From IMG/VR virus record IMGVR_UViG_3300044946_000175, positions 1 to 64,000 of that record: a DNA stretch of 64,000 nt; one strand, written 5' to 3'. The notes beneath the pieces were generated by a model, which worked only from the letters and a program-made list of their open reading frames with translations, did no database searches and was not told the DNA's origin. The translations under genes and the position numbers were made by a program. This DNA is from a virus. Each line of letters begins with the position of its first letter. The first letter of the stretch is position 1. Below are positions 1-64,000 of the stretch, piece after piece.

Positions 1-11
1 AGTGTGATCGA

Positions 12-212
12 GTGGTTAAGATCATCCTGGAGTGTCTGGCGGATGGTCCCAAGAGTGCTTCTCAACTAGTGACTTTGACGAGAAAGAGCACAGATTACAT
101 CCAGTGTCAGTTACGTCGGAAGTGGGGCGAGTTGTGGGACCGCATTCGGAATCCGGAGAAGCGGCCTCCGAAGGTAACTGGTTGGCCGAACTATCTTTGG
201 AAGAAATTGTGA
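12..212 (+). CDS. Small basic hypothetical protein, possibly 5'-truncated by the window edge
   Basis: A 66-residue frame from GTG at 12. The frame is open back to the first base of the window, so the real start may lie outside. The product is basic (KKSTDY, RRKWGE, PEKRPPK) and its N-terminal half has the leucine spacing of a small helical or winged-helix DNA-binding fold, but no family is recognised. The frame closes at 210-212, well before the promoter ahead of the next genes. Confidence 0.45.
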   Translation: MVKIILECLADGPKSASQLVTLTRKSTDYIQCQLRRKWGELWDRIRNPEKRPPKVTGWPNYLWKKL

Positions 213-323
213 CTACTCCACAGTCGCTAAAGCGGCGTGGTTTCTACAGGGTTGTCCCTGATGCCCCTAAATGGTATCCGAAATCAAGAAGCTAAAGCCA
301 AAAAGCGTTTCATTCACGGGCCG
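213..323. other. Non-coding stretch before the first promoter
   Basis: No convincing gene is seen here. An overlapping frame running to 295 has shadow-like composition and no ribosome-binding site. Together with the downstream leader, the gene-free interval is about 250 bases. Confidence 0.3.
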
Positions 324-351
324 TTGTACTTGTCTTTTTGGGTGGTATATT
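324..351 (+). promoter_or_regulatory. Putative sigma70-like promoter
   Basis: TTGTAC at 324-329, a 16-bp spacer, then TATATT at 346-351. It would transcribe the chain starting at 462. It has the same 16-bp spacing as the phage promoter family described elsewhere in the window, but lacks the TTGCCT hexamer. Confidence 0.4.
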
Positions 352-461
352 AAGGAGTAATAGGTCAAGCCAGCGGTGAGGGCGATCATTTTCCCGCAAA
401 GGCTGGCTAGGGAAATGAGGGCCACCAATTTTTTCGTAGCAGGAAAGGTAAAGGAGGCTTT

Positions 462-578
462 ATGCCGAAGACTTTTTCTCAATTTTCGGCAGAGGTTCTG
501 AAAAGGACACTGACAGATCCTTTATTCCTTCTGCTTGTTTTTGTTGTTTTGGGTTTTTGGATTTGGATTGCGAGATGA
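462..578 (+). CDS. 38-residue single-pass membrane protein
   Basis: An ATG at 462 follows a very strong Shine-Dalgarno (AAAGGAGG, ending 6 nt upstream). The peptide has a polar 18-residue N-terminus and then one hydrophobic helix (LFLLLVFVVLGFWIWI) ending in AR. Its TGA at 576-578 overlaps the ATG of the HNH gene as ATGA, so the two are probably translationally coupled. No family is recognised. The strong leader and coupling make it more credible than its length suggests. Confidence 0.6.
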   Translation: MPKTFSQFSAEVLKRTLTDPLFLLLVFVVLGFWIWIAR

Positions 579-1147
579 GAACGATTTGTGAGCGTATTGT
601 CGATCCGCCACAAGAATTGCAGGAGGGACAGCGTAATTGCTTCTGGTGCCAACGCGCGTTCTGGAAAGGCGAACTCACCAAAGATCATTTAGAACCGGCC
701 AGTTTGGGTGGTGCCGACGAGTACTGCAATCTAGTTCGTGCTTGCTCGGAATGCAATAATGAACGCGGGTTATTTCCAGCGATGTTTCGGCGAGGGCATC
801 AGACGTTTGCCAAAACTGATCCCCTGGCGCAGTCTTGGGCTGTCAAAAAGTACCTCGATAAGGTTGTTGAGGTTGTTACTTTGCAAATGGAATGGCGTGA
901 TCTGGAGATTCTTCGACTCGGGTGGTCGCCCTCGTGGGAAATTGTCATTCCCGAGAGCGCAGAAGACTGCGTGAAGATGTCCAAAAACGCGATTACATCG
1001 GCTAGGAGGCATTATGCTGCCAAGCAACAGTGGCGAGATCGGCTGGAGAACTATTATCGAGAACAGCGACTAAAGCGACAGCAGGAGGCGGCTTCAGCCG
1101 TGGCAGAAATGAACGGCCATTTATCTAATCTGAAAGGCAAAACATGA
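575..1147 (+). CDS. HNH endonuclease
   Basis: A 190-residue protein with a classic HNH core near the N-terminus. It has a CFWC zinc knuckle (C22, C25), a DHLEP motif with the catalytic-type D37-H38, a central N52, and a second knuckle CSECNN (C57, C60). The family binds and nicks or cleaves DNA with one metal. The C-terminal 100 residues are helical and charged. The start at 575 is chosen because it overlaps the preceding stop (ATGA); an upstream in-frame TTG at 557 is less likely. It could be a homing-type endonuclease or a packaging-associated HNH; no terminase is visible nearby to decide. Confidence 0.8.
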   Translation: MRTICERIVDPPQELQEGQRNCFWCQRAFWKGELTKDHLEPASLGGADEYCNLVRACSECNNERGLFPAMFRRGHQTFAKTDPLAQSWAVKKYLDKVVEVVTLQMEWRDLEILRLGWSPSWEIVIPESAEDCVKMSKNAITSARRHYAAKQQWRDRLENYYREQRLKRQQEAASAVAEMNGHLSNLKGKT

Positions 1148-1347
1148 TTGCGGTCGATACTGTTTTTTGCGATGTGGCGGACTGTATGTCCTGTGCTGAA
1201 CTATCCAGTAAAGAAGACGTGAAGGACATTCCGAGTATGGAAGCTGCGATTGTGAAGATAGGCTGGACCGTCCACCGGTCGGATGGCGGGAATGTGCATT
1301 ACTGTCAAACTCATCGCGATTTTAAGTCGGAGAAAGGCAAAACATGA
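1144..1347 (+). CDS. Small Cys-rich hypothetical protein
   Basis: A 67-residue product starting with an ATGA overlap on the HNH gene, behind the recurrent AAAGGCAAAAC leader. It carries CDVADCMSC and a later YCQTH, a possible zinc site (Cys at about 9, 14, 17 and a C-terminal Cys/His). No family is recognised. It sits in a tight overlapping chain, so it is co-translated with its neighbours. Confidence 0.6.
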   Translation: MIAVDTVFCDVADCMSCAELSSKEDVKDIPSMEAAIVKIGWTVHRSDGGNVHYCQTHRDFKSEKGKT

Positions 1348-1562
1348 CATCAGTACAAATTGCATGGTTTGTTGTTGGGTTGCTCGGTTCGATTTTGATG
1401 GGAGGGATGGGCTTCTTTCTCGGTCGTATGATTGGCTTCAGGAAGGGACGTCACTGCGCATACGAAGAGTACAGCGCGATGATTCGTGGATTGGAGCAGG
1501 GCATTCCTTACGGCGAGATTCATCGACGGTTGGATGAGATTTACCAAAAACGTGTAGTATGA
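1344..1562 (+). CDS. Small membrane-anchored protein
   Basis: A 72-residue product. Residues 4-28 form a glycine-rich transmembrane helix (WFVVGLLGSILMGGMGFFLG), followed by a basic stop-transfer segment and a charged cytoplasmic helix. It starts in an ATGA overlap behind AAAGGCAAAAC, the same leader as the preceding gene. Function is unknown. Confidence 0.6.
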   Translation: MTSVQIAWFVVGLLGSILMGGMGFFLGRMIGFRKGRHCAYEEYSAMIRGLEQGIPYGEIHRRLDEIYQKRVV

Positions 1563-1568
1563 GGCGTT

Positions 1569-1970
1569 ATGAGCACATCCAACAAACGAAAGTGTGAAAA
1601 GTGCGGGCATCGCTTTGATGTGTCTGATGGCAGCGACCGTTGGCAGTGTCCGAAATGCTTGACGAAAGATTTCATCTGTGACGACACTTCCGACGAACCT
1701 CTTCCGATGATTTCGGCTCATCCAGAGGTACTCAAGACTGCCCATCCGCGCGATATCATCTGCAACAAGGCCGGAATGGAGTTGTGGGAATTTGTGAATT
1801 CATGGTCGGAGCGGCACGGGCTTACCTGGGTCGAAAAGGCAAACATACTGAACATGACGCTTCTGCTCTGGTGTGAGTTGGGAGGGAATCAGGAATTGAC
1901 TGAGCAGATCGTGAAGACGCGGGAATTGTTCGTCGAGATGGGAAATGCGGAACGCGAGAAGGCAAACTAA
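1569..1970 (+). CDS. Zinc-ribbon protein
   Basis: A 133-residue protein opening with a zinc ribbon: CEKCG (C9, C12) and CPKC (C27, C30) separated by about 14 residues. A helical region rich in W, L and E follows. The fold usually binds nucleic acid or acts as a protein-interaction module. It lies 6 nt after the previous gene. The exact role cannot be inferred. Confidence 0.6.
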   Translation: MSTSNKRKCEKCGHRFDVSDGSDRWQCPKCLTKDFICDDTSDEPLPMISAHPEVLKTAHPRDIICNKAGMELWEFVNSWSERHGLTWVEKANILNMTLLLWCELGGNQELTEQIVKTRELFVEMGNAEREKAN

Positions 1971-2050
1971 TAAAACATAATGAGCATTATCGGTCTCAGG
2001 CATCAACCGATAGTTGTCAACCAAACTGATGCCATTTACGAAGGTGAAGT

Positions 2051-2605
2051 ATGAAAAGTCTGTTCTCGCTGGTTGCGATTCTGGTATTTTCCCTGCCAGC
2101 ATTCGCCCAAAAAGTCGAACCGATACATTGCCTCTTCGCAGGCCGGGTAATTGGCCAAGTCCAAAAGGAAGAAGGTTGGAGTGTTAGCATTGGTCTTATG
2201 AAGGATCGTAACAATCCTGATGCTTGGGGATATCGATTCAAGATTGGAGATCAAAAGCTCTTTCTCAATGGAACCGAGTGGAAAGCCGGAGAAGCAATCA
2301 GCCCAGATGGCGAATTCCACACGGAGATTATGCAATGGTATGCTCTCAATGAGCCTTGCGGAGTAGTTGAGAAAAAAGATGGATCTATTGATATTGTACC
2401 CCTCAAAGGGCGGCAAAAAGAGGACTGGCTAAAAGTTATAGTTGATGGAACTGGTCGCAAGAGAGGGACTTCAATCGCTGATCAATTCAAGAATCCCTCT
2501 CTTGCTGAAGTACGAGAGATCAGGAAAAACTACTTCGCCAAAAATCCTCTAAAGCCAGTTGATCCCAGAAATCTACCCATTACTCCCGCTCGCAAGTGGG
2601 ACTGA
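2051..2605 (+). CDS. Secreted hypothetical protein with signal peptide
   Basis: A 184-residue product. Residues 1-20 are a Sec signal peptide ending in the cleavage-like AFAQ. The mature part is mixed alpha/beta, with a C-terminal basic tail. AAGGTGAAGT precedes the ATG. Export suggests action in the periplasm-like compartment or on host envelope material. It stands alone, followed by a strong terminator-like inverted repeat. Confidence 0.6.
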   Translation: MKSLFSLVAILVFSLPAFAQKVEPIHCLFAGRVIGQVQKEEGWSVSIGLMKDRNNPDAWGYRFKIGDQKLFLNGTEWKAGEAISPDGEFHTEIMQWYALNEPCGVVEKKDGSIDIVPLKGRQKEDWLKVIVDGTGRKRGTSIADQFKNPSLAEVREIRKNYFAKNPLKPVDPRNLPITPARKWD

Positions 2606-2612
2606 CCGAAAC

Positions 2613-2668
2613 AAACTGAAGAGTAGATGGTAAATTTGCGAAAGCAATAGATCGTCCTCTTCAGTTTT
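2613..2668 (+). terminator. Terminator-like inverted repeat
   Basis: AAACTGAAGAG at 2613-2623 pairs perfectly (11 bp) with CTCTTCAGTTT at 2657-2667, followed by TTCT. The 33-nt loop is long for an intrinsic terminator, but the position after a stop codon fits. Confidence 0.5.
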
Positions 2669-2708
2669 CTCTAACTATGTTTCTCACAACTTCCTTGGAG
2701 ACAAAATT

Positions 2709-2906
2709 ATGAACGATCCTGACCTTTTGAATAAAATCCGTGACTTTGCCAAACGTGGTAAAAAGAATAATGCAACATTCGCAATTAATTACAATGGCGA
2801 TCAGATGAATATGGAGTTAATTGTTCAACTCGAAAACGGTGTATCCGCGGTGGCCAAAGCAACAAATTTTGAGGATCTTTTTAGACAAATTGAGGATCAA
2901 ATTTGA
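2709..2906 (+). CDS. Small hypothetical protein
   Basis: A 65-residue protein with alternating beta-like strands (ATFAINYNGDQMNMELIVQLENG). TTGGAGAC lies 8-10 nt before the ATG. No family is recognised. It is flanked by intergenic gaps on both sides. Confidence 0.5.
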   Translation: MNDPDLLNKIRDFAKRGKKNNATFAINYNGDQMNMELIVQLENGVSAVAKATNFEDLFRQIEDQI

Positions 2907-2962
2907 AACCGCAATAGTACATAAGCGATATTATCAGACTTTATTTACTAGCGGAGATCATA

Positions 2963-3412
2963 ATGTCTTGGAAAGTTGAGAAATACGGCGACAGGCCCGA
3001 CACGTACGCACTCTTCGATCCATCCGGGTGTGTGGCCACGACTGGTACGAAAGAGCAAATGGACGCCGCGCTCGCTCACAACCAGCCCTCTGCATCAAAA
3101 ATCGAGCCGGAAATCAAACTTTCCGATGCCGAGGACTGGGACGTGGGCGATACAGTAATTGTGGTCTACTGGCGAGATTTTGTGGTCATGGAGCAGGACA
3201 AAGGCAATTGGGATATGGTCCACGGCACGGTGATATCGGTTGGGGCCACGAAGATTTGCCACGAAGTCGGACCTGCCTTCCCTCCTCGATGGGGTGGTGA
3301 CATGGAGGCAAACGAAAGATCGTCTCTGCGGCATCGGTCGAGGGAGTGGTGTTTTCATTCCGTTGAAGAAGCAAAAAAGGCAATTGAAAAGTTGCCTCCG
3401 AAGGGCAAGTAA
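2963..3412 (+). CDS. Hypothetical protein
   Basis: A 149-residue protein starting behind GCGGAG. Residues 50-110 look like a small beta-barrel (WDVGDTVIVVYW, HGTVISVG), as in KOW/SH3-like folds. The stop is followed directly by the next ATG. Function is unknown; a nucleic-acid or protein-binding role is only a guess. Confidence 0.55.
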   Translation: MSWKVEKYGDRPDTYALFDPSGCVATTGTKEQMDAALAHNQPSASKIEPEIKLSDAEDWDVGDTVIVVYWRDFVVMEQDKGNWDMVHGTVISVGATKICHEVGPAFPPRWGGDMEANERSSLRHRSREWCFHSVEEAKKAIEKLPPKGK

Positions 3413-3718
3413 ATGATTTGCATTCCCGTACAAACTCCGAACCACAAGGACGACCATTTAGTAATCGTTCTTGACGTGGATAATTTTATTCGAATGGGTC
3501 AAGCCGATCCTGCTGAAGTAAAGTGCAAGGAACTCGGCAAACAACTCGTCAATCCTCGTATCATGATAACTCACGAGAAGATGACGCCGGATTTTGAAAA
3601 ACTCCTCAAGACTGGCGACGTGCGTAAGATCGTGGAGTTCCTGTCCCGTGGCTTCAAGTTCCTGCCGCATCTGGGCGACAGCGACGAAAAGCCGAAATCT
3701 ATTCTGAAAGGTAAGTAA
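3413..3718 (+). CDS. Hypothetical protein
   Basis: A 101-residue protein that starts immediately after the preceding stop and ends in a TAATG overlap with the next gene. GAAGGG lies upstream as the Shine-Dalgarno. There are no recognisable motifs; the C-terminus is basic. Confidence 0.5.
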   Translation: MICIPVQTPNHKDDHLVIVLDVDNFIRMGQADPAEVKCKELGKQLVNPRIMITHEKMTPDFEKLLKTGDVRKIVEFLSRGFKFLPHLGDSDEKPKSILKGK

Positions 3719-4086
3719 TGGAAGATCGAGAACCGCCCAAGCAAAAGAGCACCGGACCGATTCACATGAATTACGGCGACGAATCCAGGTCGGAAAGTCG
3801 AGGAGGATTAGTCAGTAATGTCGCGCATGGCTCGCAGCCACCAGTCTATCGAGAAGGGCCACAAGGAATGCCAATGCCTGAGATGGCAGCATCCTGTGAT
3901 GGGCCGCGTTACGATAACGGCCAGCGTCGTGAGGATGCTCTGGGAATGCTCGACCGGAAGATCGTCGAACTGGAGAGCAAGACGCGAGGTCTGGTTGCTC
4001 TTCGCAAAAACTTGGGCGAGAATCCAAGTCCTGAACTGGAAGAGATGGTCTGGCGGATCTTGCAGGGTGAATTCCGGAGAATGTAA
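3718..4086 (+). CDS. Hypothetical protein with C-terminal helical region
   Basis: A 122-residue product with a low-complexity polar N-terminus and a C-terminal coiled-coil-like segment (MLDRKIVELESKTRGLVALRKNL). It has TAATG overlaps at both ends, so it is translationally coupled to its neighbours. A similar short coiled coil ends the product of the gene at 6289. Confidence 0.5.
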   Translation: MEDREPPKQKSTGPIHMNYGDESRSESRGGLVSNVAHGSQPPVYREGPQGMPMPEMAASCDGPRYDNGQRREDALGMLDRKIVELESKTRGLVALRKNLGENPSPELEEMVWRILQGEFRRM

Positions 4087-4283
4087 TGGACGGTCCTGAA
4101 GAACCTCCCAATCCTCTCTTGCAGCGAATAGCTTTTCTTGATCACGTGATTCGTTGTGGTCGGATGGGAATTGGGTGGAGTATGGATTTTTACGAACTGC
4201 AATTACTTCGCAGAGAACGTGAATGTTTAGCCAACAAGATATTCGAAGAATCTCTGATAAAATTAAGAAGGCAAAAGAAGTGA
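4086..4283 (+). CDS. Small hypothetical protein
   Basis: A 65-residue, mostly helical product (LLQRIAFLDHVIRCG, ELQLLRRERECLANKI). It starts in a TAATG overlap and its TGA overlaps the GTG proposed as the start of the following glycan protein. Confidence 0.5.
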   Translation: MDGPEEPPNPLLQRIAFLDHVIRCGRMGIGWSMDFYELQLLRRERECLANKIFEESLIKLRRQKK

Positions 4284-6292
4284 AGGCTCCTGTCTGTCTC
4301 GTGATTACCTGTGACCAGCTTGCCGAACGCAAGGCGAAGTGCATCGAGCACTTTCGTGAGAAGGGCGTACGTGCCACGTTCATGCGTGGGTTGCATGGGG
4401 TGTCTGCCGGTCTGAGGACAGTCAGGGAATTCGAGACAGGACAGACCATCAGTAGCGGTCACGTCGCCTTGATTTTGAACCATTACACTGCATGGCAGTG
4501 CCTCGACTTGATCCTTCGCGACTCAGACGACTACGGTATCGTATTCGAAGATGATGCCGTGCTGCCGGACAACTTTTCTGAAGAGGTCTTTAAGGTCAAG
4601 GAGGAACTATTCCATCTTTTGCCGAAATGGGATCTAGTCTTCTTGGGTTCTGGTGATGCCGGAATCCGTACGTGGAACAAGATCACTGAGCGGCTTGGCG
4701 GTCCTACTTCACGTTATTGCCGACAGTCGTGGCCGTGGGGAAGTCACGCGCTCATGATCCGCAAGAAGGCAATCCCTATTTTGTCTCGACTCATGGCCGT
4801 TGCCGAACGGAATATGGATCAACAACTCTATGATCGCGTCCTCAAGGACAATCATCTCGAATGGTGCATGGTACTGCCTTCTCTCGTCCAGCAGAGAACT
4901 TACGACCACAAGTCCATCGGTATGCCTGAGTGGAAGCCGTCCACCCTCGATAATCCTGCCGAAGAGAAGACACAACAGCAGCCCTTCGAGGTAAGTCGCG
5001 AGCAGTACGCGGCGACAATGAAGTTGATCGATCCCTACGAATGCATCTATCGTGGGGAGTTTATGGAGGAAACAGGCATTGGTGCGGTGCAGGAAGAATG
5101 CTCTTATTGCGGCGGAACTGGAAGGATTTATGGCGAACGTCTCACTCTGGCGGATATACCGGAACAGTGTGGGATGTGCTGCAATGGATTCATCACGAAG
5201 AACAAGTCGATAGTCTTGTCGGAGTGCGCTCGTCTGAATGTACCCTGTCATGTTCGGGTAGATGTGAATGATGTGGTACTAGGAGAACGGAAAGTAATCT
5301 CGTGCGCGACCTGCGACGTTCGGTCGGAGATCCACCGCAATACGAACGTAGTCAAGCTGCCGATTCCGGACGGCCACTTCAATCCGTCAATGTGTCTGTA
5401 TCGCGGTGAACAACTGATCGTAGCTACTCGCGACTCCTGGGGCCATTCTGCATTAGGGTTGTGGAAACTGAAGAATAGCAAGGACGATTGGTTGGGAGAG
5501 TGGAGCGTCGAGCCAATCGGAAGTTTTCGGAGTTCGCATCCAGACGCTCCGAGATTGGAAGATCCTCGTCTACATCTTATGGATGGTTTTTATGCCGCTC
5601 TCAATTTGCCGGACAATTATCCTCCCAAGCTCGTGAGGGTTGGAACTGTAAAATTCAAAACCGATCTTTCTGGAATAGACGAAATACAAATTTACGATTC
5701 GCCTTTTGGTAACGCTTATGAGAAAAATTGGGTGCCATTCCTGTACTGCGGGATGCGACGGTGGATTTATGGGATCAAGCCAGAGCATATTATTTTGAAT
5801 CACAATGGCGAAGTTGTCTATAAGACAGACAATAAGTTGCCTTGGAAGGGCGGTGCATTGCGAGGTGGAGCAACACCAGTTCTTGTGCGAAAACCGGACG
5901 GAAGTCGTTGTTACTATCATTTCGCTCATGGCTGTCTCAAGACTCCCAAGGGAAACTGCTATACGATTGGTTGTGTCGTATTCGATTACGAACCGCCGCA
6001 TCGGGTTTTAAGGCAAACTGCTGTTCCTCTTGTCTGGCCGGAAGCATATCATGGCAACGAGGCAGTAGTTAAGCGGAACGTGGTGTTTCCAGGAGGAGCA
6101 GTACCCCACAACAATAATTGGTTTATAATTGCCGGAAGGGACGATACTGATTGCGTGCTTTATCGGCTTCCTTTTGAAGAAGTAGAAGCTGCTTTAACCG
6201 ACATTCCAGAAATCGACGAAGTCGTTTCGATAAGACAAACCCCTGTCTCCCTTGGTGTACTCGCAAAAGAAAGAAATGGTCTATTCGAATGA
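4280..6292 (+). CDS. Three-part glycan protein: GT25-like domain, DnaJ-type zinc module, GH130-like propeller
   Basis: A 670-residue protein from GTG 4280, chosen because it forms a GTGA overlap with the previous stop behind AAGAAGGC; an in-frame ATG at 4223 would add 19 residues. Residues 1-210 resemble family 25 glycosyltransferases: a VCLVITCD opening, a FEDDAVLP acidic motif near 89-96, and W-x-WGSHALMI. Residues 274-301 carry CSYCGGTG and CGMCCNGF, the CxxCxG pattern of DnaJ zinc modules, with more Cys pairs after it. From about 366 to the end, LEDPRL, KNWVPF, GGATPV and a VVFPGG segment match the layout of GH130-like five-bladed propellers. Known families act in sugar transfer (GT25) and mannoside phosphorolysis (GH130). 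Combining them on one chain suggests surface-glycan handling. Catalysis is not proven. Confidence 0.6.
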   Translation: MKAPVCLVITCDQLAERKAKCIEHFREKGVRATFMRGLHGVSAGLRTVREFETGQTISSGHVALILNHYTAWQCLDLILRDSDDYGIVFEDDAVLPDNFSEEVFKVKEELFHLLPKWDLVFLGSGDAGIRTWNKITERLGGPTSRYCRQSWPWGSHALMIRKKAIPILSRLMAVAERNMDQQLYDRVLKDNHLEWCMVLPSLVQQRTYDHKSIGMPEWKPSTLDNPAEEKTQQQPFEVSREQYAATMKLIDPYECIYRGEFMEETGIGAVQEECSYCGGTGRIYGERLTLADIPEQCGMCCNGFITKNKSIVLSECARLNVPCHVRVDVNDVVLGERKVISCATCDVRSEIHRNTNVVKLPIPDGHFNPSMCLYRGEQLIVATRDSWGHSALGLWKLKNSKDDWLGEWSVEPIGSFRSSHPDAPRLEDPRLHLMDGFYAALNLPDNYPPKLVRVGTVKFKTDLSGIDEIQIYDSPFGNAYEKNWVPFLYCGMRRWIYGIKPEHIILNHNGEVVYKTDNKLPWKGGALRGGATPVLVRKPDGSRCYYHFAHGCLKTPKGNCYTIGCVVFDYEPPHRVLRQTAVPLVWPEAYHGNEAVVKRNVVFPGGAVPHNNNWFIIAGRDDTDCVLYRLPFEEVEAALTDIPEIDEVVSIRQTPVSLGVLAKERNGLFE

Positions 6293-6891
6293 ACCAGCAA
6301 TCACCAAAGCGCCGTCCTGTTCGCAGCCAACCACAACCGCCGGATGGTCCGTTTGCTATCATCTCTACGCGAAATAAACGGTCCCAGTTTCCGCTGCCTC
6401 GCAATGTTCAGCCGAGCGATGCGATCAATATCCTGCTTCAGAATCCTCCCTTTCAGAATTTTCAGAGGATACTTCAGGACCAGGATACTGAAGTCGAGGT
6501 GGTGATGTATTCTCGCGGGCAGGTCGTGAAGGGGCCGTTTCTGGTCAAGGAACGCAAGGTCTATCAACCAGGTCCTCCTCTGTCGCAGAACGGCGTACCA
6601 ATCCCGACCGAGAATCTGGGTCATTTGAATCCACAAGTCCAGCAACAAGTCCATCTCCCGCCAGGGGAGCAGTTCGATGACGGGATATACGATGATCGGC
6701 TGTCGTCGGGAACCGAAGACGAATACGATCAGGCAACTGCTGGTGAGCTACTCCGAATGAAAATCGATAGTCTGGAGCGGCAGGCCGAGCACCTGAAAAG
6801 CCTCATCCCCCTCGTCGATCAGTTTCCGGTGGAGTCGCCGGAAGAATTGGGGATGAGGGAGCTTTTGCGTGTTGGGATGGAGAAAGAATAA
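6289..6891 (+). CDS. Hypothetical protein with C-terminal coiled coil
   Basis: A 200-residue product in an ATGA overlap with the glycan protein. The N-terminus is basic and proline/glutamine-rich, the middle is polar and disordered-looking, and residues 145-185 form a predicted coiled coil (LLRMKIDSLERQAEHLKSL). There is no known family. The coupling suggests a partner of the upstream protein. Confidence 0.5.
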   Translation: MNQQSPKRRPVRSQPQPPDGPFAIISTRNKRSQFPLPRNVQPSDAINILLQNPPFQNFQRILQDQDTEVEVVMYSRGQVVKGPFLVKERKVYQPGPPLSQNGVPIPTENLGHLNPQVQQQVHLPPGEQFDDGIYDDRLSSGTEDEYDQATAGELLRMKIDSLERQAEHLKSLIPLVDQFPVESPEELGMRELLRVGMEKE

Positions 6892-6932
6892 CCATTCTGC
6901 TGGATTTGAAACTTGTCTTTTGGAGACACACA

Positions 6933-7307
6933 GTGATCGATTCTGACGCACAGCTTTTGTCGTTACCGCTGGCTGATGGTTTGAGAAATCTGATCGAGCA
7001 GCACGGTATTGAGTTGGTGCTGAAAGCTGCTGACCACTTTCGTGCTCATGCGGGCATTCCGCCAGCGCCGACGGATCATATGTCGATGTTGGGACTGGGC
7101 AACGACTGCATTGATATCGCTCGTTTTCTGGCCGACCGTCAGAATAGTTCGGAATGCGTGCTGAAAGGCAATACAATAGCTAAGATTGTATCCACTTGCT
7201 TGTCGGTGGGGAATCTTTTGCAGGTCCAATATAAGCCGAAAACTCCAATCCAGTCTGTTTTTACCGATGCTGATGGTGTGGCGCACGAAGTCATACGAGG
7301 CGCGTGA
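6933..7307 (+). CDS. Hypothetical alpha-helical protein
   Basis: A 124-residue product from GTG 6933, chosen because TTGGAGA lies 8 nt upstream; a TTG at 6906 would extend it by 9 residues without a ribosome-binding site. It is mostly helical, with a central HxxAHAGIPPAP segment. No recognised domain. Confidence 0.5.
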   Translation: MIDSDAQLLSLPLADGLRNLIEQHGIELVLKAADHFRAHAGIPPAPTDHMSMLGLGNDCIDIARFLADRQNSSECVLKGNTIAKIVSTCLSVGNLLQVQYKPKTPIQSVFTDADGVAHEVIRGA

Positions 7308-7404
7308 CTCTCAGATGAAAGTACCGATCTTTCTTCCGACAAGACTTTACTCGTATCCGTTCTCCGTTCAACAAAACCGTCCGAAATCCTACAGGAGCAA
7401 TCTC

Positions 7405-7719
7405 GTGGCCGATACAACTGCAACTCTCGAATCCATGACTAAACCGCCGGTCGGGGTTCAGTCATTAAAAACAATCAACCCTGCCGATTCGTTGTTCGCT
7501 CAAGGAATCGACTACAGTGATCCTCTTGCCGTGGCAAATGAAATGGAAGCGATATCTCTCGGTTTGCAAAAGCAGGCCGACTCGATTACTTCGGGTCACG
7601 GCTCACACTCCAATCCAGAATTCCTACTTCGCAAAGCCGCCGACATCGGACGGAGATGTTCGACGTTTTTGAAAGAGTTCATTGCGATCTGCTCCAAGAC
7701 AGAAGTGGAAAAAAGGTAA
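7405..7719 (+). CDS. Hypothetical protein
   Basis: A 104-residue product from GTG 7405, preceded by an ideal AGGAG at 7393-7397. Upstream in-frame ATGs at 7315 and 7186 lack such a site and would overlap the preceding gene. The C-terminal half is helical (LGLQKQADSIT, ADIGRRCSTFLKEF). No family is recognised. Confidence 0.5.
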   Translation: MADTTATLESMTKPPVGVQSLKTINPADSLFAQGIDYSDPLAVANEMEAISLGLQKQADSITSGHGSHSNPEFLLRKAADIGRRCSTFLKEFIAICSKTEVEKR

Positions 7720-7722
7720 AAA

Positions 7723-7932
7723 ATGAAAATCGGCGATAGTGTTTTGTTTAACTCTGAGTATCAAATGTCCAGGGGATTTGATCCGACAATGTTGTTGGAT
7801 TACTATGGATGTGGCAGGGTTATCGATGTACTCGAATCACCACCATGCAGATTAGTCAAGATTAAGTGGGAGAAGGTAGATTTGCCTTGGTGGTATGAGA
7901 CTAAAGCTGTGATTCTCGAAGGCAAAAAATAA
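7723..7932 (+). CDS. Small beta-rich hypothetical protein
   Basis: A 69-residue product with strands GDSVLFN, GCGRVIDV, RLVKIKWE and KAVILEG, an SH3/KOW-like small barrel pattern. It starts 4 nt after the preceding stop and is the last gene before a strong terminator. Confidence 0.5.
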   Translation: MKIGDSVLFNSEYQMSRGFDPTMLLDYYGCGRVIDVLESPPCRLVKIKWEKVDLPWWYETKAVILEGKK

Positions 7933-7945
7933 ATAAGCCTTTCTG

Positions 7946-7978
7946 AGAGCCCCAATCCTATGACTGGGGCTCTTTCAT
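7946..7978 (+). terminator. Rho-independent terminator
   Basis: AGAGCCCCA at 7946-7954 pairs with TGGGGCTCT at 7965-7973 (9 bp, GC-rich), followed by TTCATTT. It separates the small-gene region from the structural module. Confidence 0.8.
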
Positions 7979-7995
7979 TTCTGCTGAATTTTGAT

Positions 7996-8030
7996 ACACT
8001 ATTCCAGTTCAAAGTCCACCGGAATAGTGT
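7996..8030. promoter_or_regulatory. Perfect 10-bp inverted repeat in front of the portal gene
   Basis: ACACTATTCC at 7996-8005 and GGAATAGTGT at 8021-8030 form perfect arms around a 15-nt loop, ending 1 nt before the portal ATG. TTTCAT-N16-TACACT overlaps its left arm as a weak promoter candidate. It could be an operator or an RNA hairpin masking the start codon region. Confidence 0.5.
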
Positions 8031-8031
8031 C

Positions 8032-10890
8032 ATGTCTGAAATTGATGTAGTTCGCCTTCGGCCCGACATTCCGACAAAGGCCGATTTTCATTCCGATCCA
8101 ACAAATCGGAAGCAGTGGACAATGGAAAATTTCCGCTTACCTAGCGGAGAAAGTATGCTAGGGCCGGACGCATTTCTAGTGCCTCCCAGTCGTGAGTTTA
8201 CTCAAATAGTTAATTCAGCAACCAAGGTTTATAGCTATCGTTTCGACGAAGCTATGAGGGACACATATGTAAACGCTCGTTCGATGATGAGAGACACGTT
8301 CATTCTCGGCCTTTTAGAAGAACGCATTCTTCCCACCATCAACCGCGACTGGCATCTCACCGTTGAAGATGAAAAAGATCCATTCCAGGTTCACGTTCGG
8401 GATAGCCTTACCAAAGTCGTGAAGAGAATCAAGGACTTCGACGCCATGCGTCGGCAGTTCATGATGGGGGCATGGTGGGGTCGTGGTGGCAATCAGTGGA
8501 ACTTCACACGACTGGAAGACTTGAACAATGCGTGGGGTATTGGAAATTGGGACCCCCTTCACGGCGATTCAATCCAGTTCACGTACGACGGCGTTCCGGC
8601 GATCATGCTCGACAGCATGACGACGGGTTGGTACGCGCGGAATGGAGCGAAATGGGGCATCGACTTGCGTTGGACGGATCGGGGTGGCACGGCTCTCTGC
8701 CTTCAGCGTCCATACTGGCGCGAGCGGTTTGGTATCTATCAGCACATCCGTCAGAAAGCTGATTATTTTGAAGGTGAACTGGCCGGATCGGTGCAGGGAT
8801 TCGGTTTGCGGGGTCAGGTCTATTGGCAGTATATCGCTCGATCCGATGCCTTGACGTGGATGCTGGCCTACATGCAGGCCGTCGGCATGATGGACCTGCT
8901 CGTCTTCAATTATCCAGCCGGGAATGAGGCCGCACGTCTCCAGCAAATCGCCAATGCTCAAGCCGTGATCGGTAAAGCCGCCATCGTCTGTCCTCGTAAT
9001 CCGCAGGGGAACTGGCCAGCCATCGAACAGATTCAGATGAATGAGGCCGGACTGAAGGCGTTACAAAACCTCGTGGCGGACTACTTTGATCGGAACATCG
9101 AGAGAATGATCGTCGGTCAAAGCATGTCGTCTGGCGGCGGACAGATGCAGGGGTTGGGCGATACGGGACGGGCATTTTTGGCGAAGGCAACTAAAGACGA
9201 GATTTTGATTCATGATGCAAATCGTCATGATAATGTATTGACTTATGATCTACTTGCGCCTCTCAAACGGTACAATTTCCCCACAGCTAAGTTCCCGGTT
9301 TATTTCAAGTCGCTCCTGCCGAATACAGAAGCAGCAGAGAAAGTTCGGAATGGTCTGGACCTCGTAAGCATTCAAGTGCCGATTAAGATGAACGAGTTGC
9401 GAGAGGCGGCTGGTTACGCTCATCCAGAGCAGGATGATGAAGTGGCAGGTGGACCTCCTCCAATGATGCCGATGGACCCGATGGGAATGTCAGGTGAAGG
9501 CGCGCCTCCCATGCTTCCGGCTGCTGGCGGCGCAACTACATTCGCGAATGCTGGCGGAGTCCAGGAACCGATGCCATTCTCGCGGGATTCTTGGGACATG
9601 CCGACAAGATTTATGGGAACGGCTCCGGGTGGGATGGGGACCACGCCATCTGGATTTGGTTTTCCTGGAGGAAGTAATACTTATCTGCCAGGAGGAAACT
9701 TCGGCAAAAGGCAAAAGAAGATCGGATTTACTCGATACGATTATCCAGTTCAGCCAATGACGCAAGAGCAGCCTTATCCGCGCGTGCTGGTGCGCGGGGA
9801 TACTATATGTGTGGATACCGGATTGGAGAGATTTACGCTTTATCCAGGCGATCAGCTTTACTCGGAATGGATTTCCTGGGTCGCTGCCAACAGACAAAAA
9901 GTTCGTTGGGCATCGGTTAGCGACCCGTCGATTGCTCCTCAGTTCGGTCAGACGCTGATTGCTCCCGAACAGTATCACAATCGACGCAGGCCGACGCACT
10001 ATAAGTACTACGATCAGATATTTGAAGATGCTGGTGGTGCATGGAAAGTACCTGATATCAAACATTACATCAACATGATGAGTATTCAGCCCCAAGCATT
10101 AAGTGTGAGCAAACTAGCGATTAACAATCTCAAACCAGGAGAAGAAGAGGCAGAAGACGAACTGCCTGGCCATCCAGAATTTATCGAACGTGCAGACCAG
10201 ACAGACCTCGAATTTCCGATCATGGTTATTCGTTACCCAGATGGAGATTGGATATGTGACGGCGTTCATCGATTGTGGAAGGCAAGAGCTAAAGGCATGA
10301 AGACTATTGAAGGCTATCTTATCACTAAAAACCAACTTGACGAAATTCCCCATCGCAGGTTACATGAGCAGTACCGGGGCTGGAAAAGACCGACGTACTA
10401 TCGGGCCGATACTGGAGGTCGAGAGCACTCTGAAACCGATGGCAAGTTCACTAATAAGAAAAATCCAGGTGGTAAGGGGGAGAACACTAAAAGACAAAAT
10501 ATTAAACGTCCCGAGTGGCGTTCGGAGAACCTGACCGATCCGAATACTCGCGTATCTAAAATTCTCAGTCATGTCAAGAGCGTGCCGCGACGGACAATCG
10601 ATCAGGCATGGAAAAAGGTAACTGGACAGTACGAGAAATTAAAGACAAAATATGGCCCGACATACGCACGCCTCATAGTAGGAAGCGCCATCGCGACACT
10701 GCCAATTCCAGTACCGGGTATTTCTCTCGCGACAGCGGGAACTATTACGGCAATTGCCATGCTTCATAAACGATTATTCGGCAACAAGAAACAGCCAACA
10801 CAGAATCGACGACTGCCGTTCGATCCTCGAACACAGGCTCGTCTTTTCCTTGATCGTTGTAGAATGAGACGCCATGCCACGACTAGCTAA
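8032..10890 (+). CDS. Portal protein (Mu gp29/DUF935-like) with C-terminal ParB/sulfiredoxin-like domain
   Basis: A 952-residue product from ATG 8032; an in-frame ATG at 7960 lies inside the terminator and is rejected. Residues 1-470 match the DUF935 portal layout: helical N-terminus, FNYPAGNEAA segment, CPRNPQGNWPAIEQ, and a MIVGQSMSSGGG-type motif. Portals form the dodecameric head vertex for DNA passage. A Gly/Met/Pro linker follows. Residues about 725-760 (MVIRYPDGDWICDGVHRLWKA) resemble the ParB/Srx nucleotide-binding core with its DG-x-HR motif. A hydrophobic stretch (about 876-912) lies near the C-terminus. Typical DUF935 portals are about half this length, so the C-terminal half is an unusual extension. 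Confidence 0.75.
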   Translation: MSEIDVVRLRPDIPTKADFHSDPTNRKQWTMENFRLPSGESMLGPDAFLVPPSREFTQIVNSATKVYSYRFDEAMRDTYVNARSMMRDTFILGLLEERILPTINRDWHLTVEDEKDPFQVHVRDSLTKVVKRIKDFDAMRRQFMMGAWWGRGGNQWNFTRLEDLNNAWGIGNWDPLHGDSIQFTYDGVPAIMLDSMTTGWYARNGAKWGIDLRWTDRGGTALCLQRPYWRERFGIYQHIRQKADYFEGELAGSVQGFGLRGQVYWQYIARSDALTWMLAYMQAVGMMDLLVFNYPAGNEAARLQQIANAQAVIGKAAIVCPRNPQGNWPAIEQIQMNEAGLKALQNLVADYFDRNIERMIVGQSMSSGGGQMQGLGDTGRAFLAKATKDEILIHDANRHDNVLTYDLLAPLKRYNFPTAKFPVYFKSLLPNTEAAEKVRNGLDLVSIQVPIKMNELREAAGYAHPEQDDEVAGGPPPMMPMDPMGMSGEGAPPMLPAAGGATTFANAGGVQEPMPFSRDSWDMPTRFMGTAPGGMGTTPSGFGFPGGSNTYLPGGNFGKRQKKIGFTRYDYPVQPMTQEQPYPRVLVRGDTICVDTGLERFTLYPGDQLYSEWISWVAANRQKVRWASVSDPSIAPQFGQTLIAPEQYHNRRRPTHYKYYDQIFEDAGGAWKVPDIKHYINMMSIQPQALSVSKLAINNLKPGEEEAEDELPGHPEFIERADQTDLEFPIMVIRYPDGDWICDGVHRLWKARAKGMKTIEGYLITKNQLDEIPHRRLHEQYRGWKRPTYYRADTGGREHSETDGKFTNKKNPGGKGENTKRQNIKRPEWRSENLTDPNTRVSKILSHVKSVPRRTIDQAWKKVTGQYEKLKTKYGPTYARLIVGSAIATLPIPVPGISLATAGTITAIAMLHKRLFGNKKQPTQNRRLPFDPRTQARLFLDRCRMRRHATTS

Positions 10891-13800
10891 ACCGATGACT
10901 CATTTTCTTGAAGGCGTTCAGGACGACCGTGGGCAGCGGTTTCCTGCGCCTCCACGCGACTATCGCGGTCGGTGGTTTTCCATGCCTCCTCGCGATCATT
11001 CCATCCATCGCCGCACTCGTTACAAGGAACCAAGTCAGCCGGATACTCCAGAACCGCCTCCCGATGTGCAGGACGATCAAGGCGCACCTCCTTCTGCCGT
11101 CGAACAGCCACAGCGAGAACCACCGCGCCAGGAAAGATTCGTTTATCCAGATGAGCAACAGGAAGTAGCGCAAGAACGAGATAATGAAGTTTGGGAAGCA
11201 CGAGACGCGCAGAGACGTGAGGCTCTGGCACAGCATTTACGCCAGCGTCAGTCTCCGTCACAGCAACTCCCGCACGAAACTGGATCGCGCCCAGAGTGGA
11301 TGGATGATCCAAATACGCAATTGGAAGTAAGGACGAGGCCAGAAGCCCCATTACGCCCACCAAGTCCGAGTGAAGTAGAGGAAGGTGTATCTCCAGTCAC
11401 AGGGAACGTAAACCGTCCTCTGTCACCATTAGAAGAACAAAGTCGATGGCTGGAAGAGGCAGAGCGAGAAGAACGGCAGCGGATGATGGGAGAACCGCAG
11501 ACTGATGAAGGCGCGTCTTTAGATCACGAAGAAGTAGCCAGAAGGCTCAAAGATGAACGAAATCAACGAACGGCTGAAGCGCAATCAAGTGAAGTACAAG
11601 ACGAGACCGATCAACCGATAGAAGAGCCTGCCGGTGAGGCGCAGACTGATGAAGGCGAAACAATAGAAGAGATCGAGGAGGAACCAGAAGAAGAAGAGGA
11701 AGAAGAGGAAGAAGAGGAAGAAGAGATACCAGAATGGGATGGTTCAATCGATGAAGATGACGTGAATGCTGACAGAAGTTACGATCATATCGATTCTTAC
11801 TCTGAGTGGGATACGGATGGGGATGATGCATACGAGAATCAGCACAACGTATACATACAAAATGGTGAATATACTCCACCAGGACATCGCGATTCTGTAA
11901 GTGTATACCGGACGGTGGTCAGCAGAGAAGGAGATAGCAATGACGAATCTTATGGCGAGTGGACGACGGGGCATGGTGAGGCAAGACGGGAGGCACGCCG
12001 CATTGCCAGTGAGAATCAACAGGACGCTCCCGAGCCTGAAGAAGATATGTTGAACAGGAGTGGCCGCTACCAAACAGAAGTTCAAAGACAGCTTGATAGC
12101 AATGCAACCCTTCAAGACGAACCTGTTGCGGAATTGGCCGATGTTTACGACAATCGTGTGGGTGTTTTCTTGGAAGAGACTAGCTTTGATTATGCGGGAA
12201 ATAGCTACACGGCGTATCGATGGAACATTAACGACGGAGCATCGGTTGGAGAGTGGCGACTGAGTGAGGAGTTGGCTCAAGAAGGCGGAGAAGAGGAGGC
12301 TGCGGAATACATGGAGCGGTTTACGCGGGAAGGTGCTACGGAACGTGGCGAAGATCCCGATGAAGCCGTAGCGCGTAGTGCGGGAGGGGCACAGCAACTT
12401 CAGGCCGAACGGCAGCGAATCAGGCAAGAAAGACAAGCTTTGGACCAGCAATGGCGAATGGCCGGTACGGCAACGGAGCGTGCCGCCATGCTGAACTCTC
12501 CGATGCTGACGGAAATGCTGGACCAGGAACTCGCTCAGAACCCTAATTCCAACAACATCGCTCGCGAAGATTCTGAAATAGTGGACGTCTACGGTAACGT
12601 CACCATTCCGACGACATCCAATGCCGAAGTATCGCTCGTTCCAAGAGGTTGGAGGGTTCACGCTCACCGCGCTATGGTGGATGGTCAGCCTGTGGGCGGT
12701 TGGTTGCTAAACAGCGCCGATGCCGCGAACGCGGCACTTGAAGCAACCGCTCAAGCTGCCGAACAAAAAACGCGAGCAGCCGCCGCACAAGCCGGAGACG
12801 ATCCCGATGAAGCCGTGGCACGCACGGCGCAAGTAAGAGAGGATCGATTCGAAGCCCGGCGACGAGTAGAGCAAGAACGTCAGAGACGTTTGCTTGAGGA
12901 AGCAGCAGAAAGAAATAGGCAGGAGGAGCAGAGGGAACGCGAAAAGAATCGAGATTTGTATGCGATGGGCGATGCTGTGAAAGCGATATTGCCTGGTGGT
13001 GAATTTAAGCATGGACAGTTCAGACATCCACTGCCGGGCGGAGGGAAAGTTATGCTGACTGCCTATCCAGAGGAGAAAGGATTTGATTTTGCTTATACCG
13101 GTCCGGGGGGTGGCTACAGCACGGAAAAGCGTCCTGAAGGCGAGGCAATGCAGGTTCAGGCAGTCCTTCGGCATCTGGTCACAGGTATCGCCAAAGCGGG
13201 TTATGGTATCGGATACACTCCTACCGACAAACGACGCGGACGGATCAACGCTCGAATACTCATGCAGTCTGGATTTGAACCATTCAGAATCAATCCCGAA
13301 CATCCGGTTTGGGGACCGGCGACCAGTCCGCCAGAAGTCGTAAAGGCAAAATATAAAGAGTTGGTTGAGGCGACTAATAAGGCAAGTATATCAGAGTCAT
13401 ACGCGCGCAACGGAAATCCAACTCTCTACGCTCCTCATTACTGGTATGGAAGCCGTTATGATGATGAGCCTCGACAGGAAAGACAAACTCCACGTTCGTC
13501 TTCTATACAAGACGACAATGGCGGGCCGATCTCTCGTCCGCAGGCTCCAGAACGTCCAGCCTGGGTGGATAGTCCGGGTATGGCAGGAAGGGGAGTTCCA
13601 ACACCGCGCCGCGATCCTGCACCGACCCCGCAACAGATTGCGCAGCAGAAGCGGGAACGATACGAGCCGCCGGACGAGAATGTGCAGGACGAGCACGCGA
13701 GACCGATGAACACGCCTCGTGCTGATGTGCAAACTGATGAAGGCGAATCATTAGATAACGGTTGGGATGGTTGGGAAGAAGAACAGCAGAATTTCCCCAT

Positions 13801-14401
13801 ACAACGAAATCAAACTATGCAGCGTCGTCAAGAAGTACAACATGGTGAGCAAAAGGCAAATCATATAATCAAGAGTGTGTTTCCCGATGCCCGACCAGGA
13901 AGCTACGCCGAACCGAACAGAAATACGGTAATCTTTCCTGACGGAAGAGAAGCTGACATCGATTACGATCCGAATGATAACATGATTGAGTTGAATTACA
14001 TTAATCCAGAAGGAGATACAGCTAGTCGTGAAGAAATGAGACAAGGAACGATGAGCATGCTTCGTACCTTTAAGCAATTAGCATCGCGAGCGCATGCCGC
14101 TGGATTGAATTTCGGCTACGGTCAGCCGTCCGATAAGCGACGTGCAATGATGAACGCTAAGGTTTTGTTTGGTCTCGGCTACCAACCGTCGCCTTCGTAC
14201 GCTCACGAGTACAGGTGGGAACCGGCGACTGATTTGGATGAAGCGAGAGAGCGGTATGAAGAACACTTGGATTTTATTCGCCACTCGACTCTGCCGGAGC
14301 GGTACTCTCGAACGATTCCGTCGGTGAGGTACAGTTCTGTTCGCTCGCTTCCTGCCGAATCGTCCCGCCGAACTCGATCTTCCATCCATTCGAAAGTATG
14401 A
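10874..14401 (+). CDS. Very large acidic repeat protein (head-module internal or scaffold candidate)
   Basis: A 1175-residue, Glu/Gln/Arg-rich product overlapping the portal gene by 17 nt. It contains a 20-residue-plus Glu run near residue 270, recurrent short peptides of the type QTDEG and QDD-x-G, and GEDPDEAVAR/GDDPDEAVAR duplicates. Three related Y..V..GEW modules lie at about 300-385, 420-500 and 575-650. Two copies of a GY(G)-x-P(T/S)DKRR-x-x-(I/M)NA module lie at about 775-840 and 1075-1140. It lies between portal and protease, where internal or scaffolding proteins are often encoded. No family is recognised; function is inferred only from position and composition. Confidence 0.6.
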   Translation: MPRLAKPMTHFLEGVQDDRGQRFPAPPRDYRGRWFSMPPRDHSIHRRTRYKEPSQPDTPEPPPDVQDDQGAPPSAVEQPQREPPRQERFVYPDEQQEVAQERDNEVWEARDAQRREALAQHLRQRQSPSQQLPHETGSRPEWMDDPNTQLEVRTRPEAPLRPPSPSEVEEGVSPVTGNVNRPLSPLEEQSRWLEEAEREERQRMMGEPQTDEGASLDHEEVARRLKDERNQRTAEAQSSEVQDETDQPIEEPAGEAQTDEGETIEEIEEEPEEEEEEEEEEEEEIPEWDGSIDEDDVNADRSYDHIDSYSEWDTDGDDAYENQHNVYIQNGEYTPPGHRDSVSVYRTVVSREGDSNDESYGEWTTGHGEARREARRIASENQQDAPEPEEDMLNRSGRYQTEVQRQLDSNATLQDEPVAELADVYDNRVGVFLEETSFDYAGNSYTAYRWNINDGASVGEWRLSEELAQEGGEEEAAEYMERFTREGATERGEDPDEAVARSAGGAQQLQAERQRIRQERQALDQQWRMAGTATERAAMLNSPMLTEMLDQELAQNPNSNNIAREDSEIVDVYGNVTIPTTSNAEVSLVPRGWRVHAHRAMVDGQPVGGWLLNSADAANAALEATAQAAEQKTRAAAAQAGDDPDEAVARTAQVREDRFEARRRVEQERQRRLLEEAAERNRQEEQREREKNRDLYAMGDAVKAILPGGEFKHGQFRHPLPGGGKVMLTAYPEEKGFDFAYTGPGGGYSTEKRPEGEAMQVQAVLRHLVTGIAKAGYGIGYTPTDKRRGRINARILMQSGFEPFRINPEHPVWGPATSPPEVVKAKYKELVEATNKASISESYARNGNPTLYAPHYWYGSRYDDEPRQERQTPRSSSIQDDNGGPISRPQAPERPAWVDSPGMAGRGVPTPRRDPAPTPQQIAQQKRERYEPPDENVQDEHARPMNTPRADVQTDEGESLDNGWDGWEEEQQNFPIQRNQTMQRRQEVQHGEQKANHIIKSVFPDARPGSYAEPNRNTVIFPDGREADIDYDPNDNMIELNYINPEGDTASREEMRQGTMSMLRTFKQLASRAHAAGLNFGYGQPSDKRRAMMNAKVLFGLGYQPSPSYAHEYRWEPATDLDEARERYEEHLDFIRHSTLPERYSRTIPSVRYSSVRSLPAESSRRTRSSIHSKV

Positions 14402-14633
14402 GTGCGGTAGCAGTCTTTTTGAACGACAGTGAAGCGACATCCAGGAACCGCCTCTTCATTAAACTCTGCATGGTATCGCGTTGCAAGAACTTAAAGAGTC
14501 CGGCGCCGCTCTTTCGTCCAGTGAATCCAATATACTCCCGCTTGCCTTCTGGACTGACTAGCCAGATGGTGTAGTAGCTGCCATACAGGTGTTGTCGTTT
14601 GGCAGCTTCGGCAAAGGTCATCGGTGTTGACAT
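14274..14633 (-). CDS. Small minus-strand hypothetical protein
   Basis: A 119-residue product overlapping the 3' end of the acidic protein gene on the opposite strand. The N-terminal 60 residues look folded (YYTIWLVSPEGKREYIGFTGRK). The C-terminus, which lies in the antiparallel overlap, is Ser/Glu-rich. A promoter (TTGCCT-N16-TAGGAT) sits exactly 6 nt upstream of the ATG, so its mRNA would be leaderless. It belongs to a three-gene minus-strand island inside the head operon. Confidence 0.6.
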   Translation of the reverse strand: MSTPMTFAEAAKRQHLYGSYYTIWLVSPEGKREYIGFTGRKSGAGLFKFLQRDTMQSLMKRRFLDVASLSFKKTATALILSNGWKIEFGGTIRQEASEQNCTSPTESFESTAPAESSGE

Positions 14634-14639
14634 GTTTCT

Positions 14640-14667
14640 ATCCTACTCTACGAATAAGAAAAGGCAA
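14640..14667 (-). promoter_or_regulatory. Phage promoter TTGCCT-N16-TAGGAT
   Basis: On the minus strand, -35 TTGCCT (14667-14662), a 16-bp spacer and -10 TAGGAT (14645-14640). Six nucleotides separate the -10 from the ATG at 14633. The upstream side carries an AAAAGAC half-repeat. Same family as the sites at 15236, 34341, 52841, 55930, 60477 and 61227. Confidence 0.7.
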
Positions 14668-14669
14668 GT

Positions 14670-14933
14670 TTATTTTTCGTCTTTTTGAATTGAATACCGA
14701 ATAGGATCAAAGAGATTCAAGAGCAGATTGGTCGCTTTTAAGGCACAACTCCAATCGTCTTCATTCCAAACCGTCCGTTTATTCTTATACATGGATCGGT
14801 TTCCGGCATCCTGACCGGCATCGTAGGCGAGTTTGAAAGTCAGTCCTGCTGTAGCCACCTCAATAGCTTCTTCTCTGGGGATTTTTAGCGGTCTGGTTTT
14901 GAGGATAGAAATAGCAGTCATGTATGTCATCAT
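14670..14933 (-). CDS. Small minus-strand hypothetical protein
   Basis: An 87-residue helical protein (LKIPREEAIEVATAGLTFKLAYDAGQDAGN, ALKATNLLLNLFDP). AAGGATT lies upstream of the ATG on the minus strand. It ends directly beside the promoter of the next minus gene. No family is recognised. Confidence 0.55.
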   Translation of the reverse strand: MMTYMTAISILKTRPLKIPREEAIEVATAGLTFKLAYDAGQDAGNRSMYKNKRTVWNEDDWSCALKATNLLLNLFDPIRYSIQKDEK

Positions 14934-15001
14934 GTTTTAATCCTTGTGTTTTCAGCAGCGCGGACTTTTTATAGTCCTGTTTTAAAGGGTGGTGTCGGTG
15001 G

Positions 15002-15229
15002 TCATGACGATTCTCCTAATTTAGACCACCGCTCGTAGAACTCGTTTTCATGAATGATGGGAATGAGATATTCGACAGCAACGGAGATGCTTCTGAACCT
15101 GCCGACGATTCGGTCATTAATGAAACCACGAACGCTTTTGGATATGAGAGTTGTTCCTTCGTATCGATAGCCAAAATCTTGCAATAGTTGATTTAGTCTA
15201 ACTTCGTAAGTGGTTGTGAAAGGTTTCAT
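15002..15229 (-). CDS. Small minus-strand hypothetical protein
   Basis: A 75-residue product with a folded alpha/beta pattern (TYEVRLNQLLQDFGYRYEGTTL). Its ATG lies 6 nt after a TAAGAT -10 box, which predicts a leaderless transcript. It is first in the minus-strand island and may be co-transcribed with the two genes downstream. Confidence 0.6.
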   Translation of the reverse strand: MKPFTTTYEVRLNQLLQDFGYRYEGTTLISKSVRGFINDRIVGRFRSISVAVEYLIPIIHENEFYERWSKLGESS

Positions 15230-15235
15230 GAATCC

Positions 15236-15263
15236 ATCTTACATCATCAAAACCAAAAGGCAA
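15236..15263 (-). promoter_or_regulatory. Phage promoter TTGCCT-N16-TAAGAT
   Basis: Minus strand: -35 TTGCCT at 15263-15258, 16-bp spacer, -10 TAAGAT at 15241-15236, then 6 nt to the ATG at 15229. A GAAAAGACAGAA half-repeat lies just upstream of the -35. Confidence 0.75.
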
Positions 15264-15355
15264 ATCAAAATTCTGTCTTTTCCTACACGATAAAACCACC
15301 CATATAGTATCGCCTAACTCCGTGCCGTCCCGACCGAAATTTTCAGAAATTCTCA

Positions 15356-15384
15356 TTGCTTTCACTCCTGTAGGGGCATAATCT
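15356..15384 (+). promoter_or_regulatory. Putative promoter for the protease-capsid operon
   Basis: TTGCTT at 15356-15361, 17-bp spacer, TAATCT at 15379-15384. It lies in the 290-bp gap between the minus-strand island and the protease gene and faces the capsid genes. Confidence 0.45.
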
Positions 15385-15439
15385 GGCTCATGACAAGATG
15401 TAACAGTCTGGTCACCATGAGATTGATCCTCTCAATGGG

Positions 15440-15472
15440 AACCTGGAACCGAACGCAACGATGTTCCAGGTT
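15440..15472. promoter_or_regulatory. Perfect 10-bp inverted repeat upstream of the protease gene
   Basis: AACCTGGAAC at 15440-15449 and GTTCCAGGTT at 15463-15472, loop 13 nt, then TGATCTTTGCG. The layout resembles the repeat in front of the portal gene. Terminator, attenuator or operator are all possible; the T tract is weak. Confidence 0.45.
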
Positions 15473-15521
15473 TGATCTTTGCGTTTGATTCCAGGCTTTT
15501 TATTTGTTTCTGGAATCGAAC

Positions 15522-18002
15522 GTGCGGACGAAAATCAAATCATCGATCTATTCACAACGTCGCACACAGCGCCAGCCGACTCTCTACCGACGCAATGGCA
15601 GTACTACCAATTACACTGGTCCGGACGCCACGCTTGATTTTTTGCAAACTCTTAACGATCCTCGTCGTTGGATAAAGCGTCCTGGCGTTCCCATTTTCAA
15701 ATGCCATCGTCGAATTGATCCGACAACCGGCAAAGAAATCGTTGTCGATGAGGTGAAGCTCTACGAAATCGCCCGCAATCTTCAGCGGATGCAGAAGCAG
15801 GGCGTTCCGATCCGCATGACATTGGGGCATACAGAACCGACCAAAGCTGAACCGCACCAACCGCCACTGGCCGGATTTTATGTGAATGCTCGCGTGGCTC
15901 CATTCGGACCACAACAAGAACCGGCAATTGTGGCGGACGAGTTGCTCGATCCGACTCACGCTCAAATACGCAAAAACTTTCCTTATCGTTCGAGTGAATA
16001 CTACGACGATGATAAGAGCATTACAGGTGTCGCTCTTTTGGCCCGCGATCCTTACCTGGATCTGGGCGTCGTCAGTTACTCCAAGAGCGTGAAGCTGCCG
16101 CTTAATTATCAACGACGTGACGGATCGTTCCCGGTGGTTTATCGGTATTCGATGGGCGATGGGAGACGTCGCGCCTACAGACAAGTCCGTCGTCCCGCTC
16201 GCTATTCGAGGAGAGGAAACACAATGCCAGCGCCACGACAACGACCTCAACCACAGCCGATGCATTCGTGGTTGCCGCAGTACAACCAACCGCTGCCGCC
16301 AACATCGCAAACCGGTTTGCCCATCGGCACTCCTTACGGTTACAGACCGCAGCCAGGCACCATGTACTCCGCGCCGTGGCCGCGTGATGGCGGATCGACT
16401 TACAGTCCTGGACAGCGGATTCCGCACAGTCACCGCGATGCGCCCAACCCACAGACGTACGCGGATTATGCCGGACCTCGTGGTGGACCGACGGGCCGGA
16501 TGCCGATGGGTCCGCGATCTTCTGGCAGTGCGCGGATAGGACAGAGGCATGTGGCCGCTTCGATCAATCCTCACATTCAGTCTCACATGCCGCGACCGGC
16601 CACTCCGATGCCCGGAATGCGCGGCTCTCTGCACCAAGCTCCCCGTCCAACTCAAAGTTCCCGCCAACCGCGATACGCGCGATACGCGGATGAACTGGAC
16701 GAGGAGGAATTCGGTGCAGGCGAAGACGCTGGTTTTGAGGCTGGTGAAGAAGCCGGTTTCGCTGGCGGTGAGATGGCAGGTGAAGAGATGATGGGTGGTG
16801 GAATGCCAATGGGAGGTATGGGCGAAGATGCCGGTATCGAATCCGTCCTGCAAAACCTGGAAATGGCCATTGAGGGTCTACAGGAGGTTCTCGGTGGTGG
16901 AGAGGAGTTTCCAGAGGCCGGAGCCGAAGGATTAGGGCCACCAAACACGCCGTTTCCGGAAGAGGAAGTGGAAGAAGAGGAATTTCCCACTCCTGCATCG
17001 CGTTATCGGCAGAACGCGCAGCGTCCGGCCCGATACGCCGAACATCCGCGTTACGAATCTCACACACCCTCTCCTTATTCCCAACTGACCCACGCCCGTC
17101 AACGCGACGTTCGCACTGATCGTGGCCAGCATCGTTACCAGAACCCGGAGAATCCCATGCGATATGGCTCGCCATCACCATCGCGAGTGACGTATGATCG
17201 CCGACTCGCTCAGATGAATTACGAGCTACAGCAGAATAGCTACGCGCTGGAGCAACAGCGGCGCGTGAATGAACTGCTGCTCTACGAGCGAGATCAGGCC
17301 GACCTTGCCGCGTGTGAAGCAGAGATCAGCCGTCTCGCCGGGATGGGCTATCTGGTGGACGATTACGAAGTCGAAGAACTTCGCAGAAAGCCGTTCCACG
17401 AGCGGGGTCACTACATCGCCTACATCATGGATCGGATTCAGAAGATCGGCACAGAACAACTCCCACCAGTACTCGGTGACCCGACGCCTGGACCGACGCC
17501 GGACATGAGCTATCCGCTGACCAAGGAGGAGATGCAGGAAGTGCTGGCTATCACCGGCAACAATCGTGATCCTGCTCACTACAAGCGGGCCGTGGAGATG
17601 GTGCGATACCAGCGCGCCCAGGGCGGTCAAGGTCAGGCTCCGATTCCCCAGAACCGACTGCCGATGCAGTACCAGGCACCGGCACCGCAGTATCCGGCTG
17701 GTCCGGCCTATCGGCCTCCGGCTCCGGAATTCGATCCGTACGACTCGCGAGCTTACCAAGGACTGACGCATTCAGCCGAATACGAAAATCAGTTCGCTCC
17801 CGGTTACGGCGATGTGCCTCCCGAGCAGTACCAGCCGACCATGTACGGACAGGTTCCGGAACCTGATCCACGACAGCAAGGATTCGATGAGTACACGCCG
17901 CCTCCCGGCTCGCGTTTGAGCCGTAGTCCCTATCCAGAAGGTGGAATGGGCGGAATGGACCTGTCGGAATTCGGTCAGCCGAACGATAACTCGGGCTGGT
18001 AG
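15522..18002 (+). CDS. Mu I-like prohead protease with scaffold-like extension
   Basis: An 826-residue product from GTG 15522 (GGAA 6 nt upstream; TTG at 15504 also in frame). Residues 30-200 follow the Mu I-protein/prohead protease pattern: KLYEIARNLQRM, GVPIRMTLGHTEP, PPLAGFYVN, then IRKNFPYRSSEYY and ITGVALLARDPYLDLG. Known members cleave scaffold and capsid precursors during head maturation. The remaining 600 residues are Pro/Arg/Gln-rich, with an acidic Glu/Gly segment at about 386-490 and a helical part near 550-640, typical of an attached scaffold. It lies directly upstream of the coat genes, the expected position. Confidence 0.65.
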   Translation: MRTKIKSSIYSQRRTQRQPTLYRRNGSTTNYTGPDATLDFLQTLNDPRRWIKRPGVPIFKCHRRIDPTTGKEIVVDEVKLYEIARNLQRMQKQGVPIRMTLGHTEPTKAEPHQPPLAGFYVNARVAPFGPQQEPAIVADELLDPTHAQIRKNFPYRSSEYYDDDKSITGVALLARDPYLDLGVVSYSKSVKLPLNYQRRDGSFPVVYRYSMGDGRRRAYRQVRRPARYSRRGNTMPAPRQRPQPQPMHSWLPQYNQPLPPTSQTGLPIGTPYGYRPQPGTMYSAPWPRDGGSTYSPGQRIPHSHRDAPNPQTYADYAGPRGGPTGRMPMGPRSSGSARIGQRHVAASINPHIQSHMPRPATPMPGMRGSLHQAPRPTQSSRQPRYARYADELDEEEFGAGEDAGFEAGEEAGFAGGEMAGEEMMGGGMPMGGMGEDAGIESVLQNLEMAIEGLQEVLGGGEEFPEAGAEGLGPPNTPFPEEEVEEEEFPTPASRYRQNAQRPARYAEHPRYESHTPSPYSQLTHARQRDVRTDRGQHRYQNPENPMRYGSPSPSRVTYDRRLAQMNYELQQNSYALEQQRRVNELLLYERDQADLAACEAEISRLAGMGYLVDDYEVEELRRKPFHERGHYIAYIMDRIQKIGTEQLPPVLGDPTPGPTPDMSYPLTKEEMQEVLAITGNNRDPAHYKRAVEMVRYQRAQGGQGQAPIPQNRLPMQYQAPAPQYPAGPAYRPPAPEFDPYDSRAYQGLTHSAEYENQFAPGYGDVPPEQYQPTMYGQVPEPDPRQQGFDEYTPPPGSRLSRSPYPEGGMGGMDLSEFGQPNDNSGW

Positions 18003-18059
18003 CATTCCAACTAAAGACAAAATTTGAAATTGCTTTTTAACTCGCGCGGAGAGTTTGAC

Positions 18060-18590
18060 ATGCTGCTCATATCGATCTTGTTGGTACTGTTGCTGGTAGC
18101 GGGTCTATTTCTTGGAATCATGGACTCCGACTGGGATTTCAACTTCAGTCCGTCTGGTAATATCTATCCCTCTCGATTTGTCATGCTCGACAGCACGACG
18201 CAGGGGGGTTGTTTCATGGGTGGACTCAACGCCATGTGCGTTGGCGCTACTCCACAAGCAACGGAGTTTGCGCCAGGACAGCTTGGTAATACCCAACCAC
18301 CCTACGTCTATGCGGTGGGGACCGATCCAAACCTGCCTCCTGGATCGCAATCTCGCGTGGGGGTCTACGGACCCGGACGCAACTGTCTGGTGGACGTCGA
18401 TCCGGCCTTTGCCGGTCAGATCAAGCCGGGATCTTTGATCGTCTGCTCCAACTCAGGATTCGCTACACTCGCATCACCGTTTGGACCTTGGAATCAATGG
18501 ATTGCTGGAATCTCCAGAAGTTTTGCCAATGGCGGTCAGACGGTGAACGTGAAACTGGTGATCTTTCCTTGGTCTCCCACGGGTTCGTAA
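18060..18590 (+). CDS. Small head-associated (decoration-like) protein
   Basis: A 176-residue product from ATG 18060, chosen for the GGAGAG 6-7 nt upstream; a TTG at 18024 would add 12 residues. The first 20 residues are strongly hydrophobic (MLLISILLVLLLVAGLFLGI), unusual for a virion protein. ATG 18120 would remove them. The rest is beta-rich, with Gly/Pro turns, and its placement between protease and major capsid protein is where decoration or DUF2190-like proteins often lie. Assignment is from position and composition. Confidence 0.5.
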   Translation: MLLISILLVLLLVAGLFLGIMDSDWDFNFSPSGNIYPSRFVMLDSTTQGGCFMGGLNAMCVGATPQATEFAPGQLGNTQPPYVYAVGTDPNLPPGSQSRVGVYGPGRNCLVDVDPAFAGQIKPGSLIVCSNSGFATLASPFGPWNQWIAGISRSFANGGQTVNVKLVIFPWSPTGS

Positions 18591-18650
18591 TTCTTCCGCG
18601 AAGTGAAGACAAGTATACATTTAGTCTTTTCTTGTTGATGGAGTTTCGCC

Positions 18651-20189
18651 ATGCCTCCGACAATGATTCAGCCCGGTTTCAACGTCCAACACCGTCACGC
18701 TCGCGCCGTGCCGACGATGTATGCCGCGCCCGGTTCCATCGATCCTCGCAGCATTCCCCGTCCGCAGCTTCCGGCACCCAATCCGGCGCTTGGTGAGCGG
18801 ATGCGTCAACGCCGTTGGCAGGAGCGAGAGCGAGAGACGTACTACCAGCTTCGGCACGCGCCGATGCCGCACCAGTACACCCAAGACCGACCACATCTTG
18901 AATATGGCGGCGGTTCGGGCGACCCTCGTACTCAGTTTCTTCCGCAAGGTCCGCCCACGGGATTCCAGGCTCGTGGTCTGAATCAGTCGTACATCGACGC
19001 TGGCGGACGTGCGCCAACCGTATACTCCGATCCCCGTGCGCTCGTGGCTCGTGCGTCTCGTCCCACCTATGCCTACAATCGCGTTCTAGGTGTACAGAAA
19101 TCGCCGACCATGTACGCCGGTCTGGGAACGTGGCCCAATCAGTACTTTCCTGGTGGTTCCAATACGTACATCGCTTCCTACGAAGCGACTGGTCTGCTCC
19201 TCAAGTACACGCGAAACCCGACGTTCTTCCGCATCAACCGCTATCTCAAAGAGATGACGGTCAAGAACGACATGGGTTACTATCTGACGCTCGATGGTGA
19301 CTCTCCTTACCGCGTGCTTTCCATCAATGACTATCTCTGGGAAGATGGCGTGGACGCTCCCGGTGGCCGTCAAGAACGGCAGGGATTCGCATTCCAGCCA
19401 TACCGCACCACTCGGTACACTTTCCCGTTTTCTTTGGGCAGGAAGGGCGTGCAGCAGGCGGTATGGGCAATCGTGGCTGAACATGCCGCGATGCAGGCTG
19501 CGAAGGCCATGACGGTACGGACGTTGATCATGGTGAATTTGATCAATGCTGCCGCAAACTGGACCGGTCCCGGTTTCACGAACACATCCGCTGCTTCCGG
19601 CGCATGGTCCACGCAGGGAGGGGCTTCGGTTAATCCGATTCCTTACCTGCAAAACGACATCAACACGGCATTAATCGGTGTTGAGCAAGCAACTGGTGGC
19701 ATCGTCACGGATGAGGAAGCACTGACCTTTACCATGAATCCGCAGGAAGGTCGAAAGGTATCGGCTGCCGACGAGTACCGTGGATACATCAAGGGTTCTC
19801 CTGACGCTCTCGCTGCCATTACCGATCAGAGAAATCCGAACCGCAAGTACGGACTGGCTCCGTTCATCTACGGCTTGCGACTGGTGATCGAGAATGCAAT
19901 CGTGGTGACGACACCCAAGTCCGCCAATGTCGCTTCGCCAGCCGCGCAGTCGAGGTCGTACATCTGGCCGCAGGCGATTGCCATGATCGCTTCCAGGCCG
20001 CAGGGGATCGTTGCACCAGAAGAACAAACGTTGGACTTTTCGACAATTTGTGCCCGCTTCTATGAAAATCAGACCGTAGAAACCAAGTCCGATCCAGATC
20101 AACGCCGGGAAATGGGTCGTGTTGTGGAGGACTATTGCCTGTCGCTTTCGGCCCCGCAGACCGGGTGGCTTTTCACCGGAGCTAGCTGA
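18651..20189 (+). CDS. Major capsid protein
   Basis: A 512-residue protein downstream of protease and decoration-like genes. The N-terminal 170 residues are Pro/Arg-rich and could be a delta-like or processed region. The folded part begins at LLLKYTRNPTFFRINRY, with a helix rich in Ala (EHAAMQAAKAMTVRTLIMVN) and a C-terminal MGRVVEDYCLSLSAPQTGWLF strand. The length and order fit an HK97-fold coat protein. Segments recur in the two paralogues at 21439 and 23152, including a 26-nt identical DNA block around DQRNPNRKY. Virion proteomics would settle it. Confidence 0.75.
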   Translation: MPPTMIQPGFNVQHRHARAVPTMYAAPGSIDPRSIPRPQLPAPNPALGERMRQRRWQERERETYYQLRHAPMPHQYTQDRPHLEYGGGSGDPRTQFLPQGPPTGFQARGLNQSYIDAGGRAPTVYSDPRALVARASRPTYAYNRVLGVQKSPTMYAGLGTWPNQYFPGGSNTYIASYEATGLLLKYTRNPTFFRINRYLKEMTVKNDMGYYLTLDGDSPYRVLSINDYLWEDGVDAPGGRQERQGFAFQPYRTTRYTFPFSLGRKGVQQAVWAIVAEHAAMQAAKAMTVRTLIMVNLINAAANWTGPGFTNTSAASGAWSTQGGASVNPIPYLQNDINTALIGVEQATGGIVTDEEALTFTMNPQEGRKVSAADEYRGYIKGSPDALAAITDQRNPNRKYGLAPFIYGLRLVIENAIVVTTPKSANVASPAAQSRSYIWPQAIAMIASRPQGIVAPEEQTLDFSTICARFYENQTVETKSDPDQRREMGRVVEDYCLSLSAPQTGWLFTGAS

Positions 20190-20212
20190 ACAAAGAGAAG
20201 AATTCAAATTGC

Positions 20213-20240
20213 TTGACTCTTGTCTAGCTTTTGGTAAAAA
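20213..20240 (+). promoter_or_regulatory. Putative promoter before the homing endonuclease
   Basis: TTGACT at 20213-20218, 16-bp spacer, TAAAAA at 20235-20240. Transcription would begin within the 13-bp hairpin that follows. Confidence 0.5.
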
Positions 20241-20241
20241 T

Positions 20242-20274
20242 AACAAGCCATGTCCTCGTAAGACATGGCTTGTT
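20242..20274 (+). terminator. Perfect 13-bp hairpin after the capsid gene
   Basis: AACAAGCCATGTC at 20242-20254 pairs perfectly with GACATGGCTTGTT at 20262-20274 around a 7-nt loop, followed by TCACAT. It probably stops or attenuates transcription past the capsid gene, or forms the 5' end of the endonuclease mRNA. Confidence 0.6.
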
Positions 20275-20306
20275 TCACATACCAACTCTATACTGGAGAG
20301 TCAGTC

Positions 20307-21125
20307 ATGCTCGACGTTGATTTTACACATCCGAACAATCGCTGGACATTAATCGGACCAGGAAGCAGAAAAGGATATGTGAAGGTTCAGTGTTCATGTC
20401 CAGACAAAACGATCAAGGAAATTTACGTCTATGACATCAATAAAGGCAAATCTCTTTCTTGTGGTTGTCTTCGTAAAGAAGTGATGAGTGAGACAAAAAG
20501 AACACACGGGATGTCGAAAACGGCAATCTACAATACTTGGTGTCTAATCATCAGAAGAACGGAAAACGAAGACGATCTCAGATGGGAGGATTACGGTGCT
20601 CGTGGAATTAAGATGTGTGCGAAGTGGCGAGAATCCTTTGAGGCATTTTATGCTGATATGGGAGATCCGCCGTCCGATGAGTATACCATTAATCGAATCG
20701 ATAATGATGGAAATTACGAACCGGGAAATTGTCATTGGGCAACTGATTCGGAGCAACAAAACAACAAACGTAACAACCGACTGATCGAATGGAATGGCCG
20801 CACTCAAACGATGGTTCAGTGGGAGCGTGAACTGGGTTTTCGGGAAGGCACGCTCAAGAATCGGCTCGATCAAAACAACTGGACTGTCGAGCGGGCGATG
20901 ACGACTCCGGTAAGGACAAAGAAGAAAATCACATACAATGGAAAGACGCAGGCCATCGATGAATGGGCTGAGGAGTACGGACTGACTCCCGCGATGCTGC
21001 GATCTCGGTTAAATCTAGGAATTCCATTCGAGACTGCTATAGCAACTCCTGCCTATCATTGGAAAGGCAGAGGAAATCCGATTCCGAGAGAAGCAGAAGA
21101 AGGCGAATCATGCCACAAGAAATGA
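20307..21125 (+). CDS. HNH-type homing endonuclease
   Basis: A 272-residue protein from ATG 20307 (GGAGAG 7 nt upstream; ATG 20265 lies in the hairpin). Residues 60-150 match free-standing HNH homing nucleases: THGMSKTAIYNTW, DYGARGIKMCAKW, Y(T)INRIDNDGNYEPGNCHWATDSEQ-x-NN. Two C-terminal repeats of a WNG(R/K)TQ...W..E(L/Y)G pattern look like DNA-recognition modules. The family spreads by cutting cognate sites. Its place right after the capsid gene is a typical insertion site. It overlaps the next gene by 16 nt. Confidence 0.8.
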   Translation: MLDVDFTHPNNRWTLIGPGSRKGYVKVQCSCPDKTIKEIYVYDINKGKSLSCGCLRKEVMSETKRTHGMSKTAIYNTWCLIIRRTENEDDLRWEDYGARGIKMCAKWRESFEAFYADMGDPPSDEYTINRIDNDGNYEPGNCHWATDSEQQNNKRNNRLIEWNGRTQTMVQWERELGFREGTLKNRLDQNNWTVERAMTTPVRTKKKITYNGKTQAIDEWAEEYGLTPAMLRSRLNLGIPFETAIATPAYHWKGRGNPIPREAEEGESCHKK

Positions 21126-21442
21126 AAGGCCGAAGAATCCCCGTCGTCGATCCGATGGCCGATCCTTATGACTTGCTTAAAGAGCCGGGGGATTATTATG
21201 GACCGACGATGTTTTGTGGCTATTTGTCAGTTTGGTACATACTTCCAAATGCAAAAGATGATCCACGAGCAATCGGATTGCATCACTGCAAGATCGACCC
21301 TCCGCAGTTTCATTCGTTGATTGAAGAGTCGGATGGAACTCTGACCCTTCGAAATTCCATCGGAGCAGGCCCACCTAACTACTACTGGCATGGATTTTTG
21401 AATCAGGGTGATTGGATGCTGACACAGAGGGATAAAAAGTGA
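21110..21442 (+). CDS. Hypothetical protein (possibly DUF6527-like)
   Basis: A 110-residue product from ATG 21110, preceded by GAAGGCGAATC. It has a compact alpha/beta pattern ending in LTLRNSIGAGPPNYYWHGFLNQGDW, which recalls DUF6527-type proteins; I hold this weakly. It overlaps the homing nuclease at its start and the next gene by GTGA at its end. Confidence 0.5.
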   Translation: MPQEMKGRRIPVVDPMADPYDLLKEPGDYYGPTMFCGYLSVWYILPNAKDDPRAIGLHHCKIDPPQFHSLIEESDGTLTLRNSIGAGPPNYYWHGFLNQGDWMLTQRDKK

Positions 21443-22287
21443 ACATCGATCAAGCACGAGACGGCGGATCGAGTATCGCGGATGAGCCGCCAGCGGAGCC
21501 GTACGTCCCGAACGAAGAGGCCACTACACTCTTGCGGAAGTACGCCGCCAATCCAACGTTTTATCGAATCAATAAGTACGCCGCGTCCACCCGTGTTGAC
21601 AGGCTGACTGAAACGCAAAAGCAGTTCGTGCCAGAGACTACTCGGTACATGTACTACTTCGGTCTTCCGCGAGTCAATAAAAGTGACATTGCCGTGGCTG
21701 AGTACGCCGCGATGCAGGTCGCAAAAGCAATGACAGCGCGGACCATGTTTGCCGTGGATACGCTAAGTTGCCGGTCGCTGTGGGGAAGTGCGGCAAGGTA
21801 CAAGTTTCCAAAGACAAAAGAGGAATGGGAATTCTTTTTGGAGGTGTGGGCAGGTCGAAATAAGTCGCTAGACCGCGAGAACTTCGTGTTGGTGATGAAT
21901 CCCACTCGGGCGAGCGATTGGGCGCAGTCCAAAGAAGTAGTCGAATGGCTCAATAGTGGTGTCGGTCAACGCATGGCAGATGTAATGGATCAGAGAAATC
22001 CGAACCGCAAGTATGGGCTTCACTCGCGACCATTCGGTATCAAGACGGTTGTCGAGAATGCAATTAAGGTCGATCTCGAAATCGAACCCAAACGCCAATA
22101 CGTCTGGCCGAGAGAACTCTGCTGCGTGCTTTACGTTCCGCACGAGCATGGTGATCCGTTCGACGCCACACTTCGGATGAGCATGGAAGAAGAAATGACA
22201 GTTGAGCAGAAGAGCGACAGAGGCAGAGTTGTTGAGGACTACTCGTTCATCGCTCCGAATTCCAGGACTGGTTGTTTGTTAGTGTGA
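21439..22287 (+). CDS. Capsid-protein paralogue
   Basis: A 282-residue product from GTG 21439 (GTGA overlap). It aligns along its length with the major capsid protein: LLRKYAANPTFYRINKY versus LLLKYTRNPTFFRINRY, AEYAAMQVAKAMTARTM versus AEHAAMQAAKAMTVRTL, MDQRNPNRKYGL versus TDQRNPNRKYGL, RGRVVEDYSF versus MGRVVEDYCL. It lacks the 170-residue N-terminal region and has a shorter middle. It may be a minor capsomer or vertex protein, or a decaying duplicate; the intact frame argues for function. Confidence 0.7.
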   Translation: MNIDQARDGGSSIADEPPAEPYVPNEEATTLLRKYAANPTFYRINKYAASTRVDRLTETQKQFVPETTRYMYYFGLPRVNKSDIAVAEYAAMQVAKAMTARTMFAVDTLSCRSLWGSAARYKFPKTKEEWEFFLEVWAGRNKSLDRENFVLVMNPTRASDWAQSKEVVEWLNSGVGQRMADVMDQRNPNRKYGLHSRPFGIKTVVENAIKVDLEIEPKRQYVWPRELCCVLYVPHEHGDPFDATLRMSMEEEMTVEQKSDRGRVVEDYSFIAPNSRTGCLLV

Positions 22288-22322
22288 AAGACAAAACAAG
22301 AAATCCAAACTAAGGAGAATTT

Positions 22323-22610
22323 ATGTCTGAGGAACCAACCAGAACGAAGATCGTGATTTTTAACTATCCTGCTGGTAACGAGTTGGCCAAAAAACAGCAG
22401 ACAGAAAATGCTGCGATGCTCGTCGATTGCATGACCATCGCGTGCCCTCGCGATCCGCAGGGAAACTGGCCAGCGGTTGAGGAGGTTGTTGCAATAGAGA
22501 TCAGCGACATTCGATTGACGGCGGCAATCGAAGTGTTGAAACTTGGTAAGGCAGAGGAGAGGTTGCGAAAAGAAGCCCTTGACGTGGTTGTGGGGTATTT
22601 GAAAGGCTGA
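22323..22610 (+). CDS. Portal-fragment paralogue
   Basis: A 95-residue product behind AAGGAG. VIFNYPAGNELAKKQQTENA and CPRDPQGNWPAVEEV match the portal segment LVFNYPAGNEAARLQQIANA and CPRNPQGNWPAIEQI. It therefore corresponds to one portal subdomain (portal residues about 285-350) encoded as a free protein. The role is unknown: it could modulate portal assembly, or be a domesticated duplicate. Confidence 0.65.
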   Translation: MSEEPTRTKIVIFNYPAGNELAKKQQTENAAMLVDCMTIACPRDPQGNWPAVEEVVAIEISDIRLTAAIEVLKLGKAEERLRKEALDVVVGYLKG

Positions 22611-22621
22611 AAAGATAAATC

Positions 22622-22783
22622 ATGACCAGAAATCCCAAATATGCTGCTGTTTTAGCGATTCTTCAGCTTGTCTTGGGGATTTATTTGCTGGACGCAGGAA
22701 AGACTTTGTTGGGAGGTTTTACGATGTGGTGCTGCGGAGTGAACACAGTGCTTATGATTAATACACAACCAAAAACGACGTAG
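22622..22783 (+). CDS. 53-residue membrane peptide
   Basis: ATG 22622, stop TAG 22781-22783, abutting the next ATG. Two short hydrophobic segments (AAVLAILQLVLGIYLL and MWCCGVNTVLMI). AAAGAT lies upstream. No family is recognised; the tight spacing supports it as a gene. Confidence 0.5.
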   Translation: MTRNPKYAAVLAILQLVLGIYLLDAGKTLLGGFTMWCCGVNTVLMINTQPKTT

Positions 22784-23155
22784 ATGTTGTATCTTTTTAC
22801 CACCGCTGCCGAACTTGCCAAGTCGCGTTCACGCCCGACTGTGGGCATTATGATCCATCTCGACACGGGCAAGAAATATTTCTTTCCCTCTCCCACGACA
22901 GTCATTCAAGGACAGCCGGTTCCTGCATTTCTTGGGGGGATTTTAGCCGAGCAAGCACTGGGTCGCGAACTGATCGAACTGCCGAGCACGAAGATCGAAT
23001 ATGGTTTAAATGAGAAGGGTACTTGGACCTGTCTGAAGGTGCTGAAACATGCTATAACAGAAGAAGCACCGGCGGATCAGTCCGTGCCGGTATCGCCGAA
23101 AGAGCCCACTCCGGACGATTATGCTGCCGTGGCGGTGATAGGAAAAGACGGATGA
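22784..23155 (+). CDS. Hypothetical protein
   Basis: A 123-residue product starting immediately after the preceding stop and ending in an ATGA overlap. The N-terminal half is beta-rich (TVGIMIHLDTGKKYFFPSPTT) and the C-terminus is acidic and proline-rich. It is part of the cluster between the capsid and head-completion genes. Confidence 0.5.
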   Translation: MLYLFTTAAELAKSRSRPTVGIMIHLDTGKKYFFPSPTTVIQGQPVPAFLGGILAEQALGRELIELPSTKIEYGLNEKGTWTCLKVLKHAITEEAPADQSVPVSPKEPTPDDYAAVAVIGKDG

Positions 23156-23673
23156 TTACCTACGAAGAATTTGAGCAATTGGTGACGAACGCTCAGCGCG
23201 CCCTGGACCAATTGAAGGAAGGTTTGGTGCAGTACAAGCCGCCACGTCCGACTGGCCCCTGCGCCGAAATCACCATTGACGAGAAACAACACGTATTTTT
23301 TGTCGAGTTCACGGATAATAAAGGGCCGTTTCTGAGACAGACATACGAAGGTGATTTTGCTTCTCCAGATCCTCCACTTCAGCCAGTCATGCAGACGATC
23401 ATGACTTCTGCTTTGATCTGGATAGAAAAACAATGTCCAGGAATCATGGAGGATAATGTCAGCGTGGTCTTGACGCAGAGACAGGCCAGATTGTATGGAC
23501 GATCCTTTGAAAATAAGGCACATATCAAAGGCGCACCGGATGCTTTGACTGCTGTTTGCGAGCAGAGGAATCCTCATCGGCGGTACTCGCTCTGTCCATT
23601 CCTTTACGGAATTCGGTTGCGGATCGAGAATCGGAAAGAAGAAGATCTTGTGGTATTGCAGGAGGTGGGATGA
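23152..23673 (+). CDS. Protein with a C-terminal capsid-derived segment
   Basis: A 173-residue product from ATG 23152 (ATGA overlap). The C-terminal 40 residues, HIKGAPDALTAV(C)EQRNPHRRY then FLYGIRLRIEN, match the capsid segment YIKGSPDALAAI(T)DQRNPNRKY then FIYGLRLVIEN. The N-terminal 110 residues are different. It thus looks like a fusion of an unrelated domain with a capsid segment, the second capsid relative in the cluster. Confidence 0.65.
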   Translation: MITYEEFEQLVTNAQRALDQLKEGLVQYKPPRPTGPCAEITIDEKQHVFFVEFTDNKGPFLRQTYEGDFASPDPPLQPVMQTIMTSALIWIEKQCPGIMEDNVSVVLTQRQARLYGRSFENKAHIKGAPDALTAVCEQRNPHRRYSLCPFLYGIRLRIENRKEEDLVVLQEVG

Positions 23674-24266
23674 TGTCGATACCCCAAACATCCAACTCCA
23701 GTCTCGTACCGTATGTTTCGGCGATCCAGACATTCGGTTTCTTCTCGCAAAAAGTCATAGCTGATATGCTGAAGGCAAACACTGATTCGCCTCGTCCTTC
23801 TTATCTAGCGTGTATTGATCCGAACAACTACTTTGGTCGGAAATGGTTGCAGCACATTGGATTCGGTGCCGGAGAAATTGAATCAGCGGTTGTCGTGGCT
23901 TCTCGGTACACACCAGCCGATCTTATGAATTTGACCGGCGTGAGCCAGATTCTACTTCAAGGCTTGAACGCAGCCAGGGCGCTATGGTCTGCCTACAAAA
24001 TTTTGAAACCTGGTACGGCTCGTCCTGAAGAATGTCCTGCTGCTCGTGAAAGTTTTGAGATGCTTACGCAGTTGAGAGATGGCGAAAAACTATTTAGCTT
24101 CCAAGAATCGGAAAAAGCAGGACTTGTTGCCGTGATTCCGCCTAATCCTTATGCCCTCGCGCCAGGGCAGTCTACAATTGTCCCTCGCCTGGTACGTCTC
24201 TTTCCCACATATGGTATCAATTCATTACTGAATCGTGGTGGTTACAATCGTGGCGGTGACTGCTAG
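23670..24266 (+). CDS. Putative head-completion or connector protein
   Basis: A 198-residue product from ATG 23670, preceded by GGAGG and overlapping the previous stop as ATGA. It is helical in the middle (RYTPADLMNLTGVSQILLQGLNAARALW). A YTPADL opening is shared by some head-completion adaptors, but the match is short. Its position after the capsid genes and before the tail genes suits an adaptor. It overlaps the opposing HNH gene by 4 nt. Confidence 0.5.
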   Translation: MMSIPQTSNSSLVPYVSAIQTFGFFSQKVIADMLKANTDSPRPSYLACIDPNNYFGRKWLQHIGFGAGEIESAVVVASRYTPADLMNLTGVSQILLQGLNAARALWSAYKILKPGTARPEECPAARESFEMLTQLRDGEKLFSFQESEKAGLVAVIPPNPYALAPGQSTIVPRLVRLFPTYGINSLLNRGGYNRGGDC

Positions 24267-24850
24267 ATATGCGTCCAGATTTTTCTTTTAAGTATGTTGC
24301 AGATTAAAGCCGGACTCACGTTGTAATGTTCGGCTATCTGGCGTTGTGATACGAATTCACCAGCAGCATAGCAACGGCGGATTTCAAGGACGATGCTTTC
24401 GTCCAAAACAGCCATGTTGTTCTTGGCTCCGTTCTGATCTCGGTTATGTCCGTGAGACACACGATCATCGATGTTTTCTTGTTTAGTTCCCCAACGAAGA
24501 TTCTCGACTCGATTATTTTTGGCATCACCGTTCAGATGGCGACATTCCATGCTTTCTGGACGGGGACCAACAAAAGCAAATAAAACAAGATGATGGACTG
24601 AATATCGTTTGTGTTTTTTGTTTGGTCCGCATAAAGTCACACGGCAATGTCCATATGTGCTGCTTGGATCGGTAAGCAAATCGGACCAGTTATTATTGAG
24701 CAAGTTAGGGTTCGTAGTTCGGCGAGTTTGCACACTTCCATCATCTCCAACCCGATACCCCGAATAGCCCAGAAAATCCAGCGTCCGATAGCAAACGTCG
24801 GAAATTTCGTCGTAAAAGAACTGGTGGCTGGTAGAATTGACATCGAACAT
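24263..24850 (-). CDS. HNH homing endonuclease (copy A)
   Basis: A 195-residue minus-strand protein. An N-terminal DVCYRTLDFLGYSGYRVGDDGSV segment resembles NUMOD4-type modules. HHLVLFAFVGPRP, CRHLNGDAKNNRVENLRW and a KQEN motif form the HNH core. A C-terminal helix-turn-helix (SQRQIAEHYNVSPALICNILK) would recognise DNA. GGAG lies 9 nt before the ATG. It is paralogous to the gene at 38133-38735 and lies antisense between head and tail genes. Confidence 0.8.
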   Translation of the reverse strand: MFDVNSTSHQFFYDEISDVCYRTLDFLGYSGYRVGDDGSVQTRRTTNPNLLNNNWSDLLTDPSSTYGHCRVTLCGPNKKHKRYSVHHLVLFAFVGPRPESMECRHLNGDAKNNRVENLRWGTKQENIDDRVSHGHNRDQNGAKNNMAVLDESIVLEIRRCYAAGEFVSQRQIAEHYNVSPALICNILKRKIWTHI

Positions 24851-24884
24851 GGCCGTTTGCTCCTTTTAAGCAAGTGGTCGTGGC

Positions 24885-24915
24885 GGGTGGGAAGTGTCCA
24901 CTTCACTTCCTACCC
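24885..24915. terminator. 12-bp hairpin between HNH gene and tail genes
   Basis: GGGTGGGAAGTG at 24885-24896 pairs with CACTTCCTACCC at 24904-24915 with one G-T wobble, loop 7 nt. It could stop plus-strand transcripts from the head operon, or act upstream of the minus-strand HNH gene. Confidence 0.55.
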
Positions 24916-24977
24916 GTTAGTTTATAAAACATGCTCTGTCAGACCAACGATTTGAACCTCTTTTTCAGGGGTTTTCC

Positions 24978-25595
24978 ATGACCGAACTCATCGACCGGCG
25001 AAAAGCAATCCAGGCAGTAGCATCTTCTGCTGTCGCTGCACTGATTCCCGTTTCAGAGTCCACTTCGGCTCAGTCCGAACCTCCGCACGTCGCGCCGGGT
25101 GAGTGCATTACCGCTTCTGTTGTCGTGACCGTGGTCGACAAGTGGGAGAAGAACAAAACCTCTCAGTTTCCGAATGGCTTTATCATTCCATCGGCAGTGA
25201 TTCGAAAAGCTCTGGATGACAAGCTCTTTGGTTCGGTCTGCATTCGCGCATCGAACCACATCAATGTAAAGAATGAATGCGATGCAGAGATTGTCGGTCA
25301 TGTCGCGGGTTGGCGATTTGTCGAATTTTTCGTCGGTTCGGATGGGAGCATTGTGCCGCTCAAAAACAAATGTCTTGTGGCTGACATCATCGTGCAAGCC
25401 AAGGCATTTATCGGCAAAGCCGTTCGCCTGTCCAGTTTCGATGTTTATGGTCCGGATGGTGTCTGCACGGAGATTCGCGGCGTGGACTGCGTGTTCTTGA
25501 CTGACAATCCGTGCTGGCCGGACGAAAAGATTCCTGAAGGCAAGTATGTCAATATTGGTGTGTGCAATGAAGGGGTTGACGTGCCACTCAAATAG
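24978..25595 (+). CDS. Putative exported protein with Tat-like N-terminus
   Basis: A 205-residue protein. DRRKAIQAVASSAVAALIPVSES gives a twin-arginine followed by a hydrophobic stretch and an Ala-Gln site, like a Tat signal. The mature part is beta-rich. The final residues (YVNIGVCNEGVDVPL) repeat the N-terminal motif of the next protein (YAALGVCEEGVDIAL). It lies at the start of the tail genes, 9 nt before the putative tube gene, so a virion role is possible despite the leader. Confidence 0.55.
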   Translation: MTELIDRRKAIQAVASSAVAALIPVSESTSAQSEPPHVAPGECITASVVVTVVDKWEKNKTSQFPNGFIIPSAVIRKALDDKLFGSVCIRASNHINVKNECDAEIVGHVAGWRFVEFFVGSDGSIVPLKNKCLVADIIVQAKAFIGKAVRLSSFDVYGPDGVCTEIRGVDCVFLTDNPCWPDEKIPEGKYVNIGVCNEGVDVPLK

Positions 25596-25604
25596 AGGAA
25601 AGTC

Positions 25605-26153
25605 ATGCCAGCCGTAGAAACATTCCAATATCATGTTAATGGTCCCTGCATCCCACAATCACAGGTTGGGTCTGGGGGTGCATACGCCGCTCTGGGTGTC
25701 TGTGAAGAGGGCGTGGACATTGCTCTTCAGCAAGCGGTCCACGACATCAAGCACGATGGCGCTGGCGGACAGGACGGCTTTGAAGCAGAGAACATCATTC
25801 TCAACTCTGCCGTCACCGCAAGATTCTCGCTCGTGCCTTATGGTGGTGCCCTCATCAACACTCTGCGGGGATTCGCGCAGGGTCAGCCGTTCGACCTGCC
25901 GGACGGCATCATACCGCAGCCGGGTACTCTGTTCGGACTCAATAACCTCCTGCCGGGTTTGTACATCCCTACTTTCTTCGATTCTGACGGTCCTTGGACA
26001 TTTCTGAATTGTCGTGTGGTGAATCCAGGTAGCAATCGCGTATCGACCAAGGAATCCCGCCCGCAGTTTGAGTTTCGTAACTTCAATTACGTCGATCCGT
26101 CGATTGCTGCGACCATTCTCGGGAACGTTCTGTACAAGAGGGCCTCACCGTAG
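25605..26153 (+). CDS. Putative major tail (tube) protein
   Basis: A 182-residue product behind GAGGAAAGTC. It is beta-rich with Gly/Pro turns and ends in ILGNVLYKRASP. Size, composition and position (after head genes and before the chaperone and tape measure) are those of a tail tube protein. Against this, no family motif is recognised and a TnpB gene interrupts the order. It shares the GVC-x-EGVD motif with its upstream neighbour. Confidence 0.45.
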   Translation: MPAVETFQYHVNGPCIPQSQVGSGGAYAALGVCEEGVDIALQQAVHDIKHDGAGGQDGFEAENIILNSAVTARFSLVPYGGALINTLRGFAQGQPFDLPDGIIPQPGTLFGLNNLLPGLYIPTFFDSDGPWTFLNCRVVNPGSNRVSTKESRPQFEFRNFNYVDPSIAATILGNVLYKRASP

Positions 26154-26204
26154 ACTGATGTTTATGCTAGAGGATAGCAGGTAAAATATCTTTGCAACTA
26201 AACG

Positions 26205-27299
26205 CTAGGTAGATGCTAAAACGTCTGTTGTTTTTGGGGCTGGTTTACGAACAGCCCAAGCACTCAAATTGAGCGCGGCGTTGAGATCGGCATTCACGGA
26301 GAGTCCGCAATGCATGCAGACAAACTCAGACTGATTCTTGCGATTTGTCTTTTCGCAGTGTCCACACTTGGAGCAGGCGCGGCTGCTGTTTCGTGGATCG
26401 ACGGCAACGACAGGCACGCCTGCCAGTCGAGCTTTGTACTCCACGAAAGTTCTGAGTTGTGCGAATGCCCAATTACCGAAACGACGACGAAATCTTCGGC
26501 CAACCGTATCCTCGATTCGGTTTCGGATTCCCTTGAGGTCTTCAAGAGCGATTCCCAATCGAAGTGTCTTTGCCTTTTCGACCAGTCGCTTGCTAATGTT
26601 ATGGTTTGTCCATGTTTGAAATCGACGCTGACGACCGGACATGGACTTCAACCGACGTTTTGCATTCTTGGTTCCTTTTCGTTGGTATTGTTTGCGAGCA
26701 GTCATCCGACGTTTGCGGTTTCGTTCGACACAAGTACCAGAGAATTGCTCTCCGGTGGAATCGGTGGCAATATTAGCAATTCCGAGATCGACTCCCAAGA
26801 AGTTTTTAATTTCCAATATTGGATCTTCGGGAATGTCGCATGTGGCAAACAAGAAGAATTTTCCATCTCGATAAACCAGATCTACTTGTCCTTTAAGGCG
26901 GGCAAGATTGGCTTTTTGATAATCACCGAAAATGTAAGGAACGAGAATGCGGCCATTCAAAGTCAAAATCGAAACTTTGTCGCATCCCTTCCACGACAGA
27001 ATTCGCTCATCGTATGTTATTCCTCCGGTAGATTTAAAAATTGGACAAATAGATCTGTCTCGCTTAAAACACTCAGCGGCTTTACCAATGGCACGAATAG
27101 CCATCTGAGCCGACAAGCCGAACCGCTCACGAAGTTCTCGGTAGCAGAGTTTTTGAATCGATGGAGCAGAAAACAAGCCAGCGTCGAATCCTGCTTTTGC
27201 GGCAAACGATGCAGCGGCATTGCATGCTCTCAATGTAACGAGCAAAAAAGAGGCCTGTTCGTCAGTAGGCAGCAGTCGAACTTGAACGGTTAGTTTCAT
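26205..27299 (-). CDS. tnpB: TnpB-type RNA-guided nuclease (IS200/IS605 OrfB)
   Basis: A 364-residue minus-strand protein, a normal TnpB length. RuvC-like motifs are intact: GVDLGIANIATDS (first Asp), LGIALEDLKGIR (Glu), and NADLNAALNLS (last Asp). A zinc knuckle, CSKCGH...CMHCG, lies between them. TnpB nucleases cut DNA guided by an omega RNA from the 3' end of the element; here that would lie near 26154-26260 on the minus strand. No tnpA is adjacent, so the element cannot move alone, or it has been retained for another purpose. The ATG lies 6 nt after a TATAAT box. Confidence 0.88.
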   Translation of the reverse strand: MKLTVQVRLLPTDEQASFLLVTLRACNAAASFAAKAGFDAGLFSAPSIQKLCYRELRERFGLSAQMAIRAIGKAAECFKRDRSICPIFKSTGGITYDERILSWKGCDKVSILTLNGRILVPYIFGDYQKANLARLKGQVDLVYRDGKFFLFATCDIPEDPILEIKNFLGVDLGIANIATDSTGEQFSGTCVERNRKRRMTARKQYQRKGTKNAKRRLKSMSGRQRRFQTWTNHNISKRLVEKAKTLRLGIALEDLKGIRNRIEDTVGRRFRRRFGNWAFAQLRTFVEYKARLAGVPVVAVDPRNSSRACSKCGHCEKTNRKNQSEFVCMHCGLSVNADLNAALNLSAWAVRKPAPKTTDVLAST

Positions 27300-27305
27300 G
27301 ATTGT

Positions 27306-27334
27306 ATTATAGGGAGTGCCGGACTCCCTAACAA
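27306..27334 (-). promoter_or_regulatory. tnpB promoter with a palindromic spacer
   Basis: Minus strand: TTGTTA (27334-27329), a 17-bp spacer and TATAAT (27311-27306). The whole spacer is an inverted repeat: GGGAGT, 5-nt loop CCGGC, ACTCCC. The distance to the ATG is 6 nt. It may be an operator, or a left-end hairpin of the IS element doubling as a promoter. Confidence 0.65.
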
Positions 27335-27364
27335 TATCGATTATGCCGATTTTGGGAGTTCACC

Positions 27365-27742
27365 GTGATAATCGTCCACATCACCAAACCGAGTGGAGTT
27401 GCTTTTGAAATCACATTCAAGGACGGCACGCCGGAACCGAAGATCCTGGCTAGTATCACCAAGAATCGGCAGATGTACGGGCGCGTCGGGACGATCAAGA
27501 GGACCGATCCGACTTTTGGCAGGGAAACCGAATACGATGATCCGAACGCCCCGTGGGCACTGGATCATCCCGAGACATGCATTGATATCGGTATGGAAGG
27601 TCCAGGACGCACGTTTGTTGTCACCAAGAGACTCAAAGGTCCGCCGCTGAAGAAGCTGGAAGCGACGAAAGACGCACCTCTACCATCTCCACCAACAGAA
27701 GCGCCGAAAACAACGTCGCCGGAACCGACTACGTTAAGATAA
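27365..27742 (+). CDS. Hypothetical tail-region protein
   Basis: A 125-residue product from GTG 27365 with GGGAG upstream. The N-terminal 85 residues are beta-rich (IIVHITKPSGVAFEITFKDGTPEP). The C-terminus is a Pro/Thr/Glu tail. It lies between the TnpB insertion and the tail assembly genes. No family is recognised. Confidence 0.5.
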   Translation: MIIVHITKPSGVAFEITFKDGTPEPKILASITKNRQMYGRVGTIKRTDPTFGRETEYDDPNAPWALDHPETCIDIGMEGPGRTFVVTKRLKGPPLKKLEATKDAPLPSPPTEAPKTTSPEPTTLR

Positions 27743-27757
27743 AAAAGCAAAATAAAA

Positions 27758-28108
27758 ATGGATGCAACTCAAGAACAGCTTCGATATCCATATGTTCCAA
27801 AAAAATGTCTTGGCGGTCCTATTGAATTCTGCTTAAAAACAGGCAATCCGAAACTTCGTTATTTGTTTTTTGATATGGATGAAGCATCCCACTTAAAACA
27901 ACCTGTAGATGAGTGGCCGTGTGCTCTCGATGGCGAACCGCATACGCCGGGATCGGTGACGGAACGTGGAATAGTTCCCGACAATGAGCGAAATCGCACA
28001 CGTTATCAGACCCTACTGCGAAAATTCTTCGATTCGAAAATTGAGGCAACTTTACAAGTAGTCCTCACTGAAATTCGAGCAGTAAAGAAGCATCTAGGTA
28101 TTGATTGA
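27758..28108 (+). CDS. Hypothetical tail-region protein
   Basis: A 116-residue product with a GKP-like N-terminal region (YPYVPKKCLGGPIEFCLKTGN) and a C-terminal helix (LLRKFFDSKIEATLQVVLTEIRAVKKHLG). It starts behind an AAAAAAGCAAAAT leader resembling the recurrent AAAGGCAAAA motif. Function is unknown. Confidence 0.5.
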   Translation: MDATQEQLRYPYVPKKCLGGPIEFCLKTGNPKLRYLFFDMDEASHLKQPVDEWPCALDGEPHTPGSVTERGIVPDNERNRTRYQTLLRKFFDSKIEATLQVVLTEIRAVKKHLGID

Positions 28109-28119
28109 AAGGCAAAATA

Positions 28120-28221
28120 ATGGATTTTCTTTTCATAATTCTTGCACTTGCCTTTCCATCCATGCTCTACTGGATCGGAGTGGAGTTCAGACAAGTCATA
28201 TCAATTTTTCGAAAGTACTAA
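28120..28221 (+). CDS. 33-residue membrane peptide
   Basis: ATG 28120 directly behind AAAGGCAAAATA, the recurrent start leader. One hydrophobic helix (FLFIILALAFPSMLYWIGV) with a basic tail. The stop is 1 nt before the next ATG. The conserved leader supports translation. Confidence 0.5.
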   Translation: MDFLFIILALAFPSMLYWIGVEFRQVISIFRKY

Positions 28222-28222
28222 A

Positions 28223-28714
28223 ATGCGCCTCTGGACTTGGCTCAAGGAAAAGTGGACCGGTCAACGTCTGCATCAGAACATCTTTCACTTTCTGGACGGG
28301 GCCGGAAAGCGTTCGGCTGATCCCGCCGTCGTGGAATCCATCCTGGCCGATAAACTAGGGGATGAGTGGCGGGACGAGTTCTTTTCGTTCTTTCGTCCCG
28401 ATCCGTTCGGGGTGATCGGAGAAGAGGCTGACAGGCATCGCGAGCAAAAGAACGAGAAGCGCCGGAAGATCCTGGATACCATCTGCGAAGCGTTTCGAGT
28501 GGATGAATTCGACGATCAAGACCCTCACAGCATGACGCGAGAAGCTCTGGACGGACTTCTGATGGGTTTCATCATGTACTGCGACGATCTGATTGCGAAC
28601 GCCCGCCCTTTTGGGAAGCCTCAATCGCGGGCCTCCCCTGGGGCCGACAGCCCACCTACGTCGAGTGGTGCGGATGCTTCCTCAACCGAAGACACATTAA
28701 AAATGACCGGCTGA
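28223..28714 (+). CDS. Tail assembly chaperone, 0-frame product
   Basis: A 163-residue product from ATG 28223. Residues 1-130 are a helical domain (VVESILADKLGDEWRDEFFSFF). After the slippery CCCTTTT at 28606-28612, the 0-frame tail becomes Ser/Pro/Ala/Asp-rich and looks like an out-of-frame reading. The gene is the last before the tape measure, the classic place of the frameshifting G/GT chaperone pair, which coats the tape measure during tail assembly. Confidence 0.65.
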   Translation: MRLWTWLKEKWTGQRLHQNIFHFLDGAGKRSADPAVVESILADKLGDEWRDEFFSFFRPDPFGVIGEEADRHREQKNEKRRKILDTICEAFRVDEFDDQDPHSMTREALDGLLMGFIMYCDDLIANARPFGKPQSRASPGADSPPTSSGADASSTEDTLKMTG

Positions 28715-28761
28715 CAGAGTTCGTATCGGCTATATCAAAAGCCCTCAAACGCGCAGGTTAG
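28223..28761 (+). CDS. Tail assembly chaperone, predicted -1 frameshift fusion
   Basis: A -1 slip on C CCT TTT (28606-28612, a perfect X-XXY-YYZ heptamer in the right phase) joins the first 130 residues to 49 more in the -1 frame. The extension starts WEASIAGLPWGRQ and ends ISKALKRAG, with the stop at 28759-28761, 3 nt before the TTG start of the tape measure. The extension is protein-like, unlike the 0-frame tail. A nearby stem (28613-28620 with about 28630-28637) could stimulate slipping. Product length would be 179 residues. Confidence 0.6.
28606..28612 (+). promoter_or_regulatory. -1 ribosomal slippery heptamer CCCTTTT
   Basis: In the 0 frame the codons are CGC CCT TTT GGG. The heptamer C-CCT-TTT allows P-site CCT to CCC and A-site TTT to TTT re-pairing. 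It is placed exactly where frame character changes from 0 to -1. Confidence 0.65.
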
Positions 28762-28764
28762 CTA

Positions 28765-30444
28765 TTGGACGCAGAGGAACTATTTGCCTTAATTGAATCT
28801 CATAGCGCAGCCATCAAAAAGCTGCACAGTGAAGCTTCGTCCATAAACTCTGAGATTCTTTCACTTCAAGAAAAGCACAAGGAAGCAGAGAACAAGGAAC
28901 AGTCTCAGGAAGAAATCAACGAAGCCATCAAGCGACGGCAGGCAGTCCTGGAGCAATTCGTCGAGCACGCGACGGAGAGGGCCGAACTGCAAAAACAGGC
29001 TGATCCGGCTCGAAATAGTCCACGTCCCAACGAAGACATTGCCGCCCTCCGAATCCGCGCAGCGCAGGCCGATCTGAAGGCAAAGAGAGAAGCGCGAGCA
29101 AAACCGCCAGAAACCGAAGAAACGGCACCAGAAGCTCCGGCGATTCCAGGAGGTGTTTCGCCTCCTTCCCCGCCAGTCACATCCGCTCCCATTCCGCCAC
29201 TTCCACCTCCTCCACCACCTTCACTATCGAGTGTGCTCGCTCCAGATTTGAGTGCTGTTACTAAAGCTAAATCTGCTGGAGGCAAGCAGCACTTCGACGT
29301 AACCGGGAAAGATGCAACTGGTGCTGTCAAGACTGTTTCCGTCACGACTGCAAAGAACAGGGAAGATGCGCGTCGAACAGCTCGCCTTCATGGACTCAGT
29401 GGTGCACTGGTTGCGGAGCGAAACAGGAAGAGTGAACGCGCAGCCGCTCGTGCTGAACGCACTGGAGCTTCCACACCAACCGGAACGGGGCCGACTGGCG
29501 CGGAAGCGGCTCCGGCAGGCGGAAGTCCTCCTTCATCTCCTGGCGCTCCTCATGGTGGTGGTAGTTCTTCTCCTCCTTTATCGCCTCCTTCATCGGGTGG
29601 TGGAGTTGTGCAGGTCCACGACGCGCAAATGTTTGTGCTCGTGACAAAGATTCAGGAAAGAATAGAGAAAGCCAAGACAGAAGATGATAAAAAGGAAGGC
29701 GAAGCAAAGCGAGAGGATGATACAAAAGGCAAAACTACTACTGGTAAAAAAGGCAAACCAACAACACCTTCGCGCACTTATGGGAAACTTCACAAAGGGT
29801 CGATATACAGTAAAGCTCGACGCGAAGAACGTCTGGAGCGGAGGTTCGGTACGAAGGCTCCGAAAAGAAATCCTTTAAGAAGAGTGGCACTTCGGAGAGG
29901 CAAGAAAGCCATAAAGCGTATTGCTGAGAAGGCACCGAGTACGCCGGGCGGTTTGGCAGGCGCGACAGGCGTCGAACTGGCCAATTTTGCTGGACCTATA
30001 GGAGAGTTTGCCGTTGCTGTTGCCGCGTTTGGTGTGGCGGCATACGAATTTGCTCGGCATGAAGAAAAGGAAATTCGTCGGTTGTCTGAATACGGTGCTG
30101 GTCAAGCGATTGGAATTGGTACACTCGATGCCCATCGTCAACTCCGTGACGCGAAAACAGCAGGAGAGACCGGCGGATCGGCGCAAGATTTGACTGCGGC
30201 AATAGACAAGCTCGAAGATGCTCTTCAGCCGATCATTTCCTTGCTGACGAACATAACTAATGAGACTCTCGCTCCTATTCTGGAGGTCTTGACGCTACTC
30301 TTGAATGCAAATAGGCCGCTTGTTGAGGTATTGAATGCTATATTGCGGTACTTTACCGGAAGTAGAGAAAAACTAGCAGTTAATTGGGACTTAATCGAAA
30401 AGGCGGCAGAACGCGAGCGAGGACGAGATCGGAGGTGGCCATGA
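28765..30444 (+). CDS. Tape measure protein
   Basis: A 559-residue product from TTG 28765, right after the predicted frameshift stop. The N-terminal 100 residues form a long coiled coil. Pro/Ser-rich linkers, a basic region, and C-terminal hydrophobic helices (FAGPIGEFAVAVAAFGVAAYEFA, PLVEVLNAILRYF) follow. Such proteins set tail length at roughly 0.15 nm per residue and span the tube. The position after the chaperone is decisive. 559 residues predict a fairly short tail near 80-85 nm if the rule applies. Confidence 0.65.
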   Translation: MDAEELFALIESHSAAIKKLHSEASSINSEILSLQEKHKEAENKEQSQEEINEAIKRRQAVLEQFVEHATERAELQKQADPARNSPRPNEDIAALRIRAAQADLKAKREARAKPPETEETAPEAPAIPGGVSPPSPPVTSAPIPPLPPPPPPSLSSVLAPDLSAVTKAKSAGGKQHFDVTGKDATGAVKTVSVTTAKNREDARRTARLHGLSGALVAERNRKSERAAARAERTGASTPTGTGPTGAEAAPAGGSPPSSPGAPHGGGSSSPPLSPPSSGGGVVQVHDAQMFVLVTKIQERIEKAKTEDDKKEGEAKREDDTKGKTTTGKKGKPTTPSRTYGKLHKGSIYSKARREERLERRFGTKAPKRNPLRRVALRRGKKAIKRIAEKAPSTPGGLAGATGVELANFAGPIGEFAVAVAAFGVAAYEFARHEEKEIRRLSEYGAGQAIGIGTLDAHRQLRDAKTAGETGGSAQDLTAAIDKLEDALQPIISLLTNITNETLAPILEVLTLLLNANRPLVEVLNAILRYFTGSREKLAVNWDLIEKAAERERGRDRRWP

Positions 30445-32720
30445 TCGCTTACAATGGGATCTCTCTGACGTATGCTCAAACACTAACTCACATCATGGGA
30501 CCGGTTAAAGATCCATCTGGATCGGACCAGTTATTCACCAAAATACGTTTTAAGGTCAAGGCACTTCTATATTTAAATCAACTCGATTCTTCTATTTTTC
30601 TTTCTCCGTCTAACGGAGACGACTCTACTGTTGCAGATACCCTGACTCGCATTCGACACATGCTGACGGCTCCACGAAAACCGCTGTTCTGGGATTCATC
30701 TACGCCATTCGGCGCACAGGTCCCTGCTACGCCTTCTGTGTACATCAGCCTTCCGAGTGGCATGGACGATGCTAATGGACCCTGGCCTGATCCTGATGCT
30801 TTTTCTGCTGTCTATGTGACTCCTACAGCAATTGAGGTGACTTGGGCCTGTGAGGTGTCTCTCGTTGATTGTCAGGCAGGCAAGGCCGGTGTCGGTGGAA
30901 TCATACAGCCTCTCTCCATACGATGGTCCGACAGCATTAGTGTGGATAAATACTGGAAAGCAACTTACCATCGTATCGGGACACTCATTCGTTCTTCACT
31001 CGGAGCCGACGTCGAATCATTCAGACGGAGCGGAGTGATGCTCCCGACGTCTCCGGGAGTGCCTGGACAGGTTCCGCCTGGATTCAGGAGGATATTTGCC
31101 GACTATAAAATCTCTCCCGACGGGCTGCGGTGCGATTTTCAGTTTCGGGACGAGCAGATTCGATATGCTCCAGCGTTTCCTGCTATAGATATGGACATCA
31201 TCCAGTCGGAGACATTCCCCAATCTTTCTGGCGTCCGTACTGGTGAAGTGACTGTTCAATTAGTAGGGTGTCAACAAGCGAGTGTCATTACTCTTGCCGA
31301 CCTCGCGCTAGCGATTCTGAAGATACGGCTATGGGCCGCGTCTCCCCTCAACGATCCCAAGACTTATGCGGTTTTAGGCAACTCAATGATTCGTACGAAG
31401 GAGACAGTCGATGGCGTGCTGGTTACTGCGATGGGTACGTATAAAACAGCAGGAAACCAACAGCGGGAGACAAGTTTTAGCAAGGCATTCGATTTTGGTC
31501 TTGGTCCATTTGCCATTGTTAGAGATGCTATTAATGATGCCTTTGGTGGTGGTGTTGCAAAGCCGACTGGCACCGGAGCCGATCCGACTGCAAATCCAAA
31601 ATTCAACTGGATCGGTGCGGGGACTACTCCCATTGCAGGTCAGCCTCCTACTGATCCTATAAACCCACTAGCAAATTCATCAGGGACTACAACTATCACC
31701 GGTCCAAGTTCTTCGGTCTTTGATCCTCTGGCAGTGTTTATCGATCCGGTAATGACTAATGGAGGACCGTCACTACCGGGAGGTGGGACTTGTACCTGGG
31801 GATTGGGCAATGCTATCGGGTTGTTCGCTTCGATTTTGCGCGATCCCTGCGGAGGTTTCGATGAAATTTCTCCATCTTCTAGCAGTCCAGGAGTTTCCGG
31901 CACTTCTGAGTCCAGTTCTGATTTTATCGGAGGGGGTGGTGATTTTGGGGGTGAAGAGTTTTTAGCAAAGCGACTTAAATTCAAATCCGTTAACGGAAAA
32001 AAGATAGGCGAAGATGATCCCGGCGACGGCATAGGACCGACCGGATCGACTTCTTTTACTGCTGATGTACAGATCCAAGGACAGACTGACCCCGCGCTCC
32101 TTTCTGCGGCCTATGCGGATATTGCCGGTGAGTCCGCACCTAGTTTTATCACAACGATTTCTGATACGGGACTGTTTTATTACGACGGACTGCCTGGGGT
32201 TTACGACTTCTGGCAGTGCATGTCGGAGTATGAGGACGATCCCGGTGTGATCGTGATGCCTACCTGTAATCCAAACGGTATTAACCTTGCCGTTCAGATA
32301 GCCTCTCCACAACTCACACTTCGAAAGAGATGGGCAGCAAAACGCACCGGAGCACCTCCGATCCTTCCGCCAAAACAATCGACCGATCCGAATTTGATCT
32401 ATGTGGGCGGGGTGGCCGGACTGCCGGAAATGACTGTGGGGCCAGATGGCGTGTCGATCATTTACGAAGCTGTAGGTCATTACGTTTACCAAGCTCTCGA
32501 TCCGTCCAAAGTACAAGAAACCGCAGCGATCCCGCCATTCTTACTCTCTTCATCTTTGACGCCAGCGAATGGTTGGTACGATGTTTATGGACCGACTGGG
32601 AACAATCCTCAGTCTGGAAGTGGTGTAGGAGCATCGGGTGGAGGAGGTGTTTCGGGCAGTTACACCAATGGAGTTGACGTGTTGGGTAATACTCCTATCT
32701 CGATCCTCTTTCCGAACTGA
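30441..32720 (+). CDS. Tail structural protein
   Basis: A 759-residue product from ATG 30441 (GGAGG upstream, ATGA overlap with the tape measure). It is beta-rich at the N-terminus, has a Gly/Ser/Thr/Pro-rich middle (about 380-540), and a second folded C-terminal part. Directly downstream of the tape measure one expects distal tail or tail-tip proteins. No family motif is recognised. Confidence 0.55.
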   Translation: MIAYNGISLTYAQTLTHIMGPVKDPSGSDQLFTKIRFKVKALLYLNQLDSSIFLSPSNGDDSTVADTLTRIRHMLTAPRKPLFWDSSTPFGAQVPATPSVYISLPSGMDDANGPWPDPDAFSAVYVTPTAIEVTWACEVSLVDCQAGKAGVGGIIQPLSIRWSDSISVDKYWKATYHRIGTLIRSSLGADVESFRRSGVMLPTSPGVPGQVPPGFRRIFADYKISPDGLRCDFQFRDEQIRYAPAFPAIDMDIIQSETFPNLSGVRTGEVTVQLVGCQQASVITLADLALAILKIRLWAASPLNDPKTYAVLGNSMIRTKETVDGVLVTAMGTYKTAGNQQRETSFSKAFDFGLGPFAIVRDAINDAFGGGVAKPTGTGADPTANPKFNWIGAGTTPIAGQPPTDPINPLANSSGTTTITGPSSSVFDPLAVFIDPVMTNGGPSLPGGGTCTWGLGNAIGLFASILRDPCGGFDEISPSSSSPGVSGTSESSSDFIGGGGDFGGEEFLAKRLKFKSVNGKKIGEDDPGDGIGPTGSTSFTADVQIQGQTDPALLSAAYADIAGESAPSFITTISDTGLFYYDGLPGVYDFWQCMSEYEDDPGVIVMPTCNPNGINLAVQIASPQLTLRKRWAAKRTGAPPILPPKQSTDPNLIYVGGVAGLPEMTVGPDGVSIIYEAVGHYVYQALDPSKVQETAAIPPFLLSSSLTPANGWYDVYGPTGNNPQSGSGVGASGGGGVSGSYTNGVDVLGNTPISILFPN

Positions 32721-32725
32721 ATTTT

Positions 32726-34135
32726 ATGGCAATCAATCTTACAGAACTATTTGAAAGCATTGGAAGGATTGGCCATACAGCGTATCTCATCAATATCGCT
32801 CAGGCTGGACAACCTCCTACTTTTGAGGAACTTGCAACCGAAGCATGGATGAATGAGCTTTGGATAGTCAATCTCATACAAACGTATGACACACTGATTC
32901 GCTCAGAGTCGGTTCCGATGGGGCAGTGGCAAGCTGCCGCTACTAACATCCTTCTCGGCATGGTGGCACTAGCAGATCCTACCTTCGGGGGTGGTGTTTC
33001 GAATGCTTTAGGTTATATCTACAATCAAATGGTCGCCCAGGGACAGACAGTCAAAGAAGCAGCACTTGGGTCATCCTATACACCGTTTACAACGAATATA
33101 GGTAGTGGGAATGTCTGCGTGGTTCTGGTCCGTGCTGATGGTATGTCTCTTCAGAATACAGTTCCCGAGACAGGTCAGTTATCCATCACTGCTGACAGTT
33201 TCACGGGCGGCGCGACGGTCGGTCAGGAGCCGTGGCAGTACGTGGGAGTTCCCAATCTCTCATCGCAAGGAACGGGAGTTCCGACCGGAATCTGGAACTG
33301 GGACTGGCCTACCGGATCGGGTGTAGTTGTCGGTGGTAATTGCATTTCTGCTTTACAAAACGCATCTGCATCCGGTAACTATCTCACCAACGGAGCATTT
33401 TCTAATTGGAACGCCACACCAGCACCATCGAATTGGAATCTTTTGACTGGAATCTGGGGAGTAACGGCTCAGCAGTCTTCTACCTCACTCGTTACTGGTG
33501 GTTTTTCTGTACAGTTTAATGTTGGTGCGACTAATGAGTTGACGCAACAGTTCGGATCATCAGCTACGACTGGGGCTGCTGCCGGAACGACAGTCCTTCC
33601 GACTTCTTATGCAGGTTATGCCTTTAACATCTTCCTGAGATCGACTGGCGTAATGACTGGAGGTGTGTTAACCGTTTCTCTTGTCAATGCTGCAAACAAT
33701 GCAGTAATTAACGATCAGGCAGGAAACCCACAAACATTTAATATTAACTTGTCTGGGCTGTCATCAGCCGAATGGACACCCTTCACGATTCCATTCCGCC
33801 TTCCAACCAATCCGCCAGAAAATTATCAACTAGCGCTTACGACCTCAACACCACCGGCGGGAGCGAATCTTTTGCTGGACTGTGCGGCTTTTTGTGCTCC
33901 TATTAATCTCTATGTTGGGGGGCCGAATCTTGCAGTATTCTCCAACCCATCTGCTCCTTTTCATGCCGTTCCTTTGCAAGATGGGTGGTCGGTTGTGTTG
34001 ACGAATGATCGCGGAGGGTCGCAGTATCTCGCAACCATGCAGGCTTTGTGGAATAGGCTATTTCAGGCTCCTGGTTTGATTTTACCATACGCGGCAAGCC
34101 CGACATTGCCGGATACTCTAATTACCAATCCGTAG
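32726..34135 (+). CDS. Tail protein with carbohydrate-binding-like domain
   Basis: A 469-residue product starting 6 nt after the previous stop. Residues 1-120 are helical. Residues about 215-390 begin LTNGAFSNWN and continue as a jelly-roll-like beta domain with the N-x-x-NG-x-FS-x-W opening seen in CBM4/9-type carbohydrate-binding modules. It may touch host surface sugars. Its 3' end overlaps an opposing small gene by 14 nt. Confidence 0.55.
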   Translation: MAINLTELFESIGRIGHTAYLINIAQAGQPPTFEELATEAWMNELWIVNLIQTYDTLIRSESVPMGQWQAAATNILLGMVALADPTFGGGVSNALGYIYNQMVAQGQTVKEAALGSSYTPFTTNIGSGNVCVVLVRADGMSLQNTVPETGQLSITADSFTGGATVGQEPWQYVGVPNLSSQGTGVPTGIWNWDWPTGSGVVVGGNCISALQNASASGNYLTNGAFSNWNATPAPSNWNLLTGIWGVTAQQSSTSLVTGGFSVQFNVGATNELTQQFGSSATTGAAAGTTVLPTSYAGYAFNIFLRSTGVMTGGVLTVSLVNAANNAVINDQAGNPQTFNINLSGLSSAEWTPFTIPFRLPTNPPENYQLALTTSTPPAGANLLLDCAAFCAPINLYVGGPNLAVFSNPSAPFHAVPLQDGWSVVLTNDRGGSQYLATMQALWNRLFQAPGLILPYAASPTLPDTLITNP

Positions 34136-34334
34136 TTTGATAGGGACCAGAGCGGTTGAGTGGAATTGTTTGTCGGGCAACTAAATCTTCTGCACATCCG
34201 GCGGGAAGGATGATCCATTTGTAATCTCCTCCGACTGACATCTGAGCTTCGTTTAGATTGTCGAATTGCATTCGATCAATATAGCGACCTTGTGAATCTG
34301 TTTTCAAAGCCACATAGGGTTTAAAGAAATTCAT
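34122..34334 (-). CDS. Small minus-strand hypothetical protein
   Basis: A 70-residue product (YVALKTDSQGRYIDRMQFDNLNEAQ). Its ATG lies 6 nt after a TACAAT -10 with TTGCCT 16 bp upstream, so it probably has its own leaderless transcript within the tail operon. No family is recognised. Confidence 0.6.
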   Translation of the reverse strand: MNFFKPYVALKTDSQGRYIDRMQFDNLNEAQMSVGGDYKWIILPAGCAEDLVARQTIPLNRSGPYQTTDW

Positions 34335-34340
34335 TCTGTT

Positions 34341-34368
34341 ATTGTAGGATCTAGTAGATAAAAGGCAA
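34341..34368 (-). promoter_or_regulatory. Phage promoter TTGCCT-N16-TACAAT
   Basis: Minus strand: TTGCCT (34368-34363), 16-bp spacer, TACAAT (34346-34341), 6 nt to ATG 34334. An AAAAAGACAAAA half-repeat lies upstream. Confidence 0.7.
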
Positions 34369-34376
34369 TTTTATTT

Positions 34377-36527
34377 TTGTCTTTTTATAATGGTGCGGTT
34401 TTGTCTTGGAATTTCGTTCAATCGTCGAGCGATCAATTCGGAAGCGTCTCCACGACACAGACGCTTCCATACAACACCAATGTGACCGTTGGTGATCTAC
34501 TCATCGTTGATATTGGATTCACTTCCGGAATCTCTTTTGGCCCTCCGTCTGTAGCCGATTCTCAGGGCAATGTTTACGTAAGGACAGGATTTGAGCACGA
34601 TATCGGAAATACCATCGGGATTGCACAATACGTTGCCATCGCAAAAGCCACGGGAGCCAACACAGTATCGGTCACACCAACGACGACGACTCTTCTGACG
34701 TTTGCGATTCACGAATACAGCGGTAATGCAACTTCTGGTGTAATCGATATGCCAGAAACCAATACCGGAACTGCGGCCACGACGCTCACCACGGGCTCTA
34801 TTCCGGTCAACAATCCTGGGGAGATGATCCACGCTGCCTTTGCGCAGATTACGAGTTCACAAACTCCAACACAGGGAGCGGGCTTTACGATTCGGGAAGA
34901 TCAGACGGGTACACTATCTCAGATTGCTCTGTTCACCGAAGATGATTTTCCTGTCTCGACCGCCACTGCCGCGACAGCTACCGTTTCTCTGGGGGTGACC
35001 TATGTGGCTATCGGCACGTCTTTCTTACCGACAGGTCTGACCCCACCACCAGACTTGTCCGTCACTCAAGCGCAAGTACGTACTGTTCCCAACAAAATCT
35101 ATGTTAATGTTCCGCCTTCCGCGAACGATGTATCTATTCCGCCTCCTCCACCTCAGCCAGAAACAAATGTCAACTTCGTGGCGAGGGGCTACAAACCGAC
35201 GGTCATTACAAATGAAACGAGGCCGATATATTCGTTCATCCCGCAGGATATATCGACCATTCCAGAAACAAATGTCAACTTCGTGGCGAGGGGGTATAAA
35301 CAGACTAATCTTTTGCCTTCTCAGTCGTTTGCTCCGCACGACCAAACCATAATACCGAACGAGGCCGACACGAGTCTGACAATCATCGGGTATCATCCGA
35401 CTAGTCTCACGAGGCCAGTGCCGTCGTTCGCGCCAGAGGACCAGACGACTGTTCAAGAAACAAATGTCAATCTTGTGGTTCGTGGCTACCACCCAACTTC
35501 GATTTGGTCAGTGCCTCCGTTCGCGCCGCACGACCAGTCAAACGAGGCAGGTCCGAATTTCGTGGCGCGGGGCTACCATTCGGCTCCGATCTTATTCGCG
35601 CCTCCGTTCGCGCCTCACGATCAATTACCCGAAGAAAACCCACACCTGACCGTACGGGGTTACAAACCGACCAGTCTTACCAGGCCAGTCCCGTCGTTTG
35701 CCTATGAAGACATCCCGTTTTATCCCGAGATCGACTTCGTGGCGAGGGGCTACCGCCAGACCACGATCTGGTCGGTGCTTCCGACTGCTCCACACAATCA
35801 GTCGAATGAAGCAGCTACGAGCGAGACAGTACGCGGCTATCAAGCGACTAATCTTACGAGGCCGGTGCCTTCCTTCACTTCTGAAGATCAGACTACTGCG
35901 CAAGAGACGAACATCGACTTCGTGGCGCGGGGATACCATTCAATCACGATTCAGTCGGTGCTTTCATCCGCTCACGAAGATCATTCAAACGAGGAGAATC
36001 CGCACTTAGTCGTGCGGGGTTACAAGCCCACAACCATTACCAGACCAGTTCCATCGTTTTCTTATACAGACATCCCGTTCTATCCGGAAATCGACTTCGT
36101 GGCGCGTGGATATCAGCCTCCTCGCATCAACATGCCGACTGTGTTCGAAAACCAAACCGTCGTACCGACAGAGGCCAATACCAGTGAAATCGTAAGAGGC
36201 TATCAATCAACTAATCTCAATCGACCGTTTGCTTCCAAGGATGTGACTGCCTATCCAGAAACGATTGTCAACTTCACGGCAAAAGGCTACCAGCCGACCA
36301 GTCTCAACAAACCGGTGCCTTCATTCGCGCCTCACGATCAATCGGCGACTCCGAGTGAGGCCAACACGAGTCAAGTTGTTCTCGGTTATCAACCGACCAG
36401 TTTTAATATGCCGGTATCTCCATTTGCTCCCCAAGACCTGTCCTTTGTACCGACTATAGGGGCTTACGTTCTGCCAATCTTTGTATCATTAGTGGGTCTA
36501 AGAAGCTATCTGTCAAAGGATTCTTGA
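34377..36527 (+). CDS. Tail adhesin with fourteen GY repeats
   Basis: A 716-residue product; start uncertain (TTG 34377 or TTG 34401, no clear ribosome-binding site, a TATAAT at 34386-34391). Residues 1-220 are a Thr/Ser-rich beta domain. From about 260 to 690 there are fourteen copies of a roughly 27-31-residue unit: ETNVNFVARGY(K/H/Q)PTxL..RPVPSFAP-x-DQT with variations. The C-terminus is hydrophobic. The same repeat family forms the C-terminal half of the product at 41532. It is likely a fibre or adhesin shaft. Confidence 0.6.
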   Translation: MSFYNGAVLSWNFVQSSSDQFGSVSTTQTLPYNTNVTVGDLLIVDIGFTSGISFGPPSVADSQGNVYVRTGFEHDIGNTIGIAQYVAIAKATGANTVSVTPTTTTLLTFAIHEYSGNATSGVIDMPETNTGTAATTLTTGSIPVNNPGEMIHAAFAQITSSQTPTQGAGFTIREDQTGTLSQIALFTEDDFPVSTATAATATVSLGVTYVAIGTSFLPTGLTPPPDLSVTQAQVRTVPNKIYVNVPPSANDVSIPPPPPQPETNVNFVARGYKPTVITNETRPIYSFIPQDISTIPETNVNFVARGYKQTNLLPSQSFAPHDQTIIPNEADTSLTIIGYHPTSLTRPVPSFAPEDQTTVQETNVNLVVRGYHPTSIWSVPPFAPHDQSNEAGPNFVARGYHSAPILFAPPFAPHDQLPEENPHLTVRGYKPTSLTRPVPSFAYEDIPFYPEIDFVARGYRQTTIWSVLPTAPHNQSNEAATSETVRGYQATNLTRPVPSFTSEDQTTAQETNIDFVARGYHSITIQSVLSSAHEDHSNEENPHLVVRGYKPTTITRPVPSFSYTDIPFYPEIDFVARGYQPPRINMPTVFENQTVVPTEANTSEIVRGYQSTNLNRPFASKDVTAYPETIVNFTAKGYQPTSLNKPVPSFAPHDQSATPSEANTSQVVLGYQPTSFNMPVSPFAPQDLSFVPTIGAYVLPIFVSLVGLRSYLSKDS
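35158..36460 (+). repeat. GY-repeat array in first adhesin gene
   Basis: Fourteen degenerate in-frame units of about 80-95 bp, encoding V-x-GY-x-PT cores. DNA such as TTCGTGGCGAGGGGCTAC recurs nearly identically. It is a potential substrate for recombination within and between the two adhesin genes. Confidence 0.7.
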
Positions 36528-36564
36528 TAAAATTTCATTTTCTCTCTGCAAGAGGGTTTGTAGA

Positions 36565-37158
36565 ATGGACGGCGACGAGAAAGACACGTACGAAAAAGCA
36601 CTGGCTCGATTCGAGGCCGATCCGTGGAATGAAGACAAACTTCCTGATTGTCGGTTACACGAAAACAACCGTCCAATCGTCAAGAGCGAACGATATGGAC
36701 ACATGGCGGAAGTATTCTGCGCCAACTGCCATAAGGAAACCGGCGGGTTCGTGACGAATGAATGGGCACGGAAGATTTTTTACCTGTGCCCAAACTGTGA
36801 AAAGTGGGGTCGGGTTCCTGGACTGAAGACGATCCCCGAAGCTGTAGTTCGTGGTGAGGAGCCTCTGATTCCAGGAATGCCGATTGACTTCAGGTTTGAG
36901 GGCGATGTGACGACTCAAATAGCCATTATCAACGGTGACGGCAAGATTCTGTGGAACTCCGCCGTTCCATCCAATGGCATTCCTCATAGCCTGAACGTCA
37001 ACCTCGATGGTTCGATCAATACAACTGAGGGGCAGAAGATAATGCCCCCATTCCGCATTGCCGTGGTGGTTGTACCTGATGATATGGAAACGCCTGTGAT
37101 TCCGGTCGTCACACAACCGTCGATTACTTCACTCGATCTTTCTAGTCTTGGAGGGTAA
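36565..37158 (+). CDS. Zinc-ribbon tail-region protein
   Basis: A 197-residue product. CANC (Cys at about 52, 55) and CPNC (about 75, 78) form a zinc ribbon near the N-terminus. The C-terminal half is beta-rich (TTQIAIINGDGKILWNSAV). It sits between the adhesin and small structural genes. No known family is assigned. Confidence 0.5.
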   Translation: MDGDEKDTYEKALARFEADPWNEDKLPDCRLHENNRPIVKSERYGHMAEVFCANCHKETGGFVTNEWARKIFYLCPNCEKWGRVPGLKTIPEAVVRGEEPLIPGMPIDFRFEGDVTTQIAIINGDGKILWNSAVPSNGIPHSLNVNLDGSINTTEGQKIMPPFRIAVVVVPDDMETPVIPVVTQPSITSLDLSSLGG

Positions 37159-37161
37159 ACA

Positions 37162-37500
37162 ATGGCCAGTCAGAAGTGCAGCTTCATCGACCGCGACAAC
37201 AAACCGCTCGGTGAATTTGAAGTGGAGTATCTGGATCAGGCCACGGCGAATGTTCCGGGAGCACGTCAAGTGCTTCCCGGCTGCGTCGCAATGCCTGATG
37301 GTCGGGTATTCATGCGCAAGAACGAGAACTCCGATCAGTATCTCGAAACCGCGCGTCCTTGCAACCTCATCTTCGCGGACGGCAAGAAGGAGCCGGTGTC
37401 GATCTTCCAGCCATCTCCGCCAGTCGTGACCAAAGGCGGGAAGACATTCAAGCGACTCAATGAGGATTTGTACAAAGAGGTCGTGGCTGCGGCGCTTTGA
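37162..37500 (+). CDS. Hypothetical structural-region protein
   Basis: A 112-residue product behind a strong GGAGG, 3 nt after the preceding stop. It is compact alpha/beta (CSFIDRDNKPLGEFEVEYLD). No family is recognised. Confidence 0.55.
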   Translation: MASQKCSFIDRDNKPLGEFEVEYLDQATANVPGARQVLPGCVAMPDGRVFMRKNENSDQYLETARPCNLIFADGKKEPVSIFQPSPPVVTKGGKTFKRLNEDLYKEVVAAAL

Positions 37501-37607
37501 GATTAACTTGAGGTGGAATTGATCACTCCTGCCTCTTGCGAACCTGGAATCGTACAAGACTTTGTTTTTGAAGCCATCTTTGATTCCATGCTCACGAGGA
37601 CAGTCGC

Positions 37608-38111
37608 ATGTACTATTTCCGCATCAACGGTCCAGCCGCCGGTCCACCTACTTTCACATCCAATGGATCGGCACTGACAGAATCCGATCACTATCGACTC
37701 CTGACCGTTGCTGAGCAAGAAACGGCCAAGCTCATGGAGGTGATGGGCACGGCACGCTCCGGTACGGCTGGCGGTGGTTCTCTTCGCGGTCGGCGCTACG
37801 GCACGCCCTCCTCGTCCGGCACATCAGTGACTCCGGCTCCGGTGAATCCCGGTACAGGAATCAATAGCGTCGTCATTGCTGCCGGAACGACAGCCTTTAC
37901 CGCACCCACGGCAGGCAGCACGGCAACGAATCTCCTCTCCATCGGTCTGGCTCAGACTGGTGGTCAAGGTGGTTGGGTGACTCCATTCGATGGGGCTGGT
38001 ATCGATCTGATGCCCAATGGTGGGGCGAACGGGAACTTCGATATCCTCTCGATCTTCAACGCTGCTTCGGTCACGTTTGATTGCTCGTTAGGATTTAGAG
38101 AGGGCAGCTAA
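37608..38111 (+). CDS. Gly/Thr-rich structural-region protein
   Basis: A 167-residue product behind GAGGA. A short N-terminal beta segment (MYYFRINGPAAGPP) is followed by Ala/Gly/Thr-rich sequence typical of phage tail or fibre components. Position supports a virion role; no family is recognised. Confidence 0.5.
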   Translation: MYYFRINGPAAGPPTFTSNGSALTESDHYRLLTVAEQETAKLMEVMGTARSGTAGGGSLRGRRYGTPSSSGTSVTPAPVNPGTGINSVVIAAGTTAFTAPTAGSTATNLLSIGLAQTGGQGGWVTPFDGAGIDLMPNGGANGNFDILSIFNAASVTFDCSLGFREGS

Positions 38112-38132
38112 TTCCCGAACTAAACGCGGGCT

Positions 38133-38735
38133 TTATGTGACATGCTTCCATCTGGCCCGCGTCACAGCGCCTCGTACTGCACCAAATGGTTTATTATATT
38201 TTCTACAAATCTGAGTAATCATAGCTCCACTATCGTATTCGATTCGCATAATTCGAACCAGGTCTTCCGTTAGTACGGCATTTCCATTACCTTCTCCGCG
38301 ACTGCTTGTTCCGTGTTTTATTTTGTCTGCTGCATTGCCTTGCGGTGTATCCCATCTGAGATTGGATAATTTATTGTTTTGCTGATCGCCATCGTTATGG
38401 CATCCTTCCATTCCAAGCGGACGAGGGCCAACGAACGCTTCAAGAACTAGACAATGAACGAGAATTTCCTTTCTGTAGTAATGGCGGTAAAGACCAAATA
38501 TTGAATACGATTTGTTATTTAACCTTGATTTACGTCGTTTCCATACAGTTCCGACTATTAAGACTGATCCGCTTCCGTTACCTTTGCCTCTTTTGCCGTG
38601 ATATGAACAATTCCAAACCGATCCGTCATCCCCTACTCGATAGCCTGGAAATCCCATAAAATCCAGCTTGCGGTAACAAACATCGTTTTCAGGATCGCAA
38701 TGGAATTCTGGAATGCTAGAATAGCCGTCTGACAT
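38133..38735 (-). CDS. HNH homing endonuclease (copy B)
   Basis: A 200-residue minus-strand protein from ATG 38735 (GGAG 8 nt upstream). It shares DVCYRKLDFMGFPGYRVGDDGSV with copy A (24263-24850), then HCLVLEAFVGPRP, CHNDGDQQNNKLSNLRW and a C-terminal helix-turn-helix-like tail. An upstream in-frame start at 38798 would translate through a 12-bp hairpin and is rejected. Both copies share the leader GGAGCAAA..CCATG. Confidence 0.8.
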   Translation of the reverse strand: MSDGYSSIPEFHCDPENDVCYRKLDFMGFPGYRVGDDGSVWNCSYHGKRGKGNGSGSVLIVGTVWKRRKSRLNNKSYSIFGLYRHYYRKEILVHCLVLEAFVGPRPLGMEGCHNDGDQQNNKLSNLRWDTPQGNAADKIKHGTSSRGEGNGNAVLTEDLVRIMRIEYDSGAMITQICRKYNKPFGAVRGAVTRARWKHVT

Positions 38736-38765
38736 GGCCTTTGCTCCAGTTAAGCAAGGTTGTGT

Positions 38766-38796
38766 GGGTGCGGGTGACAGGGGATCACCCGCACCC
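38766..38796. terminator. Perfect 12-bp hairpin
   Basis: GGGTGCGGGTGA at 38766-38777 pairs perfectly with TCACCCGCACCC at 38785-38796 (7-nt loop), followed on the plus strand by AAATTTTATG. It is a strong terminator candidate upstream of the next plus-strand gene. It occupies the same relative position as the hairpin beside HNH copy A. Confidence 0.65.
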
Positions 38797-38853
38797 AAAT
38801 TTTATGAAACAGTCGGAGTGAGGAAAGTGCCGAGTCCTCCAGGCAACGCTTTA

Positions 38854-39171
38854 ATGTCTGGTTCGTGTCAAAAGTCTGCCGGAGACCGCGTTCGCATCCC
38901 GACAGATTATGGGAATGAAAATCTCCTCGTCGATAACGCACAAGTCGTCAACGGCGTTCTTGTTTTGCCTTATTCGATAGTCGCATTTAGTGTTACTGCC
39001 ACTCCGGCAGACCTCACCGTAACTGGTGTACAATTGGATAGTCAATACCAGATTTCAGCATTGATTTCAGGAGGTACTTCAGGACAAACTTATTTTATTA
39101 CTTATTCAATCACTCTTTCCGATCCGGACCAGACGACTATCGTGCGCACCGGCGCTCTTCAGGTGTTGTGA
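38854..39171 (+). CDS. Beta-rich structural-region protein
   Basis: A 105-residue product from ATG 38854; the upstream open frame crosses the hairpin and is antisense to the HNH start, so it is not used. VSYSITLSDP-like strands and short repeats suggest an Ig-like or beta-sandwich fold, as found in tail proteins. It ends just before the next gene. Confidence 0.5.
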   Translation: MSGSCQKSAGDRVRIPTDYGNENLLVDNAQVVNGVLVLPYSIVAFSVTATPADLTVTGVQLDSQYQISALISGGTSGQTYFITYSITLSDPDQTTIVRTGALQVL

Positions 39172-39182
39172 AAAGGCAACTT

Positions 39183-39833
39183 ATGAGCATCCCTCCTTCA
39201 CCGACTGATCCGCTCTATCAAGACGAACCACAACCGTTTGGTTCGATGGGTTTCCCTCAAGAATTTCTCGAAGACATTCGCATGCAAATCGTCAACGCAA
39301 GCGGCACTTCTGGACTTACCAAGGATAAAGTTTTTTGGAGCCGACACAGCACTACCTCCCATCTGAAATTTCCGCCCGCCGATCAGTTCGTGGCGCTCTC
39401 GCTTCCTTCTATGATGGTCAATCAAAACTATGTGACGGGTGGGGGAGTTTACAATACTCAGTTCGACGGGACAGTTCTCGTCAGAATTTTCGACAGGATT
39501 GAGTCGGACATCGAGAACCGAGACGCCAATCAACTTACCGATCAGGTATTGGGGCAGTTGAAATTCAGCCAACAAATACTAACTTGTCTTCAGACCTGGA
39601 ATGGGCCGATAGATAACGAAGACGGCGATTCGGTCTTCAATCGCCCTATGCGTCTGATCGGGTCCATCGACCTGCCCGACAGAGATGGACCGAACGGCAC
39701 GCGGTGGGGGATCACGCAGGCACGTTTCGAACTACCGTTTGTGGCCGACCTCAGTTATCCTTATCCGTCTGGCGGAAGTCCTCCTCCTGTTCTCACAGGT
39801 CCAAATTATTGGTCACGTAACTACTTTGGTTGA
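39183..39833 (+). CDS. Putative tail-completion or baseplate protein
   Basis: A 216-residue product from ATG 39183, chosen because the AAAAGGCAACTT leader matches the recurrent start motif; GTG 39168 is in frame too. It is mixed alpha/beta with FDGTVLVRIFDRIESDIENRDANQL and a Pro-rich end. Position suggests a tail-terminator-like protein, unproven. Confidence 0.5.
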   Translation: MSIPPSPTDPLYQDEPQPFGSMGFPQEFLEDIRMQIVNASGTSGLTKDKVFWSRHSTTSHLKFPPADQFVALSLPSMMVNQNYVTGGGVYNTQFDGTVLVRIFDRIESDIENRDANQLTDQVLGQLKFSQQILTCLQTWNGPIDNEDGDSVFNRPMRLIGSIDLPDRDGPNGTRWGITQARFELPFVADLSYPYPSGGSPPPVLTGPNYWSRNYFG

Positions 39834-39837
39834 TAGA

Positions 39838-39936
39838 ATGATCAACGTCGTCAAGGGAATCTTTGTGTGTTTGCTCTCAGCCGCCCTCGTGGGCGGATTG
39901 GGATTAATAGCTTTGTGTTTGCTATTTCACAAATAA
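39838..39936 (+). CDS. 32-residue membrane peptide
   Basis: ATG 39838, stop 39934-39936. Almost entirely hydrophobic (GIFVCLLSAALVGGLGLIALCLLF). It lies in the short gap between two tail genes. Small hydrophobic peptides can act as holin-like proteins, but nothing here proves it. Confidence 0.4.
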   Translation: MINVVKGIFVCLLSAALVGGLGLIALCLLFHK

Positions 39937-39947
39937 AGGGGATACTC

Positions 39948-40691
39948 ATGCTTCGAGCAAAATGGATTAGTTTGTCTCTACTAGTTTGCCTTTTCGCCAT
40001 TATCATCGGCTCGACCAACGCCGAAGCCGGTCCATTCAGGCGATTCAAAGAAAGACGGCAAGCAACAGCTTGCGCGACTGCACCTTCGGCTACGCTGACG
40101 ATTCCATTTGCGAAGGTCGGCCCGGACGCACTGACGCTTGCGAAAGTCCGCAGCGCCTCTCTCAAGGCAAAGGCTCTCGCGACCGCTCCGAAGAAAGCAA
40201 CTACCAACGCCGTACCCGTCCAGATCAGCCTGAATGCGGGAGTGTTGTCGATTACCGCTTCACCAGGAGGAGCACTCGCGGAGATCACCGGTACACCGGC
40301 AAATATTTCCGTCTACTGGGTCGGGATCGCAACAGGACTGTCGAACACCCAGACGTTCGGTCCCGTCAACTCAATCCAGTTCTTCGGGGCAACTGATACT
40401 GGAGCGTTCAACGAATACCTCAACTTCACGGCAGTTTCCGATAGTGCTGTTTTTGCTGGAGCGAACGTCGAGAACATTTTTTATGGCTGCTTCGGCGGCG
40501 GTCTTTCCTCGTCGGTCACCACATCCGCGAGTTGCTTCAACGAGATTGTGACGATGTCCGCAACGACATCGGTTACAGTCATCGGATCAACTCCGACCGG
40601 TGCCGTTATTCCCTATTACAGTGGCGGGACCGTGAACCTCACGCCTTCCAATCTCGCCAGCAATCCGAATTGGTACGTGTATCAGAATTAG
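39948..40691 (+). CDS. Secreted-type protein in the tail region
   Basis: A 247-residue product from ATG 39948 (AAAGGGGAT upstream). A Sec signal peptide (WISLSLLVCLFAIIIGSTNAEA) is followed by a basic PFRRFKERRQ segment, a style common in planctomycete exported proteins. A beta-rich C-terminal domain follows. The C-terminal part resembles its neighbours in composition. Confidence 0.55.
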   Translation: MLRAKWISLSLLVCLFAIIIGSTNAEAGPFRRFKERRQATACATAPSATLTIPFAKVGPDALTLAKVRSASLKAKALATAPKKATTNAVPVQISLNAGVLSITASPGGALAEITGTPANISVYWVGIATGLSNTQTFGPVNSIQFFGATDTGAFNEYLNFTAVSDSAVFAGANVENIFYGCFGGGLSSSVTTSASCFNEIVTMSATTSVTVIGSTPTGAVIPYYSGGTVNLTPSNLASNPNWYVYQN

Positions 40692-40728
40692 TTTTTGATC
40701 TTCCTGAAGTCGCCCAAGGTTTTCGTCA

Positions 40729-41220
40729 ATGGCTGGTGGGCCTCTCGCACCCTGGAGTATCGATTTAAGCCAGGGTTCCGGGAACCTCTCTTCGCAACTC
40801 TACGTACCAGCAACAAATACTAACGGTGCAGGTAGTATTGAGGGTATCGGAGTTGTAGCTTCGCTTGCAACCGATTCTCCAGCTATCCTCAAATTCCTCA
40901 TGCCAGCGGGCTCGATTCCGAGCGGTACGTTGAAGCTCTGTCTTGACGGTTTTGCGAACGCCACGACTGGTACGGCCAAAGTCACCGTAAAGGATATCAA
41001 TGTCGCGGCGGGAAACAGTCTCGGTACGGCTTCGTTGACTTCAGAGACTCAGCTTTCTCAAACGTGGGCAACAGCCGACATCATCGTGCGGAACAAGATC
41101 GTATTGACCAGCACACCGAATCCACTTGACTGGCTCATTGTCGTTCTGGATTTCAATGCGACTGGTTGGACTTTGGCACAGAATAGTGTGTGGGTGCCAA
41201 GTGCGATTTGGGAGCCATAA
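40729..41220 (+). CDS. Beta-rich virion-type protein
   Basis: A 163-residue product behind AAGG. Gly/Ser/Thr-rich beta sequence (GSGNLSSQLYVPATN, GTLKLCLDGFANATTGTAKVTV). It has the look of a tail fibre or receptor-binding component. The next ATG is 1 nt after its stop. Confidence 0.5.
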   Translation: MAGGPLAPWSIDLSQGSGNLSSQLYVPATNTNGAGSIEGIGVVASLATDSPAILKFLMPAGSIPSGTLKLCLDGFANATTGTAKVTVKDINVAAGNSLGTASLTSETQLSQTWATADIIVRNKIVLTSTPNPLDWLIVVLDFNATGWTLAQNSVWVPSAIWEP

Positions 41221-41221
41221 C

Positions 41222-41515
41222 ATGCCCATCCTCAATTCAACTCAGATCGCGGCGGCAGCCCGGAACTGTGCGAATGTTCTGTTCGTCATTCCTGGCGCAA
41301 CCGCCATTCTTAATCTCACCCAACTCATAACAGCAGTTACAGCTTGCGATACTGCAATGAGTCTCACCCCAGCAGCGTTTGCCTCTACCTACAGTTCAGC
41401 AGGTAACGTCGCTGCCGGTCTTGGGACGGCGATCTTTGCATCCGTTTCTGGAATAACTCAGGCGCAAGCCGCCGTGGTGTTAGAGTCTTGGACTCAGCAG
41501 GCGGCATTGGTTTAA
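41222..41515 (+). CDS. Small Ala-rich structural-region protein
   Basis: A 97-residue product from ATG 41222, immediately after the previous stop. Helical and Ala/Thr-rich (QIAAAARNCANVLFVIPGATAILNLTQLITAV). No family is recognised. Confidence 0.5.
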   Translation: MPILNSTQIAAAARNCANVLFVIPGATAILNLTQLITAVTACDTAMSLTPAAFASTYSSAGNVAAGLGTAIFASVSGITQAQAAVVLESWTQQAALV

Positions 41516-41531
41516 TTCGAGGACGTGAAGT

Positions 41532-43187
41532 GTGGCACGCGGATTCAACGGATCGACCGACGCCGTCTACAGCACTTCCGCGCCGATGTCTACGGCCGTT
41601 ACCAACTTCACCATGTCCTGTTGGTGCTATCCGACTTCGATCTCAGCAGAGCAAGTAGTAATAGGCAACGGAAGTGATACAGACGGTAGTGGATTTTCGT
41701 TAGAAATCGACAACTCGTGGCAGATCCTGATTTTTGGCGTGCAGAGATTTGATACCGGTGTTGATGTATTTCCTTATCTCAACACGTGGGTTCACATAGC
41801 TCTGGTAAATACCGCTGGATCATCTCAATTTTGGCTTAATGGAGTGGCTATCGGAGGAACAGACAGCACAGGTTCTGGCGGAACTCCACAAGTCTGGACG
41901 ATTGGAGGCGATCAGTACCCGTCACACGGATCGTTTATCCGTAATCTGCAAGGGAACGTTGCCGATGCTGCATTCTGGAATGTGCCGCTTCTTCAATTTG
42001 AATTGCAGGGGCTTGCATCTGGCAGGAGGCCCGGACGATTTCGCCGCCCATCACTCAAATTTTGGATGCCACTGGATGGCCTTGCATCACCGGAGCCAGA
42101 CCTTTCTGGCAACGCCAACAATGGCACGTTGAGTGGCACGACAAAGGTGTTTGGGCCACCATTTGGCCCGTTTACGTGGACAAAAGGAACATATCTGCCA
42201 TCAGGGACAAGTCCTCCGCCTCCTCCAACTACCGAAACCAATATCAATTTCATAGCGACTGGTTATAGACCAACTATTCTTTTGCCTTCTCAGCAATTCG
42301 TATCGCAACTAGGAACAGCCCTGCCTCCTCCGCCTGCTACTGCCGAAACCAATATTGATTTTACAGTGCAGGGCTACAAACCAACCAGTCTCAACAAACC
42401 GACTTCTCCGTTCGCTCCACAAGATATTACGACCTATCCAGAGACGAATGTAAACCTCACAGTCAGGGGCTATAAACCAACTATTATTTTGCCTTCTTTA
42501 TCATTCGCTCCGCAAGACGTCACGACTTATCCGGAAACCAACACCAATTTGATTGTGCGTGGTTACAAATCAACCACGATCTATTCCGTGCCTCCATTCG
42601 CACCCGAAGACCAGACCGCACCGCCCAGTGAAGCAAACACAAGCCTGACTGTGCGGGGTTACACCTCGACTCTCATTCGACCGATTCTGTCGTTCGCTCC
42701 TCAAGATGTATCGAGCACGCCACAGTCTGAAACCAACACCAACTTCACCGCGATTGGCTATAAATCAATCACTCTTTTGCCTTTTCATTCTTTCGCTCCT
42801 GAAGACCAGACCGCGCCACCGAACGAAGCGAATACGAGTCAGATTGTAAAAGGCTATAAGCCGACTGATCTTCAACCCGCTCAATCATTCGCTCCGCAAG
42901 ACGCATCGAGTATTCCGCAGCCCGAAACAGATGTCAATCTCGTGGTGCGGGGATATCATCCGACCAGTCTCACGAGGCCAATTCCGTTCTTCGCGCCGAA
43001 AGACCAGACGACTGTTCAAGAAACGGACGTGAATTTCGTGGCGCGTGGCTATCGACCAACGAAGTTCCAATTCGTTTTTCCTTCCTATTCGCCATACGCG
43101 CCATCTGTTATAATAACTGCTCAGGTCTGGCAATACTTGGATATGGAAATGAACGCTGGATTCTACTCGCTAGACATGGGACTTTGA
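41532..43187 (+). CDS. Adhesin with LamG-like lectin domain and nine GY repeats
   Basis: A 551-residue product from GTG 41532. Residues 1-200 match the LamG/concanavalin-A-like jelly roll: FNGSTDAVYS, FTMSCWCYP, NTWVHIALVN, FWLNGVAIGG and DAAFWNVPL. Nine units of the same GY repeat seen in the 34377 product follow (ETNVNLTVRGYKPT.., SFAPQD..). LamG domains often bind glycans. Swapping lectin heads onto one shaft repeat suggests a host-range module. Confidence 0.7.
   Translation: MARGFNGSTDAVYSTSAPMSTAVTNFTMSCWCYPTSISAEQVVIGNGSDTDGSGFSLEIDNSWQILIFGVQRFDTGVDVFPYLNTWVHIALVNTAGSSQFWLNGVAIGGTDSTGSGGTPQVWTIGGDQYPSHGSFIRNLQGNVADAAFWNVPLLQFELQGLASGRRPGRFRRPSLKFWMPLDGLASPEPDLSGNANNGTLSGTTKVFGPPFGPFTWTKGTYLPSGTSPPPPPTTETNINFIATGYRPTILLPSQQFVSQLGTALPPPPATAETNIDFTVQGYKPTSLNKPTSPFAPQDITTYPETNVNLTVRGYKPTIILPSLSFAPQDVTTYPETNTNLIVRGYKSTTIYSVPPFAPEDQTAPPSEANTSLTVRGYTSTLIRPILSFAPQDVSSTPQSETNTNFTAIGYKSITLLPFHSFAPEDQTAPPNEANTSQIVKGYKPTDLQPAQSFAPQDASSIPQPETDVNLVVRGYHPTSLTRPIPFFAPKDQTTVQETDVNFVARGYRPTKFQFVFPSYSPYAPSVIITAQVWQYLDMEMNAGFYSLDMGL
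42232..43080 (+). repeat. GY-repeat array in second adhesin gene
   Basis: Nine in-frame degenerate units of about 80-100 bp encoding x-GY(K/H/R)-x-T cores and SFAP-x-D linkers. It is homologous to the array at 35158-36460. Confidence 0.7.
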
Positions 43188-43188
43188 T

Positions 43189-43953
43189 GTGTTGATCAAC
43201 TATGCCTTGGATTCGAATTCGGTGATCGTTCGTGTCAAAATTAGGCAAGACACGACAGGTGCTGCGCCCGGTAAAGGCTTTACTGGACTCACTAATACTA
43301 GTTCTGGGCTGATCGTCAGCACGATTGCTGACTCCGAAGCAGTTCCTGTTTCATATACGTCTGCTGGATCGACTATCGAAGCCATTCCGACTTTGGGTCA
43401 GTACACTGCGCCAGCCGCCAACAACTGCCGTCTTCAGTTGGTGAGCGATGCTCTTAACCCCGGAGTTGTGGAGCTTCAGTTCGCCAATGCTCGCTTTGCT
43501 GTACCTGGATCGAAAAGTTTGCTGATCTCGATTACTGGCGTGGCGGGGATGATGGATTGCGACGTGTCGATACCGCTTCTGGCCGTCGATCCCTACAATG
43601 GTGAAGATTTCGGTCTTCCTGTGCTTGCACAGCTTGATGGAGCATTCGTTTCGGACTCGTCCGTATTCTCGGTAGCGGCTTTGCAGAATGCACCGGGCGG
43701 TACTGGCGGACCTGTTACTGTTGGCGGGTACATTCCAGGCCAAGATCCGGCTTCGTTGGTATTTGGGCAAATGGTGGATGGCGGTTTTGACTTTCTGCAA
43801 ATTCAAAAAATGGAAGCCGCTGTGCTGCTCGGTCGATCTTCTGGACTTCCAGAAGGGCAGCCAGTTTATCTTTCGGTTAATGGTGGCATTGTTCGTGTTT
43901 CCGGAAATGCCGTCAACGGGAACCGGACCCTCTTGGTTCTGAATCCGAATTGA
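43189..43953 (+). CDS. Tail-tip or fibre protein
   Basis: A 254-residue product from GTG 43189, 1 nt after the adhesin stop. DTTGAAPGKGFTGLT, YTSAGSTIEAIPTLGQY and GVVELQFANARFAVPGSKSLLISI match a pattern familiar from tail fibre or upper baseplate proteins. Its stop overlaps the next start (TTGA). Confidence 0.55.
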   Translation: MLINYALDSNSVIVRVKIRQDTTGAAPGKGFTGLTNTSSGLIVSTIADSEAVPVSYTSAGSTIEAIPTLGQYTAPAANNCRLQLVSDALNPGVVELQFANARFAVPGSKSLLISITGVAGMMDCDVSIPLLAVDPYNGEDFGLPVLAQLDGAFVSDSSVFSVAALQNAPGGTGGPVTVGGYIPGQDPASLVFGQMVDGGFDFLQIQKMEAAVLLGRSSGLPEGQPVYLSVNGGIVRVSGNAVNGNRTLLVLNPN

Positions 43954-44210
43954 GTTCGACCGTGGCTGACTTACCTACCCTATCGGAATTGCTCGACAAG
44001 AAATTGCCGAATCGAAAGCCAAAATCGAAGTTTGTCAGTGCGTGGCTATGTGATGGAAAGGACTGCTTTGTAGTATTTGATTTTGTCGAGCGTGGGCTGA
44101 CTGGAAAGGAGCAGCTTGAAAAAGCTGGATGGTTGGTCGAAGCGTACAGAAGCGAAATTATTCGCGCCTTTTGTTCAAAATGCAGAAAGACAAAATCTAA
44201 ATTCGCCTAA
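43950..44210 (+). CDS. Small Cys-containing protein
   Basis: An 86-residue product starting at TTG 43950 (TTGA overlap); GTG 43962 is the alternative. CDGKDC and CSKC could bind zinc. Basic ends. Function is unknown. Confidence 0.45.
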   Translation: MSSTVADLPTLSELLDKKLPNRKPKSKFVSAWLCDGKDCFVVFDFVERGLTGKEQLEKAGWLVEAYRSEIIRAFCSKCRKTKSKFA

Positions 44211-44236
44211 TCTTCGCCCATCAGAAGGAGATAGAG

Positions 44237-44419
44237 ATGAGCAAGGGTTTGGCATTCTGGTTGATTTTCCTGATTTGTGTGATCTTTGGTGTATATCTGG
44301 GCTGGCCTGAACAAGGTGCTGGCTATATTAGCTTTCGTCCTCTTGGGATGAACCTGGTTCAATTCTTACTAATTGGTCTTTTGGGGTGGTCCGTAAACGG
44401 ACCACCGATAAAAGGATGA
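44237..44419 (+). CDS. Small two-helix membrane protein
   Basis: A 60-residue product behind a strong AAGGAGATAGAG leader. Two hydrophobic segments (LAFWLIFLICVIFGVYLGW, LVQFLLIGLLGW). Size and topology allow a holin role, but other small membrane proteins lie nearby, so the call stays open. Confidence 0.55.
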   Translation: MSKGLAFWLIFLICVIFGVYLGWPEQGAGYISFRPLGMNLVQFLLIGLLGWSVNGPPIKG

Positions 44420-44437
44420 CAGCCAGGGAGATTGGAT

Positions 44438-46849
44438 TTGGCTTTGCAATACGCTGGAATCGATCTTTGTCCTCTTACGCCTTTAATGAGCGAAAGATTA
44501 GAACAGTTTTGGCAACGGGAATCGCCCAAGCTCTGGTCCACTCCTGGATATCTCGTCAACAATCTAGACCGCTTGCCGATTCCATCTCTTCCTAAAATTG
44601 GCCCTCCTGATTTTAATGTTTTGCGATGGCCAAATACCGCTTCTCGTTGGGCCGAATTCATCGGTTTTGTGGGCGGTGCAAACGCGCAGGCCATCGAAGC
44701 TAATGTCGGTTTCAATAGTCCGACACCTCAACCGCTGATCATTTCGGATGACACCAATGGCACATCGGTCACGGCAACGGAGATGTATCTGATCGGGTTC
44801 CGGCCCATCTTCATTCAAACATTAGGGCAACAACTATGGCTGATGTATCTAACGGACGAAAGATTTTATTGGTGGATGAATGATTTCAACTACAGCTTTA
44901 CATCCGGCATGGATACTTGGTCGCAGTTGCTTACAAATCTGATTGCTTCCGTGACGGATACAGTTCCTACTATTCCCGCCATTCCTGGTGGATACGGAAC
45001 GCCAGCCAGCGGCACCCCTTCTGTTCGATGGTCACAATCAGGCAAACCGATTCCTCTGATAATTGATGCCGTTGCCGCGACCGTAGGACTGCGCATGACG
45101 TTCGGGTTGGATGGTTCGATCACATTCGTGGATGCCACTACAGCACAAACAAACAGCAACAATCAGTACAACCAGAATGCCTCTAACCTTGTCTTGGGCG
45201 GGTACAGTTCAATCAATGAGCTAGTGGGTACTATTCCAGAAAAAGTCTCGGTGTCTTTTTGGGGTCCGCCAGATCAAATCACGGCAGTCACACTGGAAAG
45301 TCTGTCACTGCTCGCTTTTGGTGGAGTCACGGGAGTTTCAAACACGTCTGGTTACGTGCGCGCTGATGCAAACATTGGCAACATACCATCGGGATATGCA
45401 ACACAGGCCGCGACCGATTATTACAATTGGCTGCTTTCTTATACCGATGCTACTTTCAGGAGCATTCAAGCCTGGACTCCGACAGGAATGGAAGATCGAA
45501 TCGAGTGGGAGTACATGCCTGGGCGTCAGAACTTCAAACTGACGAATTCGTTGACCGAAAACGAGAATCTGACAAAGATGCCGTGGGAGCGAGTGCTGAC
45601 GCGAGTAGTACGCAAAGATTGGGGGGATAATAATCTTTATGGCGATGGTCCATTGGTAGTAAATACTTGCATTCCAGTCGTCTTGACTTCTTATTACAGC
45701 AATAGCTTGGGTTATTGTTGGCAGCAACTCACCTACTCTTCCACACCTCCCGTGTCTCTATCGCCGCTCTCTCCACCAGCCACGGGATGCAACCTGGTCA
45801 ATGCTGACGGAAATCAGTGCTTGAATCCAGGACGAAAGGGAATAATGTGTCCCATCCCTGGAACAAAGGGTTACGTGATACAGCTATGGCCTGAACCAAT
45901 AGTGACTTCTATATGCGACACTAAAGCCGTTGTCGATGATGTGAGCGTGGTGACTAGTATACAAGTTCAATCTTATAATTCACGACTGGTCAATACTACT
46001 TGCAACGAACTCTGTATTACGGACCCAGTGCAGTGCTGTCCTGATCCACTAGTAGCGCCTTCGCTCTCGTGTCCTGACATTATCAGTCAAGCTCCTACTT
46101 TACTATTGACAGTATCGGGTTTTGGAGGAGGTTGGGCTAATCTCAACAACATCGTAAACATGGTCCTGACTGGCTCTCAGCCATGTCCAGACGGTCCGGC
46201 GCTCTGCTGGACAGGCATTATTAACGGGTTCTTCTTCTCGCCATCGAATCCAGATTGCACTCCTCCGGACGACGGAACGAGTACCCAGGTGGTTGTAGGT
46301 GCTGCATGCGGAACTAACGACTGTTTTGGCAATGCCACGATAGGAGTTGGGATGTCTGTAGTTTCGACTGTTCCTGGAGGAACTGGGTACATAGCAACCA
46401 GTGCTCAGAATTATGAGACTCTTTACGCGCAAGGAGACGGCACCTATTCCACCGTAAATCCTTGCGGGAATAATGCTCCGAAAGGTAACGTCAATTTCGA
46501 TGGGACCATTTGCGGGGCTACCGACCCGGCTCTTTCTGGAAATCAAGGCACGTTTACGGTCGCGCTCGGTGGAATGATGATGGCATCTTCAGGTCACGCC
46601 GTCGTGCCTGAATTGACTCCGGAGCAAAAGGCAAAGATTGCAGAAGCAGTAGCTAAGATGAGGAAACATCTGGCTCTAAAGACTCGCAAATCGGGAATTC
46701 AGCCATTCTTGGACAAGAGAGCCGCCGAAATCCGACAGAAGAATCCGAACATCACGGAAGAAGAGTTACAAAATCGTCTCAAGAGAATCCAAGAACTAAT
46801 TGAGAGTCCGGACTGTCCGGCTTGTCCAAAACCGGAGACAAAACCATGA
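44438..46849 (+). CDS. Putative tail hub or baseplate protein
   Basis: An 803-residue product from TTG 44438, chosen because GGGAG lies 8 nt upstream; TTG 44432 is too close. A folded N-terminal half (RWAEFIGFVGGAN, PLIIDAVAATVGLRMTFGLDGSITFVD) looks like hub or tail-tip proteins. A Cys-rich middle has many CP pairs, and a helical Lys-rich C-terminus follows. The many cysteines are unusual for a cytoplasmically assembled virion. Confidence 0.5.
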   Translation: MALQYAGIDLCPLTPLMSERLEQFWQRESPKLWSTPGYLVNNLDRLPIPSLPKIGPPDFNVLRWPNTASRWAEFIGFVGGANAQAIEANVGFNSPTPQPLIISDDTNGTSVTATEMYLIGFRPIFIQTLGQQLWLMYLTDERFYWWMNDFNYSFTSGMDTWSQLLTNLIASVTDTVPTIPAIPGGYGTPASGTPSVRWSQSGKPIPLIIDAVAATVGLRMTFGLDGSITFVDATTAQTNSNNQYNQNASNLVLGGYSSINELVGTIPEKVSVSFWGPPDQITAVTLESLSLLAFGGVTGVSNTSGYVRADANIGNIPSGYATQAATDYYNWLLSYTDATFRSIQAWTPTGMEDRIEWEYMPGRQNFKLTNSLTENENLTKMPWERVLTRVVRKDWGDNNLYGDGPLVVNTCIPVVLTSYYSNSLGYCWQQLTYSSTPPVSLSPLSPPATGCNLVNADGNQCLNPGRKGIMCPIPGTKGYVIQLWPEPIVTSICDTKAVVDDVSVVTSIQVQSYNSRLVNTTCNELCITDPVQCCPDPLVAPSLSCPDIISQAPTLLLTVSGFGGGWANLNNIVNMVLTGSQPCPDGPALCWTGIINGFFFSPSNPDCTPPDDGTSTQVVVGAACGTNDCFGNATIGVGMSVVSTVPGGTGYIATSAQNYETLYAQGDGTYSTVNPCGNNAPKGNVNFDGTICGATDPALSGNQGTFTVALGGMMMASSGHAVVPELTPEQKAKIAEAVAKMRKHLALKTRKSGIQPFLDKRAAEIRQKNPNITEEELQNRLKRIQELIESPDCPACPKPETKP

Positions 46850-47373
46850 CAAGAATCGAAGCACTACTAAACAAATATAAATCAGACAAATGTACAGCAC
46901 ATTCGTATGGTGATTTTTACGACAAGCTCCTTACGCCATTGTGCGATAAAGAGATTTGCCTTTTGGAAGTTGGTATTCTGGAAGGTGCGTCACTACGCGC
47001 GTGGTCCGAGTTCTTGCCACTCGCGACGATTATCGGATTAGATAATTATGCAAATCCTATCTTACTGCCCAATCGTTGTACTCTGGCACGAGCCGACTCG
47101 ACGAATCTGGAGCAGGTCAACACAGCACTAGGCGAATTAACGTTTGATATTGTGATCGATGACGCCTTACATTGGATCGACAACCAAAAAAAGACCTTCG
47201 AGAATCTTTGGATGAGAGTAAAACCAAACGGCTACTATATTATTGAAGATATCCAGTGTATCGACGAAGCGAAACCTGTATTCGATCCTCTTGGATTCGA
47301 ATTCATCGATCTGCGCAGCAAGAAGAACAGAGGTGATGACGTTCTAGCAGTCATAAGAAAACCCGCGCAGTGA
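46846..47373 (+). CDS. Class I SAM-dependent methyltransferase
   Basis: A 175-residue product from ATG 46846 (ATGA overlap). It has a LLEVGILEGASLRAW motif I, LDNY at the end of the second strand, FDIVIDDALH as motif IV and NGYYIIEDI, as in macrocin-O-methyltransferase-type enzymes acting on sugars or small molecules. Coupled to the tail hub gene, it may modify a glycan or virion component. Confidence 0.7.
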   Translation: MTRIEALLNKYKSDKCTAHSYGDFYDKLLTPLCDKEICLLEVGILEGASLRAWSEFLPLATIIGLDNYANPILLPNRCTLARADSTNLEQVNTALGELTFDIVIDDALHWIDNQKKTFENLWMRVKPNGYYIIEDIQCIDEAKPVFDPLGFEFIDLRSKKNRGDDVLAVIRKPAQ

Positions 47374-47442
47374 ATTCGCATGACGCCATAGTCGTTATCC
47401 AATAAAATCTTCCGTGCTCGAACTCATGAGGAGATGCACAAG

Positions 47443-47823
47443 ATGCCGGAAGAACCAGAGGCCAAGGGATCGATCGCTTCCACAGTTCAGCAGTCGAATG
47501 CTCTCATCCGTACCATCACCAGCGCTCCAGCGGATGCCTTCCTGCGAATTGCAGTGCTCGCTGCTTGCGTCATGATCTACATTCTGTTCTCTCGATTGCT
47601 GGACGAGGTGCGCACATCGACGGCATTTCAGGTCCGTGACAATGCTGAACAGGCCGAGCGGTTGCGACAGGACTGCCGCCAGCGAGAGGAGGAATCACAG
47701 AAGTGGCAAGCAGCGGAACGAGAGAAGGATCGGCGGTTTCACGCGGATCAGGCCGATAAATGGCGCGCAACAATATCCGGACTGGCAGCGAAGATCGAAC
47801 CAAGAAGCAAGGGACTGGACTAA
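47443..47823 (+). CDS. Membrane-anchored coiled-coil protein (spanin-like)
   Basis: A 126-residue product from ATG 47443 (GAGGAG 9 nt upstream; ATG 47434 is too close). One transmembrane helix (FLRIAVLAACVMIYILFSRLL) followed by a charged coiled coil (RDNAEQAERLRQDCRQREEESQKW). This N-in, coil-out layout resembles i-spanins, which disrupt the outer membrane at lysis. No partner o-spanin was identified. Confidence 0.5.
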   Translation: MPEEPEAKGSIASTVQQSNALIRTITSAPADAFLRIAVLAACVMIYILFSRLLDEVRTSTAFQVRDNAEQAERLRQDCRQREEESQKWQAAEREKDRRFHADQADKWRATISGLAAKIEPRSKGLD

Positions 47824-47824
47824 C

Positions 47825-48262
47825 TCACTTTATCGACACTGTGCATCCCTCAACCTCAAGCACAAAATCCACCCGCTTGCCTCGATTGATACCGTCCTTC
47901 ACGATGCCCTTCACCCATCCTACGACTACAATCGAGCGCTTGTTGTCGGTCAGTGGTTCGATGCATATGAACGCGACAATGGGGGGAGCATTCTTCAAAC
48001 CTGTGTAGTACAAGATCCGATTCCCTTCGACTTGATACGTTTCTTGCGGCAGGCCCACCAAATTCACTTCGATCTTTCGACCTTTCCAGTAGCCATCAGC
48101 CGTTCCAAGATCGAAATCGCGGTAGTAGTTCACCACATCCATTATTCCGACTTTTTGTGCCAGTTCGGTCGATTTTTTGGTAGACTGGCAGGCAAAGACG
48201 AATATGACCAGTGCGATAATCGAGAAGAGAAGACCAACCAAAGCGGAGCGGGGCGATTCCAT
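47825..48262 (-). CDS. Membrane-anchored OB-fold-like protein
   Basis: A 145-residue minus-strand protein with an N-terminal helix (ALVGLLFSIIALVIFVFACQS; a lipobox-like ACQS is possible). The beta-rich C-terminal part (GRKIEVNLVGLPQETY, VVVGWVKGIVKDG) is like tRNA_anti/OB-fold exported proteins. GAGG lies before its ATG. A longer opposing frame at 47636-48349 is considered its shadow. Confidence 0.55.
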   Translation of the reverse strand: MESPRSALVGLLFSIIALVIFVFACQSTKKSTELAQKVGIMDVVNYYRDFDLGTADGYWKGRKIEVNLVGLPQETYQVEGNRILYYTGLKNAPPIVAFICIEPLTDNKRSIVVVGWVKGIVKDGINRGKRVDFVLEVEGCTVSIK

Positions 48263-48680
48263 GAGCGATCCTCAGAAGCAAGGATGTGGCGGATGTGGAA
48301 AGCAGCCTACCAAAAGAGTAGATCAGAGTACCCACTCGTTCCATGTTAGCAGGTTCCTTTTTCACCTCTCGCGGATAATTTCGCCTGAAATTAATCCCTC
48401 AGTGGAAACTTCAGGCGAGAGCGGAAAAGACAGTCTAACGATGGCACCAGGAACGTGTACATCGCCTTGCATGGGCGAGATGAATCCGTGCTTCCTCTGG
48501 TGTCCCGGCGCTGCGGGAGCGATGTCCTGCGCCGTGGGTGGACTGAGTGACGGGATCTGCGCGTTCGATTTTACCAGCAAGACTTTCTACACCGATCATA
48601 CCGGCAGCGTGAAAGACATCTGTGGTAGACTGGCGACTCTCGAAGGAGACGTGAAGGCAATAAAGAAGCCTGCGGAGTAA
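48261..48680 (+). CDS. Cys-rich hypothetical protein
   Basis: A 139-residue product from ATG 48261; the start overlaps the opposing gene's start codon in a shared CATG. The N-terminus has GCGGCG, and the folded part from residue 61 has CTSPCMGEMNPCFLWCPG and ends in a helix. Residues 20-60 are atypical, and ATG 48441 (79 residues) is the conservative start. No family is recognised. Confidence 0.45.
   Translation: MSDPQKQGCGGCGKQPTKRVDQSTHSFHVSRFLFHLSRIISPEINPSVETSGESGKDSLTMAPGTCTSPCMGEMNPCFLWCPGAAGAMSCAVGGLSDGICAFDFTSKTFYTDHTGSVKDICGRLATLEGDVKAIKKPAE
48381..48418. repeat. Perfect 9-bp inverted repeat
   Basis: TCGCCTGAA at 48381-48389 and TTCAGGCGA at 48410-48418, loop 20 nt, inside the uncertain N-terminal part of the Cys-rich gene. 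It may be a regulatory hairpin if the gene really starts at 48441. Confidence 0.4.
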
Positions 48681-48682
48681 AA

Positions 48683-48946
48683 ATGACTGGATACACTGCT
48701 GCCGTGCTCGTACTAGGATGTGGCTTGATCGTCCTGAAGTTGGTCGTCGGTTGGATTACGGCTACCGGTCACGAAGTGCCTTGGCCGCTGTGGGCCTACG
48801 GTGGAGTTACCCACACAATGCTTGGATTTGTGCTGATTCGTAATGGAGGCAAACTAAACGACAGGACGAGAAATATGGTTAAAGATTTGATTGGATTGTC
48901 AGAAGGAGAGAAAACGAATGCAGCCAAACAAGACAAAGAAAAATAA
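48683..48946 (+). CDS. Small membrane protein (holin candidate)
   Basis: An 87-residue product starting 2 nt after the previous stop. Two hydrophobic segments (AAVLVLGCGLIVLKLVVGW and PLWAYGGVTHTMLGFVLI), then a charged tail. Two-helix topology, a basic-acidic tail and position near other membrane genes suit a holin, without proof. Confidence 0.5.
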   Translation: MTGYTAAVLVLGCGLIVLKLVVGWITATGHEVPWPLWAYGGVTHTMLGFVLIRNGGKLNDRTRNMVKDLIGLSEGEKTNAAKQDKEK

Positions 48947-48965
48947 TTCCATACAACTCACTCCG

Positions 48966-49035
48966 GCCCGACCGGACCCTCCCGCAAGGTGGGGGATTTG
49001 ATCGGACCCCGATCTGATCGGATACCCGGTCGGGC
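48966..49035 (+). ncRNA. Multi-branched structured element upstream of the peptidase-like gene
   Basis: An outer stem, GCCCGACCGG at 48966-48975 with CCGGTCGGGC at 49026-49035, is a perfect 10 bp. It encloses a hairpin at 48977-48995 (CCCTCC..GGTGGGG type) and a perfect hairpin GATCGG-ACC-CCGATC at 49000-49014. The element ends 40 nt before the next ATG. It could be a complex terminator or a cis-regulatory RNA. Confidence 0.5.
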
Positions 49036-49075
49036 TGTTTAACCTTGCAAAATCCTTGCACTATCGGGGGAAATC

Positions 49076-49945
49076 ATGGCTATCACGAGAAAGCTTGGAG
49101 CGATACTACCCATTCGTACCTTTGATGCAGGTCGTTTCAAGGTTCAGATCTACAAAGGTGGGAAGATAAGAGTCATTCCCAAGTTCTCGGCTCACTATGA
49201 CAAGTCAAAAGACACCGCGCCTCCGCCTGTTACTACCGACTGGCTCACCAAGGCAATCGCTGCAATTCGTGAGGCATACGGCAATACAACCCAAGGCGAT
49301 TGTGTTATTGCTTCGTTGCTTCATCGCATTGGAGCGTGGACGGGTAATGAACTCGGCACACCGGCACTGTCGAGCGATGCGCAAGCCCTGAAATGGTACG
49401 CGAACATTTGCGGTCCCGGTGACCAGGGCTGCGTGATCGTTGACGTGCTCCAATATGCACAGCAACACGGAATTCCATGCGGCGCGAAGAAGCACAAGAT
49501 CAATGGATTTGTGAGTGTAGACAACACGAACCAAAACGAGGTCCAGGTCTGTGCCGAAGTGTTCGGCCCGGCTCAGAATATCGGCATTAACTTGCCTTCT
49601 GCGTGGTACGACAACGCCAATGGCAACGGGTTCGTGTGGAACAACATCACAGGCAATCTCCAAATTGTCGGAGGACACGATGTCGCTATAATAGATGTCA
49701 GTGCGTTAGGGGTTGTGATTGCGACCTGGGCCATGTATGGTACGATTACCTGGGAGGCACTGGCCAACACTCAGATCGTGACCGAGATGCACTGCTCGCT
49801 CTCGCCAGACTGGGACTCACAGAACAATCTCGCACCCAACGGTATCAACGCCACGACACTCGCGCAGGATCTTGTTTTGGTTGGTCAGGGAACGACTCCT
49901 CCATACCCACCAACACCAACGCCGTCGTTGGTTCTGAAGGCGTGA
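49076..49945 (+). CDS. Putative papain/C39-like cysteine peptidase
   Basis: A 289-residue product behind GGGGGAAATC. YGNTTQGDCVIASLLHRIG presents a Gln-Gly-Asp-Cys active-site-like motif (Q about 73, C about 76). GGHDVAIIDV offers the His partner near residue 203, with Gly-rich flanks typical of the fold. Such enzymes cleave peptides or act as cell-wall amidases. In a phage lysis neighbourhood an endolysin role is possible but unproven. Confidence 0.55.
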   Translation: MAITRKLGAILPIRTFDAGRFKVQIYKGGKIRVIPKFSAHYDKSKDTAPPPVTTDWLTKAIAAIREAYGNTTQGDCVIASLLHRIGAWTGNELGTPALSSDAQALKWYANICGPGDQGCVIVDVLQYAQQHGIPCGAKKHKINGFVSVDNTNQNEVQVCAEVFGPAQNIGINLPSAWYDNANGNGFVWNNITGNLQIVGGHDVAIIDVSALGVVIATWAMYGTITWEALANTQIVTEMHCSLSPDWDSQNNLAPNGINATTLAQDLVLVGQGTTPPYPPTPTPSLVLKA

Positions 49946-49965
49946 AAAGACGAATAATTTGTTTC

Positions 49966-49989
49966 GAGCGAATCGGTGTAGATTCGCTC
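49966..49989 (+). terminator. Terminator-like hairpin
   Basis: GAGCGAATC at 49966-49974 pairs perfectly with GATTCGCTC at 49981-49989 (6-nt loop), followed by TTCTG. It lies 20 nt after the peptidase stop. Confidence 0.6.
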
Positions 49990-50002
49990 TTCTGAACACA
50001 CG

Positions 50003-50020
50003 CTTATCTCGGGGGATAAG
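50003..50020 (+). promoter_or_regulatory. Hairpin presenting the Shine-Dalgarno of the next gene
   Basis: CTTATC at 50003-50008 pairs with GATAAG at 50015-50020. The loop and stem edge contain the GGGGG ribosome-binding site, 9 nt before ATG 50025. This may modulate translation. Confidence 0.35.
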
Positions 50021-50024
50021 AGCG

Positions 50025-51314
50025 ATGTTAAAGCCTGTTCCGTATGGCGGTGAAATAAAAAGGAACATCGTCGGTCACATTTGGCCGACGAAGAATGGAG
50101 TTTGGCGGACGTCGGTCGCCTACATTCTTCGCCGGGCCGATTTGTTCAACGGACAGAAAATCATCTCGGTTGTAACGGACGATTCGACCGACAAACTGGC
50201 GGACGTGAAAGCCGCATTTGCTGGAATGAAGCAGGTCGATTTTTTGCATTTTAAAAACAATCCGGTGTTGGGTGAAGTCGTCAGTTTCGAAGAGCTACTC
50301 CACCGCGTGGAAAGTATTGCTACTAATGAGCTTACATATTATTTCCACGCAAAAGGGTCCAAATATCGACCCGGCGAGCAGCCGATGGTGAAGCATTGGG
50401 TTGATGTGATGCATGCTAACATGCTCGACTACCCGTCGCTGATCGAGGATTCACTCCGCTCGCATGCGATCTGCGGGACGTTCATCAAGAGCGGCAATCA
50501 ATTCGGCGGACTCGATCCTTCGTGGCACGCAGCCGGGACGTTTTTGTGGTTTAGAAACGCTGCCATCTTCGGCAGTACGCTCTGGAGGCGAATTCCTAAA
50601 ACGTGGTGGGGCACGGAAGCATGGCCTGGTATCGTCTGTCCTCGCGAGCATGCCGATTGTCTCATGATGGAAGGTATGGCTCCTACCATGCAACTCTATC
50701 GCCGCGACTACTGGAAAAACGAGGTCAATCCGAAATGGCTGGCATGGCAGGTGTACAACTGTGGACTACATCGACACAATTCGTACTCGGAAGTTTTCAA
50801 CACGTTGAAACTTACTAACGTCAAAAAGATCGTAGTGGCTGGTCCACAGCGGTCAGGCACGATGATCGCTGCCAAGATCCTGGCTCACGATCTTAAATTG
50901 CCTTTTCATTCTGAAATTGAATTCGACACGCACGACTTCATGAAGTTCATGAAATTGATACAATCAAAAGAGTCGTTTGTGGTCCAGGCTCCTTCGATGT
51001 CCGCTTACGTCCATCAGTTGCCGTGTACCGCGATCTGGATGCAGCGTAGTCATCAAGACGTACTCCGCTCCGAGCGTCGTATAAAATGGGGCGCGGAAGA
51101 GCAATTGGAGCGGAATCGATACTTTACACGAGAGCACGGATCGTCAGCGGCAATTAAACACGAGGCGTGGGAACGATTCCAGCGCATCGAACTCGGAGAG
51201 CGTGCTTTCGATCTGTCCTACGATTCGCTCAGTACGCATCCTCTCTGGGTGCCGGAAGACGGCAGAAAGGAGTTTGGACCCCGACAAACGAAACCTGAAT
51301 ATCCAAATGCGTGA
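50025..51314 (+). CDS. Glycosyltransferase-like plus sulfotransferase-like fusion
   Basis: A 429-residue product from ATG 50025. The N-terminal 260 residues (YYFHAKGSKYRPGEQP, WHAAGTFLWFRNAAIFG) resemble capsular-polysaccharide-type glycosyltransferase domains of unclear family. From about 268, KIVVAGPQRSGTMIAAKIL is a PAPS-type P-loop (PxRSGT) as in sulfotransferases. A Trp-rich C-terminus follows. It suggests addition and sulfation of a sugar on a surface glycan. The substrate is unknown. Confidence 0.6.
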   Translation: MLKPVPYGGEIKRNIVGHIWPTKNGVWRTSVAYILRRADLFNGQKIISVVTDDSTDKLADVKAAFAGMKQVDFLHFKNNPVLGEVVSFEELLHRVESIATNELTYYFHAKGSKYRPGEQPMVKHWVDVMHANMLDYPSLIEDSLRSHAICGTFIKSGNQFGGLDPSWHAAGTFLWFRNAAIFGSTLWRRIPKTWWGTEAWPGIVCPREHADCLMMEGMAPTMQLYRRDYWKNEVNPKWLAWQVYNCGLHRHNSYSEVFNTLKLTNVKKIVVAGPQRSGTMIAAKILAHDLKLPFHSEIEFDTHDFMKFMKLIQSKESFVVQAPSMSAYVHQLPCTAIWMQRSHQDVLRSERRIKWGAEEQLERNRYFTREHGSSAAIKHEAWERFQRIELGERAFDLSYDSLSTHPLWVPEDGRKEFGPRQTKPEYPNA

Positions 51315-51349
51315 TTTTTAACTTCTTTACTCACAAAAGGAAAAAGGCA

Positions 51350-51826
51350 ATGAAACGTTTAGTGTTCGCAGTGACAGTGTTCGTCACTTTGTTTTCCGCA
51401 GGCATCGCCGGTGCTCAGTGCAACAGTGCAGCCAGCGCTAGCAGTTGTTCTACTTCGGCCAGACACGGACTGTTTTATAAACTGACGCATCGACATCAGG
51501 GTACTGTGGCTTCGGCATGCGCGACCCAGACGATCAGTACGGTAGTCCAGACCACGACCGTCACGACTCAGGTTCAGAAAAAGCCTGTCGGCGGTAAAAG
51601 ATTCAGCGGAGTTTTTCTGGACGCGGCCAAGGCCGAACTCAAGCGAATCGTGGTATCCACCGGTCGGCTGACAGAAGCAGGTTACGATCAGGCATTGGCG
51701 AACTACACAACCAAGGACGCCGTAAATTGGTCTGGATTTTTAACCTTTTTGAACGGACTCTTGGCCGACGCTCCTGAAATTATAGCGTTAGTCCAGCAGA
51801 TAATCGCATTGTTTGGTGGTGGTTGA
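51350..51826 (+). CDS. Secreted protein of planctomycete style
   Basis: A 158-residue product from ATG 51350 behind AAAAAGGCA. Signal peptide (LVFAVTVFVTLFSAGIAGAQ), then a Ser/Cys/Thr-rich linker with HGLFYKLTHRHQG, a style seen in planctomycete exported proteins. A helical C-terminus follows. Probably cargo acquired from the host; function is unknown. Confidence 0.55.
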   Translation: MKRLVFAVTVFVTLFSAGIAGAQCNSAASASSCSTSARHGLFYKLTHRHQGTVASACATQTISTVVQTTTVTTQVQKKPVGGKRFSGVFLDAAKAELKRIVVSTGRLTEAGYDQALANYTTKDAVNWSGFLTFLNGLLADAPEIIALVQQIIALFGGG

Positions 51827-51877
51827 GGCTTTTGGTTTCTTTCCATCGCCCATTTTTCCTAACGGAGTAATTAGCTC

Positions 51878-52327
51878 ATGAAATGGATTATCTTGTTTTT
51901 CGCTGTGATTCTGACGGCTGGTAGTTCACTCGCTGCTGAAGATGCGCTCGATGAAGTCAATGCCTTGCGTGCCAAACGAGGACTTCCACCGTTCATTCGC
52001 GATGATGGATTGACTGAAGGCGCAAAGAAGATCGCCGACTATCGAGCGGCGAATTTGATCTTCGGTCACGTCATGAATGGTTCGTATGCACTCGATCACT
52101 CATTCGTTCCGGCAGGAACGCGAGTCGATACGGCAGGTTGCGCGGCGTATCCGCCAGAGTATGGTTGGCTCTCCTGTGCCGTCAATGAAGCTTACACATA
52201 TGCCGGAGCCGCATATGCAATTGGCTCAGACGGAAAACGTTACATGCATCTATTTTTATCTGGTGGTTCAGCAGCAACGCAGACGACCAGCTATGCGGCA
52301 TATCGTCGTGTATTTAGACGACGATGA
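51878..52327 (+). CDS. Secreted CAP/SCP-like protein
   Basis: A 149-residue product. Signal peptide (IILFFAVILTAGSSLA) then EVNALRAKRGLPPFIRDDGLTEGAKKIADYRA and FGHVMNG, like the CAP/SCP superfamily opening (helix, then a His). A WLSCAVNEAYTYAGAAYAIGSDGKRYMHLFLSGG core follows. Members act outside the cell in wall or adhesion roles. It is the last gene of the tail region, just before two terminators. Confidence 0.6.
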   Translation: MKWIILFFAVILTAGSSLAAEDALDEVNALRAKRGLPPFIRDDGLTEGAKKIADYRAANLIFGHVMNGSYALDHSFVPAGTRVDTAGCAAYPPEYGWLSCAVNEAYTYAGAAYAIGSDGKRYMHLFLSGGSAATQTTSYAAYRRVFRRR

Positions 52328-52328
52328 T

Positions 52329-52346
52329 CCAATCCGCAAGGATTGG
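52329..52346 (+). terminator. Hairpin with GCAA tetraloop
   Basis: CCAATCC at 52329-52335, a GCAA tetraloop, and GGATTGG at 52340-52346, then TGTT. It starts 2 nt after the last tail-region stop. Confidence 0.7.
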
Positions 52347-52363
52347 TGTTAGGTAGGGAAAGA

Positions 52364-52398
52364 GCAATACGCCGGGGATGGATTCTCCGGCGTATTGC
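52364..52398 (+). terminator. Perfect 12-bp terminator-like hairpin
   Basis: GCAATACGCCGG at 52364-52375 pairs perfectly with CCGGCGTATTGC at 52387-52398 (loop 11 nt). It is the second of a tandem pair closing the structural module. Confidence 0.7.
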
Positions 52399-52409
52399 CT
52401 TCAGTGCCT

Positions 52410-52499
52410 TTAGTCAGTCTGGCGGCACTTCTTCAGGAGTTTTAGCTCGTAAGCCAGTTCGCATTGTAATTCCTCCAGTTCTTCAATCCTATCCCACAA
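52410..52499 (-). CDS. Possible 29-residue coiled-coil peptide
   Basis: A minus-strand frame from TTG, reading WDRIEELEELQCELAYELKLL, strongly coiled-coil-like. A GGAGG with ATG 7 nt downstream in another frame would instead give a 16-residue peptide. A promoter (TTGTCT-N17-TAGGAT, 52514-52486) overlaps its 5' end, which favours the shorter frame. Weakly supported. Confidence 0.25.
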   Translation of the reverse strand: MWDRIEELEELQCELAYELKLLKKCRQTD

Positions 52500-52514
52500 A
52501 AACCTAAAAGACAA
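52486..52514 (-). promoter_or_regulatory. Divergent promoter TTGTCT-N17-TAGGAT
   Basis: Minus strand: -35 TTGTCT (52514-52509), 17-bp spacer, -10 TAGGAT (52491-52486). It pairs back to back with the plus-strand site at 52530, so the two arms of one inverted-repeat region serve opposite directions. Confidence 0.5.
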
Positions 52515-52529
52515 ATTAAAAACCATTCT

Positions 52530-52558
52530 TTGACTTTACTTCATCCGTAATGCATATT
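52530..52558 (+). promoter_or_regulatory. Putative promoter TTGACT-N17-CATATT
   Basis: TTGACT at 52530-52535 and CATATT at 52553-52558, only 4 nt before ATG 52563. It resembles the leaderless arrangement of the family, with a poorer -10. Confidence 0.4.
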
Positions 52559-52562
52559 TCTG

Positions 52563-52823
52563 ATGGACAGTCTTTCCAAACAACTGACATCGGAGACGGC
52601 GATGGTAATGGATACTATTCGGGCTGAAGAGCGGCGTAAAGCAGCATATTTGAATTATGATTATAGTGTAAGCAAACTGACTCTGGCCGAAGTGCTGGAG
52701 GTCGATCTCGAACACATAGAACAGTATAACCGAAAGGTCATTACTGGCGGAGAACTCGACTGCCTCTTTCACTGGGGTGTCCTCCCCCATCGTCTGTTTG
52801 ATAGACTTCAGAGCGTGGTCTGA
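52563..52823 (+). CDS. Small hypothetical protein
   Basis: An 86-residue, mainly helical product (MDSLSKQLTSETAMVMDTIRAEERRKAAYLNYDYSVS is the N-terminal part, cut here by the reader as two segments: residues 1-20 and 21-36). No Shine-Dalgarno is seen; a probable leaderless start close to a promoter. First gene of the accessory block. Confidence 0.5.
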   Translation: MDSLSKQLTSETAMVMDTIRAEERRKAAYLNYDYSVSKLTLAEVLEVDLEHIEQYNRKVITGGELDCLFHWGVLPHRLFDRLQSVV

Positions 52824-52840
52824 AAAGACAAAATTTTAAC

Positions 52841-52868
52841 TTGCCTTTTCACTCCTGGATGGTAAGAT
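52841..52868 (+). promoter_or_regulatory. Phage promoter TTGCCT-N16-TAAGAT
   Basis: TTGCCT 52841-52846, 16-bp spacer, TAAGAT 52863-52868. An AAAAGACAA left arm precedes it. A leader of about 35 nt with AGGAG follows before ATG 52910. Confidence 0.75.
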
Positions 52869-52909
52869 GGGTGTGTAGGACGAAATCACCACCACACAGG
52901 AGCAAAGTT

Positions 52910-53473
52910 ATGAATATGCGTTTCTGCTCTGCTACTGGCCGAATGATGCACAAATTCAATCCCGAAACACACCAGTGCGCCTGCGGTCGATGGGAGCGCG
53001 GTTTTAAGCCAAAGACTGGTCCAGTCAAGCCACGGGCAGAGTGTCAAATTTGCGAAGGTCAGTGGGCTCTTGAAAGTACAGGCTGCATCGGACATCACGG
53101 ATACAAGCGTCCTGGATGCGGTTTTATCGCTGGTGACTGCATGGGCGTGGACCACAAACCATATCCAGCGACGGACGCGCTGGAAAAGTACGAAATCTGC
53201 CTGATGGGGATCTTGGCTCGTGCTCAAGATAACCTGACAGAACTGCCAACACTGACGGAGTTTCATCATCAAATGACCAGATCGCGAAAAGAACCAAAGA
53301 CGGTAGTGGTCAAGAAGGGTGATGAATACAGACTCGATCTGGAATACAGACAATATGTTCCTTCTTTTGACGATTTGGTGAAAAGACGTGGAACCGAACT
53401 GGTCCAAAAAATCGAGTCTCTTCGAAGTGAACTGGTGCGCGTAAAAACACGAATCACAAAGGCAAAACAATGA
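52910..53473 (+). CDS. Cys/His-rich hypothetical protein
   Basis: A 187-residue product from ATG 52910 (AGGAG 7 nt upstream; ATG 52916 is also in frame). CACG, CQIC, CIGHHGYKRPGCG and CMGVDH give several possible zinc sites. A C-terminal helix follows. No family is recognised. It ends in an ATGA overlap with the next gene. Confidence 0.55.
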   Translation: MNMRFCSATGRMMHKFNPETHQCACGRWERGFKPKTGPVKPRAECQICEGQWALESTGCIGHHGYKRPGCGFIAGDCMGVDHKPYPATDALEKYEICLMGILARAQDNLTELPTLTEFHHQMTRSRKEPKTVVVKKGDEYRLDLEYRQYVPSFDDLVKRRGTELVQKIESLRSELVRVKTRITKAKQ

Positions 53474-53772
53474 GTAAGCGTAAAAACGTTCATGTTATTG
53501 TCACTACAGAATCAACCCTCGCCACAAAGGAAGTTCCTTATGTGTCTGGTTGGGGCGAAAACGCCAAAGCGTTTCGGGTTGACGGAGACGTAATGAAGAT
53601 CGACATCAATGACGATGTCGGGAAAGGATTAGTGAGTTTTGTGATCCGGGAGGATGGATCGCTTATCGTTACTAATTATCAAGGAGTCTACAGCCTATTT
53701 CTCGGCAGTAATGTGCGATTGGAGAACGTGATGCCCTGGAGTGAAACCCAAACAGGAGCAGACAAATGCTGA
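53470..53772 (+). CDS. Hypothetical protein
   Basis: A 100-residue product behind AAAGGCAAAACA with an ATGA overlap. Beta-rich (VHVIVTTESTLATKEV, KGLVSFVIREDGSLIVTNYQG). It overlaps the next gene by 7 nt. Function is unknown. Confidence 0.5.
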   Translation: MSKRKNVHVIVTTESTLATKEVPYVSGWGENAKAFRVDGDVMKIDINDDVGKGLVSFVIREDGSLIVTNYQGVYSLFLGSNVRLENVMPWSETQTGADKC

Positions 53773-54359
53773 AGAAAGACATCGTTGTCGGCGGTCTCTA
53801 CAAGGCCAAAGTGTCCAACAAAATCGTAACGGTACGGGTGGACAAGATCCGCACGTCTTACGGAACTGGTCGTACTCGCGATGCTACCGTTTACGATGTG
53901 ACAAATCTTACAACGAAGCGAACGACTACATTCCGGAGCGCGGCAAAGTTCCGAGAGTCCGTACAGACATGGACTACTTTGGTTTCAATCAAATCGAACA
54001 GACCGCGATTCAAAATAGGAGATCGAATCAAGATCGGTCCAAATACGATAGGTTATGAAGGGCATTACAAAGCTGGTGATGAAGGGACCATAAAAAAAAT
54101 CGAATGGGACAAAGGCGGAGGCGGACATGCGCCTGGGTGGGTCTGCACAGTCGATATTTCGGCTTCTGCCTACTCAAAGTTCTGGGAAGAGCTTCTGGAG
54201 CCGGTCATGGAGGGTGAGAAGCGCACGGATTTTCCTGTCCAGAATGCTCCATCTGCGGAGACTACCTCGAATCGGGCTGGTGTCATTCCTGCTACAAATT
54301 TACCGAAAAATAAGCCAGGAACGTGGCAACTGTCGGATGATTTACCGGGTAGTTATTAG
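53766..54359 (+). CDS. Hypothetical protein with small beta-barrel modules
   Basis: A 197-residue product. DIVVGGLYKAKVSNKIVTVRVDKI and RFKIGDRIKIG...GDEGTIKKIE resemble two SH3/KOW-like barrels. The C-terminus is Pro/Thr-rich. It may bind nucleic acid; not proven. Confidence 0.5.
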   Translation: MLKKDIVVGGLYKAKVSNKIVTVRVDKIRTSYGTGRTRDATVYDVTNLTTKRTTTFRSAAKFRESVQTWTTLVSIKSNRPRFKIGDRIKIGPNTIGYEGHYKAGDEGTIKKIEWDKGGGGHAPGWVCTVDISASAYSKFWEELLEPVMEGEKRTDFPVQNAPSAETTSNRAGVIPATNLPKNKPGTWQLSDDLPGSY

Positions 54360-54360
54360 T

Positions 54361-54383
54361 CTTTTTGCAAATTCTGCAAAAAG
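54361..54383. repeat. 9-bp inverted repeat
   Basis: CTTTTTGCA at 54361-54369 and TGCAAAAAG at 54375-54383, perfect, loop 5 nt, directly after the stop of the preceding gene. A weak terminator or spacer hairpin. Confidence 0.45.
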
Positions 54384-54396
54384 GCAAAATAATTAG

Positions 54397-54425
54397 TTGC
54401 CTTTCACCAGAATCGAAACTAAGAT
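54397..54425 (+). promoter_or_regulatory. Phage promoter TTGCCT-N17-TAAGAT
   Basis: TTGCCT 54397-54402, 17-bp spacer, TAAGAT 54420-54425. AAAAGGCAA lies upstream as the left arm. The 5' leader begins with a 7-bp hairpin (GTAAGTC/GACTTAC, 54432-54450), then CAGGAG before ATG 54473. Confidence 0.7.
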
Positions 54426-54472
54426 GAAAGTGTAAGTCGAAGTGACTTACCTAATCACTCAGGAGACTTTTG

Positions 54473-55216
54473 ATGTCCAATCTCATGCTTCACTCGGGCG
54501 GTCGTCAGGCAACCATCGAAGAGGTCCGCGCCGTCGTCACTCCGGCTCCGGAGGGTCGCTGGCATCCCACTTCACACATTACCGTTCTGGACAGCGTCCG
54601 CGAGACTCTCACTGGTGCTGGCTACACGATCAAGGCCGAAAAGTACGGTCTGGCCCGTAATGATCACCGCTTCTTTGGCATCCTGGACCTGGAAACTCCA
54701 CTCGTGACTGGTGTTGGTCTGTCCGTGGGTGTCCGAAACAGCACAGACAAGACCTTCCCGTTGGGATTTGCGGCTGGTTCCCGTGTGTTTGTCTGCGATA
54801 ACCTTGCCTTCAGCGCGGAGTTGATGGTTCGCCGCAAACACACCAGGTTCGGCCTTCAGCGGTTCGGTAATGCGATTGGAGAGGCAGTTGCTTCACTCAC
54901 GTCCTTCAAGGACGCCGAAGCAGATCGCATCAAGAAGCTGGCCGATATGGAATTGACGGCACGGGATGCTAGTCACATCATCCTGACCGCCTATCGGCGT
55001 GGTATTATCAACACGCAGCAGATTTCGGACGTCATCAAGGAATGGGAAGAGCCTCGTCATAAAGACTTCCAGCCCCGTACCGCGTGGAGTTTGTTCAATA
55101 GCTTCACGGAGATTCTTCGGGATCGGGCCATCAAGAATCCCCAGGCGTTCGTGGCTTCCACCATTCGCCTGAATGGACTGATGCTGCCCGAAGCGACTCC
55201 TGCTCTGGCTGTGTAA
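54473..55216 (+). CDS. DUF932 family phage/plasmid-like protein
   Basis: A 247-residue protein from ATG 54473 (CAGGAG upstream). It has the length and pattern of DUF932: VVTPAPEGRWHPTSHITVLDSV, FFGILDLET, GLSVGVRNSTDKTFPLGFAAGSRVFVCDNL, then a helical C-terminal half. DUF932 proteins are common in phages and plasmids; their biochemical role is unsettled. It has its own promoter and a terminator behind it, so it is a one-gene transcription unit. Confidence 0.75.
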   Translation: MSNLMLHSGGRQATIEEVRAVVTPAPEGRWHPTSHITVLDSVRETLTGAGYTIKAEKYGLARNDHRFFGILDLETPLVTGVGLSVGVRNSTDKTFPLGFAAGSRVFVCDNLAFSAELMVRRKHTRFGLQRFGNAIGEAVASLTSFKDAEADRIKKLADMELTARDASHIILTAYRRGIINTQQISDVIKEWEEPRHKDFQPRTAWSLFNSFTEILRDRAIKNPQAFVASTIRLNGLMLPEATPALAV

Positions 55217-55229
55217 CCGGCAGTTCCGA

Positions 55230-55260
55230 GAAAAGGCAGGATTATATCTTGCCTTTTCTT
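55230..55260 (+). terminator. Terminator built from the GGCA/TGCC repeat
   Basis: GAAAAGGCA at 55230-55238 pairs with TGCCTTTTC at 55250-55258 (loop 11 nt), then TT. No -10 lies at the usual distance, so here the repeat acts as a terminator rather than a promoter. Confidence 0.6.
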
Positions 55261-55295
55261 TATGTCAAAACACCCCAAACATAAAAAGGCAAAAC

Positions 55296-55913
55296 ATGAA
55301 CGCTACTTCAAAAATCCTTTGGCTCCGCGAGCGCATCCGCGATCAACAAAAGTGGATTGAAATGAATGGTGGTGATCTTGCCGGTTATCGGGCACGATAC
55401 GGAGATGTGAACTATGCTCCGTTGAACGCCGATGGTAGTATTCGTACATTCACTATTCCGACTGAGAGACAGACGCCAGAGCTTATCGAAGGACTAAAGC
55501 GGATAGACTCCGTGCGATTTGTCGTTCCCATGTACGCTGACGGCGGTTCCAAAATCTGGGAAGCCGATGTGATGGCTTACGACAAGCTGGTGGATGAATT
55601 ACTCGAACTGGAGAAACAGCATCCAGAAGCAGCACGGACGGCTGGCATTGCTGATCCTCGTCCGGTTGTTATTAAGTGCATGAAGAATTACGATCCCGAA
55701 CGCGATCTGAAGTATTTCGGATCGCTAGTGCATAGTTGGGATAATAGCCCCCGACCTTCAAATGGAGAAATAGCTGCAAGTTCTATAGCTCATAATCTGC
55801 TCCAAAATCTCGGCAAACTGGACGAGTCGGCGCAACGAGGTGTGGTTGCTTTTGTCGAACTGCTCATGCGGGGCGAAGTCAAACGAGCTAGTGAGATTTT
55901 GAGGGGCAAATAA
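55296..55913 (+). CDS. Hypothetical protein
   Basis: A 205-residue product behind AAAAAGGCAAAAC. Mixed alpha/beta with a C-terminal helical region (LDESAQRGVVAFVELLMRGEVKRASEIL). No family is recognised. It is followed by the inverted repeat and promoter of the next gene. Confidence 0.5.
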   Translation: MNATSKILWLRERIRDQQKWIEMNGGDLAGYRARYGDVNYAPLNADGSIRTFTIPTERQTPELIEGLKRIDSVRFVVPMYADGGSKIWEADVMAYDKLVDELLELEKQHPEAARTAGIADPRPVVIKCMKNYDPERDLKYFGSLVHSWDNSPRPSNGEIAASSIAHNLLQNLGKLDESAQRGVVAFVELLMRGEVKRASEILRGK

Positions 55914-55929
55914 AAGGCAAAATTCTGAC

Positions 55930-55957
55930 TTGCCTTTTCTGGAATCGGTTGTAAGAT
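55930..55957 (+). promoter_or_regulatory. Phage promoter TTGCCT-N16-TAAGAT
   Basis: TTGCCT 55930-55935, 16-bp spacer, TAAGAT 55952-55957. The left arm AAAAGGCAA (55912-55920) and right arm TTGCCTTTT (55930-55938) form a perfect 9-bp repeat. Leader with CAGGAG before ATG 55986. Confidence 0.78.
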
Positions 55958-55985
55958 TCTGGTAACTCAAACTCAGGAGCTTGCT

Positions 55986-56522
55986 ATGCCGAATTCTGTT
56001 ACCGTTATGCATTACGGAGTCGAGGGAACTGGTCGTACTGTGACTGAGGCAAAGAAAGATGCCGGTAAGAAGATCGAGAAGGCGTTGGAGGGCAGCTATA
56101 CGCCGCAGATTCTTGCGTGGCGTGGTTATGTCGCTTTGGTCTATCGCGATATGCAGGGATGGCAGAGTCGTCTCATCATGGACCCGGAGCGAGGCGTCAT
56201 CGACGGTCCTGTCCACGGATCGCATTACGGAGACGAAATCAAGGAAGCGGTGGATGCAGCCAACAGTAATCTTGCTCAACTTGGTTGGAAGCCTGAAGAT
56301 TGCCTGGAATGTCCGTCCATCCTTACCACACGCGAGCAGCAGAGCGATTTTCGGCACTGGTGCAAGTTTCAGTTGCGATATAAGGCAGCGAAGAGTGCTG
56401 GCTTGAACGACAACGAAGCTCATTCCTTCGCCGGATATAACCCGTCAACGCCGGAACTTCAGACGAGAGTTCCACAAGAGGCTCTGGCTGCATTCGGCGT
56501 GGCTGAGTCGAAGGCGATTTAA
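55986..56522 (+). CDS. Hypothetical protein
   Basis: A 178-residue product (CAGGAGCTTGCT upstream). N-terminal alpha/beta domain (TVMHYGVEGTGRTVTEAKKDAGKKIEKALEG is a strand-helix unit, given here as its first half through residue 20 and the rest) with a WRGYVALVYRD strand pair, then a helical C-terminus. No family is recognised. Confidence 0.5.
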   Translation: MPNSVTVMHYGVEGTGRTVTEAKKDAGKKIEKALEGSYTPQILAWRGYVALVYRDMQGWQSRLIMDPERGVIDGPVHGSHYGDEIKEAVDAANSNLAQLGWKPEDCLECPSILTTREQQSDFRHWCKFQLRYKAAKSAGLNDNEAHSFAGYNPSTPELQTRVPQEALAAFGVAESKAI

Positions 56523-56577
56523 TGGCTGTTCAGTTTGTATCGAAATTCAAACCGACCAGTTCAGAGGAGGAAGACAA

Positions 56578-56790
56578 ATGAATAAAAAAGACATATTCAT
56601 CCGCGCCTTGGCTGAATTCTTGGTGAAGGACCAAGCTAAAAAGAGTGTGGAACTGGCAATGGGGAATGAACACGCCAAGCAGTGGGCGGATCTCAGGAGC
56701 GCCTCTCCGCTGTTCGACTATCCAACAGTTGAAGAGGCTGAAAAGAGCCTGAAGGAATTTTTCTCTAACAAAACAGGAAAAGGCAAATGA
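56578..56790 (+). CDS. Small helical protein
   Basis: A 70-residue product preceded by GAGGAGGAAG. Helical (DIFIRALAEFLVKDQAKK). It ends in an ATGA overlap with the membrane peptide below. Function is unknown. Confidence 0.5.
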   Translation: MNKKDIFIRALAEFLVKDQAKKSVELAMGNEHAKQWADLRSASPLFDYPTVEEAEKSLKEFFSNKTGKGK

Positions 56791-56921
56791 CAACCGAGAC
56801 AGCAAAGTTTATACTCGACGTATTTCCGGTCTGTTTTTTGATCGTAACCATACCCGGCTTCATCCTGGTGTTTTTGCTGCTAGTGAAGTCGATAATTTCT
56901 GTGGGAGATAGAGATAAATGA
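56787..56921 (+). CDS. 44-residue membrane peptide
   Basis: ATG 56787 behind AAAAGGCAA and in an ATGA overlap; the stop TGA 56919-56921 overlaps the next ATG. One long hydrophobic helix (VCFLIVTIPGFILVFLLLV). Translational coupling on both sides supports it. Confidence 0.55.
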   Translation: MTTETAKFILDVFPVCFLIVTIPGFILVFLLLVKSIISVGDRDK

Positions 56922-57412
56922 ATAAAAGATTTCCTCCACGATTGAATTACGGCAGTACGATGGAGTTCTCCGTCGCGCACGGATTTCTCGAAAACGGTCC
57001 ATCGAAGTCAAAGCCAAAACTGCCGCGATTGTTGCAGTTTGTCCTTCCTCCCTTCCAGCGTGGCGAGGTGTGGACCACTACGCAAAAATCGCGATTCATC
57101 GAGTCGTTGTGGTTGGGTCTGCCGATTTCTGTCTATGCTTACAATGAGTCGCCTACCTTCGGCGAAATCGACTACTGGCTCATCGATGGGCAACAGAGAT
57201 GGACGGCAATTCGAGACTTTGTAGAGAATAAATTCGAAGTGTTCGGCGGGTTGAAGTATAGCGACATGAACGAGTGCGAATTGAGGCAGTTCAAGAACAA
57301 ACGATTTCCTGCCATCTTGATCAATAGTGACGACGTGAAGGAGTTGCAGGATATATATGAGCGGCTGGCTTATGGCGGAACTGCTCACGAAAAATCAGGA
57401 GAAAGCAAATGA
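56918..57412 (+). CDS. Single-domain DUF262 (GmrS-like, ParB-fold) protein
   Basis: A 164-residue protein. LPPFQRGEVWTTTQKSRFIESL and LIDGQQRWTAIRDF are the hallmark motifs of DUF262, the ParB/Srx-fold NTP-binding domain of GmrSD-type modification-dependent nucleases. There is no DUF1524 nuclease half. A stand-alone copy in a phage could regulate or antagonise such defence systems, or act on nucleotides. ATGA overlaps at both ends. Confidence 0.72.
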   Translation: MNKRFPPRLNYGSTMEFSVAHGFLENGPSKSKPKLPRLLQFVLPPFQRGEVWTTTQKSRFIESLWLGLPISVYAYNESPTFGEIDYWLIDGQQRWTAIRDFVENKFEVFGGLKYSDMNECELRQFKNKRFPAILINSDDVKELQDIYERLAYGGTAHEKSGESK

Positions 57413-57621
57413 AACTTGACGACGACAAGACTGAGGCAACTTTGTGGATGATCTTTTCGTGCGTTGCCTTGTTCGGTCTCTTATCGCACGAGGGAGTCCG
57501 ACAGGCTAAGGGTCCGGATGATAACGCAGAGCGTGACGCGGCCGCAAGCGCTGATAGAATGCTCAGGAGATTCAAAAAAAGATTCGACCAAGATTCTGAG
57601 TCGTTCGGAAAGGCAAAATAA
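57409..57621 (+). CDS. Small membrane-associated protein
   Basis: A 70-residue product in an ATGA overlap. A short hydrophobic segment (LWMIFSCVALFGLLS) then a charged helix (NAERDAAASADRMLRRFKKRF). Function is unknown. Confidence 0.5.
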   Translation: MKLDDDKTEATLWMIFSCVALFGLLSHEGVRQAKGPDDNAERDAAASADRMLRRFKKRFDQDSESFGKAK

Positions 57622-57833
57622 TGATTCGTCCAAAATGGACTACCGCTAAACCGACCCAACCCGGCTGGTACTGGTATCGTCAGGGAGCAGGTGGTGAGAT
57701 AATTGTTTCTCTTCATCAATACAACGATTCATTCATTATACGATTTTCTGGTAACGGCCAGAGCTTTGATTTTGATGAAGTGGTTGCAGAATATCCGGGC
57801 GCTGAGTGGGCCGGGCCGTTAGAAAAGCCTTAA
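57621..57833 (+). CDS. Small hypothetical protein (DUF551-like opening)
   Basis: A 70-residue product behind AAAGGCAAAATA. KPTQPGWYWYR recalls the P-x-x-GWYW opening of DUF551-type phage proteins. Beta-rich. It ends the overlapping chain that began at 56578. Confidence 0.5.
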   Translation: MIRPKWTTAKPTQPGWYWYRQGAGGEIIVSLHQYNDSFIIRFSGNGQSFDFDEVVAEYPGAEWAGPLEKP

Positions 57834-57894
57834 AAATTCCGTCAAGAATCCGTAGCACGATAACCCCATCTTCTGCGAGTGTATTTCCAGAGGC

Positions 57895-57922
57895 TTCTGC
57901 GCTCCATTACTTTCGATAGAAT
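57895..57922 (+). promoter_or_regulatory. Putative promoter
   Basis: TTCTGC at 57895-57900, 16-bp spacer, TAGAAT at 57917-57922, upstream of ATG 57958. Spacing fits the family, -35 is divergent. Confidence 0.35.
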
Positions 57923-57957
57923 AAAACCGATCAATAACCTGAACCTGGAAAGTTCAT

Positions 57958-58467
57958 ATGAATGCTAGACCGAACGCGAAAGAATTGAGAGAAAAGGCTG
58001 CTGAACTCAAAGAGGCAAAGAATGCCATCAAGACGGTGCCTCTTACCGTCGAGAACGTGGATCGTCTGGATGCGACCACTTCAAATGCAAAAGCATCTGC
58101 CAAACCGAAGCCGGAAAAGAAGCAAAAACCACCAAAAGACCCAAAAGACATAAAACCACCCCAACCGCCAGACCCTAACTCCAAGAGAAGTCAGAAAAAG
58201 CTCAAAGGACGGCTCCCGCACGGTTCCAGGTTCGACAATTTCGTTTATGATGGCGAGAAAGTGGAGTGGACGGGGATACTCACAGTTCCTGGATTCGAGG
58301 TATTTAGGGACCGGGCCAATGGCGTGATGACTCTGTTTTCCAGACTTGATAAAGCCTATCGAAGAGCGGCGAAGGAACGAGAGTCTGCCTCACCCGTTCC
58401 ACCATCGCCAGAGCCGAACTGCGAGCAGCACACTGGCAATGATGACCAAAATCGCGATGGCGAGTAG
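57958..58467 (+). CDS. Lys/Pro-rich hypothetical protein
   Basis: A 169-residue product. The N-terminal 85 residues are a Lys/Ala/Pro-rich disordered tract (PKPEKKQKPPKDPKD). Residues 85-140 are folded (LPHGSRFDNFVYDGEKVEW). It may bind nucleic acid. It overlaps an opposing short gene. Confidence 0.5.
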   Translation: MNARPNAKELREKAAELKEAKNAIKTVPLTVENVDRLDATTSNAKASAKPKPEKKQKPPKDPKDIKPPQPPDPNSKRSQKKLKGRLPHGSRFDNFVYDGEKVEWTGILTVPGFEVFRDRANGVMTLFSRLDKAYRRAAKERESASPVPPSPEPNCEQHTGNDDQNRDGE

Positions 58468-58509
58468 TATCGGTAGTTCCAGAGTTGCATATCCAGCTTT
58501 GCGTTTCAT
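58390..58509 (-). CDS. 39-residue TadE/pilin-like membrane peptide
   Basis: A minus-strand ATG at 58509 with GAGGT upstream. RKAGYATLELPILLAIAILV has the E-x-P hydrophobic layout of TadE/TadG-type N-termini, then RLWRWW. It overlaps the 3' end of the plus gene by 78 nt. Too short for a full TadE protein. Confidence 0.4.
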   Translation of the reverse strand: MKRKAGYATLELPILLAIAILVIIASVLLAVRLWRWWNG

Positions 58510-58569
58510 GGATTTTTCTTGACCTCGAAACTTGATGGGCATAGACTTTTGGGGTGGATTAAACGGAAA

Positions 58570-58602
58570 GAGCGAGTTTTCCCGCAAAGAAAAGACTCGC
58601 TC
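58570..58602. terminator. Bidirectional terminator hairpin
   Basis: GAGCGAGT at 58570-58577 pairs with ACTCGCTC at 58595-58602, extended by TTTTC/GAAAA inside. In the minus direction it is followed by TTTCCGTTT, which fits termination after the gene at 58629. Confidence 0.65.
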
Positions 58603-58628
58603 GACCGTCACGTCAGTGTGAGCACATT

Positions 58629-59009
58629 CTATGTGACACACCGACCATAAGCAATTCCACAATTCAAAAATTCTTTGCGTATAGCCTCCAGGTTTGAGGC
58701 GACGGAAATGCCATACATCTGCGGACTGGCGAGCAATAGCGGTATGGGAACCGGCTTGGCGTTGTAGTAGCGGGAGTTCCCCACTACCAGCCAAAGTCGG
58801 CTGGCTGCATTTTCTCGATTGAAAAGAGGGAATGCTATCGGTTTGTTGAGGTGACGGGTGGGTGAATTTATTTCACTGGCTTTGTCCAACTGTGCAAGCA
58901 GTTCCATGCGTTCGGGGGTAGGTGGCTGGCGCTCCTTAATAGAGCATGGAGTCGTGGGGGTCAGCATGGGCTGGCGTCCGGAGCGACTGTAAACAAGACT
59001 CCGGACCAA
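58629..59009 (-). CDS. Minus-strand hypothetical protein, start uncertain
   Basis: A frame of up to 126 residues; ATGs at 58967 and 58907 are alternatives, none with a clear ribosome-binding site. The C-terminal 90 residues look folded (LWLVVGNSRYYNAKPVPIPLLL, SVASNLEAIRKEFLNCGIAYG). A terminator lies just beyond its stop. No family is recognised. Confidence 0.4.
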   Translation of the reverse strand: MVRSLVYSRSGRQPMLTPTTPCSIKERQPPTPERMELLAQLDKASEINSPTRHLNKPIAFPLFNRENAASRLWLVVGNSRYYNAKPVPIPLLLASPQMYGISVASNLEAIRKEFLNCGIAYGRCVT

Positions 59010-59043
59010 ACGAAAGCGAGGATGAGGGGTGACGCATTCGTGA

Positions 59044-59098
59044 AGTAGCTCCGTATCGTTTCAAGATCATTTAAATCTTGGAATGGTACGGGGCTACT
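59044..59098. repeat. Long rod-like inverted repeat
   Basis: AGTAGCTCCGTA (59044-59055) pairs with TACGGGGCTACT (59087-59098) with one wobble. Inside, CAAGAT and ATCTTG form a second helix. It is a candidate terminator, small RNA, or cleavage site upstream of the HNH gene. Confidence 0.45.
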
Positions 59099-59176
59099 CC
59101 GCTCAGAATCCAGGATCAACATTCCATTTCAGAGTTGGTTGTGTTTAGCTTTGTGTGTTGGAAGTGAGGTGTTTTG

Positions 59177-59734
59177 ATGGATGCAGTACAATATGCGAAA
59201 TACCTAAGATCGGATCATTGGATTGAGTTCAGCAGTCATGTCCGGAAGAGTCGATGCTTTTGTTGTGGTGTTGAGAAGACTGGTTTGCACGTCCATCACA
59301 TAACATACGAACGTGTTGGGAAAGAACTGGAACAGGATGTTGTGACAGTATGTAATGGATGTCACATCAAAATCCACAAGAGAGTCAAGAGAGGAACCAA
59401 ACTTGAAGATGCACATTTTGTCGTCAAGAAGTCGATGACGAGTCGAGAGGGACACCTGGTCGGGAAGTGGTGTTCGTGGCCGCGCCTTTTGAATCCGTCA
59501 CTACAACAAACCATCGGCAAGTTGAAAGCCTTTCTAGTTCTCAAGGGTCTTTTGGAAGATGGGAGGGCATCAAAGCTCGCATACCGCTTGAAGTTCGCTC
59601 GGGTAGTAAATGGTAAAGAGAGATGGCACAAAATGCGGTTCATTGATATGGCGAGAGCGGATCGTAAGATATGGAGGTGTAGGCAACAAGGAAAGGCAAT
59701 TTATCCATCGCTCCGCAAACGCGCTCTTATTTGA
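59177..59734 (+). CDS. HNH endonuclease
   Basis: A 185-residue product from ATG 59177 (GAGGTG 7 nt upstream). CFCCGVEKTGLHVHHITY and VTVCNGCHIKIHKRV form the HNH core: paired Cys knuckles, HH as catalytic-type His, and a final C-x-x-CH. The C-terminal half is basic. It is not closely similar to the other HNH genes in this window. Confidence 0.78.
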   Translation: MDAVQYAKYLRSDHWIEFSSHVRKSRCFCCGVEKTGLHVHHITYERVGKELEQDVVTVCNGCHIKIHKRVKRGTKLEDAHFVVKKSMTSREGHLVGKWCSWPRLLNPSLQQTIGKLKAFLVLKGLLEDGRASKLAYRLKFARVVNGKERWHKMRFIDMARADRKIWRCRQQGKAIYPSLRKRALI

Positions 59735-59744
59735 AAAGGCAAAA

Positions 59745-60221
59745 ATGAAAATTCAACTCTTCTTCGATGGCGGATGTACTCCCCGTAATCCAGGAGGAAC
59801 CGGTACGTGGGCCTACGTCATCAAAGGTCTGACTGAAGCCGACGTGGAAGGGTACGGTGCATTACAGGCTTCTCCCAAGATGACCAACAACGTCGCGGAG
59901 TACGTGGCGCTTGGGAAGGGTCTGCGATTTCTGGCCGACTACCAGAGTACCGACGCGGCAAAGGTCTTGACGAGCCTGGAGATAAGAGGCGACTCCAAGC
60001 TGGTTGTAAACCAACTGACCGAAGAGTGGAAGTGCAACAAGGAACATCTTCAGAAGCTTCGTGCGCGCTGTTGGGAGTTGTTGGAGCAGATCAAGTGTTC
60101 GTGGACTACGGAGTGGATTCCTCGTGAAGAGAACTCACGAGCCGATGCTCTGGGTCACAAGGCTTATACCGAAGCGACCGGACAGCCTTATCCCGATACG
60201 ATCAACGGCAGGCGGATATAA
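59745..60221 (+). CDS. RNase H-like protein
   Basis: A 158-residue product from ATG 59745 behind AAAAGGCAAAA; upstream frame belongs to the HNH gene. LFFDGGCTPRNPGGTGTWAYV (first Asp), NNVAEYVALGKGL (Glu), IRGDSKLVVNQL (second Asp) and EENSRADALGHKA (last Asp) give the full RNase HI active-site set. The enzyme removes RNA from RNA-DNA hybrids during replication. Confidence 0.85.
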   Translation: MKIQLFFDGGCTPRNPGGTGTWAYVIKGLTEADVEGYGALQASPKMTNNVAEYVALGKGLRFLADYQSTDAAKVLTSLEIRGDSKLVVNQLTEEWKCNKEHLQKLRARCWELLEQIKCSWTTEWIPREENSRADALGHKAYTEATGQPYPDTINGRRI

Positions 60222-60446
60222 ATGGACGATCCTTATTATGAGGTTCGGAGCGAGATTGAAGCCCATGAGAAGTTGCTGAAGTCCCATCCTGATTGTCAAA
60301 GGATGTGGGATGTCTGGGTCGCCCACCCCGACAAAACCAAGAGTGCATTGAATCCTCGTGAGATGGCTGAAGTCTGGGGCGTTTCGGAGTTGAGGCGGCA
60401 TCCTCTATTTGTGCGGTATATCGCGGGTAAGATGGGAGCGGTTTAG
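60222..60446 (+). CDS. Small hypothetical protein
   Basis: A 74-residue product starting right after the RNase H stop. Helical (EVRSEIEAHEKLLKSHPDC, LNPREMAEVWGVSELRRHPLF), the latter resembling a winged-helix recognition segment. Function is unknown. Confidence 0.5.
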   Translation: MDDPYYEVRSEIEAHEKLLKSHPDCQRMWDVWVAHPDKTKSALNPREMAEVWGVSELRRHPLFVRYIAGKMGAV

Positions 60447-60476
60447 CGGCAAGTCGATAAGAACCTAACTAATAAC

Positions 60477-60504
60477 TTGCCTTTTCATCTTCCTGTGTTA
60501 AAAT
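60477..60504 (+). promoter_or_regulatory. Phage promoter TTGCCT-N16-TAAAAT
   Basis: TTGCCT 60477-60482, 16-bp spacer, TAAAAT 60499-60504. The ATG at 60512 is 7 nt away, so the transcript is predicted leaderless. No left arm is present here. Confidence 0.7.
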
Positions 60505-60511
60505 CCCGACA

Positions 60512-61195
60512 ATGGAACTTTCCGAGCAAGTCTGGTGGGAAGTAGAAGCCGACAACGGTAAGTGGGCAGGTCTGGTCGATCCGACCTGGATCACTTCCAC
60601 AGTGATTGCTCTGTGTCAGCAGATCGAAAAGAGTAAAGACGCCTCGCTCCTGCCGATCCTGGCCGATGCGCTCCATATGGATGCTGGTTGTGAGGATGCA
60701 CTGTTGTTGAAGTTCTTGCGCGAGAACGTGGTCATTAGAATCGCGAGTATAAATGGGCCAATGGGATCTTATAAATGTCGTAGAGATAAAGGCATGTCCC
60801 GCGAAGTCATCGCCAGTCAAATAGGCAAATTGAGTCGTTTTTTTGATGGTGGTGATCATGTGTTTATTGACGATTGGAAAGCTTACCAGGACGCCAAGCG
60901 AAAGCACTATCTCGCGCAGGAGCAGTGCAAAAACTATCTCACGAATCCAGACATCAAGGCCGCTCTCCTGGCGCTCCCTCATCCCCATCCGGCTTTTAGG
61001 CAAAGTAAGAAATGGTGGGATTATTGCTGCTGGTTTACTGAAAAGCGGCTCTATCCGACTCTGCTTCGCAAATTGAAGGAATTGATGAAGGAGAACAAGA
61101 GTTTTGCCGTAGTGGTTGAGGAATCGAAGCACGAGAGAGTCGCCACTGCTCCGCTTGTGTCTGGGCAGAGAGTGTTAGACTGGGATGATGTTTAG
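60512..61195 (+). CDS. Protein with Gemmata-type ILADAL..DAGC module
   Basis: A 227-residue product. Residues 25-70 (TSTVIALCQQIEK, LPILADALHMDAGCEDALLLKFLRE) match a module I know from Gemmata-like planctomycete proteins, usually followed by a segment on the theme HVRGCWVVDLL. Here the continuation is different. The C-terminus is helical and charged. It is the best host clue in the window. Function is unknown. Confidence 0.6.
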   Translation: MELSEQVWWEVEADNGKWAGLVDPTWITSTVIALCQQIEKSKDASLLPILADALHMDAGCEDALLLKFLRENVVIRIASINGPMGSYKCRRDKGMSREVIASQIGKLSRFFDGGDHVFIDDWKAYQDAKRKHYLAQEQCKNYLTNPDIKAALLALPHPHPAFRQSKKWWDYCCWFTEKRLYPTLLRKLKELMKENKSFAVVVEESKHERVATAPLVSGQRVLDWDDV

Positions 61196-61226
61196 AGTAT
61201 TGGAGAATAAAAGGCAGAATTTTAAT

Positions 61227-61254
61227 TTGCCTTTTGTGGTTTGGGGAGTAAGAT
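61227..61254 (+). promoter_or_regulatory. Phage promoter TTGCCT-N16-TAAGAT
   Basis: TTGCCT 61227-61232, 16-bp spacer, TAAGAT 61249-61254, 6 nt to ATG 61261 (leaderless). AAAAGGCA (61209-61216) is the left arm. Confidence 0.75.
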
Positions 61255-61260
61255 GAATTT

Positions 61261-61485
61261 ATGAAACAATGTACCAAACTCGTCTGTAAGCAGACCTTCT
61301 CATTTAAAGTCGATGGAGAAGGCAGAGTTACTACTTTTCGAGAAGGGCAGGAATTCTGGATAACTAATACGGAGACGCATCAAAAGAACAGCGGAAGTGT
61401 GAACGTGGCGAGAAAAGGTCAGAAGTGGGGCTACAGTTTCACTGCGGAGCAAGTTACTCAGTTTTTTGTGGAAAAGGAAGATTAA
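61261..61485 (+). CDS. Small beta-rich protein
   Basis: A 74-residue product, probably read from a leaderless mRNA. Strands FSFKVDGEGRVTTFREGQEFWI and GYSFTAEQVTQFFVE. No family is recognised. Confidence 0.5.
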   Translation: MKQCTKLVCKQTFSFKVDGEGRVTTFREGQEFWITNTETHQKNSGSVNVARKGQKWGYSFTAEQVTQFFVEKED

Positions 61486-61489
61486 TAGT

Positions 61490-61708
61490 TTGCCTTTTCT
61501 GGTGTTGCTTCTGGCCAGATGGCAGACCCAAAATGGAAAGCATTGGCTGGAGCTTTATCGGGACGGCGACAGCTACTACTACAGAGGAGACGACTGCGGA
61601 GGTGTCCTGGGCCGTCTGCCTGGAACTGAGGTTGCTATTGCCAAGATAGAAGCTGGAGCAGTGAGTTGTCTCAAGAGTGATTTTCCTAGCACAAAGAAGG
61701 TGAAGTAA
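61490..61708 (+). CDS. Small hypothetical protein
   Basis: A 72-residue product from TTG 61490 (GGAAG upstream). GTG 61466 would overlap the previous gene. GKHWLELYRDGDSYYYRGDDCGG is a beta pattern. Its stop overlaps the next start (TAATG). The start is uncertain. Confidence 0.4.
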   Translation: MPFLVLLLARWQTQNGKHWLELYRDGDSYYYRGDDCGGVLGRLPGTEVAIAKIEAGAVSCLKSDFPSTKKVK

Positions 61709-61923
61709 TGGTTGGAATAGATACTGCTGGTTGTGCTGTACTTGAAGGTCTGGTCGAGAAGCATGGCTTGTCTGGAGTCGTCGCGGTACTGAGTGATATT
61801 TGCTCCGTAAAAGTAGAAGAGGCTGAAATGCCACTAAAGGAAGGGTGGATTATGCTGAGTCGTGCGTTTTATCTGCTTATCGATACGTGTCATAAGTACA
61901 AATTACCAGGAGTTGAGCGATGA
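61708..61923 (+). CDS. Small hypothetical protein
   Basis: A 71-residue product in a TAATG overlap and ending in an ATGA overlap. Helical (VLEGLVEKHGLSGVVAVLSDIC). The GLSGVVAVLSDIC core is a pattern common in planctomycete small proteins, in my recollection only. Confidence 0.5.
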   Translation: MVGIDTAGCAVLEGLVEKHGLSGVVAVLSDICSVKVEEAEMPLKEGWIMLSRAFYLLIDTCHKYKLPGVER

Positions 61924-62468
61924 CAAAGAAAGAACTAGAAGTTCTGGAACGAATCGAAGAAAAGGCGCACGTAGCCCAACAGACAATCATACGGACGCGA
62001 GACAAGAAGAAGTGGCGCTTGCAGGAATTAGCGGAGAAGAAGATCGATGCTCAAATGGAGGTGGAGTTCGGTAAGCGCATCGAGAAGGCTGTTACTACTT
62101 ATAACGATGCGCAGGTCGCGGTCAAGAAAGCTCGCATTGAATTCGCCACGGCGAACGCGCCATTTCTCATTGGCACGAAGATGGTCAAGTGGGATAAGAA
62201 GTATAACTGCTGGTTGAGTAGTTCGACCACCCCAAACCCCATCGTCGAGCTTGCTGCTGGTGTCTTCGACGTCGTTACTGATGACACCGTTTTTCCTGAA
62301 GGTATGTCTCAGTACAAGAAGCCGCGAGTCGGTTCGTATATCATTCGACTCACGCGCAAGGACGGTACGCTCGGCATCAAGTTCGAGCAGCTCATTCTTG
62401 ACGGTTACAGAAAAACAACGGACTGGCTTCCCGTAGGCAAAAAACCAAAGAAAGAGAAGGCAAAATAA
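61920..62468 (+). CDS. Coiled-coil protein with C-terminal beta domain
   Basis: A 182-residue product in an ATGA overlap. Residues 1-80 form a charged coiled coil (ELEVLERIEEKAHVAQQ, KKIDAQMEVEFGKRIEK). Residues 90-165 are beta-rich (GTKMVKWDKKYNCWLSS). Lys-rich end. No family is recognised. Confidence 0.5.
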   Translation: MTKKELEVLERIEEKAHVAQQTIIRTRDKKKWRLQELAEKKIDAQMEVEFGKRIEKAVTTYNDAQVAVKKARIEFATANAPFLIGTKMVKWDKKYNCWLSSSTTPNPIVELAAGVFDVVTDDTVFPEGMSQYKKPRVGSYIIRLTRKDGTLGIKFEQLILDGYRKTTDWLPVGKKPKKEKAK

Positions 62469-62725
62469 TGGTTTTTGAAATTGGTAAAAACTATCTGTTC
62501 GAATCGATCACCAGTAACCTTTATGTAGGTCGCTTAGTCGAGGTTGGTTTCAGCGGTGAAGTGTTACTGGAAGACGCGGCTTGGATCAGCGAAACGGGTA
62601 GGCTCAATGAGTTTGTTCGTACCGGAAGCGCTGAAGGAATGGAGGTGGAATTAATAGGCACAAAAGGACTTCGATACGCTTCGTGGAATCCTTGGCCGCA
62701 TAAACTTTTCGAGGAGACGATTTAG
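62468..62725 (+). CDS. Small hypothetical protein
   Basis: An 85-residue product in a TAATG overlap behind AAGGCAAAATA. Beta-rich (GRLVEVGFSGEVLLEDAAWI), possibly a small barrel. It overlaps the next start by one base (TAGTG). Confidence 0.5.
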   Translation: MVFEIGKNYLFESITSNLYVGRLVEVGFSGEVLLEDAAWISETGRLNEFVRTGSAEGMEVELIGTKGLRYASWNPWPHKLFEETI

Positions 62726-63021
62726 TGTTTCCTTCTGATTTTTTGCCAGAACATCTTACCAGCACTGTGCTGGCTTTGTGTGATGTCGTATCGACGGACA
62801 GAGTGGTCTTTCCTATTTTGGCAGATGCTTTGCAGGATGCAGGATGTGAGAATGAACGTATGTTGGAATTTTTGAGGACCGACAATCATCCTGAGATTGA
62901 TTCGATTTTTTCAGGAGAAGTTAGATACGGGTCATGGTCAAGGTCAAGGTCAGGGTCAGCAGGGTCAAGGTCAGAGTCAGCAGGGTCAAGGTCAAGGTCA
63001 TGGTCATGGTCATGGTCATGA
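62725..63021 (+). CDS. Gemmata-type module followed by a hexanucleotide-repeat tail
   Basis: A 98-residue product from GTG 62725. Residues 7-50 (LTSTVLALCDVVSTDR, FPILADALQDAGCENERMLEFLR) are a second copy of the module seen at 60512. The C-terminal 30 residues are a Ser-Arg/Ser-Trp run encoded by GGTCAN repeats. In the next frame the same DNA reads Gly-Gln/Gly-His and closes at 63029-63031, so a frameshift is possible. Confidence 0.5.
   Translation: MFPSDFLPEHLTSTVLALCDVVSTDRVVFPILADALQDAGCENERMLEFLRTDNHPEIDSIFSGEVRYGSWSRSRSGSAGSRSESAGSRSRSWSWSWS
62933..63020 (+). repeat. Tandem GGTCAN hexanucleotide repeat
   Basis: About fourteen units of GGTCAA, GGTCAG or GGTCAT, with two interruptions (CAG and AGTCAG). 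Length multiples of six keep the frame; slippage would change the tail length. Confidence 0.75.
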
Positions 63022-63042
63022 ATATTACTAAGAGGCAAAATA

Positions 63043-63354
63043 ATGGTTGTCTTATGCATCGACGGTCTGAACACCGGTGAATCGACTCCGTTCGACGGTC
63101 AGTACGTGCAGGAGTACGATCCGTCGAAGCAGGGATTTGATCCGACCGGAAGGCCGATGCTGTGTCATCTGGCTACTACTTCCGATCCTAACAAGGCGCT
63201 ACAGTTCAAGGATTGCGTGGAGGCACTGGAAGCATGGAAGTTGGTGGATTCCAGGAATCCCGTGCGGGCAGACGGACAGCCCAACCGACCGCTGACGGCA
63301 TTTAGCGTGCTGGTGATCGATCTGGAGAAGGCGAAGGAAGGACTCGTGCTATGA
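63043..63354 (+). CDS. Hypothetical protein
   Basis: A 103-residue product behind GAGGCAAAATA. FDPTGRPMLCHLATTSDPNKALQF is a mixed pattern. The C-terminus (LTAFSVLVIDLEKAKEG) has a strand-helix end. It ends in an ATGA overlap. Confidence 0.5.
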   Translation: MVVLCIDGLNTGESTPFDGQYVQEYDPSKQGFDPTGRPMLCHLATTSDPNKALQFKDCVEALEAWKLVDSRNPVRADGQPNRPLTAFSVLVIDLEKAKEGLVL

Positions 63355-63587
63355 AACTCATGAGTTTGAAAGACACGAACTACAAAAATCTGAATTCGTG
63401 GTTGCGCGCGACAATCTTGCGCTTTGCAAAAGCCGAAGTCGAGGATTCTTGGAAGAGTTCTCGCGACCCTGAATGTTTTTCATTAATTGAAGAGGAACTG
63501 CGAGCGGCTGAACACGAACTCAAGTCCGTCTTGGCTTGTGTGGATGCCGTCATAGATCACGACCTTCGCGCGAGGTTTTCGGCATGA
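63351..63587 (+). CDS. Small helical protein
   Basis: A 78-residue product in ATGA overlaps at both ends. Mostly helical (LNSWLRATILRFAKAEVED, LIEEELRAAEHELKSVLACV). Function is unknown. Confidence 0.5.
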   Translation: MKLMSLKDTNYKNLNSWLRATILRFAKAEVEDSWKSSRDPECFSLIEEELRAAEHELKSVLACVDAVIDHDLRARFSA

Positions 63588-63958
63588 GCAAACTCATTGG
63601 TATTATCGATTATCGGGACGGCTGGATGTGCGTCAAAACTACTGACAACGATCTGGACAAGCCGCAGAAGTGCATCAGTTGGTGGCCCATCGAGCGTGAG
63701 TATCCTGGCGAGCGGAACGTTCTGGATCTGACCGGCAATGAGGCCGAGATTGAAGACGGACTGGTCATGTTCAGAATGACCAAAGAAAAGGCATGGAACT
63801 GGGCGAAGCGGCGACCGCTGTCGGATGGCGGGAAAACCTTTCCTATTGCTACGGAAGTGGTTCCTATTGTTTGCCCAAAAGTGCGCAAAGGTATTTCTAC
63901 TCGCTATCGCCTGGGGCGGTGGGAGAAGGGTTTGCGGAGCGGCTGGACGGTGGCTTAA
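63584..63958 (+). CDS. Hypothetical protein
   Basis: A 124-residue product from ATG 63584 (ATGA overlap). Beta-rich N-terminus (LIGIIDYRDGWMCVKTTDN), Trp-rich, basic C-terminus. No family is recognised. The last 42 bases of the window hold no further gene. Confidence 0.5.
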   Translation: MSKLIGIIDYRDGWMCVKTTDNDLDKPQKCISWWPIEREYPGERNVLDLTGNEAEIEDGLVMFRMTKEKAWNWAKRRPLSDGGKTFPIATEVVPIVCPKVRKGISTRYRLGRWEKGLRSGWTVA

Positions 63959-64000
63959 TATTTTTGGAACAATCCCTAGCTAAGTGTTGGTTGGTTAATT

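What the first reader, a model, noticed from the sequence alone, without database searches (positions are those of the whole stretch)
21439..23673. Capsid protein and two capsid-derived paralogues in one cluster
The 21439 product is a shortened, near full-length relative of the capsid protein. The 23152 product carries only the KG(S/A)PDAL..RNP(N/H)(R)KY..YG(L/I)RL segment fused to a new N-terminus. A 26-nt block is identical between the capsid gene (19824-19849) and the 21439 gene (21988-22013), pointing to recent duplication or gene conversion. Open frames with overlapping starts suggest they are used.
Basis: seen in the sequence. Interest (0 to 1): 0.78.

Follow-up and report, generated by a model that had tools for sequence, protein, structure and literature searches.

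The report
Phage carries spare virion-protein domain copies
A 119-kb phage carries, beside its capsid gene, small extra genes made from pieces of its own capsid and portal proteins, and a related phage independently carries the same portal piece, so these pieces are probably useful by themselves, perhaps as decoys for bacterial immune sensors that recognise those very proteins.

Summary
P2 (21439-22287) is a shortened paralogue of the putative capsid protein (31% identity, E 1e-30). P3 (23152-23673) carries an 85-residue capsid segment (42%, E 2e-21), more than the motif noted. The 26-nt identity is exact, but synonymous sites elsewhere are at chance, so the duplication is old; the block may be a small conversion tract. 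ORF 22323-22610 is a copy of residues 313-358 of the phage's own portal (54%, E 9e-19). A relative (IMGVR_UViG_3300003323_000724) has a small gene with exactly the same 313-358 window of its own portal, at another locus; a single origin of the two copies is rejected (AU p 0.001-0.005). That window matches the portal clip domain. The copies lie in accessory slots; relatives lack the capsid copies, and neutral drift would have put about 10 stops into P2. My preferred explanation, inferred only, is that these are non-assembling domain copies that compete for partners of the real portal and capsid. The likeliest partners are host defence sensors: SpbK docks on portal clip domains, and Thoeris and CapRel sense capsid. 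AlphaFold models were too poor to confirm folds, and the capsid call rests on gene order.

The parts
7960..10890 (+). portal protein (976 aa), source of the clip-domain copy
   Evidence: Pfam Portal_Mu E 1.3e-24; PHROG portal E 8.7e-13; alignment to JBD30 portal gp32
8896..9033 (+). portal residues 313-358, the segment duplicated elsewhere; clip-domain layout
   Evidence: BLASTP boundaries; strand-helix-strand-strand between two helices in a low-confidence model, pLDDT about 50 here
15504..18002 (+). conserved 832-aa protein in the protease/scaffold position
   Evidence: orthologues in both relatives; no Pfam match; function inferred from position
18024..18590 (+). conserved 188-aa protein directly upstream of the capsid gene
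   Evidence: orthologues in both relatives
18651..20189 (+). putative major capsid protein, P0001 (512 aa)
   Evidence: gene order portal - protease/scaffold position - small gene - capsid shared by three phages; no profile match
20242..20274 (.). 15-bp hairpin just after the capsid gene, terminator-like on the minus strand
20265..21125 (+). HNH endonuclease gene (start possibly 20307), absent at this site in the relatives
   Evidence: PHROG 3377 E 1.5e-65
21110..21442 (+). 110-aa protein of unknown origin in the extra block
   Evidence: weak PHROG 15183 match E 0.011
21439..22287 (+). P2: shortened capsid paralogue (282 aa) lacking the N-terminal arm region and residues 206-239
21988..22013 (+). 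26-nt block identical to capsid gene 19824-19849
22323..22610 (+). portal clip-domain copy (95 aa); residues 10-55 match portal 313-358
   Evidence: 54% identity, E 9e-19; E 1.6e-15 against all ORFs; AAGGAG ribosome-binding site
22622..22783 (+). 53-aa hydrophobic protein in the extra block
22784..23155 (+). 123-aa protein; weak counterpart in the relative at the same place
   Evidence: E 2e-4
23152..23673 (+). P3: new N-terminus fused to an 85-residue capsid segment (residues 78-160)
23670..24266 (+). conserved gene that closes the accessory slot
   Evidence: 49% identity to L009 11942-12520
24263..24850 (-). HNH_3 endonuclease flanking the slot, also present in the relative
   Evidence: Pfam HNH_3 E 8.1e-13; R orthologue

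Best explanation
Shown: the block between the capsid gene and gene 23670 is an accessory slot. In this phage it holds three small genes made from pieces of its own head proteins: P2 (capsid core without N-arm region and residues 206-239), the clip copy (portal 313-358) and P3 (capsid 331-415 on a new N-terminus). A relative carries a separate small gene with the same portal window, derived from or tracking its own portal. Inferred: the products fold as free domains that cannot join the portal ring or capsid lattice, and they compete with the real portal and capsid for a binding partner. Most likely partner: host defence sensors that dock on these surfaces, with the monomeric copies binding without the clustering that activates the sensor.
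For: The same 46-residue portal window (313-358) is copied in two phages at different loci with unrelated flanks, and a single origin of the copies is rejected (AU p 0.001-0.005). The window has the clip layout, strand-helix-strand-strand between two helices (low confidence; alignment to JBD30 gp32; layout in PMC4493910 and PMC12847820). SpbK docks on portal clip domains and must cluster to act (PMC12847820). Thoeris ThsB1 senses hexameric capsid, and E-loop and P-loop changes abolish it (PMC11312562); the same paper cites CapRel and Lit as capsid-sensing. DSAD1 shows that a phage protein can block a sensor by competing with its structural trigger (PMC11087589). P2 kept an open frame where drift gives about 10 stops (0 of 300 open). 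Relatives lack the capsid copies and fill the slot with other genes.
Against: No binding partner, host or defence system has been identified, and no expression data exist. AlphaFold gave no usable capsid fold (pLDDT 32) and only a poor portal model. P3 and the clip copy are short enough that an open frame alone is weak evidence (10% and 26% stay open under drift). PADLOC has no match. A capsid or portal fragment could equally trigger a sensor: PMC11312562 says the Lit protease is activated by a capsid peptide.
Confidence: 0.35

Rival explanations
1. The copies regulate or poison head assembly and packaging, of this phage or of a co-infecting relative: a free clip domain competes for terminase or adaptor, and capsid pieces cap growing shells (interference competition).
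For: The clip is the docking site of terminase and neck (PMC4493910; PMC12847820). P2 lacks the N-arm region and residues 206-239, which sit where an E-loop would be. The copies track their own portal. HNH genes, another competition device, flank the slot.
Against: Copies most like the phage's own portal should also harm its own assembly. No test of binding was possible.
Confidence: 0.25
2. P2 and P3 are real virion parts: an alternative capsid subunit for vertices or head decoration, with the portal copy similarly built into the neck.
For: They lie within the head gene region and are translationally coupled. Capsid paralogues at vertices exist in other phages (T4 gp24, from general knowledge).
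Against: Absent from two relatives with orthologous head genes. P2 has lost segments that make lattice contacts if the fold is HK97-like, and P3 and the clip copy are only part-domains.
Confidence: 0.18
3. By-products of recombination, for instance around homing endonucleases, that are drifting and have no function.
For: HNH genes flank the slot. P3 and the clip copy could stay open by chance. The 26-nt block suggests recombination between copies.
Against: P2 has 282 open codons at 37% identity, never seen in 300 drift runs. The same portal window recurs in a second phage with the same ends. Starts are coupled and ribosome-binding sites are good.
Confidence: 0.17
4. P2 is a xenologue: a degenerate capsid gene from a distant relative brought in with the HNH gene, not a duplicate of this capsid.
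For: Synonymous sites are saturated, and quartet topologies other than P1+P2 are not rejected (AU p 0.06 and 0.18).
Against: P2 matches P1 best among the three capsids at variable positions (32 of 129, against 28 and 16) and shares the 26-nt block with it.
Confidence: 0.05

Closest known systems
Portal clip domain of tailed phages (T4 gp20, SPbeta YonE, JBD30 gp32)
   Same: Three strands and one helix between two stem helices; about 46-56 residues
   Different: Here it also exists as a separate small gene without stem, wing or crown
SpbK / YonE (TIR defence triggered by the portal clip)
   Same: The duplicated piece is the kind of domain that SpbK docks on
   Different: No SpbK-like sensor is known in the host here, and no binding was tested
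DSAD1 versus DSR2 (phage protein competing with the tail-tube trigger)
   Same: A phage protein occupies the trigger's binding site on a sensor
   Different: I found no report that DSAD1 is a copy of the tube protein; these genes clearly derive from the portal and capsid
T4 gp24, vertex paralogue of capsid gp23 (general knowledge)
   Same: Capsid paralogue encoded near the capsid gene
   Different: P2 lacks the N-arm region and the 206-239 segment, and the relatives do without it

Membership tests
Portal clip domain | three strands and one helix lying between two stem helices, followed by the tunnel loop | tested here: met
   The full portal model shows E313-319, H323-334, E340-346, E355-358 between helices 285-307 and 362-379, but at low confidence (pLDDT about 50). 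The JBD30 tunnel loop 301-325 aligns just after the second helix
Portal clip domain | fragment covers the whole clip and nothing else of the portal | tested here: met
   BLASTP limits 313-358 in both phages
Portal protein family (Portal_Mu), parent gene | profile match above the curated cut-off | tested here: met
   87.6 bits against a 23.9 cut-off
HK97-fold major capsid protein (18651 gene) | sequence-profile match to a capsid family | tested here: not met
   No match in Pfam or PHROGs; hhalign to Mu-like gpT probability 0
HK97-fold major capsid protein (18651 gene) | HK97 fold | tested here: inconclusive
   AlphaFold model pLDDT 32
HK97-fold major capsid protein (18651 gene) | position after portal and protease/scaffold genes, conserved in relatives | tested here: met
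   the protease/scaffold label is itself positional
Vertex-type capsid paralogue (gp24-like) for P2 | keeps the domains needed for lattice contacts | tested here: inconclusive
   Segments 1-147 and 206-239 are missing, but which structural parts these are was not confirmed
Anti-defence protein | inhibits a named defence system | not testable with these tools
   No PADLOC match (its models are of defence systems); host unknown

The most novel reading that the evidence does not exclude
Phages repeatedly turn the sensor-exposed domains of their own essential head proteins (portal clip, capsid pieces) into separate small genes that act as soluble, non-assembling decoys against host immune sensors.
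Probability: 0.28. Interest if true: 0.88.

Novelty: new variant of a known kind. Interest (0 to 1): 0.6.

Why it matters
Several bacterial defence systems recognise portal or capsid proteins, which a phage cannot easily change. Genes that carry just those domains would be a general way to blunt such sensing and would give a sequence signature (a small ORF matching one domain of the phage's own portal or capsid) that can be searched across phage genomes. If the partner is instead the terminase or adaptor, they are natural inhibitors of phage packaging. Either way, recurrence of the same 46-residue portal window in two phages makes the question testable.

Tried and rejected
Structure prediction of the capsid and portal with 5- and 3-sequence alignments failed in confidence, so no fold search was run. 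Profile searches for the capsid and its copies found nothing in Pfam, PHROGs, PDB sequences or PADLOC. hhalign of the capsid to Mu-like gpT found nothing. I suspected that 24978-25595 and its possible counterpart in the relative (L009 1567-2052) are inactive prohead-protease folds; hhalign gave probability 0.1, so I dropped it. Recent duplication was rejected by saturated synonymous sites. Further relatives: eight viral scans, two genome scans and the phage collection gave only two relatives, both in IMG/VR. An attempt to find clip-only copies in the annotated phage collection with the JBD30 portal and with the window's clip segment gave no clear case; extra places in some records were not followed.

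Full report
Setting. The window is bases 1-64000 of a 119161-base IMG/VR virus record. Its portal gene (7960-10890) matches Pfam Portal_Mu (E 1.3e-24), and a terminase gene lies near the other end of the record. No phage in the annotated collection has a related capsid. Viral scans found two relatives: R (IMGVR_UViG_3300003323_000724, loci L009/L010) and M (IMGVR_UViG_3300033067_001965, loci L011/L023). The three share portal, a protease/scaffold-position gene, a small gene, the capsid gene and the 23670 gene in the same order. The capsid gene has no profile match and no usable model, so 'capsid' rests on this order.

The observation. P2 and P3 are real capsid paralogues; a reversed-genome control gives nothing better than E 0.47. 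P2 keeps capsid 173-509 but lacks 1-147, 206-239 and 322-342. P3 holds capsid 331-415, 85 residues, on a 77-residue N-terminus without relatives in these phages. The 26-nt identity is exact. Under random synonymous recoding a run that long appears in 4 of 2000 trials, and all eight codons agree (chance 3e-4). Elsewhere codon agreement is at chance (33 of 87, expected 29.3), so the duplication is old. A short conversion tract is possible.

A self-comparison of all open frames shows that ORF 22323-22610, between P2 and P3, copies the phage's own portal. The match is portal residues 313-358, 54% identity, E 9e-19. R has its own small gene (L010 7586-7903), upstream of its portal, that matches residues 313-358 of its own portal (52%, E 1.7e-14). 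The flanking parts of the two small proteins are unrelated. On the 47 aligned residues each copy groups with its own portal; every tested tree with a single origin of the copies is rejected (AU p 0.001-0.005). So either the same window was copied twice, or one copy has been repeatedly converted by its portal; different loci and flanks favour the first. M, a 45.7-kb record, has neither portal nor capsid copies, and R has no capsid copies.

What the window is. In portals the clip domain is three strands and a helix joining the two stem helices; it is the docking site for terminase and neck (PMC4493910; PMC12847820). The AlphaFold model of the portal is poor overall (pLDDT 35), but its best region is this one (about 50): strand 313-319, helix 323-334, strand 340-346, strand 355-358, between helices 285-307 and 362-379 (numbering shifted by 50). 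The copied window runs from the first residue of the first strand to the last residue of the third. In the alignment with JBD30 gp32 the published tunnel loop (301-325, PMC11445458) falls directly after the following helix, as expected.

Are they used? P2, P3 and the next gene start inside the preceding stop codon. The clip copies have good ribosome-binding sites. Neutral drift to P2's divergence gives about 10 stops, with none of 300 runs open; for P3's domain and the clip copy an open frame is weaker evidence (10% and 26% open). The block is an accessory slot: R has one small unrelated gene there plus a weak counterpart of 22784, and M has two different genes. An HNH gene opens the slot here and another follows it.

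How it may work (inference). Portal clip domains are bound by the TIR defence protein SpbK, which must cluster on the ring to act. Capsid protein is sensed by Thoeris, where E-loop and P-loop changes and the hexameric state matter, and by CapRel and Lit. DSAD1 blocks DSR2 by competing with its structural trigger. Free copies that bind a sensor but cannot assemble would be decoys. The same copies could instead block terminase or adaptor, or be virion parts; these rivals stand because no partner, host or expression data exist. The shown steps are homology, the recurrence of one window, age and accessory location. Folding, non-assembly, binding and benefit are inferred.

Noticed in passing
window, 36 sites, e.g. 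18013, 22287, 28108, 53458, 55285, 57609: AAAGRCAAA occurs 36 times against 1.65 expected. Sites are of two kinds: directly before start codons (AAAGGCAAAacATG, like a ribosome-binding site) and as half of small hairpins with TTGCCTTTT.
   Followed up: partly
24978-25595 and 25605-26153: The last residues of 24978-25595 (VNIGVCNEGVDVPLK) resemble a stretch near the start of the next gene's product (ALGVCEEGVDIAL; phmmer E about 0.002), perhaps another small duplicated piece of a virion gene. The 24978 product has a Tat-like N-terminus, as does a possible counterpart in the relative (L009 1567-2052).
   Followed up: partly
26205-27299 (-): TnpB / Cas12f-like OrfB gene (Pfam Cas12f1-like_TNB E 2.6e-22) within the structural region.
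   Followed up: no
24263-24850 (-), 38133-38801 (-), record 67267-67818 and 88556-89122: Family of four related HNH endonuclease genes spread through the record.
   Followed up: no
record 96200-98160 (L007): Dense block of short repeats giving many overlapping frames in both strands that match each other; not examined.
   Followed up: no
34377-36527 and 41532-43187: Two large proteins share a 42%-identical region (E 2.5e-48), another internal paralogue pair, possibly tail or fibre proteins.
   Followed up: no

What the first reader, a model, noticed from the sequence alone, without database searches (positions are those of the whole stretch)
52841..61254. A phage promoter family: TTGCCT-N16/17-TAAGAT on both strands
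Near-identical promoters occur at 14640, 15236 and 34341 (minus) and 52841, 54397, 55930, 60477 and 61227 (plus). Spacing is 16 bp in seven and 17 in one. -10 boxes are TAAGAT (5), TAGGAT, TACAAT and TAAAAT. This looks like a dedicated regulon driving short accessory units, separate from the structural operon, whose promoters differ.
Basis: seen in the sequence. Interest (0 to 1): 0.8.

Follow-up and report, generated by a model that had tools for sequence, protein, structure and literature searches.

The report
Repeated operator-like phage promoters
A previously unseen bacterial virus appears to switch on many small, unrelated genes from near-identical promoters whose recognition box is one arm of a repeated 27-letter mirror sequence, which suggests that a single, still unidentified regulator controls them together.

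Summary
The eight sites are real and far beyond chance. The 119-kb virus record holds sixteen such promoters, eight of them beyond the window. In 14 of 16 the -35 box TTGCCT is the right arm of an imperfect 27-bp inverted repeat, AAAAGRCRA-N9-TTGCCTTTT, centred near -39. The promoters drive unrelated short genes. Five are predicted to start transcription on, or one base before, the ATG (leaderless); eleven carry a leader. The half-site AAAAGGCAA is the most over-represented 9-mer of the record (52 seen, 1.4 expected), and is also enriched inside genes and near gene starts and stops. Best reading: operators of one unidentified DNA-binding regulator overlapping the -35 box, working like the SPbeta repeated element or mycobacteriophage stoperators. 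Rivals: a terminator fused to a promoter (PeSL-like), or copies of a plain promoter. The hairpin is broken at over half the sites, and the repeat persists between divergent genes, which argues against termination as its main role. No binder is shown; a 68-aa Cro/CI-type protein is the clearest candidate. No integrase was found, and the relatives found lack the word, so conservation could not be used.

The parts
14640..14667 (-). Family promoter TTGCCT-N16-TAGGAT; dyad 14659-14685; leaderless start of gene 14274-14633 (-, 119 aa)
15236..15263 (-). Family promoter TTGCCT-N16-TAAGAT; dyad 15255-15281; leaderless start of gene 15002-15229 (-, 75 aa)
34341..34368 (-). Family promoter TTGCCT-N16-TACAAT; left arm at spacer 8; leaderless start of gene 34122-34334 (-, 70 aa); no co-directional gene upstream
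52841..52868 (+). Family promoter TTGCCT-N16-TAAGAT; dyad 52823-52849; leader, then gene 52910-53473
54397..54425 (+). Family promoter TTGCCT-N17-TAAGAT; dyad 54379-54405; leader with a 7-bp hairpin, then DUF932 gene 54473-55216
55930..55957 (+). Family promoter TTGCCT-N16-TAAGAT; perfect 9-bp-arm dyad 55912-55938; leader, then gene 55986-56522
60477..60504 (+). Family promoter TTGCCT-N16-TAAAAT with degenerate left arm; leaderless start (one base before ATG) of gene 60512-61195
61227..61254 (+). Family promoter TTGCCT-N16-TAAGAT; dyad 61209-61235; leaderless start of gene 61261-61485
55231..55257 (.). Dyad without its own -10 box, very stable as an RNA hairpin (-19.8 kcal/mol), just after gene 54473-55216; terminator-like, or an extra operator
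61472..61498 (.). Imperfect dyad without a -10 box at the end of gene 61261-61485
52486..52514 (-). Weaker relative TTGTCT-N17-TAGGAT; only a 16-codon reading frame follows, so doubtful
55285..55298 (+). Example of the half-site at a translation start: AAAGGCAAAACATG before gene 55296-55913 (11 called starts in the record have it)

Best explanation
The sites are sigma70-type promoters with a built-in operator. A dimeric DNA-binding regulator (phage- or host-encoded, not identified) recognises the 27-bp dyad AAAAGRCRA-N9-TTGCCTTTT. Its right half covers the -35 box TTGCCT, so bound regulator and sigma region 4 would compete for the same groove. The simplest outcome is joint repression of all cassettes, with release at one stage of infection (or on induction, if the phage is temperate). 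Isolated half-sites and promoterless dyads would be further, weaker binding places. Shown from sequence: the promoter family, the dyad, its fixed place over the -35 box, the unrelated genes, the gap of 6-7 nt between -10 box and ATG in five, and the genome-wide excess of the half-site. Inferred: binding, the dimer, the sign (repression rather than activation) and the timing.
For: Left-arm match peaks sharply at spacer 9 (mean 7.3 of 9, at most 5.1 at other spacers). Dyads with up to 3 mismatches: 28 matches (both strands) in the window against 0.29 expected; 51 in the record against 0 for the reversed pattern. The right arm is conserved over nine bases, TTGCCTTTT, although sigma70 needs only the hexamer, while the -10 box varies. 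In 14 left arms G5 and C7 never change while position 6 is G or A, which looks like base readout by a protein. Left arms persist where no gene needs terminating: 34368- and the divergent pair 111188-/111261+. Half-site is the top over-represented 9-mer, in gene interiors too, and clusters near starts and stops. The 9-N9-9 geometry is that of a proven repressor operator, CIRCE (PMC7464140). Dispersed operators of one phage repressor exist (PMC10516654; PMC6550527). A Cro/CI-type HTH protein is encoded at 67039-67245.
Against: No binder is shown. The HTH_3 protein is a candidate by family only, and the dyad arms are about 16 bp apart centre to centre, wider than usual for Cro/CI-type dimers (own knowledge). 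Two members (60477+, 112758+) lack a good left arm. Most intragenic copies are single half-sites. No integrase, resolvase or ParB was found, so a lysogeny role has no support. One genome only; the relatives found lack the word. Many dyads lie at the stop codon of a co-directional gene, as terminators would.
Confidence: 0.5

Rival explanations
1. Composite terminator-promoter: the inverted repeat acts as an RNA hairpin that ends the upstream transcript, and its 3' arm doubles as the -35 box of the next unit. Recombination between copies would shuffle the units, as proposed for the PeSL cassettes of T4-like phages.
For: Many dyads sit at or just after the stop of a co-directional gene. Two strong hairpins lie there: 55231 (-19.8 kcal/mol) and 112082 (-17.7). 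Other phage contigs do fuse a strong terminator with TTGCCT-N16-TATAAT. Leaders are similar while the driven genes are unrelated.
Against: The stem is unpaired at one position in six promoters and at several in three; six of those nine have -4 kcal/mol or weaker. The U-tract is mostly 4-5 U. The left arm is kept between divergent genes. In RB49's clear hairpin-promoter pairs the -35 box lies outside the stem.
Confidence: 0.25
2. Plain sigma70 promoters with an A/T-rich upstream element, copied around the genome by duplication or recombination; the symmetry has no regulator behind it.
For: A/T-rich spacer before the -35 box; related leaders at unrelated genes.
Against: The symmetric GRC and GCC cores at fixed distance, nine conserved bases at the right arm with a variable -10 box, dyads without promoters, and the half-site excess far from promoters.
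Confidence: 0.18
3. The word is a host- or DNA-processing signal (Chi-like, uptake-like or similar) that pervades the genome, and promoters merely grew out of it.
For: Excess in both orientations inside genes (42 and 23 against 11 and 5).
Against: The exact register with -35 boxes and the 9-bp pairing, and the preference for gene ends and starts. The promoter-dyad pattern in the genome collection gave only scattered, almost all single, matches.
Confidence: 0.06

Closest known systems
SPbeta repeated element (SPBRE) bound by MrpR, Bacillus phage SPbeta (PMC10516654)
   Same: A short element repeated through a large phage genome in promoter regions of many small genes, noticed by sequence long before its binder was known.
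   Different: SPBRE is a different 15-bp motif, SPbeta is a proven prophage, and its binder has a tyrosine-recombinase fold. Here there is no known binder, no integrase found, and the arm doubles as the -35 box.
Operators/stoperators of cluster A mycobacteriophages (PMC9283540, PMC6550527)
   Same: One sequence both in promoters and dispersed in the genome.
   Different: Stoperators are asymmetric 13-14 bp sites, 20-30 per genome, oriented with transcription, and bound by a monomer. Here promoter sites are dyads, the half-site is far commoner, and orientation is mixed.
PeSL cassettes of T4-like phages (Arbiol 2010 and Comeau 2014, not held; described second-hand in PMC4503421)
   Same: Compact regulatory unit between short accessory genes, hairpin-like sequence next to a sigma70 promoter, unrelated genes behind similar units.
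   Different: In RB49 the hairpin and the -35 box are separate; here the -35 box is inside the repeat and the hairpin is often weak or broken.
CIRCE operator of HrcA (PMC7464140)
   Same: Same geometry: 9-bp arms with a 9-bp spacer, in promoters, bound by a repressor.
   Different: Different sequence (TTAGCACTC-N9-GAGTGCTAA) and target genes; a geometric comparison only.

Membership tests
Sigma70-type promoters | -35 and -10 hexamers at 16-18 bp in front of a gene | tested here: met
   16 members, spacer 16-17 bp, gene start close downstream
Sigma70-type promoters | Transcript starts about 7 nt after the -10 box | not testable with these tools
   Needs 5'-end mapping; the base 7 nt after the -10 box is A or G in 13 of 16
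Leaderless genes | ATG at the predicted transcription start | tested here: met
   ATG 6-7 nt after the -10 box in 5 of 16; over all called starts such pairs with a TTG -35 occur 6 times at gaps 6-7 and once at all other gaps 0-29
Dispersed phage operator of the SPBRE kind | One motif repeated in many promoter regions of the phage | tested here: met
   16 promoters, 14 with a dyad
Dispersed phage operator of the SPBRE kind | Bound by a phage master repressor | not testable with these tools
   Only candidates by family: HTH_3 at 67039-67245
Dispersed phage operator of the SPBRE kind | Temperate phage | tested here: inconclusive
   No PF00589, PF00239 or ParB match; the record is a linear fragment of unknown completeness
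Mycobacteriophage stoperators | Sites oriented with transcription | tested here: not met
   Half-sites in genes: 62 same strand, 30 opposite, close to the ratio expected from codon content
Mycobacteriophage stoperators | Asymmetric site without dyad | tested here: not met
   Promoter sites are dyads; single half-sites occur elsewhere
PeSL cassettes | Effective terminator hairpin beside a strong sigma70 promoter | tested here: inconclusive
   Stable hairpin at some sites, weak or broken at others; termination itself not testable here
PeSL cassettes | Hairpin and promoter as separate neighbouring parts, as in RB49 | tested here: not met
   The -35 box is the 3' arm here; separate in RB49's clear examples
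CIRCE/HrcA | TTAGCACTC-N9-GAGTGCTAA | tested here: not met
   Arms read AAAAGRCRA/TTGCCTTTT

The most novel reading that the evidence does not exclude
AAAAGRCAA is the recognition word of a phage-wide regulator acting at two levels: as a DNA operator over -35 boxes, and as an RNA element at translation starts (AAAGRCAAAAC-ATG; at 28120, 82668 and 105163 the two arms flank an ATG). Further intragenic copies would spread it over the whole genome, in a phage lineage without close known relatives.
Probability: 0.1. Interest if true: 0.75.

Novelty: new variant of a known kind. Interest (0 to 1): 0.45.

Why it matters
If right, sequence alone exposes a coordinated set of some sixteen transcription units in an uncultured phage lineage. 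It gives a concrete binding site for finding the regulator, and groups otherwise unknown genes as jointly controlled, possibly early host-takeover genes. Leadered and leaderless units under one promoter type, including antisense units inside the structural region, are a useful test case for how phages install single-gene cassettes.

Tried and rejected
Exact dyad scan of 2.9 million viral contigs: 26 hits, which look like ordinary terminators in unrelated phages. Dyad-plus-promoter scan of viral contigs: 11 hits, one group of fused terminator-promoters, the rest coding or chance-like. Same pattern in bacterial and archaeal genomes: 68 scattered hits, no host clue. Relatives through DUF932, DnaB, portal and helicase: distant or none, without the promoter dyad. 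The repeated AAACCTGC of L131 is almost all one local cluster, not a dispersed word. ORF 66144-66767, which I suspected by eye to be a sigma factor: no Pfam match, no convincing solved-structure match, poor fold model (pLDDT 40), so dropped. Intragenic half-sites as full dyads: only a minority have a second arm. Conserved 5' leader structure: folding gave no shared hairpin across leaders.

Full report
1. The observation. The exact pattern has 5 hits in the window against 0.02 expected and 6 in the whole 119,161-bp virus record. I read the rest of the record (L007-L009), built a matrix and rescanned. Sixteen promoters score above the simulated sequence and stand before a gene: 14667-, 15263-, 34368-, 52841+, 54397+, 55930+, 60477+, 61227+, 65099+, 65736+, 110651-, 111188-, 111261+, 112082+, 112758+, 114327+ (names give the first base of TTGCCT). 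Spacers are 16 bp, except 17 at 54397 and 111188. The matrix was built from these same sites, so the independent support is the pattern counts.

2. The inverted repeat. Upstream of nearly every site stands AAAAGRCRA, nine bases before TTGCCTTTT. The match to the left-arm word is 7.3 of 9 at spacer 9 and at most 5.1 elsewhere; two sites (34368-, 112082+) have a perfect arm at spacer 8. With the -10 box taken as -12 to -7, the dyad spans -52 to -26, centre -39, and its right arm is the -35 box. The right arm is conserved to nine bases while the -10 box varies, which is not the profile expected of a promoter selected for sigma70 alone.

3. Two kinds of unit. In five members (14667-, 15263-, 34368-, 60477+, 61227+) the ATG follows the -10 box by 6-7 nt, so the predicted transcript starts on, or one base before, the start codon. 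Over all called ATG starts, a TANNRT box with a TTG -35 at gap 6-7 occurs 6 times (these five plus a TnpB-like gene at 26205-27299), and once at all other gaps from 0 to 29 together. The other eleven have leaders, several similar to each other (GTGTAAGACGAA..CACCACACAGGAG), although the driven proteins show no similarity to one another. So promoter and leader seem to travel, or to be copied, independently of the genes.

4. A genome-wide word. AAAAGGCAA/TTGCCTTTT is the most over-represented 9-mer of the record: 52 seen, 1.4 expected. In gene interiors AAGGCAA is the top 7-mer against synonymous-codon shuffles (69 against 17), in both orientations. The next unrelated word has z = 7 against 12, so that null is over-dispersed, but this word leads clearly. 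Copies lie near stops (25%) and starts (17%) more than random positions (7%); control words do not. Eleven called starts carry AAAGRCAAA just before the start codon. Most intragenic copies are single half-sites.

5. DNA site or RNA hairpin? Dyads often lie at the stop of a co-directional gene, as a terminator would. Against a terminator as the main role: six promoters have one unpaired position and three have several. In five of the six the change is G to A at position 6 of the left arm, while G5 and C7 never change in 14 arms. These five could share ancestry, which weakens the count. Hairpin energies run from 0 to about -20 kcal/mol and the U-tract is mostly 4-5 U. The left arm stays where no gene needs ending (34368-; the divergent pair 111188-/111261+). 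RB49, a T4-like phage with PeSLs, keeps hairpin and -35 box apart in its clear examples. A separate group of contigs does fuse a strong terminator with a TTGCCT -35 box, so the fused form can arise. I therefore put the operator reading first (0.5) and the terminator-promoter second (0.25).

6. Sign and mechanism (inference). The right arm coincides with the -35 hexamer, so a bound protein would compete with sigma; repression by occlusion is the simplest reading. A class II activator is not excluded, since the core promoters are only moderately close to consensus. The clearest DNA-binding candidate is a 68-aa HTH_3 protein at 67039-67245. A CsrA homologue is also present. No integrase, resolvase, ParB or sigma region 2 was found; the record is a linear fragment of unknown completeness.

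7. Context and novelty. The portal protein has no match in 50,697 phage records. Helicase relatives in viral contigs share only a few genes with this phage, the helicase at 47-61% identity. The nearest known systems are the SPbeta repeated element with its repressor MrpR, the mycobacteriophage stoperators, the PeSL cassettes and, for geometry only, CIRCE. It may work like the first two, but membership fails or is untested on binder and lysogeny. I rate it a new variant of a known kind.

8. Limits. Gene calls come from my own simple script, so some starts may be wrong. Everything rests on one genome. No transcription, binding or termination is shown.

Noticed in passing
window 55241-55268 (-): The only 12/12 consensus sigma70 promoter of the record (TTGACA-N16-TATAAT) lies antisense to gene 54473-55216, with its -10 box in the middle of the promoterless dyad 55231-55257.
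   Followed up: partly
window 26205-27299 (-): TnpB-like (OrfB_IS605/Cas12f1-like) gene with its own TTGTTA-N17-TATAAT promoter and a predicted leaderless start.
   Followed up: no
record 28107-28133, 82658-82684, about 105152-105175 (window, L007, L009): Dyads of the same word straddle an ATG, giving possible hairpins with the start codon in the loop; maybe translational control.
   Followed up: partly
L012, L025, L122, L124, L125, L127: Another group of contigs (39-41% GC) has a strong terminator (8 T) whose 3' arm TTGCCT is at 16-17 bp from a TATAAT-like box: fused terminator-promoters, two in L012.
   Followed up: partly
L131 14620-14990: Cluster of AAACCTGC repeats on both strands around one site, iteron- or operator-like.
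   Followed up: no
L132 12650-14700 (-): Arrays of GCCNNGCC-type short repeats in intergenic-looking stretches.
   Followed up: no
record 111705-111735 (L009): Long GC-rich palindrome GTCATCGCGACCGCG-A-CGCGGTCGCGATGAC at the end of a called gene; maybe an assembly fold-back or a real hairpin.
   Followed up: no
window 24263-24850 (-), 38133-38735 (-), record 67276-67818, 88616-89122: Four paralogous genes, probably HNH homing endonucleases, spread over the genome.
   Followed up: no
record 91204-91398 (L008): CsrA homologue carried by the phage.
   Followed up: no
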